Below are positions 1 to 44,929 of a stretch of DNA of 44,929 bases, in pieces. A model generated the notes under the pieces. It did no database searches, had not been told where the DNA came from, and saw only the letters and a program-made list of their open reading frames with translations. Location of the stretch: the NCBI GenBank assembly GCA_016191815.1, contig JACPVI010000056.1:1-44929 (forward strand). Direction: 5' to 3'. The translations under genes were made by a program, and so were the position numbers. This DNA comes from Myxococcales bacterium (lineage in GTDB: Bacteria > Myxococcota > Myxococcia > Myxococcales > Myxococcaceae). Every line of letters starts with the position of its first letter. The stretch's first letter is position 1.

Positions 1-313
1 CGGGCGCGAGCTTGTCGATCCCCTCTCGCAACCGATCGATCTCGCCGCGGGTTTCACTCGAATCCGAGCGGGACAGCGCCGTGCCACGCCGCCAGCGCTA
101 CTCTGGAGGCTCGCCCAATTTCCGGGCAAGCTCTACGTAGCCAATCCGCGCTCCGACCAAGCGCTTGCAGCAGTCGTAGATTGCCCTGGCGGCGCCGGCC
201 GGCTCTCTTTGCTCGAGGAGCGCCCGCGAGCCCTCGAGGAGAGCGGTCAACTCGGCCCCATGCGGCAACGGTTCTGGCGCGTCGGTATGCGTTGGCGAGG
301 CGGGCGGATCCAC
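1..313 (-). pseudogene. Decayed GAF-domain (signal-transduction kinase type) gene fragment
   Basis: A minus-strand frame from 313 to a TAG at 98-100 encodes 71 residues. Its second half (AIYDCCKRLVGARIGYVEL) matches the first helix and strand of GAF domains found in myxobacterial sensor kinases. After GYVEL the family similarity stops, and the frame ends eleven residues later. The same frame stays open beyond the stop to the window edge and reads like real protein (ETRGEIDRLREGIDKL), so this may be a gene broken by a stop codon or a junction of two remnants. No kinase core is present. The divergence point coincides with a 25-bp sequence that recurs inverted near the other end of the window. 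Confidence 0.45.
111..135. repeat. Left copy of 25-bp inverted repeat (window ends)
   Basis: The 25 bases here are the exact reverse complement of 44796-44820. The core is itself partly palindromic (GCCC, seven bases, GGGC). The left copy sits where the GAF similarity breaks off. Confidence 0.7.
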
Positions 314-392
314 CGGTTTCCCCGAGGTTCGCCAACCTACACCAGCTCCGGAGGAATCGGGCTCGAGGAGCCTTCGGTACTATTGATGCCGC

Positions 393-926
393 GTGCCGCC
401 GAGAATCCTACTCACCGGTGCACCCGGAAGCGGGAAGTCCACGCTTGCAGCCGCCGTCATCCGCGCGGCTCGCGCTCGCGGCTGGCGCATCGCCGGCATC
501 GTCAGCCCGGAGATCCGCCGGAACGGGCGGACCGGCTTCCGCATCATCGACCTCGCCAGCAGCGACGAAAGGCTGATGGCCTCGGTGGGCTCGAAGAGCG
601 AGCACCGAGTCGGGAAGTACGGGGTCGACGTGGCGGCGGTCGATGAGGTCGCCCGGAGGTTCGAGCGTTCCATCGGGCGTGCGGACCTGCTGGTGATCGA
701 CGAGATCGGAAAGATGGAGCTGTTCAGCGCGGAGTTCGCGCGGGCGGTCGAAGCGGCGTTCGCCGCCGATCTGCCGCTGGTGGCAGTGGTCCATCGCTCG
801 CTGGTGCCGCAGTACGCCGCGAGAGGAGAGGTGGTGGAAGTGAGCCGCGGGCAGCTCGACGCGCTGGAGCGGACGGTGCTCGGACGGCTGGACCGGGAAA
901 CCGCCGGAGCCCATCGTCAGCCATGA
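393..926 (+). CDS. THEP1-family nucleoside-triphosphatase
   Basis: A 177-residue P-loop protein of the THEP1 (NTPase_1) family, which hydrolyses nucleoside triphosphates in the cytoplasm; the physiological substrate is not settled for the family. Visible motifs are a Walker A loop near the N terminus (GAPGSGKST, residues 8-16) and a Walker B strand LLVIDEIGKMEL around residues 99-110, which is the family signature. Length fits the usual 170-190 residues. The start is a GTG at 393, placed by the short distance to the P-loop; no strong ribosome site is visible, though GAGGAG lies about 22 bases upstream. The stop overlaps the ATG of the following DUF72 gene (ATGA), so the two were translationally coupled. 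This is host DNA left of the integrated element. Confidence 0.85.
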   Translation: MPPRILLTGAPGSGKSTLAAAVIRAARARGWRIAGIVSPEIRRNGRTGFRIIDLASSDERLMASVGSKSEHRVGKYGVDVAAVDEVARRFERSIGRADLLVIDEIGKMELFSAEFARAVEAAFAADLPLVAVVHRSLVPQYAARGEVVEVSRGQLDALERTVLGRLDRETAGAHRQP

Positions 927-1054
927 TCCGGGCGCCCGGGCGAGTTCGTGTCGGGTGCGCCGGCTGGTCGATCCCACGCGCGCAATCGCCCCATTTCCCG
1001 GGCGCGGGGACTCACCTCGAGCGCTACGCGCGAGTGCTGGACGCGGTGGAGATC
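923..1054 (+). pseudogene. DUF72 (YecE-like) gene, 5' fragment only
   Basis: The first 44 codons encode the N terminus of a DUF72/YecE-type TIM-barrel protein: VRVGCAGWSIPR, then HFPGAGTHLERYARV and the strand ending in VEI. In intact members this is followed by NSSFYR and about 200 more residues. Here the similarity stops at 1053 and the sequence turns straight into the T-tract and stem of the tRNA-Pro terminator. The frame stays open to 1252, but what follows is the tRNA-derived core and element DNA, not DUF72. The gene is therefore a 5' remnant, coupled by ATGA to the NTPase gene. The truncation predates or is independent of the present element, because the tRNA terminator lies between the breakpoint and attL. 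Confidence 0.8.
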
Positions 1055-1108
1055 AAAAAACTAAGGGCCGTGGGGCTGGTGGGTTTCCCTAACAATCTCA
1101 CGGCCCTT
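1055..1108 (-). terminator. Original tRNA-Pro intrinsic terminator, stranded at the left end
   Basis: Read on the minus strand, a 10-bp perfect stem (1099-1108 pairing with 1063-1072, AAGGGCCGTG and its complement) with a 26-nt loop is followed by TTAG and six T residues. It starts 7 nt beyond the position corresponding to the tRNA 3' end in attL. Before integration it would have terminated tRNA-Pro; it is now about 10.8 kb from the intact tRNA. Confidence 0.8.
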
Positions 1109-1113
1109 CGTCT

Positions 1114-1156
1114 GTCGGGGAGACAGGATTTGAACCTGCGACCCCTTGGTCCCGAA
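1114..1156. repeat. attL: 43-bp core duplicated from tRNA-Pro 3' half
   Basis: Forty-three bases are identical to 11887-11929. They span from one base beyond the tRNA 3' end through the T-arm and variable loop into the anticodon loop on the minus strand. Sequence identity ends exactly at the anticodon loop (AGCGGGCG here versus CCAAGTGC in the intact tRNA). Confidence 0.95.
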
Positions 1157-1266
1157 GCGGGCGAGGCCACTTCGCACCGCGTGACACCAGGGCACAAGGG
1201 CGCGGTTTCTTTGAGCGCGACGGCGCCGAGGCATCACACCGGCTCGGTCTGAGCCCACCGGTTCCG

Positions 1267-1470
1267 ATGAATTCTTCTACCCGGCTTCTACCCACTTTTC
1301 GGAGGCTCCTGACCGTCGCGAATGTTTCGGAGCAGCTCGGCGTGTGCACGGCCACGGTCTACAAGCTGATCGACCGCGGGGAGTTGCCGTGCATCCGCGT
1401 GTCGAACGCGATTCGGATCGATCCCGCGGAGCTCGCCGCTTACCTCGCGCGGCGCGGAGGTCGGCGATGA
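1267..1470 (+). CDS. Small HTH (MerR/excisionase-type) protein at left end
   Basis: Up to 67 residues containing one winged-helix/MerR-like 'helix_turn_helix type 17' unit: LTVANVSEQLGVCTATVYKL, then IDRGELPCIRV and a final DPAELAAYLARRG. Such proteins act as excisionases or small DNA-binding regulators at ends of integrative elements. The ATG at 1267 includes the arm-type repeats in its coding sequence and has no good ribosome site. A CTG at 1309 after GGAG (1302-1305) is close to the domain start, so the true start is uncertain. The stop overlaps the next start (ATGA at 1467-1470). The frame is also open upstream, without a stop, through the attL core, which matters for the circular form of the element (see findings). 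Confidence 0.7.
   Translation: MNSSTRLLPTFRRLLTVANVSEQLGVCTATVYKLIDRGELPCIRVSNAIRIDPAELAAYLARRGGRR
1272..1293 (+). promoter_or_regulatory. Candidate integrase arm-type site, left (two TTCTACCC repeats)
   Basis: Two copies of TTCTACCC separated by GGC (1275-1282 and 1286-1293). The whole 22-bp block is repeated exactly and in the same orientation at 11796-11817 near attR. Tandem short direct repeats flanking the core are typical of tyrosine-integrase arm sites; binding has not been shown. Confidence 0.5.
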
Positions 1471-2618
1471 GCGACGAACGGAAGGCCGGACCCGCCCGCG
1501 GCCGGCTCACCCAGCGCGATCGGCAGCTCATTAGCGCGCTGGCGACCGCGCGGCATCTAACGACCGAGCAACTCGCCCGCCTGTTCTTCCCTGGGCGTCA
1601 TCCCGAGACCGCGCGGAAGCGCGTGCTCGTGCTCGCCGGCGAGGGGAAGGCCGGCCTGCCACAGCCGTATCTGCGTCGCCTGTTCTACCGGACATTCGAC
1701 GGCCAGCTCGTGGCGGTCTGGACGCCGACTCCGCTCGGGTACATCACCGCCGAAGGGGTGCTCGGCGCGTCCGTCACGGTGCCGCGCGCCGATGTCTCGG
1801 CGAACTTCCTCGAGCACTCCGTGACGACGAACGAGCTGCTGGTCGAGATGCTGGCTGCTCCGCTCGCGTCACAGCTCGAACGCGAGCGAGCCAAGAGCGC
1901 GAACGCAGCGAATCCCGAGGCCGAGTACGAGCGCCGGAAGCAGTACGTCTTCGCGCACGCGAGAACCTGGGCGTTCCGGTGGGAGACCGGCGACAGCAGT
2001 CGGCTTCCGTGGGAAGCGTACGAGTCGGCGGACGCGCCGAAGCGCGACAGGGTGATCGTGCCCGACGCCGTGCTGGTGTTCCCGTCCCGAGGGCGGCGGT
2101 TGTTCATCGAGTGCGAGATGGGCACGCACACCATTGCCGCCACGAGCGACAAGAAGCACGGGGCCACGCTCGCGAAGCTCGAGCGGTATTCCGACTTCAT
2201 CAGCGGCTACGCCGACGCCCACGCGCGAGTCACCCACTACGCGAAGGCCTTCCCCGACCGCCTGGCTCCCGAGGTCTGGTTTCTCGTGCGAACGGAGATC
2301 CGGAAGATGTCGATCCTCGCAGCGATCGCCAAGTGGGCATTCGGCAGGGCGGAGAACCTGAAGGTCAGGGTCGCGACGTTCGGCGACGCGAAGCAGGAGC
2401 TTGCGGCGCCGCCCGGCCAGGCGGTGCCCGCGGCATCGAACACGGCGGCCAAGCTGATGACACCCGAAGAGGTCGTAGCGTTCCGGGATTTCTACAGAGC
2501 GACCATCGCCATGATGAAGGAGCGCCGTGCGCGAGCGCGCGCCCGAGGGCTACCTCCGCCCGAGTACCCTGCCGGCGCAGAACAGGTTCACGAGATCCTC
2601 CGCCGCCTCTCCGCCTAG
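1467..2618 (+). CDS. Replication-relaxation family-like protein
   Basis: A 383-residue protein starting at the ATG that overlaps the stop of the preceding HTH gene. The N terminus (LTQRDRQLISALATARHLTT followed by EQLARLFFP) is the winged-helix start typical of the 'replication-relaxation' family (Replic_Relax) common on plasmids and integrative elements. The middle holds DRVIVPDAVLVF and LFIECEMGTHTI, then KKHGATLAKLERY, a strand-loop-strand with D and E-x-E positions reminiscent of a degenerate PD-(D/E)XK fold as seen in this family. Role is probably in element replication or mobilisation, but this is known only weakly for the family. No relaxase gene accompanies it. The gene ends 53 bp before the convergent operon stop at 2672. 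Confidence 0.7.
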   Translation: MSDERKAGPARGRLTQRDRQLISALATARHLTTEQLARLFFPGRHPETARKRVLVLAGEGKAGLPQPYLRRLFYRTFDGQLVAVWTPTPLGYITAEGVLGASVTVPRADVSANFLEHSVTTNELLVEMLAAPLASQLERERAKSANAANPEAEYERRKQYVFAHARTWAFRWETGDSSRLPWEAYESADAPKRDRVIVPDAVLVFPSRGRRLFIECEMGTHTIAATSDKKHGATLAKLERYSDFISGYADAHARVTHYAKAFPDRLAPEVWFLVRTEIRKMSILAAIAKWAFGRAENLKVRVATFGDAKQELAAPPGQAVPAASNTAAKLMTPEEVVAFRDFYRATIAMMKERRARARARGLPPPEYPAGAEQVHEILRRLSA

Positions 2619-2671
2619 CAGGTCGCCCCGCACTCAGGTCGCTCTTCGCGGTCAACGTCATGTCGCCCGTG

Positions 2672-3469
2672 TCACGCGCCGGACGACGACAGGTACTCGA
2701 GGTCGAGCGGGTCGGTCGCGACGTATTGAGCCGCCGTGAGTTCGTCGAGCGACACGGTCATGAAATCCGCCGCCCGGTATGGTGGGCGCAGCGCAAGGAG
2801 TTGTTGCCAAGCGCGCTGCTGGGTGGCAATCACGTCCATCGCGGTCTCGTCACAGATCAGGAAGAAGTCGAGGTCGATCGGGTTGGTGTTCCACGAGGGA
2901 CGAGCCTGCACTCGAATCTCGCGCAATGCCCGCATCGCCTCACCCTCGGCGGTCTGCTTGTCGTGCTTCGACCTGAACCGATCCTGCAGGGGCTTGACCA
3001 GCGCGCTGAACTCGTCCGGAAACGCGAAGCGCTGCCGCTTTCGCGCCAGCACGTCAGCGAACTGCCGGACTTCCGGGTCGGTGAGGCATCCTTCGACCCG
3101 CGTCCATCGGGAGACGACCTCCTTGTGCACCGTCATCGTGCGATCGAGGTCAGCGACGAGGTGCCGGGCGGCGATGCCCGGCACGAAGCCATACTGGAGC
3201 ATCCGGCCGCGGCGGATCTGATCGATCTTCGCCCCATCGACCTTCACGAGCGGCGAGACCTCGACCACGGGCCGGCGCACCATCGGCCGCACGATGTCGC
3301 AGCTCTGCGTGACGACGACAAAGCCCTCGACTTGCTCTTCGTGCAAGCCACCCTCGCCTTCGGACCGACGGAAGGCGAACCACTGCTCGCCCAGGACGCA
3401 GTCGCCCTGCTTCCAGACTTTGAGCGCCGCGTCGATTTCCGCGGCAGAGGTGCTGGCGACGTCAGTCAC
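2672..3469 (-). CDS. Uncharacterised protein with QSCDI motif, third gene of TIGR04255 operon
   Basis: A 265-residue protein that I do not recognise as a characterised enzyme. The start is a GTG at 3469, which overlaps the stop of the upstream HTH gene by 8 bp, so it is co-translated. A hydrophobic strand runs into a conserved-looking FVVVTQSCDI (residues about 50-59), a motif I associate with uncharacterised proteins of sporadic distribution. Further on are NTNPIDLDFFLICDETA, reminiscent of a beta strand with an acidic pair, and a C-terminal segment ending in DPLDLEYLSSSGA. There are no membrane segments or signal peptide. As the last gene of a three-gene cassette it is a candidate effector or partner, but no catalytic assignment is supportable from sequence. 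Confidence 0.7.
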   Translation of the reverse strand: MTDVASTSAAEIDAALKVWKQGDCVLGEQWFAFRRSEGEGGLHEEQVEGFVVVTQSCDIVRPMVRRPVVEVSPLVKVDGAKIDQIRRGRMLQYGFVPGIAARHLVADLDRTMTVHKEVVSRWTRVEGCLTDPEVRQFADVLARKRQRFAFPDEFSALVKPLQDRFRSKHDKQTAEGEAMRALREIRVQARPSWNTNPIDLDFFLICDETAMDVIATQQRAWQQLLALRPPYRAADFMTVSLDELTAAQYVATDPLDLEYLSSSGA

Positions 3470-4088
3470 CCTTCTTGATCCTTGTGCTTCGCGCCTGGCG
3501 CACGACGCCCGAGTCCGTATGGGCCTTCTCGTCGCTCAGCGACATCCGGTCGACCGGCGACATCGGGCGCCGGTCTCGCAGGGTCTGCTCGGGAACCGGA
3601 GCGCGCGATGGGCGCATGCCCAACGCCGCCTCGGCGGCTTCGAAGTCGGCTGCCACAAGCATGTCGAAAGGCACCTTACCGTCCGACCGAGCACCGAGTA
3701 TGGCGGCGCGGTTCGCGTCCGGAGACCCACGATCAAAGCGGCTGATGAGCGCGACCAGCCGCTGAAGCCGTTCCTCATTCGCGCGATTGATAGGTTTGCC
3801 CTGCGTCCACAGGTACGGGGTACGGGGGGTCACATCGAGCAACCGGGCGACCTGCTCCCATGTGAAGCCTGTCAGACGACGGAGCTGGTCGAGCGCCGTG
3901 GCGGCGCTGGCGGGGACCAGTTCATGGCTGGCCGCTGGAGTCGCTGGCCAATACGTGACGTACGCGTACAAGACCAGACCGGACGAGGTCCCCTGCTCGT
4001 CCATGATTCCGCCGTAGCGGATGGTCGTCTCCGGCTTCATGACGGGCAACGCCTTGGATGTCCCATCGAACTCAGCGAGCTCACTCAT
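3462..4088 (-). CDS. HTH DNA-binding protein, second gene of TIGR04255 operon
   Basis: A 208-residue protein. The start is set at the ATG at 4088 because it overlaps the stop of the upstream gene (ATGA), discarding 15 upstream codons. A short N-terminal region is followed by a helix-turn-helix near residues 67-110 (LRRLTGFTWEQVARLLDVTP, then a recognition-helix segment with LWTQGKPINRANEERLQRL). This XRE-like unit with the GKP-x-N-x-x-NEERL ending recurs in proteins paired with TIGR04255 and similar sporadic genes. The remainder is polar and probably flexible (SPVDRMSLSDEKAHTDSG). It may regulate the operon or target the system to DNA. It overlaps the downstream QSCDI gene by 8 bp. Confidence 0.7.
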   Translation of the reverse strand: MSELAEFDGTSKALPVMKPETTIRYGGIMDEQGTSSGLVLYAYVTYWPATPAASHELVPASAATALDQLRRLTGFTWEQVARLLDVTPRTPYLWTQGKPINRANEERLQRLVALISRFDRGSPDANRAAILGARSDGKVPFDMLVAADFEAAEAALGMRPSRAPVPEQTLRDRRPMSPVDRMSLSDEKAHTDSGVVRQARSTRIKKGD

Positions 4089-4942
4089 ACGGCGCCTCCG
4101 TATCGGGTGAGGAAGGCCGGTGTCACCGCCCACCGGAAGAAACAGTAAATGCGTTCGGCGTAGCCGCGTGCCTCGGCAACGATGGCGCGCGGGACGAAGG
4201 GCTGCTTGCCCACCCTGAACATGTCCAGGTCGAGGAGCCAGCTTGGCTGTTCGATAGGCTCGATAGCAGCAGGATCGACGGTGCGATTCGCCCGCAGAAT
4301 GCCCCAGCGCGCGAGCAGCCGGGCGCTGTCGATCTCGAAGATGTGCTCGGAGAGCGCATGCACAGCCGCCGCGCGGAACGGAGACTGCAGCACACCGGAA
4401 AGCTCGCCACGAACGAGGTTGGAGATCTCTGCGAGCCCGTCGTGATCGATGCGGTCGATGTAGCGAACACCGATTCTCTCCACGAGACCGGGCTTGAAAT
4501 GGGTGTGCACTTGCTCAACGACCGCACCAAAGCGGGAGAAGAAATCCGCGCGGCTGGTATAGCGCGTGGTTTCGAGCGCGACGAAGTCCGGAGTGAGAGA
4601 GACGGTCCACTCGCCGCTTTGGTCCACGAATCGCCAGCGGGTGCCCACCTCCTTCGGGACCAGGCCGTCGGGGCCCACCGCCAGCAGGTGCGTCCGGTCG
4701 TGCTCGAGGCTCGGGTAGCGAGTCCGAATGCCGTCCTGAAAGGAAGTGATGAATTCGCGCTGCTCGATCTTCAGGATGGAGGAGAAGCGCACCTGCGCGA
4801 TGACGCGCTCGAGCGGCGCGTTGGGGAGTGGAATCTCAGCGGGGATCGGGTCGGACAACGGATTCGCGATGGTGGTCGCAGTCGGCAATGGCGGCCCCCG
4901 GCAGGTGTGAAGCAGACTATGTAGCTCATTATGTAGTGGCAC
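4085..4942 (-). CDS. TIGR04255-family protein, first gene of triad
   Basis: The sequence fits the 'sporadically distributed' TIGR04255 family: LPNAPLERVIAQVRF near the N terminus, a central beta-rich part (EWTVSLTPDFVALETTRY, then SRADFFSRFGAVVEQV) and the hallmark VERIGVRYIDRI. Its molecular function is unknown. The longest frame starts at GTG 4942 (285 residues), but a TTG at 4888 preceded by a G-rich stretch gives 267 residues and would leave the CTACATA repeats as upstream regulatory DNA. I consider either start possible. It is translationally coupled to the HTH gene (ATGA), and the HTH gene to the QSCDI gene, making one compact operon. A promoter-like sequence lies at 4930-4958. Confidence 0.75.
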   Translation of the reverse strand: MPLHNELHSLLHTCRGPPLPTATTIANPLSDPIPAEIPLPNAPLERVIAQVRFSSILKIEQREFITSFQDGIRTRYPSLEHDRTHLLAVGPDGLVPKEVGTRWRFVDQSGEWTVSLTPDFVALETTRYTSRADFFSRFGAVVEQVHTHFKPGLVERIGVRYIDRIDHDGLAEISNLVRGELSGVLQSPFRAAAVHALSEHIFEIDSARLLARWGILRANRTVDPAAIEPIEQPSWLLDLDMFRVGKQPFVPRAIVAEARGYAERIYCFFRWAVTPAFLTRYGGAV

Positions 4943-4958
4943 TCACGCGTTCGTGCAA
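4930..4958 (-). promoter_or_regulatory. Candidate promoter of the TIGR04255 triad with tandem CTACATA repeats
   Basis: On the minus strand TTGCAC (4953-4958) and TACATA (4930-4935) are spaced by 17 bp. TATGTAG on the plus strand occurs at 4918-4924 and 4930-4936, a 12-bp period that could be an operator for the operon's own HTH protein. The assignment only works if translation starts at the TTG at 4888. Confidence 0.3.
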
Positions 4959-4972
4959 CATTTTGAATCTAA

Positions 4973-5203
4973 AGACTATTTCTGACGACCATCGCCAATG
5001 CGCGCCACGCCAATGGCGACGCCTCGGTCGAGCGATGGCCCCAGGAACTGTCGGAGATCGAGCGCTACGTCCTGGGCTCGGCCCTCGACGGCCTGCTCGA
5101 GCAGATAGGACCCGAACTGGCCCTGCTCCGGCCCCAGTACCTCTCCAGCCTCGGTGGCAGGCGCGGCGGCGGCGCAGATCGCCTTGCCCCGGCCCATGCA
5201 TGA
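4973..5203 (+). pseudogene. 5'-truncated gene upstream of XRE protein
   Basis: An open frame with protein-like composition (ERWPQELSEIERYVLGSALD, then LLEQIGPELALLRPQYLSSL) follows a TAA at 4970-4972. It has no ATG, GTG or TTG start before the sequence begins to look coding. Its TGA (5201-5203) overlaps the ATG of the XRE gene. I do not recognise the family. It is probably the tail of a partner gene, possibly a toxin or antitoxin, cut at about 4970 by a past rearrangement that also placed the divergent TIGR04255 operon here. Confidence 0.45.
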
Positions 5204-5583
5204 AGCCCATATTCACGCGGACGGAGATCGAGACCGTGGCGAAGACTTGGGCGAGGTACATGAAGGGACTTGAGGCGCGGGCCAAGGCCTCCGGGCCGGA
5301 GCACGTGCAGACCCTGCGGATGCTCCAGAGCCACTACCGCCAGCTAGGGGCTGAGCTCGCCGAGGAGCGGAAGAAGCTGGGTCTCAGCCAGGAGGCCTTG
5401 GCCAAGGCCACGGGCATCGACCAGGCCGAGATAAGTCGCATCGAGCGCGACCAGGTGGACCCGAGGCTGGGCACCTACGTGAGGCTGTTGGAAGGCATTG
5501 GCTTGGGCCTGAATGTGGAACCGCTGGCCCGGGGCAGAGTGGAAAAGCGCCGGCAGGTGAGTGCACGGCGTTCCCGAGCTTGA
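5200..5583 (+). CDS. XRE-family HTH protein (antitoxin-like)
   Basis: A 127-residue cytoplasmic DNA-binding protein. A helical N-terminal part (ETVAKTWARYMKGLEARAKA) is followed by a classical XRE domain at about residues 45-105: LGAELAEERKKLGLSQEALA, then ATGIDQAEISRIERDQVDPR and LGTYVRLLEGIGL. This architecture is typical of HigA-like antitoxins and stand-alone regulators. The ATG at 5200 was chosen because it overlaps the stop of the truncated upstream frame (ATGA); upstream extension of the frame is not protein-like. The DUF433 gene begins six bases after its stop, so the two form an operon. No intact toxin partner remains here. Confidence 0.75.
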   Translation: MKPIFTRTEIETVAKTWARYMKGLEARAKASGPEHVQTLRMLQSHYRQLGAELAEERKKLGLSQEALAKATGIDQAEISRIERDQVDPRLGTYVRLLEGIGLGLNVEPLARGRVEKRRQVSARRSRA

Positions 5584-5589
5584 CGACCA

Positions 5590-5931
5590 ATGGCACCGAT
5601 CGAATCCGATCCGAACGTGATGATGGGCAAGCCGGTCGTCGCCGGCACACGCATCACGGTCGAGCTCATCCTCGAAAGGCTCGCGGGGGGCGAATCGGTC
5701 GACCAACTGCTCGAGGCCCATCCGCGCCTGACCAGAGAGGCGATCCAGGAGGCGTTGTCCTTCGCGGCCAGGGTGCTCAAAGCGGACGTGTATCCGCTCG
5801 GCCCCGCCGGGGCGAAGCGTCGAACCTCGTCGCTCACGAGAGCATCGACCAGCCCATCGTCGAGCCCGAAACGAACATTCAATCGATCCGCCTTCGCCAT
5901 CACCATCATGGGGGAGCGGGCTGGGGCTTGA
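5590..5931 (+). CDS. DUF433 antitoxin-like protein with aberrant C terminus
   Basis: The first ~75 residues are a clear DUF433 domain (VMMGKPVVAGTRITVELILE, then RLAGGESVDQLLEAHPRLTR and EAIQEALSFAARVL). DUF433 proteins are small antitoxins, usually paired with a DUF5615 PIN-like toxin encoded immediately downstream. Normal members end soon after ADVYPL. Here the frame continues for about 40 residues of serine/arginine-rich sequence with no family similarity, which is the overlap of the ruined toxin gene read in the wrong frame. The natural stop has therefore been lost or shifted. It follows the XRE gene by six bases. Confidence 0.65.
   Translation: MAPIESDPNVMMGKPVVAGTRITVELILERLAGGESVDQLLEAHPRLTREAIQEALSFAARVLKADVYPLGPAGAKRRTSSLTRASTSPSSSPKRTFNRSAFAITIMGERAGA
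5814..5873 (+). pseudogene. DUF5615 toxin remnant (first ~20 codons)
   Basis: In the frame one base off the DUF433 frame, the segment NLVAHESIDQPIVE matches the start of DUF5615 PIN-like toxins (typically L-V-D-E-S-V-D-R-P-I-V-E). Similarity stops after PIVE and the frame then runs antisense into the 3' end of the SEC-C gene. The catalytic PIN core is absent. Confidence 0.5.
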
Positions 5932-7744
5932 AGTTCGCCTTCACTCGTTTGATGAGTGCCTCGAATCTGCTGATGAGCGCTGGTAGTCGAAGCACCTCGG
6001 GCATCGGCGCTGCCGCATCTCGGAGGTACCGCTCCAACGATCCGCCCGCTGAACGGTCGCTGCTGACCGCTCTCAGCGCCGCCCAAACGTCGTTCCCGTG
6101 GCCGACGAAGCTCATCATCTGTTCAAAGACCGCGATATCGATCACGACTGGTGGGTTCACATGCTCCCCGCCGAAAAGCCCGTGCCTCGATACTTCACCG
6201 ACGAACCATCTAAGCAGAAGGTCGCTCTCGCCGAGGTGATCGTACATGACGAACACCGGGTACACGTTCATGCCCCTCCCAAGCTGCGGCTCGAACCTTC
6301 CCTCTCGCAGCCCACGTATGCGCGCATCCAAGAGGAACGCGGCGCCGCGCCGATGCTCGTCCCTTTCCTCGCGGAAGAACACGCGTGTCAGCCACTCCAT
6401 GATCTTGGCAGGGTCGGCTGACTGCCGGATCGCCGGCTCCGGTATTAGTCCCGCCTTGCAGCTCGCAAGAAGGACGTTCTCACCCTGCGCGAGCACAACG
6501 TCTTCTATCTCGTCGGCCGACCCGACGCCCGTCCGCGGCACCAAGTGATAGCCAATGGGACCCTGAAACCCCGGCATCCGCGCAGCTTCGCTCGCAACCC
6601 ACTCGGCGTACTGGTCGAACAGGACTCCGAAGACCTTGTGCCACGAATCCTGTTCGCCGCGCGCCCACGCGGCACGCCTGGCCGCTGCGAGGCAGCGCCC
6701 CCAGATTCCAGTGTGGAGTTGCCCTTGAACCAATGACGGCGCGACCGCGGTCAATTGCTCGCCGATCTGGACAAGCGGCGTTCGGAACATGAACGACGGT
6801 ACGCGCTTCACCGGGCCGGTCAGCGCCTCCTGTGCTGCACGCTTGGCCTCGACCAGCGAAATTGAAAGCTCCGCAAGTCGGGCCTCAGAGAACGCAGCGC
6901 CCAAACGAAGCTCCGAGCCCCAGATCTTGGGCTGAATGATCGGAGCGAGCGGGGTCTTCGGGTGCGCCATCCACCGTCCGCTCTCAAGAGCCAGCGGCAC
7001 CAGGAAATGATCTGAGTAGACCGAGAAGTCCACATCGGCGAACGCCGACCGAAGGAAGGACCGCCACTCGTCGCCCTGAAGATCCGGGCGCGTGCTCGGC
7101 GGACACGACAGGATGAGATCGGCGCGAGCCAGCTCTCGGAGGAAGTCCGGCCGCCTATTGAACCGAAGCGAGTGCGCGACCTCGGCGAGCATCTGCTCGG
7201 GCGTGGGAGAACCGCTCTGCAAGCCCGTAGTGTGATCGTGGACGCGCAGCAGCATCCACGTGACTTCCTCGTGAGACGGTTCGCAACCGTCGGGTCGCGC
7301 TTGCGCGAGCACCAACGCCTGTGCGAGCAGAAGGCCCTTCTCGTTGCCGACGATTCTCGGTCGCCGCGATCGATCCCAACGGTACAGGAGCGTCCGTGCA
7401 ACGGAGCTTCCGGCGGGTGGCCCCAGGTCGCGGAGCGCCTCCAGGTCTGCACGGGACCAGCCAATTAGTGCTTCGGTGCGGTCTTCGGCGACGTTCTGCA
7501 TGCAGGCCAGCATGCGAGCGAGCTTGTTGAACGTGAATTCGAGATTCCACCCAGAGACTTCGGCCGCGAGTTCCTCCCACGACGAGGTAGCGCCAGTGAC
7601 TTCGCTGGCATCGCACCACGAGAGAACGTAACCGTCGGTCGGCAACCGAGTCGGGGTCAACATCCACTCGGGCAACGTCCCGCAGCAGGCGCCCCAAGCG
7701 CGTCCCCCTCCACATGGACAGGGGCCGTCCGCTGGCCGAGTCAC
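5906..7744 (-). CDS. SEC-C zinc-finger protein with PD-(D/E)XK-like segment
   Basis: A 612-residue protein. The GTG at 7744 overlaps the stop of the upstream HEPN-like gene (GTGA) and lies just before a SEC-C motif, C-x-C-x8-CC at residues 9-21 (PCPCGGGRAWGACCG), a zinc-binding tag. The middle (residues about 40-380) is helical and unfamiliar. At residues 409-430, SADEIEDVVLAQGENVLLAS followed by CKAG has the strand-turn-strand pattern D-x12-SxK of divergent PD-(D/E)XK nucleases, in which the usual acidic residue before the lysine is replaced. No signal peptide or membrane span. It is the second gene of a two-gene operon with the zinc-ribbon/HEPN-like protein. A nuclease role is inference. 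Its 3' end abuts the ruined DUF5615 gene. Confidence 0.65.
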   Translation of the reverse strand: MTRPADGPCPCGGGRAWGACCGTLPEWMLTPTRLPTDGYVLSWCDASEVTGATSSWEELAAEVSGWNLEFTFNKLARMLACMQNVAEDRTEALIGWSRADLEALRDLGPPAGSSVARTLLYRWDRSRRPRIVGNEKGLLLAQALVLAQARPDGCEPSHEEVTWMLLRVHDHTTGLQSGSPTPEQMLAEVAHSLRFNRRPDFLRELARADLILSCPPSTRPDLQGDEWRSFLRSAFADVDFSVYSDHFLVPLALESGRWMAHPKTPLAPIIQPKIWGSELRLGAAFSEARLAELSISLVEAKRAAQEALTGPVKRVPSFMFRTPLVQIGEQLTAVAPSLVQGQLHTGIWGRCLAAARRAAWARGEQDSWHKVFGVLFDQYAEWVASEAARMPGFQGPIGYHLVPRTGVGSADEIEDVVLAQGENVLLASCKAGLIPEPAIRQSADPAKIMEWLTRVFFREERDEHRRGAAFLLDARIRGLREGRFEPQLGRGMNVYPVFVMYDHLGESDLLLRWFVGEVSRHGLFGGEHVNPPVVIDIAVFEQMMSFVGHGNDVWAALRAVSSDRSAGGSLERYLRDAAAPMPEVLRLPALISRFEALIKRVKANFKPQPAPP

Positions 7745-8661
7745 GACGCCTCCGCTGGCTGCTTCGCCTTGATCGCGCCGGCGAGGAAGGCTGCGTATTG
7801 AACTCCGAAGATCGCCGCGGCCAAGTGCTTGGCGGCCTCCGCCTGAGTCTGCGGCGCGCACCTGCCCTCGTGCCCAACTTCGTTTCGCCGCTTCCGCAGG
7901 ACGTTCAGGCTCACCCGCACATCTTCGGGCAGTCGCCGCACGCCGATGAGGTCGGCGATCATCGCGAGAAGCACATTGAGCTGGTGGCTGTACGTCGCAG
8001 CATCTTTCAGAAACGACTTCACTGCGTCACGAGACGCGTAGGCCCTCAACGCTTCGGCCACGACAGGTGTCAACGCGGCCTCTGCCGCAATGTTCGCGGG
8101 GACCACGACGCCCTCGAATCTCCTTGCCTCGTAGTGTCGCGCGGCGTCGATGAGGTGGCGCGTCACTGTGTCGTCTGGCTTCCGAACGAACCACACCGCG
8201 AAGACGTTGACGGTGTTCGCGGTGCCGGCGGGCACCTGTGGCGGCACCGGCAGGGGAAATCCTCGCAGCGAAAACTTGGGCGGAAATGGATCGCGAATCA
8301 CCTCGTTGCCGTGCACCACAAGCGGAAAGACGCCTCCTGCGCCGGTCAGGTTGAGGTGAACGATCTCCGCGTCGGCTGGGACCCCGGCGCTGGTAAGGTC
8401 CACGGGAACCATCTTGTCGGGCAGCAGGTCCACGTTCACGAACGTTGCGCGCGCTCCCGCGAGGGTGAGCGACGTGCCGAACGCGAACCACGCGTCAATC
8501 CACTTCGTGGTTGCGGCCCACCAATCGATCGCGGCAGAGCACTTCGGGCATGGAGACGGCGTGCCCGAGAAGTACCGAACGAAGATGTGGGGCTCGATGG
8601 CATAGGGCGTTTGGCAATTCGGGCACGGTACCCAAGGGGCTACCTCACCAACTCGGTTCAT
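7741..8661 (-). CDS. Zinc-ribbon protein with C-terminal HEPN-like domain
   Basis: A 306-residue protein. Two CxxC knuckles at residues 13-16 (CPNC) and 38-41 (CPKC) form an N-terminal zinc ribbon. The middle is beta-rich. The C-terminal helical part (about 205-295) ends with LRKRRNEVGHEG, in which R259-N-x3-H264 is the R-x4-6-H signature of HEPN ribonucleases, preceded by a helix (HQLNVLLAMIADLIG) as in Apea-like HEPN domains. HEPN proteins are frequent RNase toxins in phage defence. The operon with the SEC-C protein is tightly coupled (GTGA). The ATG at 8661 is preceded by about 155 bp of DNA with no gene. Function is inferred from the motif only. Confidence 0.65.
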   Translation of the reverse strand: MNRVGEVAPWVPCPNCQTPYAIEPHIFVRYFSGTPSPCPKCSAAIDWWAATTKWIDAWFAFGTSLTLAGARATFVNVDLLPDKMVPVDLTSAGVPADAEIVHLNLTGAGGVFPLVVHGNEVIRDPFPPKFSLRGFPLPVPPQVPAGTANTVNVFAVWFVRKPDDTVTRHLIDAARHYEARRFEGVVVPANIAAEAALTPVVAEALRAYASRDAVKSFLKDAATYSHQLNVLLAMIADLIGVRRLPEDVRVSLNVLRKRRNEVGHEGRCAPQTQAEAAKHLAAAIFGVQYAAFLAGAIKAKQPAEAS

Positions 8662-8817
8662 TGAACCGTCCTCAGAATGAAAATCCCAGGATGCCCGGCG
8701 CCCATCTAAAGGTACGCTCGCCGCGGGGTGACGGTGGAGCGAGCCGCGCCGGATTCTCGAGGTCCTCGGCGTGCAGATGACGGGCGGGTTCGGCCGAGCG
8801 GCTGCGGCAGCGGCAGG

Positions 8818-9744
8818 TCACTCCTCATCCCCGAAGTAGTCGAGGTCGAGCTTCTTCACCGTGTACGTCGCGATCTCGGTGACGCCGATGCCGTGGTCGA
8901 TCATCAGCCTGGCCAGTTCGGCGCCGTCGATGAGGACGATCTTCTTCTCGTTCTGCCGGACGTAATCCCTGGCCTCCCGGCTGAAGTCCGACGTCGAGAT
9001 CAGGACCCCTTTCCGGGCACGTTGCCCCTCGAGGCTGCCCGCGAACGCCTGAACAACGGGCCGACCAACGGTGTTGGTCCAGCGCTTTGCCTGGATGTAG
9101 ACGACGTCGAGACCGAGCCGGTCCTCCTTGATGATGCCGTCGATACCCTCGTCGCCGCTCTGGCCGACGGCTTGCCCGGCGTCTTTGCGAGAACCGCCGT
9201 AGCCCATCGCCACCAGCAGATCGACCACCAGCTTCTCGAAGAAGCGCGGCGTGCAGCCCTTGATCCGCTCCAAGAGCTCATCGGCCAAGCGGCGCCGGAG
9301 CTCCTGGTAGCTGTCCTCGAGAATCTCCTCAGGCGTCTCCGTGCTGTCGGGCAGCTTGACGTCCGAGGTCTGCGGCTCAGGCTCTTTGTCCTCCTCGTGC
9401 CTCAGCGCGGCGAACGCGTTGTACTCCGGGAACTGCTTCAAGAACTCCATGTCGATGCGGTTCGGCTTGCCCTTCAGCACCTCGCGGCCCCGGGTGGTGA
9501 TTCGGAAGCGGCCCCGCCCGTTGGGCTCCACCAGTCCAGCCTTCTGGAGGTACGTCTTCGCCCAGCCCACCCGATTGTGGATTCGCCGCTGGCGACCGCT
9601 TGGAAGCACCTCGTTGCGTTCCTGCTCGGTCGCCTTGAACTCCTCCGCGATAACCTCGATGGCCTCGCCCAGCGTGTGGTCCTTGCCGTCCTGGCTCAGC
9701 CGGAGAATGGGCAACATCGCGCTTTGGAAGTCTGGAATCGGCAT
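8818..9744 (-). CDS. Mrr-family restriction endonuclease
   Basis: A 308-residue protein of the Mrr type IV restriction family, which cleaves DNA carrying foreign methylation. The N-terminal half is the winged-helix Mrr_N domain (residues 1-100, with PIPDFQSAMLPILRL). The C-terminal half (about 160-290) is the nuclease: FFEKLVVDLLVAMGY, SGDEGIDGII with D202, then VVYIQAKRW with Q218 and K220, the D-x-QxK version of the PD-(D/E)XK site, and KGVLISTSDFS. All key residues are present. The start at 9744 is preceded by AGAGGTGA eight bases upstream; a longer frame to 9855 adds only G-rich low-complexity sequence. No methyltransferase is adjacent, consistent with a stand-alone type IV enzyme. Confidence 0.9.
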   Translation of the reverse strand: MPIPDFQSAMLPILRLSQDGKDHTLGEAIEVIAEEFKATEQERNEVLPSGRQRRIHNRVGWAKTYLQKAGLVEPNGRGRFRITTRGREVLKGKPNRIDMEFLKQFPEYNAFAALRHEEDKEPEPQTSDVKLPDSTETPEEILEDSYQELRRRLADELLERIKGCTPRFFEKLVVDLLVAMGYGGSRKDAGQAVGQSGDEGIDGIIKEDRLGLDVVYIQAKRWTNTVGRPVVQAFAGSLEGQRARKGVLISTSDFSREARDYVRQNEKKIVLIDGAELARLMIDHGIGVTEIATYTVKKLDLDYFGDEE

Positions 9745-10304
9745 CAGCGCTTCACCTCTTGCGTCGCAAAACGGTACCCACCCCCAGCCCCCCCACACAC
9801 CACCTACAAAACTGGATCGACCCTCTGTCCTGACTGCACCAATGCCCCCCTGCACCCTCCAATCTGAACACCCGCCGCCCCTCTCTGGCCACCTGTTCCA
9901 TCAGCCCGCTCCCGACCACGCCCTCCCAACCACGACGGAGGGCGTGGTCGGGAGCGGGCGGCGTCCTCTGACCGAAGCCGTTCCTGGGGGCGGCGGGCGC
10001 TCGAGACCTCCATAATGCAACGGGAATTCGGCAGGACCGTAACGGTGGAAGTCCCCTGCCAACCCCACGGTCCACCTCGCGGTGAGCTGGTGAGGATCGG
10101 CCGCGGGGTAGGCCTCCGCGTCGCCCGCGGTTTTGATCAGCGTTGATTACGAACCTGATCGTCCATCGGCCCGTCATCGCTGCGGAAATCGCGCTGGACC
10201 GGGGGCTCCGCCCGGCCTGGGCCTTGACGAAAACATCCGCCGGCGGTCACAAAGCACCCAGAGCGATGATTGGGCGGTCCCTTCGATCGCGAAAGGAGAT
10301 CACG
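9745..10304. other. 560-bp non-coding region between mrr and the excisionase gene
   Basis: I see no convincing gene. From about 9776 to 9900 the plus strand is pyrimidine- and C-rich, so the mrr leader (minus strand) is G-rich with several G-runs. A 23-bp perfect inverted repeat lies at 9904-9959. The right end holds the ribosome site of the excisionase-like gene. It could contain replication, transfer or regulatory sites of the element. Confidence 0.5.
9904..9959. repeat. Perfect 23-bp inverted repeat with 10-nt loop
   Basis: Arms 9904-9926 and 9937-9959 are exact reverse complements (GCCCGCTCCCGACCACGCCC begins the left arm). No T-tract follows on either strand, so it is not a typical intrinsic terminator. 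It could be an origin, transfer or protein-binding structure. Confidence 0.85.
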
Positions 10305-10535
10305 GTGACGAGCAGGCTGGGGAAGAACAGCGCCGAGACGGCGCTCCTGGACGTGGCCTGGGTGGCCGAGTACCTGGGTGTGTCGAAATCGTGGGTCTAC
10401 CAAGCGGCCGAGTCGGGGGTGCTCCCCTGCATCAAGCTGGGCGCCCGTCTCCTCTTCGACGCCGAGGTCATCAAGGCATGGTCGCGCGGCCAGGCGACGT
10501 CAGTCCGCGCTGTCAGACTCCCGAGCTGCCGCTGA
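10305..10535 (+). CDS. Excisionase-like HTH protein upstream of integrase
   Basis: A 76-residue protein starting at a GTG (10305) with AGGAG at 10294-10298, six bases upstream, which decides against the longer TTG-initiated frame. It contains one MerR/excisionase-type HTH (DVAWVAEYLGVSKSWVYQAA, then ESGVLPCIKLGARLLFDAEV and IKAWSRG). Such proteins bend DNA and set the direction of integrase-mediated recombination. It is encoded 13 bp upstream of the integrase and is surely co-transcribed. It resembles, but is not a duplicate of, the left-end HTH protein at 1267. Confidence 0.85.
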   Translation: MTSRLGKNSAETALLDVAWVAEYLGVSKSWVYQAAESGVLPCIKLGARLLFDAEVIKAWSRGQATSVRAVRLPSCR

Positions 10536-10548
10536 ACCGGAGAACCGC

Positions 10549-12042
10549 ATGGCGAGTGCCTTTCTGAAACGGAAGAGCTGGTACGTGAACTTCGTCGACG
10601 GCCACGGCCGCCGCCGCACGGTCGCCACGACCGCGCGCACGAAGGCGGAGGCGAATCGCCTCGCCGCAGAAATCGAGCAGAAGGCGGAACGGCAACGGCT
10701 CGGGCTCGAGCAGCTGCCCTCGGAATCGTCGATGACGCTCGCCGAGCTTTGCCGCTGGTGGCTCGACCAACGGTGCTCGCCTCACCGCGTCTACAACGAG
10801 GAGAAGCGGCTCGAACGGCACGTGCTCAGGTCGAAGCTCGGAGCGACCGAACTCCGGTTGGTGACGGCCGACCTGATCGACGACCAACTCCGCGCGATGG
10901 AGCGCGCCGGCCTGAGCGCGTGGACGGTCAACGGGGTCCGCGCGGTGCTGCGCACGGTCTACTCGCGCGCGAGGAAGGCGCGCATCTGGACGGGACCGAA
11001 CCCGGTCGATGACGTCGAACCGCGCCGCATTCCCCGCAAGATTCCCACGACGCTCCGCGCGGAAGAGGTGCCGCTCCTTGTCGCGCACGTGCCCTATGAG
11101 TGGCGCGACCTGTTCGCCACCGCCCTCTACACGGCGCTGCGCAAAGGCGAGCTGTTCGGCCTGCAGAAGGCGGACATCGACTTCGGCCTGGGCACCATCA
11201 CGGTCGCCCGCTCGTACGACCGCGACACGACCAAGGGCGGTCACGCCGACGTGATTCCGATCGCTCCGCCGCTCGCGCCGTTCCTCCGCCACGCGGTCGA
11301 GAGCTCACCGAGCGAATACGTCTTCCCTGCCCCGGACGGCTCGATGCGGAAGCCGAGTCTCGACCCGCAGAAGATCCTCCGCCGGGCGCTCGCCCGCGCG
11401 GGCCTGGTCGACGGCTACGAGCACGTCTGCCGTCGATGCAAGGCGAAGGGAATGCCGCACCAGGAGCGTCACTCCGACGACGAGCTCCGGCGCTGCCCGC
11501 AGTGCGGCATGAAGCTCTGGCCGCGCGCAATCCACCGCAAGATGAAATTCCACGGGCTGCGCCATTCAACGGCCACGCTACTGCTTCGCGCCGGCATCGA
11601 CGCTCACCGCGTGCAGCGCATCCTCCGGCACAGCGACATCACCATCACCACCGAGACGTACGGCCACCTGAACATCGACGACCTCCGGCCCGCGCTCCGC
11701 GCACTGCCGAACGTCGAATTCAGCGGTACCAGCAACGACGTCGTCGACGCCGAGTTCGCCGAAACCTGCGACCCGCACGGGAAAAATTCGCGAATTTCTT
11801 CTACCCGGCTTCTACCCGCCGCCGCCGCCGAAAAGACGAAGGCCGGAACCGCTGCGAATTCCGAAGCGATTCCGGCCTCTTACCCAGTCGGGGAGACAGG
11901 ATTTGAACCTGCGACCCCTTGGTCCCGAACCAAGTGCTCTACCAGGCTGAGCCACTCCCCGCCTTGCGACTCCGTAGGATCTACTGGAGCGAGTGATCGG
12001 AGTCAACGCCGGCTCGGCGGCTCGCCACGGGGGCAGCCATGA
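10549..12042 (+). CDS. int: Tyrosine integrase, reading through attR and the tRNA
   Basis: A 497-residue tyrosine recombinase. An N-terminal arm-binding region (SAFLKRKSWYVNFVDG) and a SAM-like core-binding domain (about 62-150) precede the catalytic domain with R198 (ALRKGEL), K229, H335-x-x-R338 (HGLRHS), H361 and nucleophile Y371 (TTETYGHL). A zinc-ribbon insert with C294-x2-C297 and C316-x2-C319 sits between the lysine and the HxxR box. The frame has no stop after the catalytic tyrosine for another 126 residues. It passes the arm site, the attR core and the tRNA antisense strand, and ends in host DNA 81 bp beyond the tRNA. The last 37 codons are thus host-encoded and will differ in the circular form. 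The ATG at 10549 is chosen because it starts immediately before the conserved arm-binding motif. Confidence 0.9.
   Translation: MASAFLKRKSWYVNFVDGHGRRRTVATTARTKAEANRLAAEIEQKAERQRLGLEQLPSESSMTLAELCRWWLDQRCSPHRVYNEEKRLERHVLRSKLGATELRLVTADLIDDQLRAMERAGLSAWTVNGVRAVLRTVYSRARKARIWTGPNPVDDVEPRRIPRKIPTTLRAEEVPLLVAHVPYEWRDLFATALYTALRKGELFGLQKADIDFGLGTITVARSYDRDTTKGGHADVIPIAPPLAPFLRHAVESSPSEYVFPAPDGSMRKPSLDPQKILRRALARAGLVDGYEHVCRRCKAKGMPHQERHSDDELRRCPQCGMKLWPRAIHRKMKFHGLRHSTATLLLRAGIDAHRVQRILRHSDITITTETYGHLNIDDLRPALRALPNVEFSGTSNDVVDAEFAETCDPHGKNSRISSTRLLPAAAAEKTKAGTAANSEAIPASYPVGETGFEPATPWSRTKCSTRLSHSPPCDSVGSTGASDRSQRRLGGSPRGQP
11796..11817 (+). promoter_or_regulatory. Candidate integrase arm-type site, right
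   Basis: Exact 22-bp copy of 1272-1293, holding TTCTACCC at 11799-11806 and 11810-11817. It lies about 70 bp inside attR and within the 3' part of the integrase frame. Confidence 0.5.
11831..11877 (-). terminator. Element-borne replacement terminator for tRNA-Pro
   Basis: On the minus strand, 10 nt past the tRNA 3' end, a 13-bp stem with one mismatch (11865-11877 with 11841-11853) closes an 11-nt loop and is followed by TTCGTCTTTT. It stands where the original tRNA terminator would have been and is supplied by the element. Confidence 0.65.
11887..11929. repeat. attR: 43-bp core within intact tRNA-Pro
   Basis: Identical to 1114-1156. It covers the 3' half of the functional tRNA gene, so integration restores the tRNA. 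Confidence 0.95.
11888..11961 (-). tRNA. tRNA-Pro (anticodon CGG)
   Basis: A 74-nt cloverleaf on the minus strand. The acceptor stem CGGGGAG pairs with CTCCCCG and is followed by discriminator A. The anticodon stem CTTGG/CCAAG holds loop TTCGGGA, giving anticodon CGG with G37, as expected for proline. The T-arm contains GGTTCAAATCC. CCA is not encoded. The 3' half is the core of the integrated element. Confidence 0.95.
11978..12006 (-). promoter_or_regulatory. Probable promoter of tRNA-Pro
   Basis: TTGACT (12001-12006) and TAGATC (11978-11983) on the minus strand are separated by exactly 17 bp. The -10 element ends 16 bp before the tRNA 5' end, leaving room for a short leader. Confidence 0.6.
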
Positions 12043-12136
12043 CCCCACGCGTCGCCTTTGACCCACCCCAGCGGCTCCCAAGTGCCGAGTCTCTCGGAAC
12101 CTTCCGGCGGATCGGACCTTGCTCGAACGCGAGGAC

Positions 12137-12556
12137 ATGAAACCCGCGCCTACTGTCCTGATCTCAGACGACGAGCCACACATCGTCCACGCCCTCGCCC
12201 GGCTGTTCCGACGCGCCGGCCTGCAGACCATCGGCGACACCTCGCAATCCGTCTGCGAGCTGGCCCGCCATCACCAACCAGACCTCATCGTCCTCGACGT
12301 GAACCAGCGAATCGATGGCCGCGACCTGCTCGCCGCCCTTAAACGCGATCCCCTCACCCGCCACCTCAAGGTCCTCATGCTCTCCGCCATCGAGGACCAG
12401 TACACCCGGCTGGTCTGCTTCCAGCTCGGCGCCGAGGACTACGAGGTCAAACCCTTCGACCAGTCCTTCGTCCGCAAGATCGCCCGCATGGCAGGCGTGG
12501 ACTCGGATCGCAGCGCCTCGCCCTACGGCCGCAGTGAGGCGATCGCCGCCGGGTAG
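12137..12556 (+). CDS. Single-domain response regulator (CheY-like receiver)
   Basis: A 139-residue receiver domain without an output domain. The acidic pair D11-D12, phospho-acceptor D54 (LIVLDVNQ), S83 (MLSAIED) and K105 (EVKPFD) are all in place, so it should be phosphorylatable. It probably acts by protein-protein contact in a phosphorelay; no kinase is adjacent. The start is uncertain: the ATG at 12137 has GAGG only two bases before it, and a TTG at 12119 would add six residues. Its 3' end overlaps the convergent rpe gene by 34 bp. Confidence 0.85.
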   Translation: MKPAPTVLISDDEPHIVHALARLFRRAGLQTIGDTSQSVCELARHHQPDLIVLDVNQRIDGRDLLAALKRDPLTRHLKVLMLSAIEDQYTRLVCFQLGAEDYEVKPFDQSFVRKIARMAGVDSDRSASPYGRSEAIAAG

Positions 12557-13176
12557 TCCGCCGCCCCAAAAATGTAGCTCCCCGCCACCAGCACCGTCGC
12601 CCCAGCAGCCACCACCTCGGGCCCGGTCCGCTCGTTGATTCCACCATCCACCTCCACCTGCACCCGAAGACCGCGCGCGTCCAGCATCCCCCGAAGCCTG
12701 CGCACCTTCTCCACCGCCGCCGGAATGAAGCCCTGACCGCCAAACCCCGGGTCGACGCTCATCAACAGCACCATCTCCACCTCCCCCAATGCCTCCTCCA
12801 CCGCCGAGAGAGGCGTCGCCGGGTTCAGCGCCACCGCCGGCTTCGCTCCGAGCTGGCGGATCAGCTGCAACACCCGGTGCAGGTGCGGACACGCCTCGAC
12901 GTGCACACTCACCAGGCTGGCCCCGGCACGCACGAACTCCGGCACGAAGCGCTCCGGCTCCGCGATCATCAAGTGCACGTCCAGAGGCAGCTTGGTCGCC
13001 CGATGAACCGCCTCCACTACCGCCGGACCGATGGTGAGGTTCGGCACGAAGTGTCCATCCATCACATCCACGTGGATCCAGTCGGCGCCGCCGCGCTCCA
13101 CCGAGCGTACCTCCTCCGCCAGCCAGCCGAAGTCCGCCGAGAGGATCGATGGCGCCACCAGCACCTGTGTGCCCAT
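12523..13176 (-). CDS. rpe: Ribulose-phosphate 3-epimerase
   Basis: A 217-residue TIM-barrel enzyme of the pentose phosphate and Calvin pathways that interconverts D-ribulose 5-phosphate and D-xylulose 5-phosphate in the cytoplasm. Family signatures are all visible: LVAPSILSADFGWL at the N terminus, WIHVDVMDGHFVPNLTIGP, LDVHLMI, LLMSVDPGFGGQGF and VEVDGGIN, which contain the metal-binding histidines and catalytic aspartates. Length is normal. The ATG at 13176 is close to the first strand. It is divergent from the HD-GYP gene with a 108-bp promoter region and converges with the receiver gene, overlapping it by 34 bp. Confidence 0.95.
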   Translation of the reverse strand: MGTQVLVAPSILSADFGWLAEEVRSVERGGADWIHVDVMDGHFVPNLTIGPAVVEAVHRATKLPLDVHLMIAEPERFVPEFVRAGASLVSVHVEACPHLHRVLQLIRQLGAKPAVALNPATPLSAVEEALGEVEMVLLMSVDPGFGGQGFIPAAVEKVRRLRGMLDARGLRVQVEVDGGINERTGPEVVAAGATVLVAGSYIFGAADYPAAIASLRP

Positions 13177-13284
13177 GCAGCCGTTCTAGCCTCTCTCGCC
13201 TCGGCGCACACCTCCTCGCCGAGGGCCGCCGCACCCCGCGACGTGGTATGAAAGCTCCGTCCCGGCCCCCTGAGGAGCGCATCC

Positions 13285-14796
13285 GTGCCCGCCAAGCCCG
13301 CCCTCGCCGATAGCCACCAGCTCCTCCAGCGCCGGGTCCAGAAGCTCACCTCCATCCTCGACGTGGCCAAAGCCATGACCGCGCAGCACGACCTCGAGGA
13401 GCTTCTGCAGCTCATCCTTCGCGAGGCGGCCAAGGTGGTGGAGGCGGACCGCTGCTCGCTGTTCATCCTCGATCGGCAGCGGAACGAGCTGTGGTCCCGA
13501 ATCGCCCAGGGCGCCTCGGGCGAAATCCGGGTGCCGCTCGGGGTGGGCATCGCCGGCACGGTCGCCAAGACCGGCGAGATCATCAACATCGTCGATGCCT
13601 ACTCGGACGACCGCTTCAATCGCAGCATCGACCTGACCATGGGCTACCGCACCAAGAGCATCCTCTGCGTGCCCATGCGCGACGCGAGGGGAGAAATCAC
13701 CGGCGTCCTCCAGGCCCTCAACGCGGTGGACGGCGCCTTCGACGCGGAAGACCAAGAGTTCCTCCTGGCCCTGGGCGCGCAGGCGGCGGTGGCCGTCGAG
13801 AACGCGGTGCTCCACGACGAGATCAACAAGCTCTTCGAAGGCTTCGTGAGCGCCTCGGTGGTGGCGATCGAGTCACGCGATCCCTCTACCGCTGGCCACT
13901 CGGGACGAGTGGCCTCGCTCACCGTCGGGCTGGCTGAAGCTCTGGAGCACCTGACCACCGGCCAGTACGCCGGCACCCGCTTCGCCGCCGCCGACATCCA
14001 GGAGATACGCTACGCTTCCCTGCTCCACGACTTCGGGAAAGTGGGAGTCCGGGAGCCGGTGCTGGTGAAGGCCGAGAAGCTCTACCCCCACGAGCTGGAG
14101 GTGCTGCGCCAGCGCTTCGACCTCGCCCGCAAGGACAGGCACCTCGAGTCATTCCGCCGCCGCTTCAAGGCGCTGGCGGCGCGCGGCGAGCGCTTTGCCA
14201 AGGAGATCGAAGAGGAGGAAGACGAGCTGCTCGCGCGCGAGCTGAAAGAGCTGGACGGCGCCTTCGAGTTCATCCTCTCCTGCAACCGCCCCACCGTGCT
14301 CGCGCAAGGGGGCTTCGAGCGGCTGGCGGGGATCTCGCAGGTGGGGTTCAACGACGCCCGCGGCGCGCCGCAGAAGCTGCTCCTGCCGAGTGAGGTCCAG
14401 GTCCTCTCCATTCCCAAAGGCTCGCTCTCCTCCCTGGAGCGGCGGGAGATCGAATCGCACGTGACGCACACCTTCCGCTTCCTGAGCCAGATTCCCTGGA
14501 CGAGGGCGCTGCGGCGCGTGCCGGACATCGCCTACGCCCACCACGAGAAGCTCGACGGGCAGGGCTACCCAAGGGCCATCCAGGCGGAGGAGATCCCCGT
14601 CCAGTCGCGGATGATGGCCATCTCAGACATCTACGACGCGCTCACTGCCTCCGACCGCCCCTACAAGAAGGCGGTGCCGCACGCGCTGGCGCTGGACATC
14701 CTCCGGAAGGAAGCCGAGCAGGGCCAGCTCGACAAGGAGCTGTTCCGCGTGTTCATCGAGGCGGACATCTCCAAGCGGTTCATCAAGGCGCGCTGA
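13285..14796 (+). CDS. GAF/HD-GYP protein with a long insertion in the HD domain
   Basis: A 503-residue cytoplasmic signalling protein starting at a GTG with GAGGAG about 8 bases upstream. A GAF domain covers roughly residues 17-180 (DRCSLFILDRQRNELWSRIA, then VPLGVGIAGTVAKTGE). It is followed by an HD-GYP phosphodiesterase domain of the cyclic-di-GMP-hydrolysing family: RDPSTAGHSGRVA, the HD pair in LLHDFGKVGV near residue 246, and HHEKLDGQGYP near residue 418. The distance from the HD pair to HHE is about 170 residues, roughly 110 more than usual. The insert is highly charged, with an EIEEEEDELLARELKE helix. The metal ligands appear intact, so it is probably active, with the GAF domain sensing a ligand. 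Confidence 0.88.
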   Translation: MPAKPALADSHQLLQRRVQKLTSILDVAKAMTAQHDLEELLQLILREAAKVVEADRCSLFILDRQRNELWSRIAQGASGEIRVPLGVGIAGTVAKTGEIINIVDAYSDDRFNRSIDLTMGYRTKSILCVPMRDARGEITGVLQALNAVDGAFDAEDQEFLLALGAQAAVAVENAVLHDEINKLFEGFVSASVVAIESRDPSTAGHSGRVASLTVGLAEALEHLTTGQYAGTRFAAADIQEIRYASLLHDFGKVGVREPVLVKAEKLYPHELEVLRQRFDLARKDRHLESFRRRFKALAARGERFAKEIEEEEDELLARELKELDGAFEFILSCNRPTVLAQGGFERLAGISQVGFNDARGAPQKLLLPSEVQVLSIPKGSLSSLERREIESHVTHTFRFLSQIPWTRALRRVPDIAYAHHEKLDGQGYPRAIQAEEIPVQSRMMAISDIYDALTASDRPYKKAVPHALALDILRKEAEQGQLDKELFRVFIEADISKRFIKAR

Positions 14797-14813
14797 CCGA
14801 CGAGGCTCGGCCA

Positions 14814-17800
14814 TCAACCGCAGGCGCCACCCTGGCAGCGCGCCGGCGCCTTGCAGTCGGAGTCGAAGGCGCAGCTGTTCCGGCAGCTGCCGTTCACGTC
14901 GCAGGTGTAGCTGCCGCAGTCGCCATGCGGATCCGTCCCCGGGCGTGCTGCGGAACAGGAGCCGGGCACCTGGCCGTCGCAGGTGCGGCAGGCACCGGAG
15001 CAGGCCGCCGACGCGCAGCACACCCCGTCGGTACAGTTGCCGCTCTGGCACTGGCTGGCCCTGAGGCAACGGCTGCCAAATGGGAGGTCCCCCACGCACG
15101 CCAGGCCGCTGCAGTGCGCCGCTGGGGCGCAGTGCGAATCGACCGCACAGCTCGAGCGGCAACTCCCAGAAGTGCCGCCGCACACGTACGGCGCGCAGCT
15201 CGGCGCTCCCCAAGCTCCCGCCGGCAACCGGGTGCAGCTCCCGGGCGTGGAATCACACACCTCGCAGGAGCCGGTGCACGCCCCATCGCAGCAATAGCCG
15301 TCCACGCAGTGCCCGGAGGTGCACTCCACCGCAGACGAGCAAGCGCTGCCCTTCGGCTTTTTCGGGGCACAGCTCGATCCGGTGCAGTAATGGCTCGCCT
15401 TGCACTCCGCTCCGGTGCCGGAGCAGCCCGAAAAGCACGCCCCACTCCCGTCGCAGACGTATCCGCCACACTCGTTGGCCGGATCCGTCCCCCTCGCGCT
15501 GGACTCGCAGAGGCCGCTCCCCGCCTGGCACCGCCGGCATTCCCCCGTGCAGCCGCTCGCGCAGCACACTCCGTCGGCGCAGGCGCCGCTCAGGCATTCG
15601 ACCGCGGCGGCACAAGAGAGGCCGTCCGCCTTCTTCGGCCGACAGCTTCCCGACGAATCGCAGTAGCTCCCGGCGACGCAATGCGCCTGGACGAGGCAAC
15701 TTCCCGGGCAGGTCGAGGTGCCCCGGCAAAGGTAGGGCGAGCAGGAGGGGCTGCCGGTGCGCCCGTCCGACAAGGAGAGGTTGGTGCACAGGCCCTGGAA
15801 CCCGGCGAGGTCGCAGGAATCGCACTGGCCTCCGCAGACCGCGTTGCAGCATCGGCCGTCGACGCACAACCCGGAGGCGCACTGGCCGGCGCTGGAGCAC
15901 GCCACTCCGATTGGGGCCTTGGCCAGGCAGGCGGGAGGCTGGGCGCCAAGGTCGCACCGGTTCCCTATCTTGCAGTCCGCGTCCGAGCCACACGGAGAAG
16001 CGCAGCCGCCAGCTCCGGCGCAATACGCGAGTCCGCACTCGCCTTCCGGGTCGGTGCCGCTCGCCACCGACCCGCAGCTCCCGGAGGCGTCGCAGGCTTG
16101 GCAGGGGCCGGCGCACGAGGAGGTGCAGCACACTCCGTCCACGCAATAGCCGCTTGCGCATTCGGCGGCGCGTTGGCAGGGCGAGCCGTCGGCGCGCTTC
16201 TGCCGGCACGCGGCCAAGGGCGGTGAAAAGTCACAGTAGGCCGTCGCCTCGCAGCTCGCGTCCGAGGTGCAAGGAGACAGGCACGAGAAGGAGGCGGTGC
16301 AGAACGTGAGCGGGCACTCCGCTTCCGGGTCAGTGCCGCCGGGATACCCGCTGCACCTGCCCTCGCGGCCAGAGAGGTTGCAGGACTGGCACCGCCCCGA
16401 GCACGGCCCGTCGCAGCACCTGCCGTCGGCGCAGAACCCCGAGACGCACTCATCGCCGGCGCCGCAGCTCGCCCCCACCGCCTGATCAGGCACGCACGAG
16501 CCCGACCGGCAATGGAAGGGTGCCTCGCATTCGGCCTGGGTAGCGCAAGTCGCGTTGCACGCCCGCGCTCCGTTGCAGGAAAGCCCGCCTTGGCACTCCG
16601 AGGAGCTGTCCGTCCCGGCAGCGATGGGAGAGCAACTTCCCGCCGCGCCGGGCAAGTCGCAGGCCTCGCACGGCCCCGCGCAGGAGGAGCCGCAGCAGAC
16701 GCCGTCGGCGCAGTAGCCGGAGGTGCATTGGTTGGAGGCGTAGCAGAACTGGCCGACCGCCCGCTTCGGCGCGCAGGCTCCGAGGTTGCAGAACCCGCTC
16801 ACGCCGCACTGCGAGTCGGTGGCGCAGGGCGCCCCGCAGGCGGACAGGCCGTTGCAGAGGTTTCCGCCGCACTCCGAGGCGGGATCCGTTCCCGCCGGCA
16901 CCGGCAGGCAGGCGCCCAGCCCCGGGTCGAAGTTGCAGGCCTCGCAGGGCCGGTCGCAGAGCGCGCTGCAGCACACCCCGTCGGCACAGAAGCCCGACTG
17001 GCACTGGACGCCGCCGTCGCACACCGCGCCGGTGGCCCGAAGCGCGATGCAGCCTCCGTCCGCGCAGCCGAACCCCATCTCGCAGTCGGAGGCGATGGCG
17101 CAAGCGGTGCGGCAGCCACTCCCCCCGTCCGGCAAGAGGCCGGTGCAGGCGAGACCACCGGCGCAGTCCCCCTCGGGGTCCGTCCCCGCCGGGGAAGCGG
17201 AGCAGGCCCCGCTCCGGCCCGCGACGATGCAGCTCCGGCAGGCGCCGGAGCAGGGCCGGTCGCAGCAGACGCCGTCGATACAGAAGGTAGAGGCGCACTC
17301 CCCTGCGTCGGCGCAGCCGACGCCCAGCGCCTTGCCGGGGATGCACGCGCCGAGCTGGCAGAGGAAGCCGGATTCGCACTGGGCGGCTCCAATGCAGCTC
17401 GCGTGGCAGGCGCCCGTGCCGTCGCAGGCGAGCCCTCCGGGGCACTCGCCAAACGGATCCTGCCCCGCCTGGATGAAGCTGCAGCTCCCCGCCGCGCCAC
17501 CGAGGTTACAGGCTCGGCAGCTCCCCGCGCAGGTGGAGTTGCAGCAGAAGCCGTCCACGCAATCGAGGCCGGCGGCGCACTCCCGCGTCCTGGCGCAACT
17601 CGCCCCTTGCGCCTTGAGCGGGAGGCAGCCGGACGCCCCTGCGCAGTACGCCGACGCCTTGCAGTCCCGGTCGTCGCCGCAAGGGCCGGAGGCGCAAAGC
17701 CCGTCGGCGCGACAGGCGTAGGCGCCCGGACACGACCCGGGGAAGCCCCAGGCGTGCGGCAGACACAGCCCCAAGTACCCGGGGAAATCGCACGAGCGGC

Positions 17801-19112
17801 ACGGAGTGCCTTGGCAATCGCTCTCGCAGCACAACCCGTCGGCGCAGAAGGCGGCCACGCACTCGGCGCCCGCGCCGCAGGGATTCCCGGAAACCTTCCT
17901 CGCCGCGCATCCGCCGCCGGCGCCGCAGTAGTACCCGGCGGCACAAGGGGCAGCAGGGCCGCACGCAGATGGGCAGCTCGCGGTCTGCCCGCAGGCCTGG
18001 CCGGGCGCGCAGGAGGGAGCGGGCGTCCCGCCGGGGCCGGCCGGCGAGCACGAGCCCGGCACCGACCCGTTGCAGCTGTCGCACGGCCCGGAGCAGGCGG
18101 AGGAGCAGCACAAGCCGTCCACGCAGAGGCCGCTCTGGCATTCGTTTCCGGAGGCGCAGGCATCTCCTTGGGCGCGGCGGGGAACACAGAGGCCGCCCTG
18201 GCAGAAGGCGGAGCTCCGGCACTCGGCGTCGGTCCCGCAGCTCGTCGCGCAGCTTCCCGAGAGGCACGCGTACGCTCCGCACGATGCTTGCGTCTCCGGG
18301 CACCCGCCGGCGCCGTCACAGGCCCGAGTGACGAGCGCTGAGTCGCGCGAAGCGCACCACGGCCAGCGGCAGGGCGTACCCACCGGGACATAGGCGCAAG
18401 CGCCCGCGCCGTCGCAGCTCGCCCCGCACGTCCCGCCGGGGCCGCACTCGGCCTGCGGATCCTGCCCGGCAGGAATCGGGCTGCAGCTCCCTTCCTTGCC
18501 CGCGAGCAGGCAGGACTCGCAGCGGCCTCCGCAGGGCCGGTCGCAGCAGACTCCGTCGGCGCAGTATCCGGAGGCGCAGGCGGCTCCGGAGCCGCAGAGG
18601 CTGCCGCTGGGCAGCTCCGCCTCGCACGCTCCACTCCTGCAGCTGGCGGAAGCCGCGCATTCGGCCGGCACCGAGCAGCGCGACAGGCAGGCGCCGCTTC
18701 GGCAGGCGTACGGAGCGCAAGGAGCCAAAAGCAGGCCGCACGCTCCCTTGCCGTCGCAGGCCGCGCGTTGGACCGAGTCGGCTGCGCACACCCGCTCGCC
18801 GCAGCTCTTCTCCGCCCCGGGATAGCGGCAGGCGCCCTGGCCATCGCACGCGCCACCGCAAATCCCCGCGGCGCAGGCGTGTCGGAGGTCCCTCCCGTCG
18901 GGGACCGGGGCGCACAGGCCTTCCGAGCCCGACACCGCGCACGAGAAGCAAGCGCCCTCGCAAGCGCTCTCGCAGCAGACGCCGTCCACGCAGAAGCCCG
19001 AGGCGCACTCCCCGCCTTGGCTGCAGAGAGTCCCGGGGGCGGCGGCCTGGGGCCTCGGACAGGCGGCGAGGAGCGCGCAAGCACCCATCAGCGCGACCGC
19101 CCAGCGTACCAT
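14814..19112 (-). CDS. Giant cysteine-rich repeat lipoprotein
   Basis: A 1432-residue protein with a lipoprotein signal (MVRWAVALMGACALLAAC; the cysteine at residue 18 is the likely lipidated residue). The rest is built from about 14 repeats, each roughly 90-110 residues, with the signature C-x-S-G-x-C-x-D-G-x-CC followed by C-x-G-x-C-x-S-C and then a CSP/GTDPEGEC-type loop. Cysteine content is extreme and spacing regular, implying disulfide-stacked modules outside the cytoplasm. Similar repeats are common in myxobacterial surface proteins, but I know of no defined function. It converges with the HD-GYP gene, 17 bp apart. It is probably a cell-surface adhesin or shield; this is inference. Confidence 0.8.
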   Translation of the reverse strand: MVRWAVALMGACALLAACPRPQAAAPGTLCSQGGECASGFCVDGVCCESACEGACFSCAVSGSEGLCAPVPDGRDLRHACAAGICGGACDGQGACRYPGAEKSCGERVCAADSVQRAACDGKGACGLLLAPCAPYACRSGACLSRCSVPAECAASASCRSGACEAELPSGSLCGSGAACASGYCADGVCCDRPCGGRCESCLLAGKEGSCSPIPAGQDPQAECGPGGTCGASCDGAGACAYVPVGTPCRWPWCASRDSALVTRACDGAGGCPETQASCGAYACLSGSCATSCGTDAECRSSAFCQGGLCVPRRAQGDACASGNECQSGLCVDGLCCSSACSGPCDSCNGSVPGSCSPAGPGGTPAPSCAPGQACGQTASCPSACGPAAPCAAGYYCGAGGGCAARKVSGNPCGAGAECVAAFCADGLCCESDCQGTPCRSCDFPGYLGLCLPHAWGFPGSCPGAYACRADGLCASGPCGDDRDCKASAYCAGASGCLPLKAQGASCARTRECAAGLDCVDGFCCNSTCAGSCRACNLGGAAGSCSFIQAGQDPFGECPGGLACDGTGACHASCIGAAQCESGFLCQLGACIPGKALGVGCADAGECASTFCIDGVCCDRPCSGACRSCIVAGRSGACSASPAGTDPEGDCAGGLACTGLLPDGGSGCRTACAIASDCEMGFGCADGGCIALRATGAVCDGGVQCQSGFCADGVCCSALCDRPCEACNFDPGLGACLPVPAGTDPASECGGNLCNGLSACGAPCATDSQCGVSGFCNLGACAPKRAVGQFCYASNQCTSGYCADGVCCGSSCAGPCEACDLPGAAGSCSPIAAGTDSSSECQGGLSCNGARACNATCATQAECEAPFHCRSGSCVPDQAVGASCGAGDECVSGFCADGRCCDGPCSGRCQSCNLSGREGRCSGYPGGTDPEAECPLTFCTASFSCLSPCTSDASCEATAYCDFSPPLAACRQKRADGSPCQRAAECASGYCVDGVCCTSSCAGPCQACDASGSCGSVASGTDPEGECGLAYCAGAGGCASPCGSDADCKIGNRCDLGAQPPACLAKAPIGVACSSAGQCASGLCVDGRCCNAVCGGQCDSCDLAGFQGLCTNLSLSDGRTGSPSCSPYLCRGTSTCPGSCLVQAHCVAGSYCDSSGSCRPKKADGLSCAAAVECLSGACADGVCCASGCTGECRRCQAGSGLCESSARGTDPANECGGYVCDGSGACFSGCSGTGAECKASHYCTGSSCAPKKPKGSACSSAVECTSGHCVDGYCCDGACTGSCEVCDSTPGSCTRLPAGAWGAPSCAPYVCGGTSGSCRSSCAVDSHCAPAAHCSGLACVGDLPFGSRCLRASQCQSGNCTDGVCCASAACSGACRTCDGQVPGSCSAARPGTDPHGDCGSYTCDVNGSCRNSCAFDSDCKAPARCQGGACG

Positions 19113-19183
19113 GCCGGCTGACGTTAGCAGGGCGACCGGGCGCGGCGCAGCCGGATGATCCCACCGTCACGGTCCCGGTCTTC

Positions 19184-19939
19184 TCAGCCGCGGAGGAGCA
19201 CCCGGAGGTTCTGCCGCTCCCAGCGCAGGGCAGCCTCGTAGTAGGGGAACTGCCGCTCGCGCAGGCGGAAATCCCTCGGGTGGTGCACCTTCCTGGACCT
19301 GCCGCTCGAGGGGAAGAGCTGGTGCAGCATCTCGTGGAAGACGATGAACTCGACGAAGAAGGCGGGCACCTCCGGGCGGTCGAGCGCGGGGTGGATGCGG
19401 ATCTCCTTGGTCTGGTGGTCATACACCCCGAGCCGAATGGACTTCCGGCGGCGGCGGCCGGGCATCCGGCCCCAGCCGATCTTCGCCTGGATGGCGTAGA
19501 GGAAGTGGGCCTGGTTCACCCTTTCGTAGATGGCCTGGAGATCGAAGTACCTCCCCCGCGGGTTCAGCTCGGAGTCCGGGTCACCATCGCGGCGGATGAG
19601 CGGCTGGCGCCCACGGATGTAGTCGTCCAATACCGGCCCGGCGCTCCTTTGGCCCCGCCCGGCGTAGTCGGCGATCGCGCACACCACCCTCTCCGGGGCA
19701 TCGAGGAACATGTGATGCACCCTCAGCCGCAAGGAGGAAGTCGCCCTCCGAAAGCTCACCATGGTCGAGCGGTTGTCGGTCACCGACAGCCGCACCGCCA
19801 TGCCGAGCTGGCTGGAGATGCGGTGGGCGAGGTGGTCGGCCTTGAAGAGAATCTCCTCGCGAGTCGGCAGGGGGCGAGTGCCCGTCGCGCGCGCGAGCTG
19901 AGGATCGAAGAGCGAGAGCTGAAATGGCGCGGTGTGCAC
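19184..19939 (-). CDS. SprT-like zinc metalloprotease-fold protein
   Basis: A 251-residue protein with H202-E203-x2-H206 (FIVFHEMLHQLFP) and a following HHPRDFR around 219-225 that supplies the third histidine, as in SprT/Spartan-like domains. Upstream are KIGWGRMPGRRRRKSIRLGV and EIRIHPALDRPEVP, which match the family's strand region before the active helix. The N-terminal 100 residues are an additional region I do not recognise. It starts with GTG at 19939. No signal peptide. It lies 60 bp downstream of the YkgJ-like gene on the same strand, possibly in one transcript. The substrate is unknown; eukaryotic relatives cut DNA-protein crosslinks. Confidence 0.75.
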   Translation of the reverse strand: MHTAPFQLSLFDPQLARATGTRPLPTREEILFKADHLAHRISSQLGMAVRLSVTDNRSTMVSFRRATSSLRLRVHHMFLDAPERVVCAIADYAGRGQRSAGPVLDDYIRGRQPLIRRDGDPDSELNPRGRYFDLQAIYERVNQAHFLYAIQAKIGWGRMPGRRRRKSIRLGVYDHQTKEIRIHPALDRPEVPAFFVEFIVFHEMLHQLFPSSGRSRKVHHPRDFRLRERQFPYYEAALRWERQNLRVLLRG

Positions 19940-19999
19940 GGCAGCGGGAATCCTACCCCCGCGACGAAGAGACTCAAGCCACAGCCGGGCTCTTGGCGT

Positions 20000-20584
20000 T
20001 CAGTGTCTCGTGCGGCGCTTGCGCACGACTTGCGCGCGCGGGTGCGCTTGGACCTCGCGCCTCAGGCGCTCTCCCAGCGACTCGACTTCCGTGCGGGTTT
20101 TTCCCAACGCCGCGAGCACCTCTTCCATCGAGCTGGCCTCTTCCACCGCGAGGCAGGCGTCCCGTCCCGAGCGCTGCGCCGCCGAAACTCCGCCGTGCCG
20201 CTCCACCTGGAGGCTCCAGCTCCCGTCGGGCCAGAGCTCGAACGGATACAACCGGCACGCGGTGGGCCGCGAGTCTTCGGGCAGCGTGCATCCGTGCGTT
20301 CCGAGCAGCACGCACGCGGATCGCCCTGTCCTCGAGCGCCAGCGCAAGGTGAGCCTTCGCGGTGCGGAGCGGAAGTAGCCCAGGTACAACGGACGGCGTT
20401 CCTCGTAGGCGTGGGCCTCCTCGGCGGTGAGCCACTCCTCTTCGCAGAAGCGCTTCCGGAGGAGCCCGGTGGCCCGCTCGATGAGGGCGACGTCGGCGTC
20501 GGTGAGGGTGGCGAGCGATTCGCCTTCTCCCACCTCGCAGCAGGCGCCCAACACCGCTGCGCATCTCGCGCACACGCTGGACAT
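20000..20584 (-). CDS. YkgJ-family cysteine-cluster protein
   Basis: A 194-residue protein with the YkgJ/Fli-like zinc or iron-binding cysteine cluster: SSVCARCAAVLGACCEV at the N terminus and a second half GTHGCTLPEDSRPTACRLYPF, the typical C-x-L-x3-RP-x2-CRxYPF motif. The C terminus is basic. Function of the family is unknown; metal binding is expected. The start is an ATG at 20584 that lies just beyond the terminator of the metalloprotease operon. The SprT-like gene follows after 60 bp. Confidence 0.8.
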   Translation of the reverse strand: MSSVCARCAAVLGACCEVGEGESLATLTDADVALIERATGLLRKRFCEEEWLTAEEAHAYEERRPLYLGYFRSAPRRLTLRWRSRTGRSACVLLGTHGCTLPEDSRPTACRLYPFELWPDGSWSLQVERHGGVSAAQRSGRDACLAVEEASSMEEVLAALGKTRTEVESLGERLRREVQAHPRAQVVRKRRTRH

Positions 20585-20590
20585 GGCGAC

Positions 20591-20623
20591 AAAAAAAACG
20601 CCCGGGCGGCATCCACCCGGGCG
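20591..20623 (-). terminator. Intrinsic terminator of the metalloprotease operon
   Basis: On the minus strand a GC-rich stem (CGCCCGGG pairing with CCCGGGCG) with a short loop is followed by eight T residues (20591-20598). It is about 25 bp after the stop at 20648. Confidence 0.92.
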
Positions 20624-20647
20624 CTTCGGAATCAGCTCAGCAAAGGC

Positions 20648-23600
20648 CTACCAGGCGGTGCCGAAGATGTTGTAGAGGCCGCGCATGATCTCCAGGCTGC
20701 GCACCGCCTCGCGAGTCTTCGCCTCCCAGAGGGCCTTCTCGCTCGGGGTGGTGGCCTGGTCCCACTTGGTCTTGTAGTTGCGGGCGTTGATGATGAGCTG
20801 CGGAGCCGCGGTGACCTTGGTGGCGCCGGTCTGCTTGAGAGCGGCGTAGATGTAGCCGCCGAACGGATCGGCGAACTGCTCCACCTCGTAGCCGGCGGCC
20901 GGGGTGAGCTGCTCGCCGGAGCCGAGCCGGAACACCTGGTTGTAGCTGGCGAACTCCTGGTTGAAGTTCTCGGTGAAGTAAGCCATGCCCCACACCTCGC
21001 TGTAGAAGCGGGTGCTCCAGGTGGGCGAGGCCTCGACCTTCTCCAGCGGGAGCGGGTTGCCGGTGGTGTCGACCGGGGTCGGCGTGCGCGGCGGGTAGTT
21101 GAAGTTCGCGATGTAGTCCTCGCCGCGAACGAAGTTGGGCGGCACCACCGTGGCCAGGCCGTTGCCGGTCTTGAGCAGGCCGGCGGCGTACCTGGGCCGA
21201 TCGTCGATCCACACCGAGCTGAAGGTGTCGGCCAGCTCGCGGTTGAAGGTCATGTAGTAGGGCAAGGAGTAGCGGAGCGCATCGGCGCCGCGGTCGACGC
21301 CGAGGAAGTTGGTCTCGCTGCTGGTGAGGGCGAACAGCGCCACCACCTGGTCCCAGAAGTGGCCGATCTCGTTGACGCGGCCGAAGTAGTCCATGCCCTC
21401 GTCATCGTAGAGGGTGTACATGGTCTTGCCGGGGCCGCGGGGGACGTAGACCACGTCGGTGTAGCCCTGGGCCTTCATGTCGGTGATGAAGGTCGCCTCG
21501 CGGGCCGCGGTGAAGCGGCCGTTGTAGGGGTTGTTGCCGGGGAGGTGCACCCAGGTGCCGCTGGGCAGCTTGCCGTGGTAGCCGGCCGAGGGGGTGGAGA
21601 GCTGCTGGACGAGGAAGTTGGTGCTGTCGATCACCGCCATGGTCCAGTAGTTCTGGAAGATGGGGTCTCCCACGCCGAACCACTCCTCCATCTGCTCGGT
21701 GCTGATCTGGTACCAGTTCTGCAGCCAGTAGATGTTGAACAGCCACTGCTGGTAGACGTTGGGCAGGTTGCCCAGGTAGCGGCCCTCGATGCGCTGCAGG
21801 TAGGTGGAGGGGCCGAAGCAGCTGTCGTCGTAGCAGGCCAGCCGGTCGCGGCGGAAGCTGTTGAAGGCGTAGTACTCCTTGTACCGGCTGATCCAGTCCT
21901 GGGTCATCTCGAACACGTCCGCGCCGGCGTCCCACCGGTTGCAGGCGATGTTGGCGCCGACCTCGTAGTCGGAGCAGTACATGTAGGGCACCTCGACCGG
22001 GGCGTTGCGCGCCACCTTGCCGACGATGTCCCGCGCCTTCTCCCAGTCGGGCGCGCTCCAGCCTCCGAAGCGGAGGTTCCACTGGTGCACCTCGTTCTCG
22101 ATCTTCCCGTACACCGCCTCCATCTCGCTCCACTTGCGGAAGGAGCGGTTGTGCATGCGCTTGATGCCCTCATCGAGCGCCGCCTCGAAGCCCTTGTCCA
22201 AGGTGGAGCGGTCGGCGAAGTGGAAGGGCAGCGTGGTGTAGTGGAACCGGTCGGTGTAGAAGTTGGAGACCGGAGTGTAGTGCTCGACCTGGGCGAGCGG
22301 CAGCTCCACCTGGGCGCCGCGGACCACCATCGGCTTGGCCAGGTTCTCGGTGGGCACCGAGATGTTGGGGCTGTCGTAGTCCTGGCGGGTCTGGTTGAAG
22401 ACCTCGACCCAGCCGGGCTCTCCGCCGCCGGCGTAGGCGAAGAGGATGGCGGCGTCGTCGTACTTGCCGATCCCGCGCACGTCGGAGTTGATGCGCGAGG
22501 CGTAGTCCATGACGGTCGAGTACTGGTACTCGTGCATCTGGGCGTCCATCTGGGCCTGGTTGGGCTTGGAGGCATCGAGCAGGTTCTGCGGGCTGCTCGG
22601 GAGCACCCGCTGCCCGCCCACCAGGACGCCGATGGTCTGCTTGCGCAAGTCCCAGTAACCGTCGACGAAGTTCATCGCGTCGAAGGAGCCCACGAAGTTG
22701 TGGGTGAGGCCGACGGTGTGGCCGATCTCGTGCTCGGTCACCGCCCGGAAGGCGGCGATGCGGATCTCGTTCCACACCTCGTCGCGGGCGATGCGGCGGG
22801 CGTCCTCGTCGGTCTTGCCCTGGGCCTTCAGCTCGGCGAAGCGCTTGTCGTAGAAGACCTTCATCTTCTTGGCGAAGCCGACCATCCCCTCGTCGAGGAA
22901 CTCGGCGAGGTAGGCGCAGCCGTTGTGGGGGAGCGTGCTGGCCTTGACGACGCGGTCCTGGCGCAGCTTCTCCATCTCGCCGGTGCGGAGGATGGTCTCG
23001 CGCGCCACCTGGCGATAGAGGGTGGCGTCGGTCTGGAGCCGCCGGCCGAACTCGCCGCCCGGGGCCATGGAGAGCACCATCGAGCGGACCTCGGGCTGGT
23101 TGAGGATCTCCGACTCGAGGGCGGGGCTCTTGGAGATGAGCTCGGCGACCACCTTCCGGCGGTTCTGCAGGGCGAGCGGCGGGTGGCCGGTCTTCACCAT
23201 CGCGTCCACCTGGGCCTTGAGGTTGCCGCGGATGCGGGCGTAGGAGGCCAGCGGGACCTGCGGCTCCGAGGTGAGGCCCTGCTGCGAGCTCCACGGTCCG
23301 GAGGGCGGCCGCCGGGGGTCGGTGGCGTTCAGGTGCTCGAAGACGTACTCCTTCACGTTCTTGCCGGCGATCAACTCGTCGATGGTGAGGTCGCCGTTGA
23401 GCAGGTCGACGATGGACTGCGCGTCGCCGGCCCAGGTGTCGAGCGCGGCGCCGTAGATGTTGGCCACGCCCTGGACGATCTCGCCGGTCTCCGGATCAGG
23501 CGCGGACGGCCCGAGGCCCAAGGGCCCGTAGATCTGAGGCTGGTCGATCCAGGGGATGAGGTTGTAGCGGAGGTCGCCCAGGCGGACCGACAGTCCCTCG

Positions 23601-24856
23601 GGTCCGCAGGCGGCCGGAGCGCCCTTGGGCACCGGCGTCTGGCAGACGTGGAACATCTGCGGCACGTCGGCGACCTCGATGCCGCGGGGCACCGCCACCG
23701 CCCGGCGGAAGGCGAAGTCCCAGCTCTCCTCGGTCTGCTTGGCGGCCGGCAAAAGCTCCTGCGGGAAGTTTGGGGTGAGGTAGTAGACCACCGGCTCGAG
23801 CTCGCGCTCCTGGACCGGGAGGGGCCTGCGGCAGGCGCCGAACTCGCAGGCGAACCCCTCGGGGCAGGCGGAGGCGCTGTTGCAGGTGCCGGCGACCTCG
23901 TGGGACTTCTTCCAGAGGTTGTGCCGATTGGCGTAGGTGAGCCGGCCGGTTTCGGTGACGCCGCGGTTTCGGTCGTAGGAGACGCGCTCGCTGCGGAAGA
24001 AGCCGAACTTCTTCATCAGCTTGTCGCCGTAGAGCAGCGGCTCGTAGTCCTGCACGTGCGCTTCGTCGACCTTGAGTACCGACGTGCGGAGCTTCATTTC
24101 CTGGCTCTCGCAGTCGATGCGGGGGTTGAGCCAGCAGTAGGGCAGCGAGCCGTAGCCGGGGTAATAGAACTTCGGCGGGTTGAGGTAGGCCCTGGTGGTG
24201 AAGTCGAAGTAGGTGAGGGTCTTCTTGCCGCCGACGGTCTTGTACTCGGTGAAGAAGGCGCTGTCGCCCTGGTTCTGATCGATCGAGGTGACGTAGCTCC
24301 GAAGCGAGGCGGCCTTCACGAAGTCGTCATCGCTCCCGTCGAGGAAGTTGCCGGAGATGTTGTTGGCCCAGTTGACCCGGATGAACTCGCGTTCGTACCA
24401 CGGCCGATCGGTGCCGTTCTCCTCGAGGACGTTGGTTTGCTCGCCAGTAGCGGGATTGTACTGACGCTGCCGGTCGAAGTGGCTCTCGATCGGCCAAGCG
24501 CTCACCGGGGCGCCCCGGAAAGGCCTTCCGTCGATCAGCACCGTGCTGCCGATGGTGGACTTCTCGCGGTCCACCAACGGGTCGGTGCCGGGGATCCACT
24601 CGTAGGTGCGGAAGGCGACCAGGGTGTTCTCCTGGATCTCGAACCGCACCTTGTCCATCATCCCGCCGTACCCGATAGGGAGGATCGCTCCGGTGGCGGG
24701 CACGTCGACGACGGTGTCCTGGATGTACCAGGTACCGCTCAACAGGTCGGACTTCTTGATGTAGTTGGGCTGGGTCCGGTCGATCAGTTCGGGGCCTCGG
24801 CCGCAAGCCACCGCGGCGAGCGCGGCGGCGACGAGCGCGATGTGGCGGTAGTTCAT
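20648..24856 (-). CDS. Large zinc-metalloprotease lipoprotein (paralogue 1)
   Basis: A 1402-residue protein. The ATG at 24856 is preceded by GGAG five bases upstream and begins a lipoprotein signal (NYRHIALVAAALAAVAC). The zinc site is the extended metzincin motif H-E-x2-H-x2-G-x2-H (TEHEIGHTVGLTHNFVGSFD) near residues 705-717, characteristic of the DUF4953-type zinc-dependent metalloproteases. The N-terminal half has the family's RVQPN/TQPNYIKKSDL start and a repeated beta-rich part. At 1402 residues it is longer than the ~800-900 residues common in other phyla. It lies 44 bp downstream of its paralogue and is last in the operon. It is predicted to be extracytoplasmic and lipid-anchored; the substrate is unknown. 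Confidence 0.82.
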   Translation of the reverse strand: MNYRHIALVAAALAAVACGRGPELIDRTQPNYIKKSDLLSGTWYIQDTVVDVPATGAILPIGYGGMMDKVRFEIQENTLVAFRTYEWIPGTDPLVDREKSTIGSTVLIDGRPFRGAPVSAWPIESHFDRQRQYNPATGEQTNVLEENGTDRPWYEREFIRVNWANNISGNFLDGSDDDFVKAASLRSYVTSIDQNQGDSAFFTEYKTVGGKKTLTYFDFTTRAYLNPPKFYYPGYGSLPYCWLNPRIDCESQEMKLRTSVLKVDEAHVQDYEPLLYGDKLMKKFGFFRSERVSYDRNRGVTETGRLTYANRHNLWKKSHEVAGTCNSASACPEGFACEFGACRRPLPVQERELEPVVYYLTPNFPQELLPAAKQTEESWDFAFRRAVAVPRGIEVADVPQMFHVCQTPVPKGAPAACGPEGLSVRLGDLRYNLIPWIDQPQIYGPLGLGPSAPDPETGEIVQGVANIYGAALDTWAGDAQSIVDLLNGDLTIDELIAGKNVKEYVFEHLNATDPRRPPSGPWSSQQGLTSEPQVPLASYARIRGNLKAQVDAMVKTGHPPLALQNRRKVVAELISKSPALESEILNQPEVRSMVLSMAPGGEFGRRLQTDATLYRQVARETILRTGEMEKLRQDRVVKASTLPHNGCAYLAEFLDEGMVGFAKKMKVFYDKRFAELKAQGKTDEDARRIARDEVWNEIRIAAFRAVTEHEIGHTVGLTHNFVGSFDAMNFVDGYWDLRKQTIGVLVGGQRVLPSSPQNLLDASKPNQAQMDAQMHEYQYSTVMDYASRINSDVRGIGKYDDAAILFAYAGGGEPGWVEVFNQTRQDYDSPNISVPTENLAKPMVVRGAQVELPLAQVEHYTPVSNFYTDRFHYTTLPFHFADRSTLDKGFEAALDEGIKRMHNRSFRKWSEMEAVYGKIENEVHQWNLRFGGWSAPDWEKARDIVGKVARNAPVEVPYMYCSDYEVGANIACNRWDAGADVFEMTQDWISRYKEYYAFNSFRRDRLACYDDSCFGPSTYLQRIEGRYLGNLPNVYQQWLFNIYWLQNWYQISTEQMEEWFGVGDPIFQNYWTMAVIDSTNFLVQQLSTPSAGYHGKLPSGTWVHLPGNNPYNGRFTAAREATFITDMKAQGYTDVVYVPRGPGKTMYTLYDDEGMDYFGRVNEIGHFWDQVVALFALTSSETNFLGVDRGADALRYSLPYYMTFNRELADTFSSVWIDDRPRYAAGLLKTGNGLATVVPPNFVRGEDYIANFNYPPRTPTPVDTTGNPLPLEKVEASPTWSTRFYSEVWGMAYFTENFNQEFASYNQVFRLGSGEQLTPAAGYEVEQFADPFGGYIYAALKQTGATKVTAAPQLIINARNYKTKWDQATTPSEKALWEAKTREAVRSLEIMRGLYNIFGTAW

Positions 24857-24900
24857 GGCAGCTCCGTGGAGGTTCTTGGAGGGCGAATTCGCGGAGGTCA

Positions 24901-27900
24901 TTAGAAGGCCCTCCCGAACACGCCGTAGAACCCGCGCGCGAGGTCGAGGTCGCGCAGCATATCCTTGAAGTACTCCAGGTACTCCCGGCGCCGCTGCTCG
25001 ATGAGCACGGGGTTGTTCCGCTCATCGGCCGGCATGCAGGAGCCGATGGTGGACGCCGGCCCGTAGGGGTTGGGGAGCTCCGGCATCGGGCAGATGGCCG
25101 GATTCTCCACCACCTTGCGATAGGCGTCGGCGATGTTGATCAGCCGGATGGGCGGAGTGGAGTTAGGAGCCGCCCCGTCTTTTTCCAGCGCCACGTAGCG
25201 GCTGCCGGTGCTGATGTCCGGCACCTCCACCGTGTGGTACCCGGTCGCGGGGGTGACGGTCTCCGACCCGCCGATCTTGAACACCATGTTGGACTTGGCG
25301 TAGTCGAGGTCGTAGTTGATGCTGAACAGCGCCATCCCGAGGTAGAGCGCGTAGATGCGACTCGACCAGGTGAGCTGCATGTTGGCCTCTCCAGGGTACT
25401 GGGAGGCATCGAGGCAGTCGGTGGTCTGGGTGGCGGTGCAGATCAGATCCTTCCGCTTCGGGTAGTCGAAGTTCTTGATGAAGTTCTTCCCCTCGATGAA
25501 GGTGCGGAAGTGGAGCGCCGGGGTGGAGGTGACCTTCCCGGTGTCGTCCTTGGCGAGGTACATGGTCGGCCTGATCGGGGTTTCGTCCATGCCCCACAGC
25601 GCCGAGAAGAGGTCGCTGAACTCCTTCTTGAAGACCAGGTAGTAGGGGATGTAGTAGCGGTCGCGATCGGCGTAGTAGTCGATCGCTGGGAACTCCGCCT
25701 CCGGGAGCACCGCGGCGATCATCGCGCCGATCTGGTCGTTGTAGTGACCGGCCTCGAGCATGCGGTACCAGAAGCCGAAGCCGCTCTTGAAGTCGTAGCG
25801 GCTGTACATGCGCCGGGCGTGGCCGCGCTTCATGATGGCGAAGGCCTGGGCGGCGGCGCTGCCCCAGGTGTTCTGGTCCGAGTAGTAGTCCATGAGCTTC
25901 TGCTGGCCCTCGGGGGAGAGCTCATCGAAGTCGACGCCCTCGGAGAGATAGTCCCACTGACCGCGGCCGCTGAGGTTTCTGAACATGAAGAAGCCGGCCG
26001 GCGGAACCGACATCACCGCCAGGTTGGCGTTGGATGCGTCCAAAACCGCCATCGACCAGGTGTCCTGGATCAACGGGTCATAGTTGAAGCGCTGCACGTT
26101 CTGCCGGTTGGGCCCGCTCTGGCCGTAGAAGGCGTGCACCCAGTGCTTGTAGATGCTGGCCAGCTCGTAGAAGGTGCCAGCGGCGTTGTTGAACGCGCTC
26201 GAAGAGCTGAACAGGTAGCGGTCCCGCTTGAAGTGGGTGAAGAAGTAGTCGTTCCAGTAGTCCTCGATCATCTGCCGCGAGATCTCGAAGTAGTCCGGCC
26301 CGCGATCGAACCGGTTGCAGGAGAGCACCAGCCCCACCTCGGAGTCGGAGCAGAAGAGGTAGGGCACCTCCATGGGCGTGCTGCCGACGTCGGAGGCAGT
26401 GGGGGCAGGGTTGGTCTTGAGAATCGCCGCGAGGCGGTCGTTCTCCACCTTCACGTCCGCCCACTTCATCAGCTTGCGGCGCTTGAGCTTGGCAATGCCG
26501 TCCGCGATGGTGGACTCGATGTCGTTCCCTTCGCCGAAGTGCAGGGGCACCGTGGAGAAGTGGTAGCGCTCGGTGTAGCTGGGGATGCCCTGGTGCCGGT
26601 GCTCGGCGTTGACCAGCGGCAAGTCGAACGCCGCTCCGGTGATGGTCATCTGCTTGCCGTCGGTGCCGGGGAAGCTGGCCGGGTCGCGCCGGGCGGACTC
26701 GAACACCTCCACGTACCCGGGCTTGGTATCGCCCGAGTAGGCGAAGACGATCGCCGCTTCGTCGTACTTGCCCACGCCCTGGAAGTCGGCGTTCAGCTTC
26801 CCGGCGTAGTCCATGATCGACGAGTACTCGTAGTCGTTGAGGCCCTGGGCGAGCTGAACCTCGGTGCCGTCGGAGGCCGCCTTGAGGTCGCCCGGGGTGC
26901 GCGGAATCTTCGGCGTCCCGCTCTGCTGGACGGTCAGGCTGGGCTTCTTGACCTCCCAGTACCGGTCGAAGTAGTTGACCGAGTCGAACGAGCCCTGGAA
27001 GTTGTGCCGCAGTCCAAGGGTGTGCCCGACCTCGTGCTCGCTGGTGGCCCTCCAGACGAGCTTGCGGAACCGACGGCGGATCTCCTCGTCGGCGATCCGG
27101 CGGGCCTCATCGGCGGTGCAGGTGGCGGCCTTGCACAGGCCGGTCACCGTGACGCCGTCGCGATCCAGCTTGCCCTCGGCCATCAGCGAGGCAACGTTCT
27201 TCTGGCGGCGGAAGTGCTCCTGGTAGGCCAGGCCCAGCATCGGCCGGTCGAAGAACTCGGCGAGGTAGATGTTCCGCTTTGAGGCCCACTCCACCCGGCG
27301 CTTGCTCAGCTTGAGGGCATCGCCTACCCGGGTAAGCACAAGCCGGGATGCGGACCGGCGGAAGTCGGAGTCGGTCTCGGCGCGCTGCGCCAGCTCAGGC
27401 GGCAGCAGGCCCACCACGTCGGCTTGGACGTCGGGGTTGTCGAGCAGAGCCGACTCCAGCGCGGGGTTCTGTTTCAGGAGGTCCGCAGCAGCCTTCATCC
27501 GGTCGGAGCTGAACTCCGGCAGCCCGTTGACCCGCAGTGCCTGGAGCACCGCAGCAGTCCTCTCGGTGGGCCGCTCGAAGGCGCCCAGAGTCTCCTCCGC
27601 GGTCTGGGGAATTCCCTGCAACTCGGATTGGATGAGCCCCTGCTTGCTGCGGTTGGGGTTGGCGTAGGAGAGGTTGGCCGTGATGTAGGCCTTCACGTCT
27701 TCGCCGCGGATGATCTGGTCGATGCTCCTCTCGCCCACCAGCATGTCGATGATGTCCAGACCCCGCTGAGCGATGGTGTCCACCGCCGCGGAGTAGGTGT
27801 TGGCGTTGGCAGAGATGATCTCCCCGGTCTCGGGGTCCGCGGAGGAAGGCCCGTAGCCGAGCAGCCCGTTGGGGACCGGATCAGTGATGGTGTAGATGAA

Positions 27901-29244
27901 GTTGTACCGGAGGTCGCCGAACTTGGGCTCGAAGTTGGGCTTGCCGCAGGCCTGGGGAGCGCCGGCCGGCACCGGGTTCTCGCACACGAAGAACACCTGG
28001 CCGACCGCATCCAGCGTGGCGGGGTCGTCCTTGCCGAACTTGGCGGCGGCCACCGCGCGCCGGTAGGCCTTGTCCCAGTTCTTCTCCAGGATGCGGGCGG
28101 CCTCCAGGTACTCCTGGTAGGAGCTGCCAGCGCCCATCCGGTCGGCGGGCGAGACGTAGTAGACGATCGGTTTGACCTCGCGGTTGACGAAGGGGATCGG
28201 CCGCTTGGGGTCGGGGGCGCCGGAGGCGTTCTTCTCGAAGCTGGTCTTCCACAGGCGGTGCCGGTTGGCGAGGAAGATTCGTGCCGACTCGGTGGGGCCG
28301 TACTTCCGGTCGTAGTTCAACCGCTCGGTGCGGAAGTAGCCGAACTTGGCCATCACGTCGTTGGGGTAGACCAGCGGCTCGTAGTCGTTGGTGGTGTTGG
28401 GGTCGACCTTGGCGATGGAGGTCCGCATCCGGATCTCCGCGTTGGAGCAGTCGTAGCGGTAGCCCTGGAGGAAGAAGCAGTAGGGGTACATGTAGTGGTT
28501 GCCGTCTTCGTCCTCGAAGTGGACCTGATCGGCCTTGGCCATGTAGCGACCGGTGAAGTCCATGTAGGTGAGCTTGCCGTCGGCGCCGAACTCCTGGGTG
28601 GGCCAGTCGTACGGATCGGTCCCCGGCTCATTGGGCTGGATCCAGGCGTTCCAGCTGGTGTCCCCCGACGGATTCTGGATGGTGTTCCACATCATGTCGG
28701 CGCTCTGGTTGAGCAGGTTGGCCGACCAATCCACCCGGATGTACTCCCGCTGGTTCCAGGGCCGGTCGGTGGGGTTCTCCATGATGACGTTCCCCGGCTC
28801 GCCGGTGGCGGGGTTGTAGTTCCGCTGGATGTCGAAGTGGCTCTTGATGGGGTAGGCCACCACCGGGGCGCCGAAGTACTTCTGGCCGCCCACCCACTTC
28901 CCATCGGGCCCCATCACCTTCATCGTGGTGCCAGAGGGCTTGGAGGAGGGCTCGACGTTCCGCTCCGCGCCGAGGATGAACGGATAGGCGCGGTAGCCGA
29001 TGAGAAAGTTCTCCTGGAGCTCCCACACCAGCTTCTCGATGTTCCCGGTCTCGCCGGCGAAGGTGAAGCCGGTGGTGGCGGGCGTCCAGGTGACGGTGTT
29101 CCGGAAGTACCAGACTCCGTCGAGGAGGTCGGTCTTCTTCATCACGTTGGGCTGGACCCGGTTGACGTCGCCGCCCGTCTGCGCGCAGGCGGTGGCGAGA
29201 AGCGCGATGGCGGCCGCGGCCAGCCAGCGATGGTTCCGGTACAT
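24901..29244 (-). CDS. Large zinc-metalloprotease lipoprotein (paralogue 2)
   Basis: A 1447-residue paralogue of the downstream gene: same order of motifs, for example NRVQPNVMKKTDLLDGVWYF, DRPWNQREYIRVDWSANLL and the zinc motif SEHEVGHTLGLRHNFQGSFD near residue 735. The ATG at 29244 follows GGAGG by five bases and opens a lipoprotein signal (MYRNHRWLAAAAIALLATAC). An upstream in-frame ATG at 29280 is less likely because the signal peptide would be offset. The pair most likely arose by tandem duplication, yet divergence is large, so the two may have different substrates. It lies 48 bp after the outer-membrane protein gene in the same operon. Confidence 0.82.
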   Translation of the reverse strand: MYRNHRWLAAAAIALLATACAQTGGDVNRVQPNVMKKTDLLDGVWYFRNTVTWTPATTGFTFAGETGNIEKLVWELQENFLIGYRAYPFILGAERNVEPSSKPSGTTMKVMGPDGKWVGGQKYFGAPVVAYPIKSHFDIQRNYNPATGEPGNVIMENPTDRPWNQREYIRVDWSANLLNQSADMMWNTIQNPSGDTSWNAWIQPNEPGTDPYDWPTQEFGADGKLTYMDFTGRYMAKADQVHFEDEDGNHYMYPYCFFLQGYRYDCSNAEIRMRTSIAKVDPNTTNDYEPLVYPNDVMAKFGYFRTERLNYDRKYGPTESARIFLANRHRLWKTSFEKNASGAPDPKRPIPFVNREVKPIVYYVSPADRMGAGSSYQEYLEAARILEKNWDKAYRRAVAAAKFGKDDPATLDAVGQVFFVCENPVPAGAPQACGKPNFEPKFGDLRYNFIYTITDPVPNGLLGYGPSSADPETGEIISANANTYSAAVDTIAQRGLDIIDMLVGERSIDQIIRGEDVKAYITANLSYANPNRSKQGLIQSELQGIPQTAEETLGAFERPTERTAAVLQALRVNGLPEFSSDRMKAAADLLKQNPALESALLDNPDVQADVVGLLPPELAQRAETDSDFRRSASRLVLTRVGDALKLSKRRVEWASKRNIYLAEFFDRPMLGLAYQEHFRRQKNVASLMAEGKLDRDGVTVTGLCKAATCTADEARRIADEEIRRRFRKLVWRATSEHEVGHTLGLRHNFQGSFDSVNYFDRYWEVKKPSLTVQQSGTPKIPRTPGDLKAASDGTEVQLAQGLNDYEYSSIMDYAGKLNADFQGVGKYDEAAIVFAYSGDTKPGYVEVFESARRDPASFPGTDGKQMTITGAAFDLPLVNAEHRHQGIPSYTERYHFSTVPLHFGEGNDIESTIADGIAKLKRRKLMKWADVKVENDRLAAILKTNPAPTASDVGSTPMEVPYLFCSDSEVGLVLSCNRFDRGPDYFEISRQMIEDYWNDYFFTHFKRDRYLFSSSSAFNNAAGTFYELASIYKHWVHAFYGQSGPNRQNVQRFNYDPLIQDTWSMAVLDASNANLAVMSVPPAGFFMFRNLSGRGQWDYLSEGVDFDELSPEGQQKLMDYYSDQNTWGSAAAQAFAIMKRGHARRMYSRYDFKSGFGFWYRMLEAGHYNDQIGAMIAAVLPEAEFPAIDYYADRDRYYIPYYLVFKKEFSDLFSALWGMDETPIRPTMYLAKDDTGKVTSTPALHFRTFIEGKNFIKNFDYPKRKDLICTATQTTDCLDASQYPGEANMQLTWSSRIYALYLGMALFSINYDLDYAKSNMVFKIGGSETVTPATGYHTVEVPDISTGSRYVALEKDGAAPNSTPPIRLINIADAYRKVVENPAICPMPELPNPYGPASTIGSCMPADERNNPVLIEQRRREYLEYFKDMLRDLDLARGFYGVFGRAF

Positions 29245-29292
29245 GGTGCCTCCGTTGGGGAACGAGTTTCGGAAAGTCATGGGGGCCTCGGC

Positions 29293-30390
29293 CTACAGCG
29301 CGGCGGACAGCGTCACCGAGAAGCTGGTGACGTTGTCGGCCGGAGTGAGGAAGTCGTAGAAGGGGAAGCGGAAGCGCTTCCCGTCCTTGGTCTTCGGCGG
29401 GATGCCGACCGGCGGAGTGGCGAATCCGGTGGAAATGCTGAAGGTGTCGTTGATGGTGTAGCTGGCCGACACCGAGCTGATCATCCCGTCGCTGCGTCCG
29501 TAGCCGGCGGTGGCCACCGGCTCGCCGTTCGAGTTGAGCGCCTTGGGGGTGTACTCATCGACCGTGTCCACCACCGGGTACTTGAAGCGGTTGATGATCC
29601 CGTAGGTGAGCTGGAAGGAGAGCTTCTCGGTGGCGCGGTAGGTGACCTCCAGCGAGTTGGAGATGCTGAACTGGGTATTGGTGCCGAACACGTTGCAGGT
29701 CGTCTCGCCGGCCCGGTAGAGGCAAAGCCGCGCGCCGAGGGCGTCGGTCTCGTCGGACACCGCGCCGCCGATGAGCGGGTTGGCGTGGAAGCCCCGCGCC
29801 GCGGCGAAGCGGTAGGTGAGGTCGAAGTTCCACACCGTGCGCGCGAAGCCCAGGCCGCCGCTCAGGACGGTGATGGTGTTCGCCCTCCGGCTGGCCACGG
29901 AGATGGGCAGCGTCGCCGTCACGGAGGGAGTGACCGAGATGCCGCTCACCTTCTCGGTGACGAGGGCCGGGGCGGAGAGGCCGGCCCGGATGTCGGTCCA
30001 GTCGAACCTCCGGGCGCTCTCGTTGTCGGGCAGCGTGTACTCCCAGCCGATGGCGAAGCGCCCAGAGGCCGAGAGCTTGATGCCCTGGACATCGAAGCCG
30101 TAGCTGGGCACCACCAGGACGGAGCCGTCGAAATAGGCATACTTCGACGGGTCCACGAAGGTCCCCTGCCCCAGCGAGTGGTCCAGGTCGATTCCCCAGT
30201 GAAGCCCCGAGGTATCCTTCGCCGGGGCCGTGGCCGCGACCGAGCTTGCCGCCACCGGCGCCGACTGCGGAGCGGGCGCACTCGCCGCGGACGCCGCGCC
30301 CGGAGCAGCTGCCGGAGCGGGCTGGCCCTGCGAGAGCGCCACCGCCGGCGCCAACAGCACTGCCACCACTGCAGCCTTGGTCGCTTTCAA
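29293..30390 (-). CDS. Predicted outer-membrane beta-barrel protein
   Basis: A 365-residue protein with a signal peptide (KATKAAVVAVLLAPAVALSQ), an Ala/Pro-rich linker, and then alternating hydrophobic strands to a terminal aromatic/leucine-rich strand (TSFSVTLSAAL), as expected for an outer-membrane barrel. The start is a TTG at 30390 with AGGAGG six bases upstream, which overrides the longer ATG frame. I do not recognise the specific family; it resembles proteins predicted as transport or channel components by strand pattern only. It heads the operon with two metalloprotease lipoproteins and could be their export, anchoring or uptake partner, which is inference. Confidence 0.65.
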   Translation of the reverse strand: MKATKAAVVAVLLAPAVALSQGQPAPAAAPGAASAASAPAPQSAPVAASSVAATAPAKDTSGLHWGIDLDHSLGQGTFVDPSKYAYFDGSVLVVPSYGFDVQGIKLSASGRFAIGWEYTLPDNESARRFDWTDIRAGLSAPALVTEKVSGISVTPSVTATLPISVASRRANTITVLSGGLGFARTVWNFDLTYRFAAARGFHANPLIGGAVSDETDALGARLCLYRAGETTCNVFGTNTQFSISNSLEVTYRATEKLSFQLTYGIINRFKYPVVDTVDEYTPKALNSNGEPVATAGYGRSDGMISSVSASYTINDTFSISTGFATPPVGIPPKTKDGKRFRFPFYDFLTPADNVTSFSVTLSAAL

Positions 30391-30693
30391 AACGGACCTC
30401 CTACTTCCGAGGTACACGAGGAGCCGGCCGCCCCTCAGCAATGCCCGTTCCACAGGTAGGACCTTCTCCCCCATGGACGGAACTGGTTGGATTCGCAGGC
30501 TTTCTTTCCCCGGCCCGAGGCGTCACCAGGCCACGCGCTCTGCCATGGCAGGCACGACCTGTTAGCGACGGGGGCAGCGAGCGCTGGGGAATCGACAAGA
30601 AACCGTCACCTGCGGGAGAGGGAGTGGCCCTTCGCTTGGGGGGCGGTCGTGTAGCACAATGCCGTACCTCGATCAACGCACCTGCGGTGGGGG
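30391..30693. other. 303-bp intergenic region upstream of the outer-membrane protein
   Basis: It holds the promoter region of the three-gene operon and the 3' flank of the NFACT gene. I see the AGGAGG ribosome site (30397-30402), but no convincing promoter boxes, T-tract terminator or small gene. Confidence 0.4.
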
Positions 30694-32109
30694 CTAAGGG
30701 GCCTTGGACTTGAGCAGCCGCTCGAGCCGATCAGGCTGGACGCGGAGCTGGACGGTTTTCTCGCGCGAGTAGGTGACTCGGCCTGGCCCGCCTTTGTCTT
30801 TGCGGACGTGCTTCACCTTTGTATAGGCGACCTCGCCGCGGCTCTCTCCCTTGGCGCCGGAGTGGTGCAGCGCGAGGTGGGCCGCGTCGAGAAGCAACTC
30901 CTGGGGCAGCTCCGCCCGCCTCTCCAGCGGCACCACCACGTGCGAGCCCGGCCAGCCGCGGGCATGAAGCCAGAGGTCATCCGGGCGGGCGATGCGGAAG
31001 GTGAGGCTGTCGTTCTCCTCCGGGCCCTTCCCCACCCAGATGCGCGCCCCGGTGGCGGAGCGGTACTCCTTGTAAGGCACCGCCTCGGGCGGGCCAGCCC
31101 TCCGCGCGGCGGGACGCAGCGGGACGAAGTCGGAGAGCAGCTGCTCTTGGGAACGCGACTCGAGCTGTTGAATCTCCCTCCGGAGCGCGCTCGCCTCGTC
31201 CTCCAATTCGGCGAGCCTTCGGCGCGCGTGCTCCACGCCGCGGAGCAGCCGCCGGTACTGGTGGAAGTGGCGCTCGACCTCTTCCTTGGGGGAGAGCTTG
31301 GGATCCAGCCGCACCTCTCGCTCCACAGGCCCTTCGCCGGTGTACTCGGTGAGCTTCACCAGGGCCTCGCCTCGCCGGAGGAGATGGAGGTTCTGCGCGA
31401 GCAGCTCGCCCACCCGCCTGTGCTCCTCGGCGTCGGCGGTGCGGCCGGCCTCGGCGCGGACCTTCTCCAGGGTGCGCTCGGCGCGAGAGAGGCGGGCCTT
31501 GAGCGGGGCGAGCAGCGCTCGGCGGAGCTCCTCCCCGCGCCGATCGGCCGCTCTCGGGGCGAAGAGGGCCTCGGCGGCCTCCGCGAACGGAAATGCCGCG
31601 CCCTCGGGTGGCACCAGCCGACAGGGAAGCTCGCGCCGCTCACCCTCGGGGGGCGGGACGTACCCGCCTCCAGGCCTTGCCGAACGAGGGCCTCGGGGCT
31701 CGCCGGAGACCGCGAGGATTCTTCCGCCCTCGGAGGCGAGCACCAGCAGGCCGGGGCTGAAAAGCTCCCCGATGAGGTCGAACCGCTTCCCTTCCTTTCC
31801 GAATCGGAGCGCGACCAGCCTCTCGCTGGGCCGATGCTCGATGGCTTCCAGGCGCGCTCCGAGGAGGTGCTGGCGGAGGGAGCGCTGGAAGGGAAGCTGC
31901 TGCTCGGGTGAGGGGGGCCTCTTGGGGGCGACAGACAGGCGCGACACCTCCGGCTCGGCCGAGAGGCACAGGAGCACCGAGCGACCGGGAGCGCGCAGCT
32001 CGAGGTAGGCGAGCCTCGGGAGCGGCGAATGCGCCTTCTGCACCGGAGCGCCCAACAGGGAGCGGAGCTCCAAGGCGATCTGGGCCAGCTCGGAGGGCCG
32101 AAGAGACAT
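30694..32109 (-). CDS. NFACT-domain (RqcH/Rqc2-like) protein
   Basis: A 471-residue protein of the NFACT family, whose RqcH members bind stalled 50S subunits and drive alanine tailing in ribosome quality control. The N-terminal NFACT-N domain is visible (RPSELAQIALELRSLLGAPV, later LRFGKEGKRFDLIGELFSPG), then a coiled coil (about 300-370, RLAELEDEASALRREIQQLE), then NFACT-R at the C terminus with WVGKGPEENDSLTF and PDDLWLHARGWPGSHVVVPL. At 471 residues it is shorter than the ~560 of typical RqcH; the helix-hairpin-helix region between N and coiled coil seems reduced. The ATG at 32109 is right at the family start. It follows the FHA-cyclase gene after 5 bp and is probably co-transcribed. Confidence 0.82.
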   Translation of the reverse strand: MSLRPSELAQIALELRSLLGAPVQKAHSPLPRLAYLELRAPGRSVLLCLSAEPEVSRLSVAPKRPPSPEQQLPFQRSLRQHLLGARLEAIEHRPSERLVALRFGKEGKRFDLIGELFSPGLLVLASEGGRILAVSGEPRGPRSARPGGGYVPPPEGERRELPCRLVPPEGAAFPFAEAAEALFAPRAADRRGEELRRALLAPLKARLSRAERTLEKVRAEAGRTADAEEHRRVGELLAQNLHLLRRGEALVKLTEYTGEGPVEREVRLDPKLSPKEEVERHFHQYRRLLRGVEHARRRLAELEDEASALRREIQQLESRSQEQLLSDFVPLRPAARRAGPPEAVPYKEYRSATGARIWVGKGPEENDSLTFRIARPDDLWLHARGWPGSHVVVPLERRAELPQELLLDAAHLALHHSGAKGESRGEVAYTKVKHVRKDKGGPGRVTYSREKTVQLRVQPDRLERLLKSKAP

Positions 32110-32114
32110 CGCGG

Positions 32115-33293
32115 CTACTTGATATCCATCCTCCAGACGCCATCCCAGCCCTCGGGGTAAGTGCCCTCCGGGGCCGCCAGCATCGACTCCACCCGCTTGC
32201 GCATGCAGGCCGCCGGGCGATCGCCCAGCTTGGCGGCGTCGTCGAACGCCTTGAGCGCCACCGAAAAGTCGCGGGCGCGGTAGGCCTCCAGGCCTTGCCG
32301 GTAGAACCAGCTCCCGGAGGGAGTCACCTGGTCGATGTGGACCTTCTGGGTCGTCACCGTGGAGGATTCGCGCGCCGCGACTTCGTCGTAGGAATAGATG
32401 GTGACCGGATCCTCGCTGCCCCGCACGCAGACGGTGTCCAGCTCCCGGGTGAAGCGACCTTGCGAGAACTGGTCGCGGAGCGCGCTGCTGAACAGGAGCT
32501 GGGTGCCGTACTGCTTGTTCGCCGACTCCAGGCGCGAGGCGAGGTTCACCGTGTTCCCCATCACGTCGAACACGTCGCCGTCGTAGAGCTTGACCGGCCC
32601 CACCGCGATGCCGATGCGCGCCGAGAGCGTGCCGGAGGGCGGGCCTCCAGGCAGCTTCTCCACCCGCGCCAGCGCCGTGCGCGCGAAGTCCAGCGCGGCG
32701 TCGGCGACCTCCTGCTCGCTCTCGCCGCTCCACAGCCCGAAGCCGGCCATGAAGCCGTCGCCCAGCGTCTTGAGGACGACCCCGCGCCGGCGCAGGGCCT
32801 CCACCGCGAGCGCCTCGAGCAGCTCGGAGACGCGCTGGATGAACGGGTTTCCCAGCTTCTCGGAGAGGCTGGTGAACTGGGCGATGTCCAGGAAGAGCAC
32901 CACGCAGCTATCGCGGTGCGGAGGAGCCGGCGCCGGGAACGGGGCGACCTCGATGTTCTGGAAGGCGATGGTGAGCTTGTCTCCCGCCCGGAGCGGGGCC
33001 ACCGTCACCCGCTCGCCGTTCACGCAGGTCCCGTTCTTCGATTGAAGGTCGCGCACCACGAAGGTCCTGCCCAGCCGCAGCACCGCGGCGTGGAAGCGGG
33101 AGACGTCGGGGCTCTCGTAGTGAATCTGGCACGCCAGATCGCGCCCCATGAGGATCGGCGGCCCCAGCGCCGGAATCTCGTGCTCACCGCTCTTCAGCAT
33201 GAGGCAGGTGGGCGCCTTGGCCGCGGCGCCGGCGCTGTCGACGGAGGTGCCGGTGCGGGTATTGCCGGAAAACTCGAAGTCGTCGCCGGGCAT
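32115..33293 (-). CDS. FHA-domain adenylate/guanylate cyclase (class III)
   Basis: A 392-residue protein. An FHA domain is at about residues 40-105 (ILMGRDLACQIHYESPDVSR with GRD and SRFH, then LQSKNGTCVNGERV), which binds phosphothreonine. It is followed by a class III nucleotide cyclase domain (about 130-300: SCVVLFLDIAQFTSLSEKLG, then KTLGDGFMAGF and DVMGNTVNLASRLES). Metal-binding aspartates (FLDI and LGDGF) and the NxxxR-like NLASRL are present, so the cyclase is probably active. The C terminus has a short TPR-like stretch (YRQGLEAYRARDFSVALKAF). It heads a likely operon with the NFACT gene and is divergent from def. Confidence 0.88.
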   Translation of the reverse strand: MPGDDFEFSGNTRTGTSVDSAGAAAKAPTCLMLKSGEHEIPALGPPILMGRDLACQIHYESPDVSRFHAAVLRLGRTFVVRDLQSKNGTCVNGERVTVAPLRAGDKLTIAFQNIEVAPFPAPAPPHRDSCVVLFLDIAQFTSLSEKLGNPFIQRVSELLEALAVEALRRRGVVLKTLGDGFMAGFGLWSGESEQEVADAALDFARTALARVEKLPGGPPSGTLSARIGIAVGPVKLYDGDVFDVMGNTVNLASRLESANKQYGTQLLFSSALRDQFSQGRFTRELDTVCVRGSEDPVTIYSYDEVAARESSTVTTQKVHIDQVTPSGSWFYRQGLEAYRARDFSVALKAFDDAAKLGDRPAACMRKRVESMLAAPEGTYPEGWDGVWRMDIK

Positions 33294-33401
33294 GAGGTTC
33301 CCCGCCCGACCTTACGGCAACGGTTTCCGATCCAGCAACGCCCGTGAGCTCGCCAGCGCGCGAGCTGGCAGGGCGCAAGGAGGTGAGTACCTTCTGCACC
33401 G

Positions 33402-33917
33402 GTGCACCGCTCGATCGTCATCTGGCCGGAGAAGGTCCTCACCACCCCGGCGCGGGACGTGACCGACTTCGGGCCCGGGCTCCAGTCATTGCTCGGCGAG
33501 CTGGAAGAGGCGGTGCGAGCTGCCCAGGGAATCGGGATCGCCGCCAACCAGCTCGGCGAGCCGCTGCGCGTCGCGCTGGTGGGCCGCGAGGACGGCAGCT
33601 TCTTCGAGGTCGTCAACCCCGAGGTGCTCGCGCTCGAAGAGCCGCTGACGCTCAACGAGGGTTGCCTCTCGGTCCCGGAGCAGTACGAGGACACCCCGCG
33701 GTTCAAGCGAGTCCGGGTGCGCTACCAGGACCGGCACGGAGAGCTGCACCAGCTGGACGCCGAGGGCCAGCTGGCCCACGTGCTCCAGCATGAGATCGAT
33801 CACTTGCGGGGAGTGGTGTTCGTCTCCAAGCTCTCCAGCCTCAAGCGGGAGCTGATCAAGTCGAGGATGCTCAAGCTCAAGCGGCCGGCTACCCGGACTT
33901 CTTCTTCGAGCCCTTGA
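33402..33917 (+). CDS. def: Peptide deformylase
   Basis: A 171-residue metalloenzyme that removes the formyl group from the N-terminal methionine of new proteins. All three motifs are present: GIGIAANQ at 43-50 (consensus GxGLAAxQ), EGCLS at 86-90 and HEIDH at 130-134, so the metal ligands C88, H130 and H134 and the catalytic E131 are intact. The GTG at 33402 is the only start that gives the usual short lead to IVIWPEK; AAGGAGG lies about 18 bases upstream, so the exact start is not certain. It converges with the next gene, overlapping by 29 bp. Divergent from the FHA-cyclase gene. Confidence 0.95.
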   Translation: MHRSIVIWPEKVLTTPARDVTDFGPGLQSLLGELEEAVRAAQGIGIAANQLGEPLRVALVGREDGSFFEVVNPEVLALEEPLTLNEGCLSVPEQYEDTPRFKRVRVRYQDRHGELHQLDAEGQLAHVLQHEIDHLRGVVFVSKLSSLKRELIKSRMLKLKRPATRTSSSSP

Positions 33918-35256
33918 ACGCTTCGATCGCCTGCCCCACTGGGAACTCGGCGGCCGTCTTCACCACCTCGAGCGGGCTGGCGCCCTTGCTCTGGAGCTTC
34001 GCCAGATCCGCGGCGTACTTGAAGGACTTGGCGGCAAGGTTGGCGGACTTGTCCGCGAGGCCCCCGGTGAACTTCTCGAACGCCCCGGCGACGGCGCCGA
34101 TGATGCCCGCCGGGTTTCCGTCCTTGATCGCCTTGAACAGGCTGGAGGCCGAGTTGAGGCCGTTGGAGACGTGCTTGGAGACGGTGCCCAGCAGCTCGGA
34201 GCCCCACTTGGCCGCCCCGGCCGCGAACCCGCCCGCGGCCGAGGTCACCGCCCCCAGCCAATCGCCCTTCACCGCTCCTTCGATGGTGCCCCAGACCGCG
34301 CTGGCGAGCTTCATCGGCAAGCCGACGATCTGCGCGCCGGGGATGAAGCTCAAGATGGTCCCGGCCCAGTCGATGCCTTTCTTGATCCACTTGCCCACGC
34401 CGTCGAAGAAGCCCTTCACCCGGTTCCAGAAGGTGGGCAGCTCCTTGCCGTACTCATAGCTGGCGGTGCCGTCCTTGTTGGTGGTGATGGTGAGGGTGCC
34501 CTTGATGCCGTCCTTCTCGTAGAGCTTGTAGGTCTTCGACTCGCCCGGCGGAGGCGCCTCGTAGGCCTTCTTCGAGCCCGGCGGCTGGACCTTGCCGTCG
34601 ACGATCGGCACGGTGCCCTTGAGCGCGGTCATCCCAGAGTGGCCGGTGACCCGGAACTTGCCATCGGCTCCGCGGCCGACCGTGACGCCGCGCTGTGAGT
34701 CGATCCAGTAGTTGCGGTCGGCGTTGGGAGGCGGCGGATCGACCAGCTTCCCGCCGGGCAGTACCAGCTTTCCCTTCCTGGTCTCGAGCGCCGTGCCGAG
34801 CGGCGGGAGCTGCACCGACGGATCCACCGGGACGTTCTGCATCGCCTTCTGGCTGTCCCAGGTGGCGTCGATCTCCACGTACTTGGCGTCCGTGGGGATG
34901 GAGCTCGGGTCCTTGACGATCAGCTCTCCGGTCACCCACACCCTCCCGTCGGCCAAGGTGGTGAGGGAGAGCTGGTGTTTGTCATCGAGCCAGTGGAACC
35001 CGTACTTGCCCACCGCGGGTGGATCGACCACCTTGCCTCCCGGCAGCACCACCTTGCCGTCCTTCACCACCACGTCGGGGCGATTGGTCGGGCCGTCCTT
35101 GAGTTGGACTGTGGGAGCCGGCTCCGGCGGGGGGCGCGGCTGAGTGCGAGGCCGCGGCTCGAAGGAATCCTCGTTCTCCCGCACCCGGGCTTGCGGCCTT
35201 GCCTGCGCCTGCGGAAGCCTCGGGACGACGCTGCGCTCCGTCCGTCCGATCTTCAT
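33889..35256 (-). CDS. Protein with three GK-x-VLPGGK-type repeats and hydrophobic C-terminal half
   Basis: A 455-residue protein I do not recognise. The N terminus is proline- and arginine-rich (PQAQARPQARVRENEDSFEP). Three related repeats follow: residues 66-110 (DGKVVLPGGKVVDPP), 161-206 (KGKLVLPGGKLVDPP) and a looser one from 219 (DGKVQPPGSKKAYEAPPP), each continuing into a beta-hairpin ending in a V-T-G or similar. The C-terminal half (about 285-455) is helical and rich in Gly/Ala with amphipathic segments (TILSFIPGAQIVGLPMKLAS). There is no N-terminal signal, so if it is exported it needs a dedicated route. It converges with def, overlapping 29 bp. The layout, repeats then hydrophobic domain, would fit a toxin or surface protein, but this is speculative. 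Confidence 0.6.
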   Translation of the reverse strand: MKIGRTERSVVPRLPQAQARPQARVRENEDSFEPRPRTQPRPPPEPAPTVQLKDGPTNRPDVVVKDGKVVLPGGKVVDPPAVGKYGFHWLDDKHQLSLTTLADGRVWVTGELIVKDPSSIPTDAKYVEIDATWDSQKAMQNVPVDPSVQLPPLGTALETRKGKLVLPGGKLVDPPPPNADRNYWIDSQRGVTVGRGADGKFRVTGHSGMTALKGTVPIVDGKVQPPGSKKAYEAPPPGESKTYKLYEKDGIKGTLTITTNKDGTASYEYGKELPTFWNRVKGFFDGVGKWIKKGIDWAGTILSFIPGAQIVGLPMKLASAVWGTIEGAVKGDWLGAVTSAAGGFAAGAAKWGSELLGTVSKHVSNGLNSASSLFKAIKDGNPAGIIGAVAGAFEKFTGGLADKSANLAAKSFKYAADLAKLQSKGASPLEVVKTAAEFPVGQAIEAFKGSKKKSG

Positions 35257-35378
35257 GGAGGTTCCCCTTTACGAGGTCGGGTGGGCCGACACCTGGATTA
35301 TCGCCGCGGTGCCGGGCCAGGTTGATGTGCGCACTGGAGCCCGCGCAGCTACAGCCCCACACACCGCCGGCAATGAGG

Positions 35379-36887
35379 CTACCTCGCCGCCACCTGCTGC
35401 GCCACGCGCCGGGCGTAGGCCATGATGGTGAGCTGAGGATTCACGCCCAGGGCGGTGGGGAAGAGCGAGCCGTCGGCCACCCACAGGTTCTGCGTGCCGA
35501 AGACGCGGCCTTCGAGGTCGACCGCGCCTCGACCCGGGTCGGCGGCCATGGGGACAGTTCCATGGGGATGCATGGACAGCAGCTCCAGCCAGGCCGGAGG
35601 AATGGAGTGCGCCAGCAGCCGCTCGAGCGCATCAACGTCGTCAAAACGCTCGTGACCGTGGATGCCCGTGTAGACCGCTCGGGCGCCGGCGGCGAAGAAG
35701 ATGCGGCCGATCGCCCAGGCACCCTTCACCACCCGGTTGGCGTCCGCCTGAGTCAGCCGGTAGCGGATCCGTGGAAGGCCCCACAGCTCCCCGTCGACTC
35801 CGCCTGGCGAATCGTCCTCCGCCATCGCACCGAAGACCGCGAGGTTTTCGTAGCGGCGCATCACCTCGGCGCTCTCCACTCCGAAGAAGGGCAGCGCGGG
35901 AGCGAGCAACCCCGGCGGCACGAACACGCCCTCGAGCTTGACTCCCTCGCGGGCGAACTCATCCACGAAGTACCCTTGCAGCACTCCCTCCCATCCCCGC
36001 ACCGGGCGGTCGAAGAGCCCCACCACCCTCGTGGCCGGGTGCAGTCGCAGGTGCCGGCCAAGGTGCCGGGAAGCTCCCTGGAGGCCACTCCTTCGCAGGA
36101 GGATGGGCGTGAAGATCGCCCCCGCCGCGAGCACCACCGCCCGGGCGCGGATTTCGAATCTCCCCGCCCTCCGCCTGCCGTCCGCGGACAGCAGGTCTCC
36201 CGCCACCGCGTGCGCAGTCCCAGCGCGGTGCAGCACCTGCCTCACCCGAAGCCGGGAGAGGTAGATGGCGCCGGCGCGCAGGCCCGCCGGAACGAACGAC
36301 AGGTTCATCGAGAGCTTGGCGTCTTCCGGACACCCCAGTACGCAACGGCAGCAGCCGCGGCAGGTGGGGGCGTTGCGCGGGATTGGCCCCGCCGACCAAC
36401 CCAGCCGGGACGCGCCGAGCCGGACCACCTCGCTGTTTCCCCCGAGGAGGTGATCCGGCACGGGGGCGATCGGCATCAGCCGTTCGATGGCCTCGAACTC
36501 CCTCGCAAGCTCGTCGGGCGTGGCGGTGTGGCCGAAGTCCTCTCCCCAGCGCCGCAGCAGGCGCTCGGGAGTCCGAAACGAGGTCCCGGCGTTGATGGTG
36601 GTGGTCCCGCCGATGCTGCACCCCATCGGGATGACCACCGAGGGCGTGCCGAGGGCGGCCGTCATGCCGTCGAGGCGGTAGAGCTGGCGGGTCGCCTCGA
36701 GCTGGCGCCCGGAGAATCGCTCGCGGCTCACGTGCGGGCCTTCCTCGACGCAGATCACCTTGAGCCCCGCCTCGGCCAGCGCATGGGTCGCCACCGCGCC
36801 TCCGGCTCCGGAGCCGACCACCACCGCATCCGCCTCCGCAGAGAAGGACGGCCCCAGCTCTTCCCCGACTGGAATGGAGACGGTCAC
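35379..36887 (-). CDS. GMC-family FAD-dependent oxidoreductase
   Basis: A 502-residue oxidoreductase. The GTG at 36887 overlaps the stop of the upstream small gene (GTGA). The FAD-binding Rossmann motif AVVVGSGAGGAVATHALAEA is at about residues 20-40 and the GMC signature GCSIGGTTTINAG near 105. The C terminus has LWVADGSLFPTALGVNPQLT, the typical GMC end with the catalytic region. A cysteine cluster CRGCCRCVLGCPEDAK near residue 195 suggests an iron-sulfur or metal site as in some alcohol/cholesterol dehydrogenases. No signal peptide is visible. Substrate unknown (alcohol or sterol type). It forms an operon with the small protein before it. Confidence 0.88.
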   Translation of the reverse strand: MTVSIPVGEELGPSFSAEADAVVVGSGAGGAVATHALAEAGLKVICVEEGPHVSRERFSGRQLEATRQLYRLDGMTAALGTPSVVIPMGCSIGGTTTINAGTSFRTPERLLRRWGEDFGHTATPDELAREFEAIERLMPIAPVPDHLLGGNSEVVRLGASRLGWSAGPIPRNAPTCRGCCRCVLGCPEDAKLSMNLSFVPAGLRAGAIYLSRLRVRQVLHRAGTAHAVAGDLLSADGRRRAGRFEIRARAVVLAAGAIFTPILLRRSGLQGASRHLGRHLRLHPATRVVGLFDRPVRGWEGVLQGYFVDEFAREGVKLEGVFVPPGLLAPALPFFGVESAEVMRRYENLAVFGAMAEDDSPGGVDGELWGLPRIRYRLTQADANRVVKGAWAIGRIFFAAGARAVYTGIHGHERFDDVDALERLLAHSIPPAWLELLSMHPHGTVPMAADPGRGAVDLEGRVFGTQNLWVADGSLFPTALGVNPQLTIMAYARRVAQQVAAR

Positions 36888-37324
36888 GGCGCCTCGAGCG
36901 AGCGCTCGGGACGCAAGCAGTCGTCGCGGTAGCCTACCCGGGCTTCGATCGCCGGATCGGCGTAGTAGACGAGCATCACCAGCGCCTTGAGCGCAGCAAA
37001 CGAGCTCCTCACCGAATAACTCCGGCTGGCCTGGAGGCGGAGCAGGTACCTCCGGGCTTCCGGCTCGGGCGTCCACATCATCGGCCTGAAGGCGCCGAGG
37101 AAGATGGCCAGCAAGTTGAGCGCGTCCATCATCGCCATCAGGGCGAGACGGGGGAGGAAGTGGAGCCCCGCCAGGTAGCTTTCGATGACCAAAACCGCGG
37201 GGACCTGGCCTTGGGGGCCCTCCGGCGGCGGTGGGAGAACCAGACGGCAGAACTTCGCCAGGAAGGCGCGCCGCCACCAGAAGAGGGCCTTTCCGGAGAG
37301 CGCGTCCAGGAGCTTGCCGCGCAT
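36884..37324 (-). CDS. Small partner protein of the GMC oxidoreductase
   Basis: A 146-residue protein encoded directly upstream of and overlapping the GMC gene by 4 bp. The ATG at 37324 was chosen; longer frames are not protein-like. It has hydrophobic helical segments (AGLHFLPRLALMAMMDALNL followed by LAIFLGAFRPM) and a conserved-looking DALSGKALFWWRRAFLA near the start. I do not recognise a named family. Small subunits of this size accompany many GMC dehydrogenases as maturation or electron-transfer partners, and that role is inferred from the coupled arrangement only. Confidence 0.6.
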   Translation of the reverse strand: MRGKLLDALSGKALFWWRRAFLAKFCRLVLPPPPEGPQGQVPAVLVIESYLAGLHFLPRLALMAMMDALNLLAIFLGAFRPMMWTPEPEARRYLLRLQASRSYSVRSSFAALKALVMLVYYADPAIEARVGYRDDCLRPERSLEAP

Positions 37325-37474
37325 TGTGCGGCCGAGGTTACACGAGGGACGAACCGGCCGCGAACGAGAAAGGGTGCGGCAGCCCCGTCGAAGGGCGCCT
37401 CCTGTGCAACCGCGGCCGTGCCCCGGTCGTTCGAGGTCCGCAATGAACCTGCGACCGTGCCAGATTGCACCAAG

Positions 37475-37765
37475 ATGGCTAGAATCCACGACATGGCGCG
37501 AACGGCAGGGGATGCGAAGAGGGTCGATCCTCGAGTCGAGCTTCGGATGAGCCCCGAAGGGCGCGTCGTCATTCCCGCACGGATCAGACGCAAGCTTGGC
37601 CTGAAGCCTGGCGAGCCAATGGTTGGTTGGCTTGAGGACGGCCGCTTCGTCTTCATGCCGAGAAAGGAAGCGATCGCTGCCGCGCGCGGACTGCTTCGTC
37701 ACGTGAAGGGCAACATGGCCGACGAGCTGATCCGAGAACGGCAGGCAGAGGCGGAGCGTGAGTGA
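37475..37765 (+). CDS. AbrB/SpoVT-fold antitoxin (MazE/VapB-like)
   Basis: A 96-residue protein with a swapped-hairpin AbrB domain at about residues 22-66 (VELRMSPEGRVVIPARIRRK, then LGLKPGEPMVGWLEDGRFVF), the pattern of VapB antitoxins. A second ATG at 37493 would remove six residues. Its stop lies inside the GTG-initiated toxin fragment that follows (8-bp overlap), the usual antitoxin-toxin coupling. Since the toxin has lost its N terminus, this antitoxin is an orphan. It is divergent from the GMC operon with about 150 bp between. Confidence 0.8.
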   Translation: MARIHDMARTAGDAKRVDPRVELRMSPEGRVVIPARIRRKLGLKPGEPMVGWLEDGRFVFMPRKEAIAAARGLLRHVKGNMADELIRERQAEAERE

Positions 37766-37937
37766 GGAGGACGCCCGTACATCGGCGGAGATCGTGCGCC
37801 CCGCCGACTCCAAGGGCATCTCCCTTGGTGACCGCTGCTGCCTCGCCCTCGGAGCACAACTCGGGCTCCCTGTGCTCACGACCGATCAGCGCTGGGCGAA
37901 GCTGCGCGTGCCGACGATGATCATCCTGGCTCGGTGA
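37758..37937 (+). pseudogene. VapC (PIN) toxin, C-terminal fragment
   Basis: Sixty codons starting at GTG 37758 read SKGISLGDRCCLALGAQLGL then PVLTTDQRW, the last third of a PIN-domain VapC (the conserved SLGD and TTDxxW acidic positions). The N-terminal part with the first catalytic aspartate (LDTSALLALL type) is missing, while the overlap with the antitoxin is intact, so the loss is an in-frame internal deletion of about 70 codons. It should be non-toxic. Confidence 0.75.
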
Positions 37938-37959
37938 CGCTGGAGCGCCACCCGCGAGG

Positions 37960-38089
37960 GAGACCAGGAACGGCTCGCCAGGGCGCGGAAGCCATCCCAC
38001 TTGGGCTCGTAGACCCAGCCCTGCCCCGCCGGCACCGCGTCTTGGAGCTGCGCCAGCATGGGCTCTTGGGGTGGAGTGAACGGCAACAC
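37960..38089 (-). pseudogene. ATP-dependent DNA ligase fragment (N-terminal)
   Basis: On the minus strand a frame with GVLPFTPPQEPMLAQLQDAV then PAGQGWVYEPKWDGFRALA matches the start of ATP-dependent DNA ligases, including the active-site lysine of KWDGFR. Similarity stops about 20 bases later; the rest of the ligase is absent. The fragment lies between the toxin remnant and the phospholipase gene, marking a deletion scar. Confidence 0.7.
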
Positions 38090-38130
38090 CCCGACTGTTT
38101 GGTGACGGCGGGGCCCTTTGGCAACCCCGC

Positions 38131-39627
38131 TCAGAGCCAGTCGCGCATCGGGAGCGCGTAGAGCAACTCGAACTGCTCCTTCGAGTCCTTCGGCCGCCGG
38201 AAGCTTCGCGCCTGCTCGAGGCTCACCCGGGCCGCCCTGGAAAGGTCCTGCTCGAGGAGAATCCGCTCCAGCTCGCCCGCCACCGCGCCGTCGCGCAACG
38301 CGAGCGCCGTCTCGCTGTTCAGCCGCTCGCTTCGCGGGTCCAGGTTGTACGAGCCGACGATCGCCTCGCGCCCGTCGAACACCGCGTACTTCGCGTGCAG
38401 GGTCCCCTCCTTGAGGCGCGGCCCTACCCATTCGTAGATCTCCACCGATCCTTTCGAGGAGGGCGGCTCGAGCAGCCCGAGGAAGGTGAAGCGCGAGACG
38501 CGCGCCACCTGGACGATGTCGTTGGTCTCGGGGCTGTTGGTGAGCACCACCACCCTCACCCCCCGCTCGGCCGCGCGCCGCAGCGCCTGGGTGAGCGCCT
38601 TGGAGGGCACGAAGTAGGCGTTGGCGATCAGGATGCGGGAAGAGGCGGCCTCCACCATCTGGAGGTAGGCCTGGTGGATGTAGCTCTCCTTCTCCCGCGG
38701 CCGCGATTGGATGAAGCGGGCGGTGACCGGGTGGAAACCGAGCCGAAGCTCTCCATCGGCAGCGGCGGCGACCGACTTGGCCAGCGCCTCGCGCCTCCAA
38801 CTGGGCACCTTCACCTTGGCGATTCTCCCCAGCGTGGCGCGGGTCAGCTTCCAGGAGTTATCCGGGTTGACCGCTCCGAGCCGGGCCTTGAGGCCCTTGA
38901 AATAGTCGACGTTCCGGTCGAAGGCCGCCACCACGTCCTTCACCAGCGGGCCGCGGACGATGACGTCTTGGTCGCGCCAGCGGTTGATCGGCTCCTGGTC
39001 GATCCGGAAGTACTCGTTGGCGATGTTCAGCCCGCCGACGATCGCCACCCCCTCGGGCGAATCGCCGTCGACGATCCACATCTTCTCGTGGAATCGCTTG
39101 TTCGGCCTGAGCGGATCATTCGGCTTGAGGTCGGCGGTCACCCACTCGAGGTAGAGCGCCTCGTACCCCTCGACCTCGATGCCGTGCTGCTTGAGGTCGA
39201 AGTACATCCACTGAGTCTGCCAGTCGAGGTTGGAGGTGGCGTCGACGATGACCCGCACCTCCAGGCCCTCCTTGCGCTTGGCCTTCAACAGCTCGGACAC
39301 GAAGAGGCCCGCTTCGTCGGCGCGGAAGATGAGCGCCTGGATGCGCACCGAGCGCTTGGCGGCGCGGAGGGTGGAGATCCGTGCGCGGAAGGCGTCCTCG
39401 CCGTTTGGGAGGACCGCCACCTCGCTCCTCGCCGCGCCGGGCCCGCTGCGGCGGAGCGGGAGCACGCCCGAGCACCCGACCGGCTCGAGGGGGCTGCAGC
39501 TGAAACCCGGATCCTCCTCCAGCACGAACGGCGGCGGCTTGCCCTCTGGCCCGGCGAGGGCGGGCAAAGAGCCCCACCCCACGGCGGCGCACAGGACCCA
39601 CGGGAGTCGGCGACGGCCAGCCTCCAT
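38131..39627 (-). CDS. Secreted phospholipase-D/cardiolipin-synthase-like protein
   Basis: A 498-residue member of the PLD superfamily with two HKD motifs: H180-x-K182 in FHEKMWIVD and H411-x-K413 in HAKYAVFDGREAIVGSYNLD, both complete, so it is probably catalytic (phosphatidyl transfer or hydrolysis). An N-terminal signal-like segment (LPWVLCAAVGWGSLPALAG) points to export across the inner membrane. Conserved neighbours of HKD (GGLNIANEYFRID) resemble bacterial cardiolipin synthases without their two N-terminal membrane spans. Length is normal. It is followed 42 bp downstream by the ligase fragment and preceded by an NmrA-like gene on the same strand. Confidence 0.85.
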   Translation of the reverse strand: MEAGRRRLPWVLCAAVGWGSLPALAGPEGKPPPFVLEEDPGFSCSPLEPVGCSGVLPLRRSGPGAARSEVAVLPNGEDAFRARISTLRAAKRSVRIQALIFRADEAGLFVSELLKAKRKEGLEVRVIVDATSNLDWQTQWMYFDLKQHGIEVEGYEALYLEWVTADLKPNDPLRPNKRFHEKMWIVDGDSPEGVAIVGGLNIANEYFRIDQEPINRWRDQDVIVRGPLVKDVVAAFDRNVDYFKGLKARLGAVNPDNSWKLTRATLGRIAKVKVPSWRREALAKSVAAAADGELRLGFHPVTARFIQSRPREKESYIHQAYLQMVEAASSRILIANAYFVPSKALTQALRRAAERGVRVVVLTNSPETNDIVQVARVSRFTFLGLLEPPSSKGSVEIYEWVGPRLKEGTLHAKYAVFDGREAIVGSYNLDPRSERLNSETALALRDGAVAGELERILLEQDLSRAARVSLEQARSFRRPKDSKEQFELLYALPMRDWL

Positions 39628-39678
39628 CGGCTCCGCTGGTTAGCAGAATCCTCGCGCCATCGCACCAGGCCGAAGGCC

Positions 39679-40581
39679 TCACGCCGATCGGAAGGCCGGC
39701 GCGAACACCTCCTTGGCGAACTCCTCGATGGTGGTGGGCGTGCTGGTGTCTGTCGAGCGCGACTGGGTGGGCCTGGCCCTTCCCTCGTTGAAGGCCTGGG
39801 CCATCTCCATGTACAGGCCGGCCAGCTCGTCGGAGAATCCCAAGCCGACCATCCCCTTCCGCACCTCGTCGTAGGGGAGCTGCACGTACTTGAGCTCCGG
39901 CTTCCCCGCGGCCGCGCCGAGCACCCGCACCACCTCGATCATCGACAGGTCGCGCGGGCCCAGAAGCTCGATCACGTTCTTCCCCTTGAAGTCGAGCGCG
40001 CCAAGCCGCCTCGCCGCCACGAACCCGATGTCCGTGCTGGCGATCTGCGGAAAGGCCAGCTCGGGCTCGAGCGCCCCAGGGTAGGCGCCGACCCGCTTGA
40101 TCGCCGGGATCGAAGCGAGGTGGTTCTCCATGAAGTATGCCGCCCGAAGGTGGAGGACGTTCAGGTGCGGGGTGCGGTTGAAGGACTCCTCCAGCTCGTG
40201 AAGCCCGTTCACCGGCCCCACGCCTTCGGCGTTTTGGGCGCCCACGCTGCTCAGAGTGAGCACGTGGGTGATGCCGGTCGCCTGCACCGCCGAGCTTTGG
40301 GCCTCCGCCACCCGGCGCTGGAAGGCGCGGAATCCAGAGGCGGTGCGGTTGGGGGGAATCATCGCGAAGAGGCCGGTGGCGCCCTCGAAGGCAGTGCGCA
40401 GGAACTCGGCGTCCTCGATCGATCCCACCGCCGGCTCGGCGCCGAGGTCCACGAATGGCCGGAGCCGGTCGGCGCTCCGCCCGATCACCCGCACGCGCCT
40501 TCGCTGCTCGAGCAGGGCGCGGGTGATGACGCCGCCCACGTGGCCGGTGGCGCCGGTAACGGCGAGCAATGGTCCTCTCAT
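39679..40581 (-). CDS. NmrA-like NAD(P)-binding protein
   Basis: A 300-residue atypical short-chain dehydrogenase. The nucleotide-binding motif is LLAVTGATGHVGGVITRALL at the N terminus (GxxGxxG), the middle carries a VLTLSSVGAQN strand where the SDR tyrosine-lysine pair is missing, and the C-terminal part matches NmrA-type proteins (TDIGFVAARRLGALDFKGKN). It is either a redox sensor or a reductase for an unknown substrate. The ATG at 40581 starts directly before the Rossmann strand. Divergent from the esterase lipoprotein, with about 195 bp between. Confidence 0.82.
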   Translation of the reverse strand: MRGPLLAVTGATGHVGGVITRALLEQRRRVRVIGRSADRLRPFVDLGAEPAVGSIEDAEFLRTAFEGATGLFAMIPPNRTASGFRAFQRRVAEAQSSAVQATGITHVLTLSSVGAQNAEGVGPVNGLHELEESFNRTPHLNVLHLRAAYFMENHLASIPAIKRVGAYPGALEPELAFPQIASTDIGFVAARRLGALDFKGKNVIELLGPRDLSMIEVVRVLGAAAGKPELKYVQLPYDEVRKGMVGLGFSDELAGLYMEMAQAFNEGRARPTQSRSTDTSTPTTIEEFAKEVFAPAFRSA

Positions 40582-40776
40582 GGTGCCTCCGCGATCGCCG
40601 GCGCTCCCTAGCGGCTGGGGCGGGCGCCATCAACGCGACGGCAATGAACGGTCGGGGGAGCGCAACCTGGCGGACACGCCGGCTGGCTCCGGCGTCCGAT
40701 AGCGGTCATTCTCCGCGCGACGGGCGAAAGTCCCCCGGAGTTGACATCGGGGTGTCGCTTCATCGATGGAGGGGAG

Positions 40777-43218
40777 ATGCGACTCTTCCGTTGGCAGCTG
40801 CTCCTCGCTGTGGGCCTGCCGCTCCTGGGGTGTCCTCCTCCTCCGGCCATTCCGGATTCCGGCCAGGAAGAGGAGGACGGAGGAGCCCCCGATGGCGGCG
40901 AGGCCGATGGAGGAGAGGAAAAACCGCTGGTGCTCCCGGGAGAGCCTGCTCCTTTCCCCAAGCTCGGCTGGATGGTCGGGGTGTCGAGCGATCCGTACCG
41001 GGATCCGGCGCTGCGGCCGATTGAAGAGGGCACCTTCCAGTATCCCGCTTCCGGCATGGACAGCCTCGGAGTCTACTGGCGCGACGTCACTCCCACCGAC
41101 GCCGGCTCGCTCGGGACCTGGTCCAGCTCGCAGATCGTCTGGGCGGTCACCTACTTCGAGCTGCGCTCCCCTCGGAAGTTCGTCATGCAGGCCGACCGCG
41201 CGCTGGACGTCTTCGTGAATGGGGTCCGCCAGCCCGCCGACGCGTACGGCTCCGGGCAGATGCGCATTCCCTTGCTGGCCTTCCAGGGCGCAAACCTGGT
41301 GGCGGTGCGAGGCCTGGGCGGACGGGAGCTTCGGATTCGGCTCTGGGAGGTCACCGACGAGGTGTTCCTGAACCAGGGCGACAGGACCGCGCCCGATTTC
41401 GTGGTGGGAGAGGCTTCGCCCACCTACCTGGGCATCGCCCTCTTGAATCTGACCAGCGCGCCGCTATTCGACGCCGTCGCCCGGGTGGTGGAGAGCGACC
41501 TCTTCGAGGCGAGCTCCCAAAGCTACCCCGCCCTTCCGCCCAGCGCGGTCGTCCAGCTCGGCTTCAAGCTCCAGCCCAAGACAGGCTTCCCCGATGCGGG
41601 GTACCCGGTGCCTTTGCAACTACAAGTAGAGTCGCCCTCGCTCGCGGCGAGCTACCAGTGGAATCTGGAGCTGTCCACCGTGGCGGCGGACGCGGTGCGG
41701 ACCCGCACCTTCCTCTCCCCGGACGACTCGTCGGTCCAGAAGTACGGGGTGCTGCCTCCCTCGAGCTTCGACCCCTCGCGCGACTACGCGCTGGTGCTGT
41801 CGCTCCACGGAGCGGGCGTGGACGGGCCCAGCCTGGCGAGCGCCTTCTCCAAGAAGGACTGGACCTACGTCGTCACTCCGACCAACCGCCGGCCGTTCGG
41901 GTTCGACTGGGAGGAGTGGGGCCGGATGAACGCCCTCTTTTCGCTGGACGACGCGATGCGGGCCTTCCGGGTGGATCCGACCCGCGTCTACCTCACCGGG
42001 CACTCCATGGGAGGCCACGGCACCTGGCACGTGGGGCTCACCGCTCCGGGCCGCTTCGCGGTGCTGGGGCCGAGCGCGGGGTGGAGCTCGGTGTACAGCT
42101 ACGTGGGAGAGCAGAGGCCCGCCGGCCCGTTCGCCTGGGCGCTCGCTCATCGCGACACGCTGAGCTACATCCAGAATCTGTCGCGGCGGGCCGCCTACAT
42201 CATCCACGGCTCGGCGGACGACAACGTCCCGGTGCGGGAAGGGCGCGACATGTACGCCGCCGCGCTGGCGGTGGTCGGCGACGCCGGGGTGGCCTACCAC
42301 GAAGAGCCCGGCGCCGGACACTGGTGGGACGGCCCTGCTTCTCCCGGAACCGACTGCGTCGATTGGCCGCCGCTGTTCGACTTCATGAAGGCGCGGACGT
42401 TGGACCCGCTGGAGCTGGACTTCACCTTCATCAGCCCCTCGCCCGCGTATAGCGCCAAGCACTCCTTCCTCACGCTCCACTCTTCAGAGCGGCCCGACGC
42501 CGACCTCACCGTGACGTCCTCGCGGAGCGGCTCGATCGTGACGCTTTCCACCACCAATGTGCGAAGCCTGGAGATGGACGGGCAGGCCCTGCTCGGCCGG
42601 GGCGTCACCAGCGCGGCGGTGAACGGCCAGAGCTACTCGCTGCAGGCCGGGCCGCTGTTCATCGGGCCAAAGGGCGGCAAGGGGCGCGACTTGCACGGCC
42701 CCTTCAACCAGGTGTTCCACCGGCCCTTCTGCTACGTGTACCCGGACGAGGCGGTGGCCTATGCCCGCTTTGCCTCCTACCTGTCCTCGCACTGGGCCAT
42801 CTACGGCAACGGCCTCTCCTGCGCCCTGCCGAAGTCGAAGCTGACCTCCCAGCTGCGCGCCAGCCACAACCTCATCTACCTCGGAGTGCCCTCCGCCGAG
42901 CTGGGGCGGACCGATTTGCCCTTCCAGTGGGATGGCCAGGGGATTCGCATGCCGAGCGCCTCTGCGGACGGAGGCGTGGCGCCGGATGCCGGCAGCTACG
43001 ACGACGCGGCGCTGGCGTTCGTCTTCCCCGAGGGCGGCCGGCTGGCCGGCTTCTTCACCGCCACATCCGGCCGCGAGCGCTACCTCTATCGAGCGGTGCC
43101 CTTCTCGTCCTGGGCCGGAAAGCCGGACTACCTCGTCTGGAGAATCGGCTCCGCGCAGGCGGCCGGATTCTTCGACGCGGAGTGGAAGTACGACCCCGGC
43201 CTGGGAGTGCGCCAGTAG
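40777..43218 (+). CDS. Esterase/prolyl-oligopeptidase-type lipoprotein
   Basis: An 813-residue lipoprotein. The ATG at 40777 follows GGAGG with 4-5 bases spacing; a TTG at 40741 would put the signal peptide out of place. Lipobox LPLLGC has its cysteine at about residue 19, followed by a low-complexity acidic spacer (PDSGQEEEDGGAPDGGEADG). An alpha/beta-hydrolase domain begins at about 300; the nucleophile is the serine of GHSMGGHGTWHVG near residue 409, the acid is in IHGSADDNVP near 480, and the histidine in PGAGHWWDGP near 514. The remaining N- and C-terminal thirds are beta-rich and unfamiliar. It is probably a surface esterase or peptidase. A hairpin follows the stop. Confidence 0.83.
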   Translation: MRLFRWQLLLAVGLPLLGCPPPPAIPDSGQEEEDGGAPDGGEADGGEEKPLVLPGEPAPFPKLGWMVGVSSDPYRDPALRPIEEGTFQYPASGMDSLGVYWRDVTPTDAGSLGTWSSSQIVWAVTYFELRSPRKFVMQADRALDVFVNGVRQPADAYGSGQMRIPLLAFQGANLVAVRGLGGRELRIRLWEVTDEVFLNQGDRTAPDFVVGEASPTYLGIALLNLTSAPLFDAVARVVESDLFEASSQSYPALPPSAVVQLGFKLQPKTGFPDAGYPVPLQLQVESPSLAASYQWNLELSTVAADAVRTRTFLSPDDSSVQKYGVLPPSSFDPSRDYALVLSLHGAGVDGPSLASAFSKKDWTYVVTPTNRRPFGFDWEEWGRMNALFSLDDAMRAFRVDPTRVYLTGHSMGGHGTWHVGLTAPGRFAVLGPSAGWSSVYSYVGEQRPAGPFAWALAHRDTLSYIQNLSRRAAYIIHGSADDNVPVREGRDMYAAALAVVGDAGVAYHEEPGAGHWWDGPASPGTDCVDWPPLFDFMKARTLDPLELDFTFISPSPAYSAKHSFLTLHSSERPDADLTVTSSRSGSIVTLSTTNVRSLEMDGQALLGRGVTSAAVNGQSYSLQAGPLFIGPKGGKGRDLHGPFNQVFHRPFCYVYPDEAVAYARFASYLSSHWAIYGNGLSCALPKSKLTSQLRASHNLIYLGVPSAELGRTDLPFQWDGQGIRMPSASADGGVAPDAGSYDDAALAFVFPEGGRLAGFFTATSGRERYLYRAVPFSSWAGKPDYLVWRIGSAQAAGFFDAEWKYDPGLGVRQ

Positions 43219-43219
43219 G

Positions 43220-43257
43220 GCTTTCGCTGGCGGGCGGCGCAGCCCGCAGGCGAGAGC
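43220..43257 (+). terminator. Strong hairpin after the esterase gene
   Basis: A 16-position stem (43220-43235 with 43242-43257) with two G-T pairs and one mismatch closes a 6-nt loop directly after the stop. No T-tract follows, so it may end transcription weakly or bidirectionally between the convergent genes. Confidence 0.5.
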
Positions 43258-43267
43258 TTCGGGCGAC

Positions 43268-43546
43268 TCACCAGAGCAAGAGCGCCACAGCGCACGTGGC
43301 GCCGACGGCGAGCAACAGGGCCCCAAAGATGCGTGCCCGCCGCAAGGCGCGGGCCTGTCGCTCGCGCAGCTCAGCTCGCTCGTGCACCGCAAGAGCGCCA
43401 GCCACCAGTGCGGCCGGCCGGAAGAAATAGGCGATCCCCCAGAACAACGGTGCCATGTCGCCGGGGCGGAGCCCTCCGCTCTCGCTGGACGGCTGCGGCG
43501 AGCTGGCGGGCGGTGAGCGCCGAGCGTGCCATCGCCCGAGGAACAT
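43268..43546 (-). CDS. Small two-span membrane protein
   Basis: About 92 residues from the ATG at 43546, with a proline/serine-rich N terminus (RRSPPASSPQPSSESGG) and two hydrophobic segments: MAPLFWGIAYFFRPAALVAG and the C-terminal IFGALLLAVGATCAVALLLW. The frame is also open to a TTG at 43633, only 4 bp after the stop of the preceding gene, so the start may be earlier. I do not recognise a family; the layout resembles DUF4190-like small membrane proteins. Its stop is close to the end of the convergent esterase gene. Confidence 0.45.
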   Translation of the reverse strand: MFLGRWHARRSPPASSPQPSSESGGLRPGDMAPLFWGIAYFFRPAALVAGALAVHERAELRERQARALRRARIFGALLLAVGATCAVALLLW

Positions 43547-43637
43547 CGCCCATCGGAATCGTAGGGCCTCCGTGAACCGACCCACTTCTTCGTGACCCGC
43601 GAACAGGCCGGCCTGCGCAGAGTTCCTTCCCAACCGG

Positions 43638-44564
43638 TTACTGCTTCGCGCGGGCCGACCTCGCCACCACTTGGTCGCCGAAGCGCTCGGCGTTCGTGAG
43701 CCATGCCGCCGCGTTCTTCACATAACGGCCGGTGCCGGCGGTGTCCCACTGGAGGTAGAGGCGGGTGTAGCCGCCGTCGACGATGGCCCGCTTGCCGGCC
43801 TGGTCGTAGTAGGCGGCGACCACCTTGCCGTCCGAGCCGTAGATGAGCGGCTTGAGCGGGCCGAGGCCTGGCAGCGTGGCGATGGTGTGGCCCTCGTAGA
43901 GCCGCTCGATGCCGGTGGTAAGCAGATGGTCCTGAATCACGCCGGGCTCGGAGGCCTTCCTGTGAATGCCGACCACCTGCTCGCCGGGCGAGCCGAGGTC
44001 CTGAAGCTCGACGCCGAAGAGCGCGCGAGCCACCAGGTTCGCGTCCTGTGAGTAGGGAGCGTTGTCACCCCACAGGTAGACGCCGCGCCCGCTGTCGAAG
44101 AACCGCTTGATCACTGCTGCGTGCTCGGCGGTGAGCTGCCGGTTGAAACCGCCGATGATCCACAATTGGCAGGCCTTCCTCAGCTTCTCTTCCAGTTCGC
44201 TCGGATCGGGCGGATGGTTCAACCACCGGTAGACGGAGAAGCCCTTTTGCGCCAGTGCCTGCTTGGGCCGGGCGAAGTCGAAGGCGATGCCGAGGTCGGT
44301 GCCGGTGTAGAGCTGGATGACGGCGATGGTCTGCCCATCGAAGGCGCCGTCCACCGCGAGGTCATGCCGAGATCCGGCGGCGTTGCCGAACGGGTCGCGG
44401 GCCACCTCGCGCTCGATCCACTTCTTCTCCACCCGGCCACCTTTGTCGCGGAGCTCCTTGAGTGAGCGGACGGGAGCCGGGGCGTTGTGGCCCGCCAGCT
44501 CGGTGTACTGGGCAAAGGCGGGCAAGGACAGCAGCACCGACGCGACAAGGCCAAGAGATCGCAT
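43638..44564 (-). CDS. Secreted protein, possibly glutamine-amidotransferase-like fold
   Basis: A 308-residue protein with a signal peptide (RSLGLVASVLLSLPAFAQ) from the ATG at 44564; upstream extension to 44627 is not needed. The central part LWIIGGFNRQLTAEHAAVIK followed by RFFDSGRGVYLWGDNAPYSQ resembles ThuA/DUF4350-like, class I glutamine-amidotransferase-type folds, in which a flat sheet carries a GRGVYLWGDN turn. No catalytic cysteine in the expected elbow is evident, so binding rather than catalysis is likely. The C terminus is KRAIVDGGYTRLYLQWDTAG. Probably periplasmic. The family assignment is tentative. Confidence 0.6.
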   Translation of the reverse strand: MRSLGLVASVLLSLPAFAQYTELAGHNAPAPVRSLKELRDKGGRVEKKWIEREVARDPFGNAAGSRHDLAVDGAFDGQTIAVIQLYTGTDLGIAFDFARPKQALAQKGFSVYRWLNHPPDPSELEEKLRKACQLWIIGGFNRQLTAEHAAVIKRFFDSGRGVYLWGDNAPYSQDANLVARALFGVELQDLGSPGEQVVGIHRKASEPGVIQDHLLTTGIERLYEGHTIATLPGLGPLKPLIYGSDGKVVAAYYDQAGKRAIVDGGYTRLYLQWDTAGTGRYVKNAAAWLTNAERFGDQVVARSARAKQ

Positions 44565-44929
44565 CTGCGCCTGAACGGGCGAGGGGAACGGAAGATCCAT
44601 TGCGAAGCCGGCGATGGGGGGGCCCACGGCGAGTGCCTGCGCGTCGCGCCAGGTGCGCTCCAGTTCTTTCTGCCGCAGCTCACGCTACTCCTCCACGGGC
44701 GCCGCAGGCGATGAGGCAACTTCCCCGCCAGGATGTTGCCGGATCGCATATCGATGATGGCGCTGACGGGGTCGACCCCTGGAGCTCCGGCTAGCTAGAG
44801 CTTGCCCGGAAATTGGGCGACGGGTTCGCATAACGCCGCCTGGGTCGCGAAGCCTACTCCTGGGCCGGGGCGAGGCCGCGCATCCGCGTTGCCGCGAAGG
44901 TTCGCGACTGCGCTCGCGCTACCCGACCA
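44565..44929. other. 365-bp end region with gene debris
   Basis: No complete gene is visible. The minus strand has a short coding-like stretch near 44690-44790 (DPVSAIIDMRSGNILAGKLP) with no recognised family. It contains the right copy of the 25-bp inverted repeat. Confidence 0.4.
44796..44820. repeat. Right copy of 25-bp inverted repeat (window ends)
   Basis: Exact reverse complement of 111-135. On the plus strand it encodes LELARKLGD in a short frame, echoing YVELARKLGE of the left GAF fragment. Confidence 0.7.

Follow-up and report, generated by a model that had tools for sequence, protein, structure and literature searches.

A long lipoprotein of cysteine-rich tandem repeats in a Myxococcales bacterium, a candidate disulfide-closed surface stalk

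Known cysteine-rich systems and the window protein

Long stalks closed by disulfides are familiar on animal and protist surfaces and, to our knowledge, are rarely discussed for bacteria. For TraA of myxobacteria, a head borne on Cys-rich repeats, possibly a rigid stalk, has been described (PMC3325183). The protein described here is encoded at 14814..19112 (minus strand, ATG start, 1432 amino acids, stop codon included) in the window, by which we mean the whole 44,929-nucleotide stretch of Myxococcales DNA that was analysed, and on recheck the position and size given in the original prediction were correct. It resembles TraA in its predicted export, its Cys-rich tandem repeats of a kind proposed as a stalk and its myxobacterial surface setting (PMC3325183), but its units are of 93 amino acids where the TraA repeat model TIGR04201 spans 22 residues, and it lacks the N-terminal domain (TIGR04566) and the MYXO-CTERM that are features of TraA (NF033759). 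Membership of the TraA repeat was rejected, as the window protein gave 0 NCBIfam matches at E up to 10 (the MYXO-CTERM tag, TIGR03901, being likewise unmatched) while three TraA controls were positive, with TIGR04201 in 9, 10 and 7 stretches and, in the test for the N-terminal domain, scores of 320-346 bits. Searching five TraA/TraB-region loci with the unit profile matched no ORF of at least 200 aa, and no TraA or TraB above cut-off was found in the protein's own draft genome.

The known domain that the protein does score against is Pfam PF04706, Dickkopf_N, of animal Wnt antagonists (37.8 bits for the whole protein against a cut-off of 25, in six stretches, the best at residues 478-523 and spanning a unit junction); the relatives L050 and L052 fall below this cut-off. 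Dkk1 and Draxin also match weakly in structure, but the window protein is bacterial, tandem and predicted to be lipid-anchored, and the matched stretch leaves out the other Cys-rich half of each unit. We know of no grounds to expect a Wnt co-receptor pathway in bacteria, and the resemblance may reflect either homology or convergence. SitA-type lipoprotein toxins are marked by a C-terminal toxin domain; in the window protein the repeats extend to the last residue. A pacifastin-like six-Cys fold is reported from some myxobacteria and is a family different from the window repeat (PMC13388995). No account of this repeat in myxobacteria was found in the literature searched.

The gene, its repeat array and the repeat family

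The codon use of 14814..19112 is that of a real gene, with a GC3 of 0.86 and TGC as 222 of its 242 Cys codons, and Cys makes up 17% of the 1432 residues. A putative signal peptide (residues 1-17; 19062..19112, minus strand) ends in a lipobox, LLAA, ahead of Cys18 (19059..19061, minus strand), the predicted lipidation site and the sole mature Cys outside the repeat units. The LLAAC pattern is that of a bacterial lipoprotein, so the original lipoprotein call stands by pattern only.

Fourteen tandem units, with boundaries placed at a fixed distance before DGxCC, fill the protein from residue 25 to the C-terminus, confirming the array of about 14 Cys-rich repeats that had been predicted; neither a head domain nor a C-terminal tag was found in the window protein, the chain ending inside unit 14. 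DGxCC occurs 14 times (shuffled mean 0.4) and the exact C-x-S-G-x-C-x-D-G-x-CC 11 times (mean 0.0 over 500 shuffles), with slight departures from the full motif in units 4, 5 and 6. From 1 to 14 the units measure 143, 146, 93, 95, 93, 98, 92, 93, 96, 93, 95, 91, 91 and 89 aa, and the 241 Cys of the mature chain are accounted for by the one lipidation Cys and 240 in units (12x16 + 2x24). Units 3-14 (residues 314-1432; 14817..18173, minus strand) run to the C-terminus at 89-98 aa and exactly 16 Cys each, so the strict spacing first proposed holds roughly for these twelve but not for units 1-2 (residues 25-313; 18174..19040, minus strand), which have 24 Cys each and are about 50 aa and 8 Cys larger.

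Pairwise identity between units averages 42%, falling to 30% when the shared Cys are left out. Among the DNA copies, the highest identity listed is 85% over 40 nt, TRF found only one two-copy 43-bp match in the gene, and 3 of the 14 units have their nearest relative within their own protein (133 of 490 across all full-length family units). As the units of the window protein have diverged, with no near-identical copies, the suggestion that repeat number varies by recombination is unsupported here. Recent duplication was seen in some relatives, such as L057, where 9 of 11 units find their nearest relative in L057 itself, at a non-Cys identity of up to 0.84.

The repeat is one of a family in Myxococcota-type genomes, with 361 related stretches, of which 79 loci were retained; the family's unit profile was built from the window itself, and the scan of named genomes was queried with the whole window protein and so favours close relatives. 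Members occur in a cultivated relative, Polyangium fumosum (L075 and L089). Unit spacing in the family is quantised at about 45, 70, 93, 150 and 178 aa, corresponding mostly to 8, 12, 16, 24 and 28 Cys, and the Cys number is even in 626 of 633 spacings. Even Cys numbers tied to spacing are what self-contained disulfide closure in every unit would be expected to produce. The window units belong to this family, being tandem, having the C..C..C..CC core and fitting the 87-101 and 140-165 aa classes in length and Cys number.

Predicted fold and the role of the repeats

Structure prediction of repeats had been proposed as a check, and AlphaFold2 modelled units 8-10 (15915..16760, minus strand) confidently, with a mean pLDDT of 95.4 and a pTM of 0.71. 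A single repeat in the Dickkopf-like frame, from the end of unit 8 into unit 9 (16281..16556, minus strand), modelled alone at a mean pLDDT of 93.6 and a pTM of 0.77. The confidence of the three-unit model, with the even Cys counts of the family, supports the folded, disulfide-closed array originally envisaged. The angles from unit to unit are uncertain at this pTM, and a rod shape is plausible. Cys co-loss analysis for disulfide pairing yielded no clean pairs, many of the apparent losses resembling alignment shifts. A store of thiols or metal in place of a folded stalk would suit the 17% Cys content, but the even counts, the confident predicted fold and a lipobox protein's export to an oxidising compartment make this highly improbable.

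Sequences of solved structures gave no phmmer match to the whole protein at E up to 1, and the only matches to a 58-row unit profile, all at E 0.04 or higher, were a ribonuclease and two Nab2 zinc-finger chains. Foldseek against the PDB matched neither model at E 0.001 (the Dkk4 N-region had E 1.5 with the three-unit model). Structural comparison of the three-unit model returned five rows with Z 2.2-2.9, LEAP2 and spider peptides on top and no Dkk row among these five with Z of at least 2. The comparisons of the single-unit model bear on the first half of the unit, the second half being barely covered, and there the values were low and tied (Draxin Z 3.2 over 50 residues, Dkk1 Z 2.9 and 2.8, and a spider knottin Z 2.7 with an rmsd of 1.0 over 31 residues). 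Eleven predicted virus proteins matched at E of 0.001 or less (best 1.7e-6), with query TM-scores no higher than 0.18; these were read as generic Cys-rich similarity.

A headless protein need not be a stalk, and the repeats could themselves bind, acting as a multivalent adhesin or ligand trap whose knottin- or Dickkopf-like fingers hold variable loops toward prey, kin or matrix. Both the alignment of the first half of the unit with Draxin, Dkk1 and the spider knottin and the strong non-Cys variation between units would fit such binding modules, but the Z values are all low and tied, and a propeller head is present instead in 9 of the 19 relatives scanned. Furthermore, conservation of at least 90% in the 58-row alignment, whose rows were chosen for 16 Cys so that only its non-Cys part is informative, is confined to structural columns: Cys, Gly and the DG-turn Asp. 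This pattern suits a scaffold and not a binding site. We regard binding modules as unlikely, while giving them some weight.

Slightly better than an even chance is given to the explanation that we prefer, a disulfide-closed stalk or fibre on the outer-membrane surface, held by one lipid anchor and with a mechanical role. After export the protein would receive at Cys18 the lipid that anchors it in the outer membrane, and its 14 units would fold successively in the oxidising envelope, each closing its own disulfides (a predicted 8 per 16-Cys unit and 12 per 24-Cys unit, about 120 in total). The product would be a stiff, protease-resistant, acidic and headless stalk or fibre, whose work would likely be mechanical, in the surface coat or matrix, as a spacer, a brush or a contact fibre; in several relatives the same repeat would form the stalk beneath a beta-propeller head. 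The analysis shows the array, its Cys arithmetic, a confident fold prediction, the architectures within the family and the gene's accessory status; we infer that the protein is lipidated and lies at the outer-membrane surface, how its disulfides pair, that it is rod-shaped and that it serves in contact or in a coat. A repeat family with Cys counts this regular, present in relatives of multicellular and predatory bacteria, would supply stiff rods of defined length and offer a testable explanation of the way in which myxobacteria may keep sensors and adhesins off the membrane, the headless form being the stalk isolated for study.

Relatives, cell location and the genomic slot

Kelch or FG-GAP propellers were found in nine of the 19 relatives scanned with Pfam, most of which had been picked for long N-terminal parts, and none in the other 10; the carriers are L040 and L041 from the window protein's own genome and L056, L060, L065, L087, L096, L104 and L118. 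These share the repeat family with the window protein by profile but differ in having the propeller head and, in most, a Cys-TM-Arg segment (by pattern), where the window protein has repeats only; in L040 and L041 the spacing is mostly about 70 aa against about 93 aa. Across the family, a crude pattern finds a lipobox in 44 of the 78 ORFs whose N-end can be seen, the window protein counted (34 are without), and a pattern for the Cys-TM-Arg segment, in a few cases internal, finds it in 25 of the 76 whose C-end can be seen. When four family proteins were scanned against NCBIfam, one (L099) scored as MYXO-CTERM. The own genome has 15 MYXO-CTERM matches above cut-off; the tag of L040 reaches 18.2 bits, below the cut-off of 20, and the tag of L041 is absent from the matches. 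In two related ORFs, probably of one genome, the repeats lie ahead of an OmpA-containing part. We put at about even the chance that these proteins are products of a Myxococcota disulfide "construction set", in which one finger-like core is extended stepwise to 8, 12, 16, 24 or 28 Cys, strung into putative stalks that reach 25 or more units, and put to propeller, OmpA or headless fibre uses in surface machinery; if true, bacteria would thereby have their own equivalent of the Cys-rich stalks found in animal receptors and matrix proteins.

The lipobox, together with the MYXO-CTERM-like tags or OmpA fusions of relatives, makes surface location plausible. Lipoproteins often face the periplasm, which one in the outer membrane can do as well; there this one would span or pad the space between membrane and cell wall, and a signal for surface export is unreadable from sequence; the tags and the repeats ahead of OmpA argue against this placement, which we consider improbable. 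For the surface stalk, disulfide formation is possible, since the own genome has a frame that joins a VKOR to a DsbA-like domain, as well as five more DsbA-like matches.

The gene is accessory. Its slot lies between a GAF-HD gene (13285..14796, plus strand) and an SprT-like gene (19184..19939, minus strand, Pfam score below cut-off), and it is absent from this slot in all 20 relatives searched, none of the same genus, with pyruvate kinase there in 19 and no syntenic orthologue in any. This absence, with the propeller heads of the nine relatives, might suggest a headless remnant or partner of the propeller/stalk/tag proteins, its head lost and its function minor or nil, but the 4.3 kb frame is unbroken, brings its own lipobox and keeps regular Cys counts in 14 of 14 units, and besides it there are three more near-pure repeat arrays among 68 ORFs complete at both ends; we judge a remnant to be rather improbable, if a little less so than the periplasmic placement. 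At locus L196, repeat matches lie about 7 kb from the SprT-like gene, outside the slot.

The gene for a predicted cysteine-rich lipoprotein

The array encoded by the minus-strand ORF at 14814-19112 is real and orderly and marks the headless end of a large family of myxobacterial repeats, and codon use of this ORF is that of a real gene. A short signal peptide is followed by a lipobox, found by pattern, ending at Cys18, and a single tandem array then runs from residue 25 to the last of the 1432 residues, with 11 exact copies of C-x-S-G-x-C-x-D-G-x-CC (shuffled mean 0.0) and 14 of the core DGxCC (shuffled mean 0.4), bearing out the original description of a 1432-residue protein of about 14 repeats, with the motif along its whole length. 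Cutting at the core gave 14 units, and the strict spacing previously claimed held roughly for units 3-14 (89-98 amino acids, exactly 16 cysteines apiece) but not for units 1 and 2, which are longer (143 and 146 amino acids, exactly 24 cysteines apiece). The mature protein (1415 amino acids, 136 kDa, pI 4.5, charge about -51 at pH 7) has 241 cysteines, namely 240 within the units plus the predicted lipidation cysteine, and this arithmetic speaks for the lipobox as well as for complete disulfide closure. The genome is likely to have an oxidising pathway, since a single 560-amino acid frame codes for both a VKOR and a DsbA-like domain; there are five additional DsbA-like matches and no DsbB match. 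One 828-amino acid frame (contig C38, 37202-38941) has three DsbA-like domains. We lean slightly towards an outer-membrane lipoprotein that would serve as a stalk or fibre, its location, shape and role all being predicted.

It had also been suggested that repeat number might vary between strains by recombination, and this is not supported: the best identity among listed DNA copies within the gene was 85% over 40 nt, a tandem repeat search gave only a two-copy 43-bp match, the units average 42% identity to one another, and only 3 of the 14 have their nearest unit within the same protein. Judged by its sequence, the array is old; the other genomes searched all came from outside the genus.

The repeat family and its architectures

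A scan with the protein as query, using one genome per species, gave 361 related stretches, the best 80 of which were taken on as 79 distinct loci (L050-L128); the titles of these 80 are Myxococcota, Myxococcales, Polyangia, Polyangiaceae, Polyangium, Archangiaceae, Bradymonadales or 'Deltaproteobacteria' (delta proteobacterium), with five exceptions titled merely Proteobacteria/proteobacterium or bacterium. The family is patchy, being present in 45 of 98 genomes within the order (own genome counted). After removal of two duplicate loci and of identical ORFs, a profile built from the 14 units gave 803 matches (490 full length) across the window, these loci and eight more taken from the own and related genomes. 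Restricting the count to ORFs that had three or more matches, with cores less than 20 amino acids apart merged and gaps above 200 excluded, there were 633 core-to-core intervals, which fall mostly into discrete length classes: 43-48 amino acids (8 cysteines in 25/25), 64-76 (12 in 116/120), 87-101 (16 in 131/148), 140-165 (24 in 222/225) and 168-198 (28 in 35/44), with 71 outside all five. Cysteine number was even in 626 of the 633, these counts being descriptive, since the set includes several species of Polyangium and genomes with several loci each and its members are therefore not independent. Every step between classes adds a set of cysteines that can close on itself. One 7776 bp contig (L205) is nearly all one frame, 2591 amino acids long and open at either end, in which 25 repeat cores lie.

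By pattern, 44 of the 78 ORFs whose N-end is visible have a lipobox, and 25 of the 76 whose C-end is visible have a Cys-TM-Arg segment, which in a few cases is internal. Of the four proteins run against NCBIfam, L099 is scored as MYXO-CTERM at 28.6 bits (cut-off 20). The segment of the own-genome paralogue L040 falls under the cut-off (18.2 bits), and that of the second paralogue, L041, is not among the genome's MYXO-CTERM matches. The N-terminal regions of 10 relatives, picked for their length, gave Kelch propellers in five, MopE motifs in two, FG-GAP in one, a Dictyostelium-type repeat in one (L075:10275-11789, Dicty_CTDC over its cut-off) and nothing in one, and three of nine further proteins scanned whole (L060, L040 and L041) have Kelch heads. 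Near-pure arrays, with a lipobox and fewer than 60 amino acids outside the array on each side, make up 4 of the 68 ORFs complete at both ends (L067, L077, L114 and the window protein), and the window protein has the least outside sequence, 8 and 1 amino acids.

In L040 (contig C49, 5648-13984) a Kelch propeller comes with 16 unit matches and a MYXO-CTERM-like segment, after which the frame goes on for more residues, with no Pfam match in the 425 amino acids beyond its last unit. Two single ORFs, probably from one genome (L047:4324-11391 and L106:2-6529), have these cysteine repeats, then a Cys-TM-Arg segment and, without leaving the frame, a region that matches OmpA and Ig-like models, to which L106 adds a barrel-type match; with the TraB model, whose cut-off is 700 bits, L047 scored 219.9. 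Both look like fusions of a stalk to a TraB-like part.

Predicted fold and comparison with TraA

Structure prediction of two to three repeats, proposed earlier as a check, was carried out with AlphaFold2 for units 8-10 from an alignment of 27 segments (mean pLDDT 95.4, pTM 0.71). Pfam Dickkopf_N matched the protein (37.8 bits, cut-off 25) in six stretches, the best at 478-523, and because these straddle unit junctions a single repeat was also modelled in a Dickkopf-type frame beginning at the last four cysteines of a unit. The alignment held 58 script-selected segments from 276, with all 16 cysteines by choice, and the best model had mean pLDDT 93.6 and pTM 0.77, the five models spreading from 93.6 down to 62.0. 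Its first 50 residues aligned weakly with Draxin (Z 3.2), with Dkk1 (Z 2.9 and 2.8) and, at Z 2.7 and an rmsd of 1.0 across 31 residues, with a spider knottin. Structural matches of the three-unit model were LEAP2, spider and cone-snail peptides and a ZNRF3-bound peptide entry (Z 2.2-2.9), Dickkopf being absent from them, and Foldseek against the PDB gave no match for either model at E 0.001. The repeat fold is thus a confident prediction, modelled as finger-like in its first half, and the unit frame first described is thus probably not the structural one.

The working likeness is to TraA, whose cysteine-rich repeats are proposed in PMC3325183 as a possible rigid stalk; PMC6626042 describes two TraA repeats as dispensable. 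TraA of three relatives, used as controls, matched TIGR04201 with 9, 10 and 7 stretches, whereas the window protein had no NCBIfam match within an E-value limit of 10, and the unit profile had no match in ORFs of at least 200 amino acids at five loci surrounding TraB-type matches, TraA being present at three of these loci. These searches rule out that the array is made of TraA repeats. Neither TraA nor TraB has a match over cut-off in the own genome.

Genome context of the slot

The gene lies between a GAF-HD gene (13285..14796, plus) and an SprT-like gene (19184..19939, minus). Counting the own genome, 56 of the 60 examined genomes have SprT-like matches, and the region was fetched in 20 of the 55 others, some stretches ending at contig ends and both flanks being visible in 15. 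These regions hold Rpe (14/20), an HD gene (15/20) and a CxxCxxCC-type and/or metzincin-type gene (18/20), but in none of the 20 does the cysteine-rich gene adjoin the SprT-like gene. Pyruvate kinase adjoins it in 19 of 20 but not in the window (19112-19184), and the sole own-genome match at E 1e-20 is on another contig (C30) at 49% identity. In G009, the genome with the highest SprT-like identity (76%), the HD and SprT-like matches are separated by about 30 bp, and neither pyruvate kinase nor the cysteine-rich gene lies there. The simplest reading is that pyruvate kinase was lost or replaced and the cysteine-rich gene gained at this site.

Near the slot in one relative (L203:5835-6191), a 118-amino acid ORF with 16 cysteines lies between the HD gene and pyruvate kinase. 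In the window, adjacent proteins of 1417 and 1459 amino acids (20648-24901 and 24901-29280), encoded in the same direction as the cysteine-rich gene, have lipobox-like N-ends and metzincin (DUF4953) matches. The stretch 8818-12042, with an Mrr-type restriction gene, an integrase-type gene and a tRNA-Pro (11887-11961) sitting within the 3' part of the integrase ORF, is possibly the edge of an integrated element.
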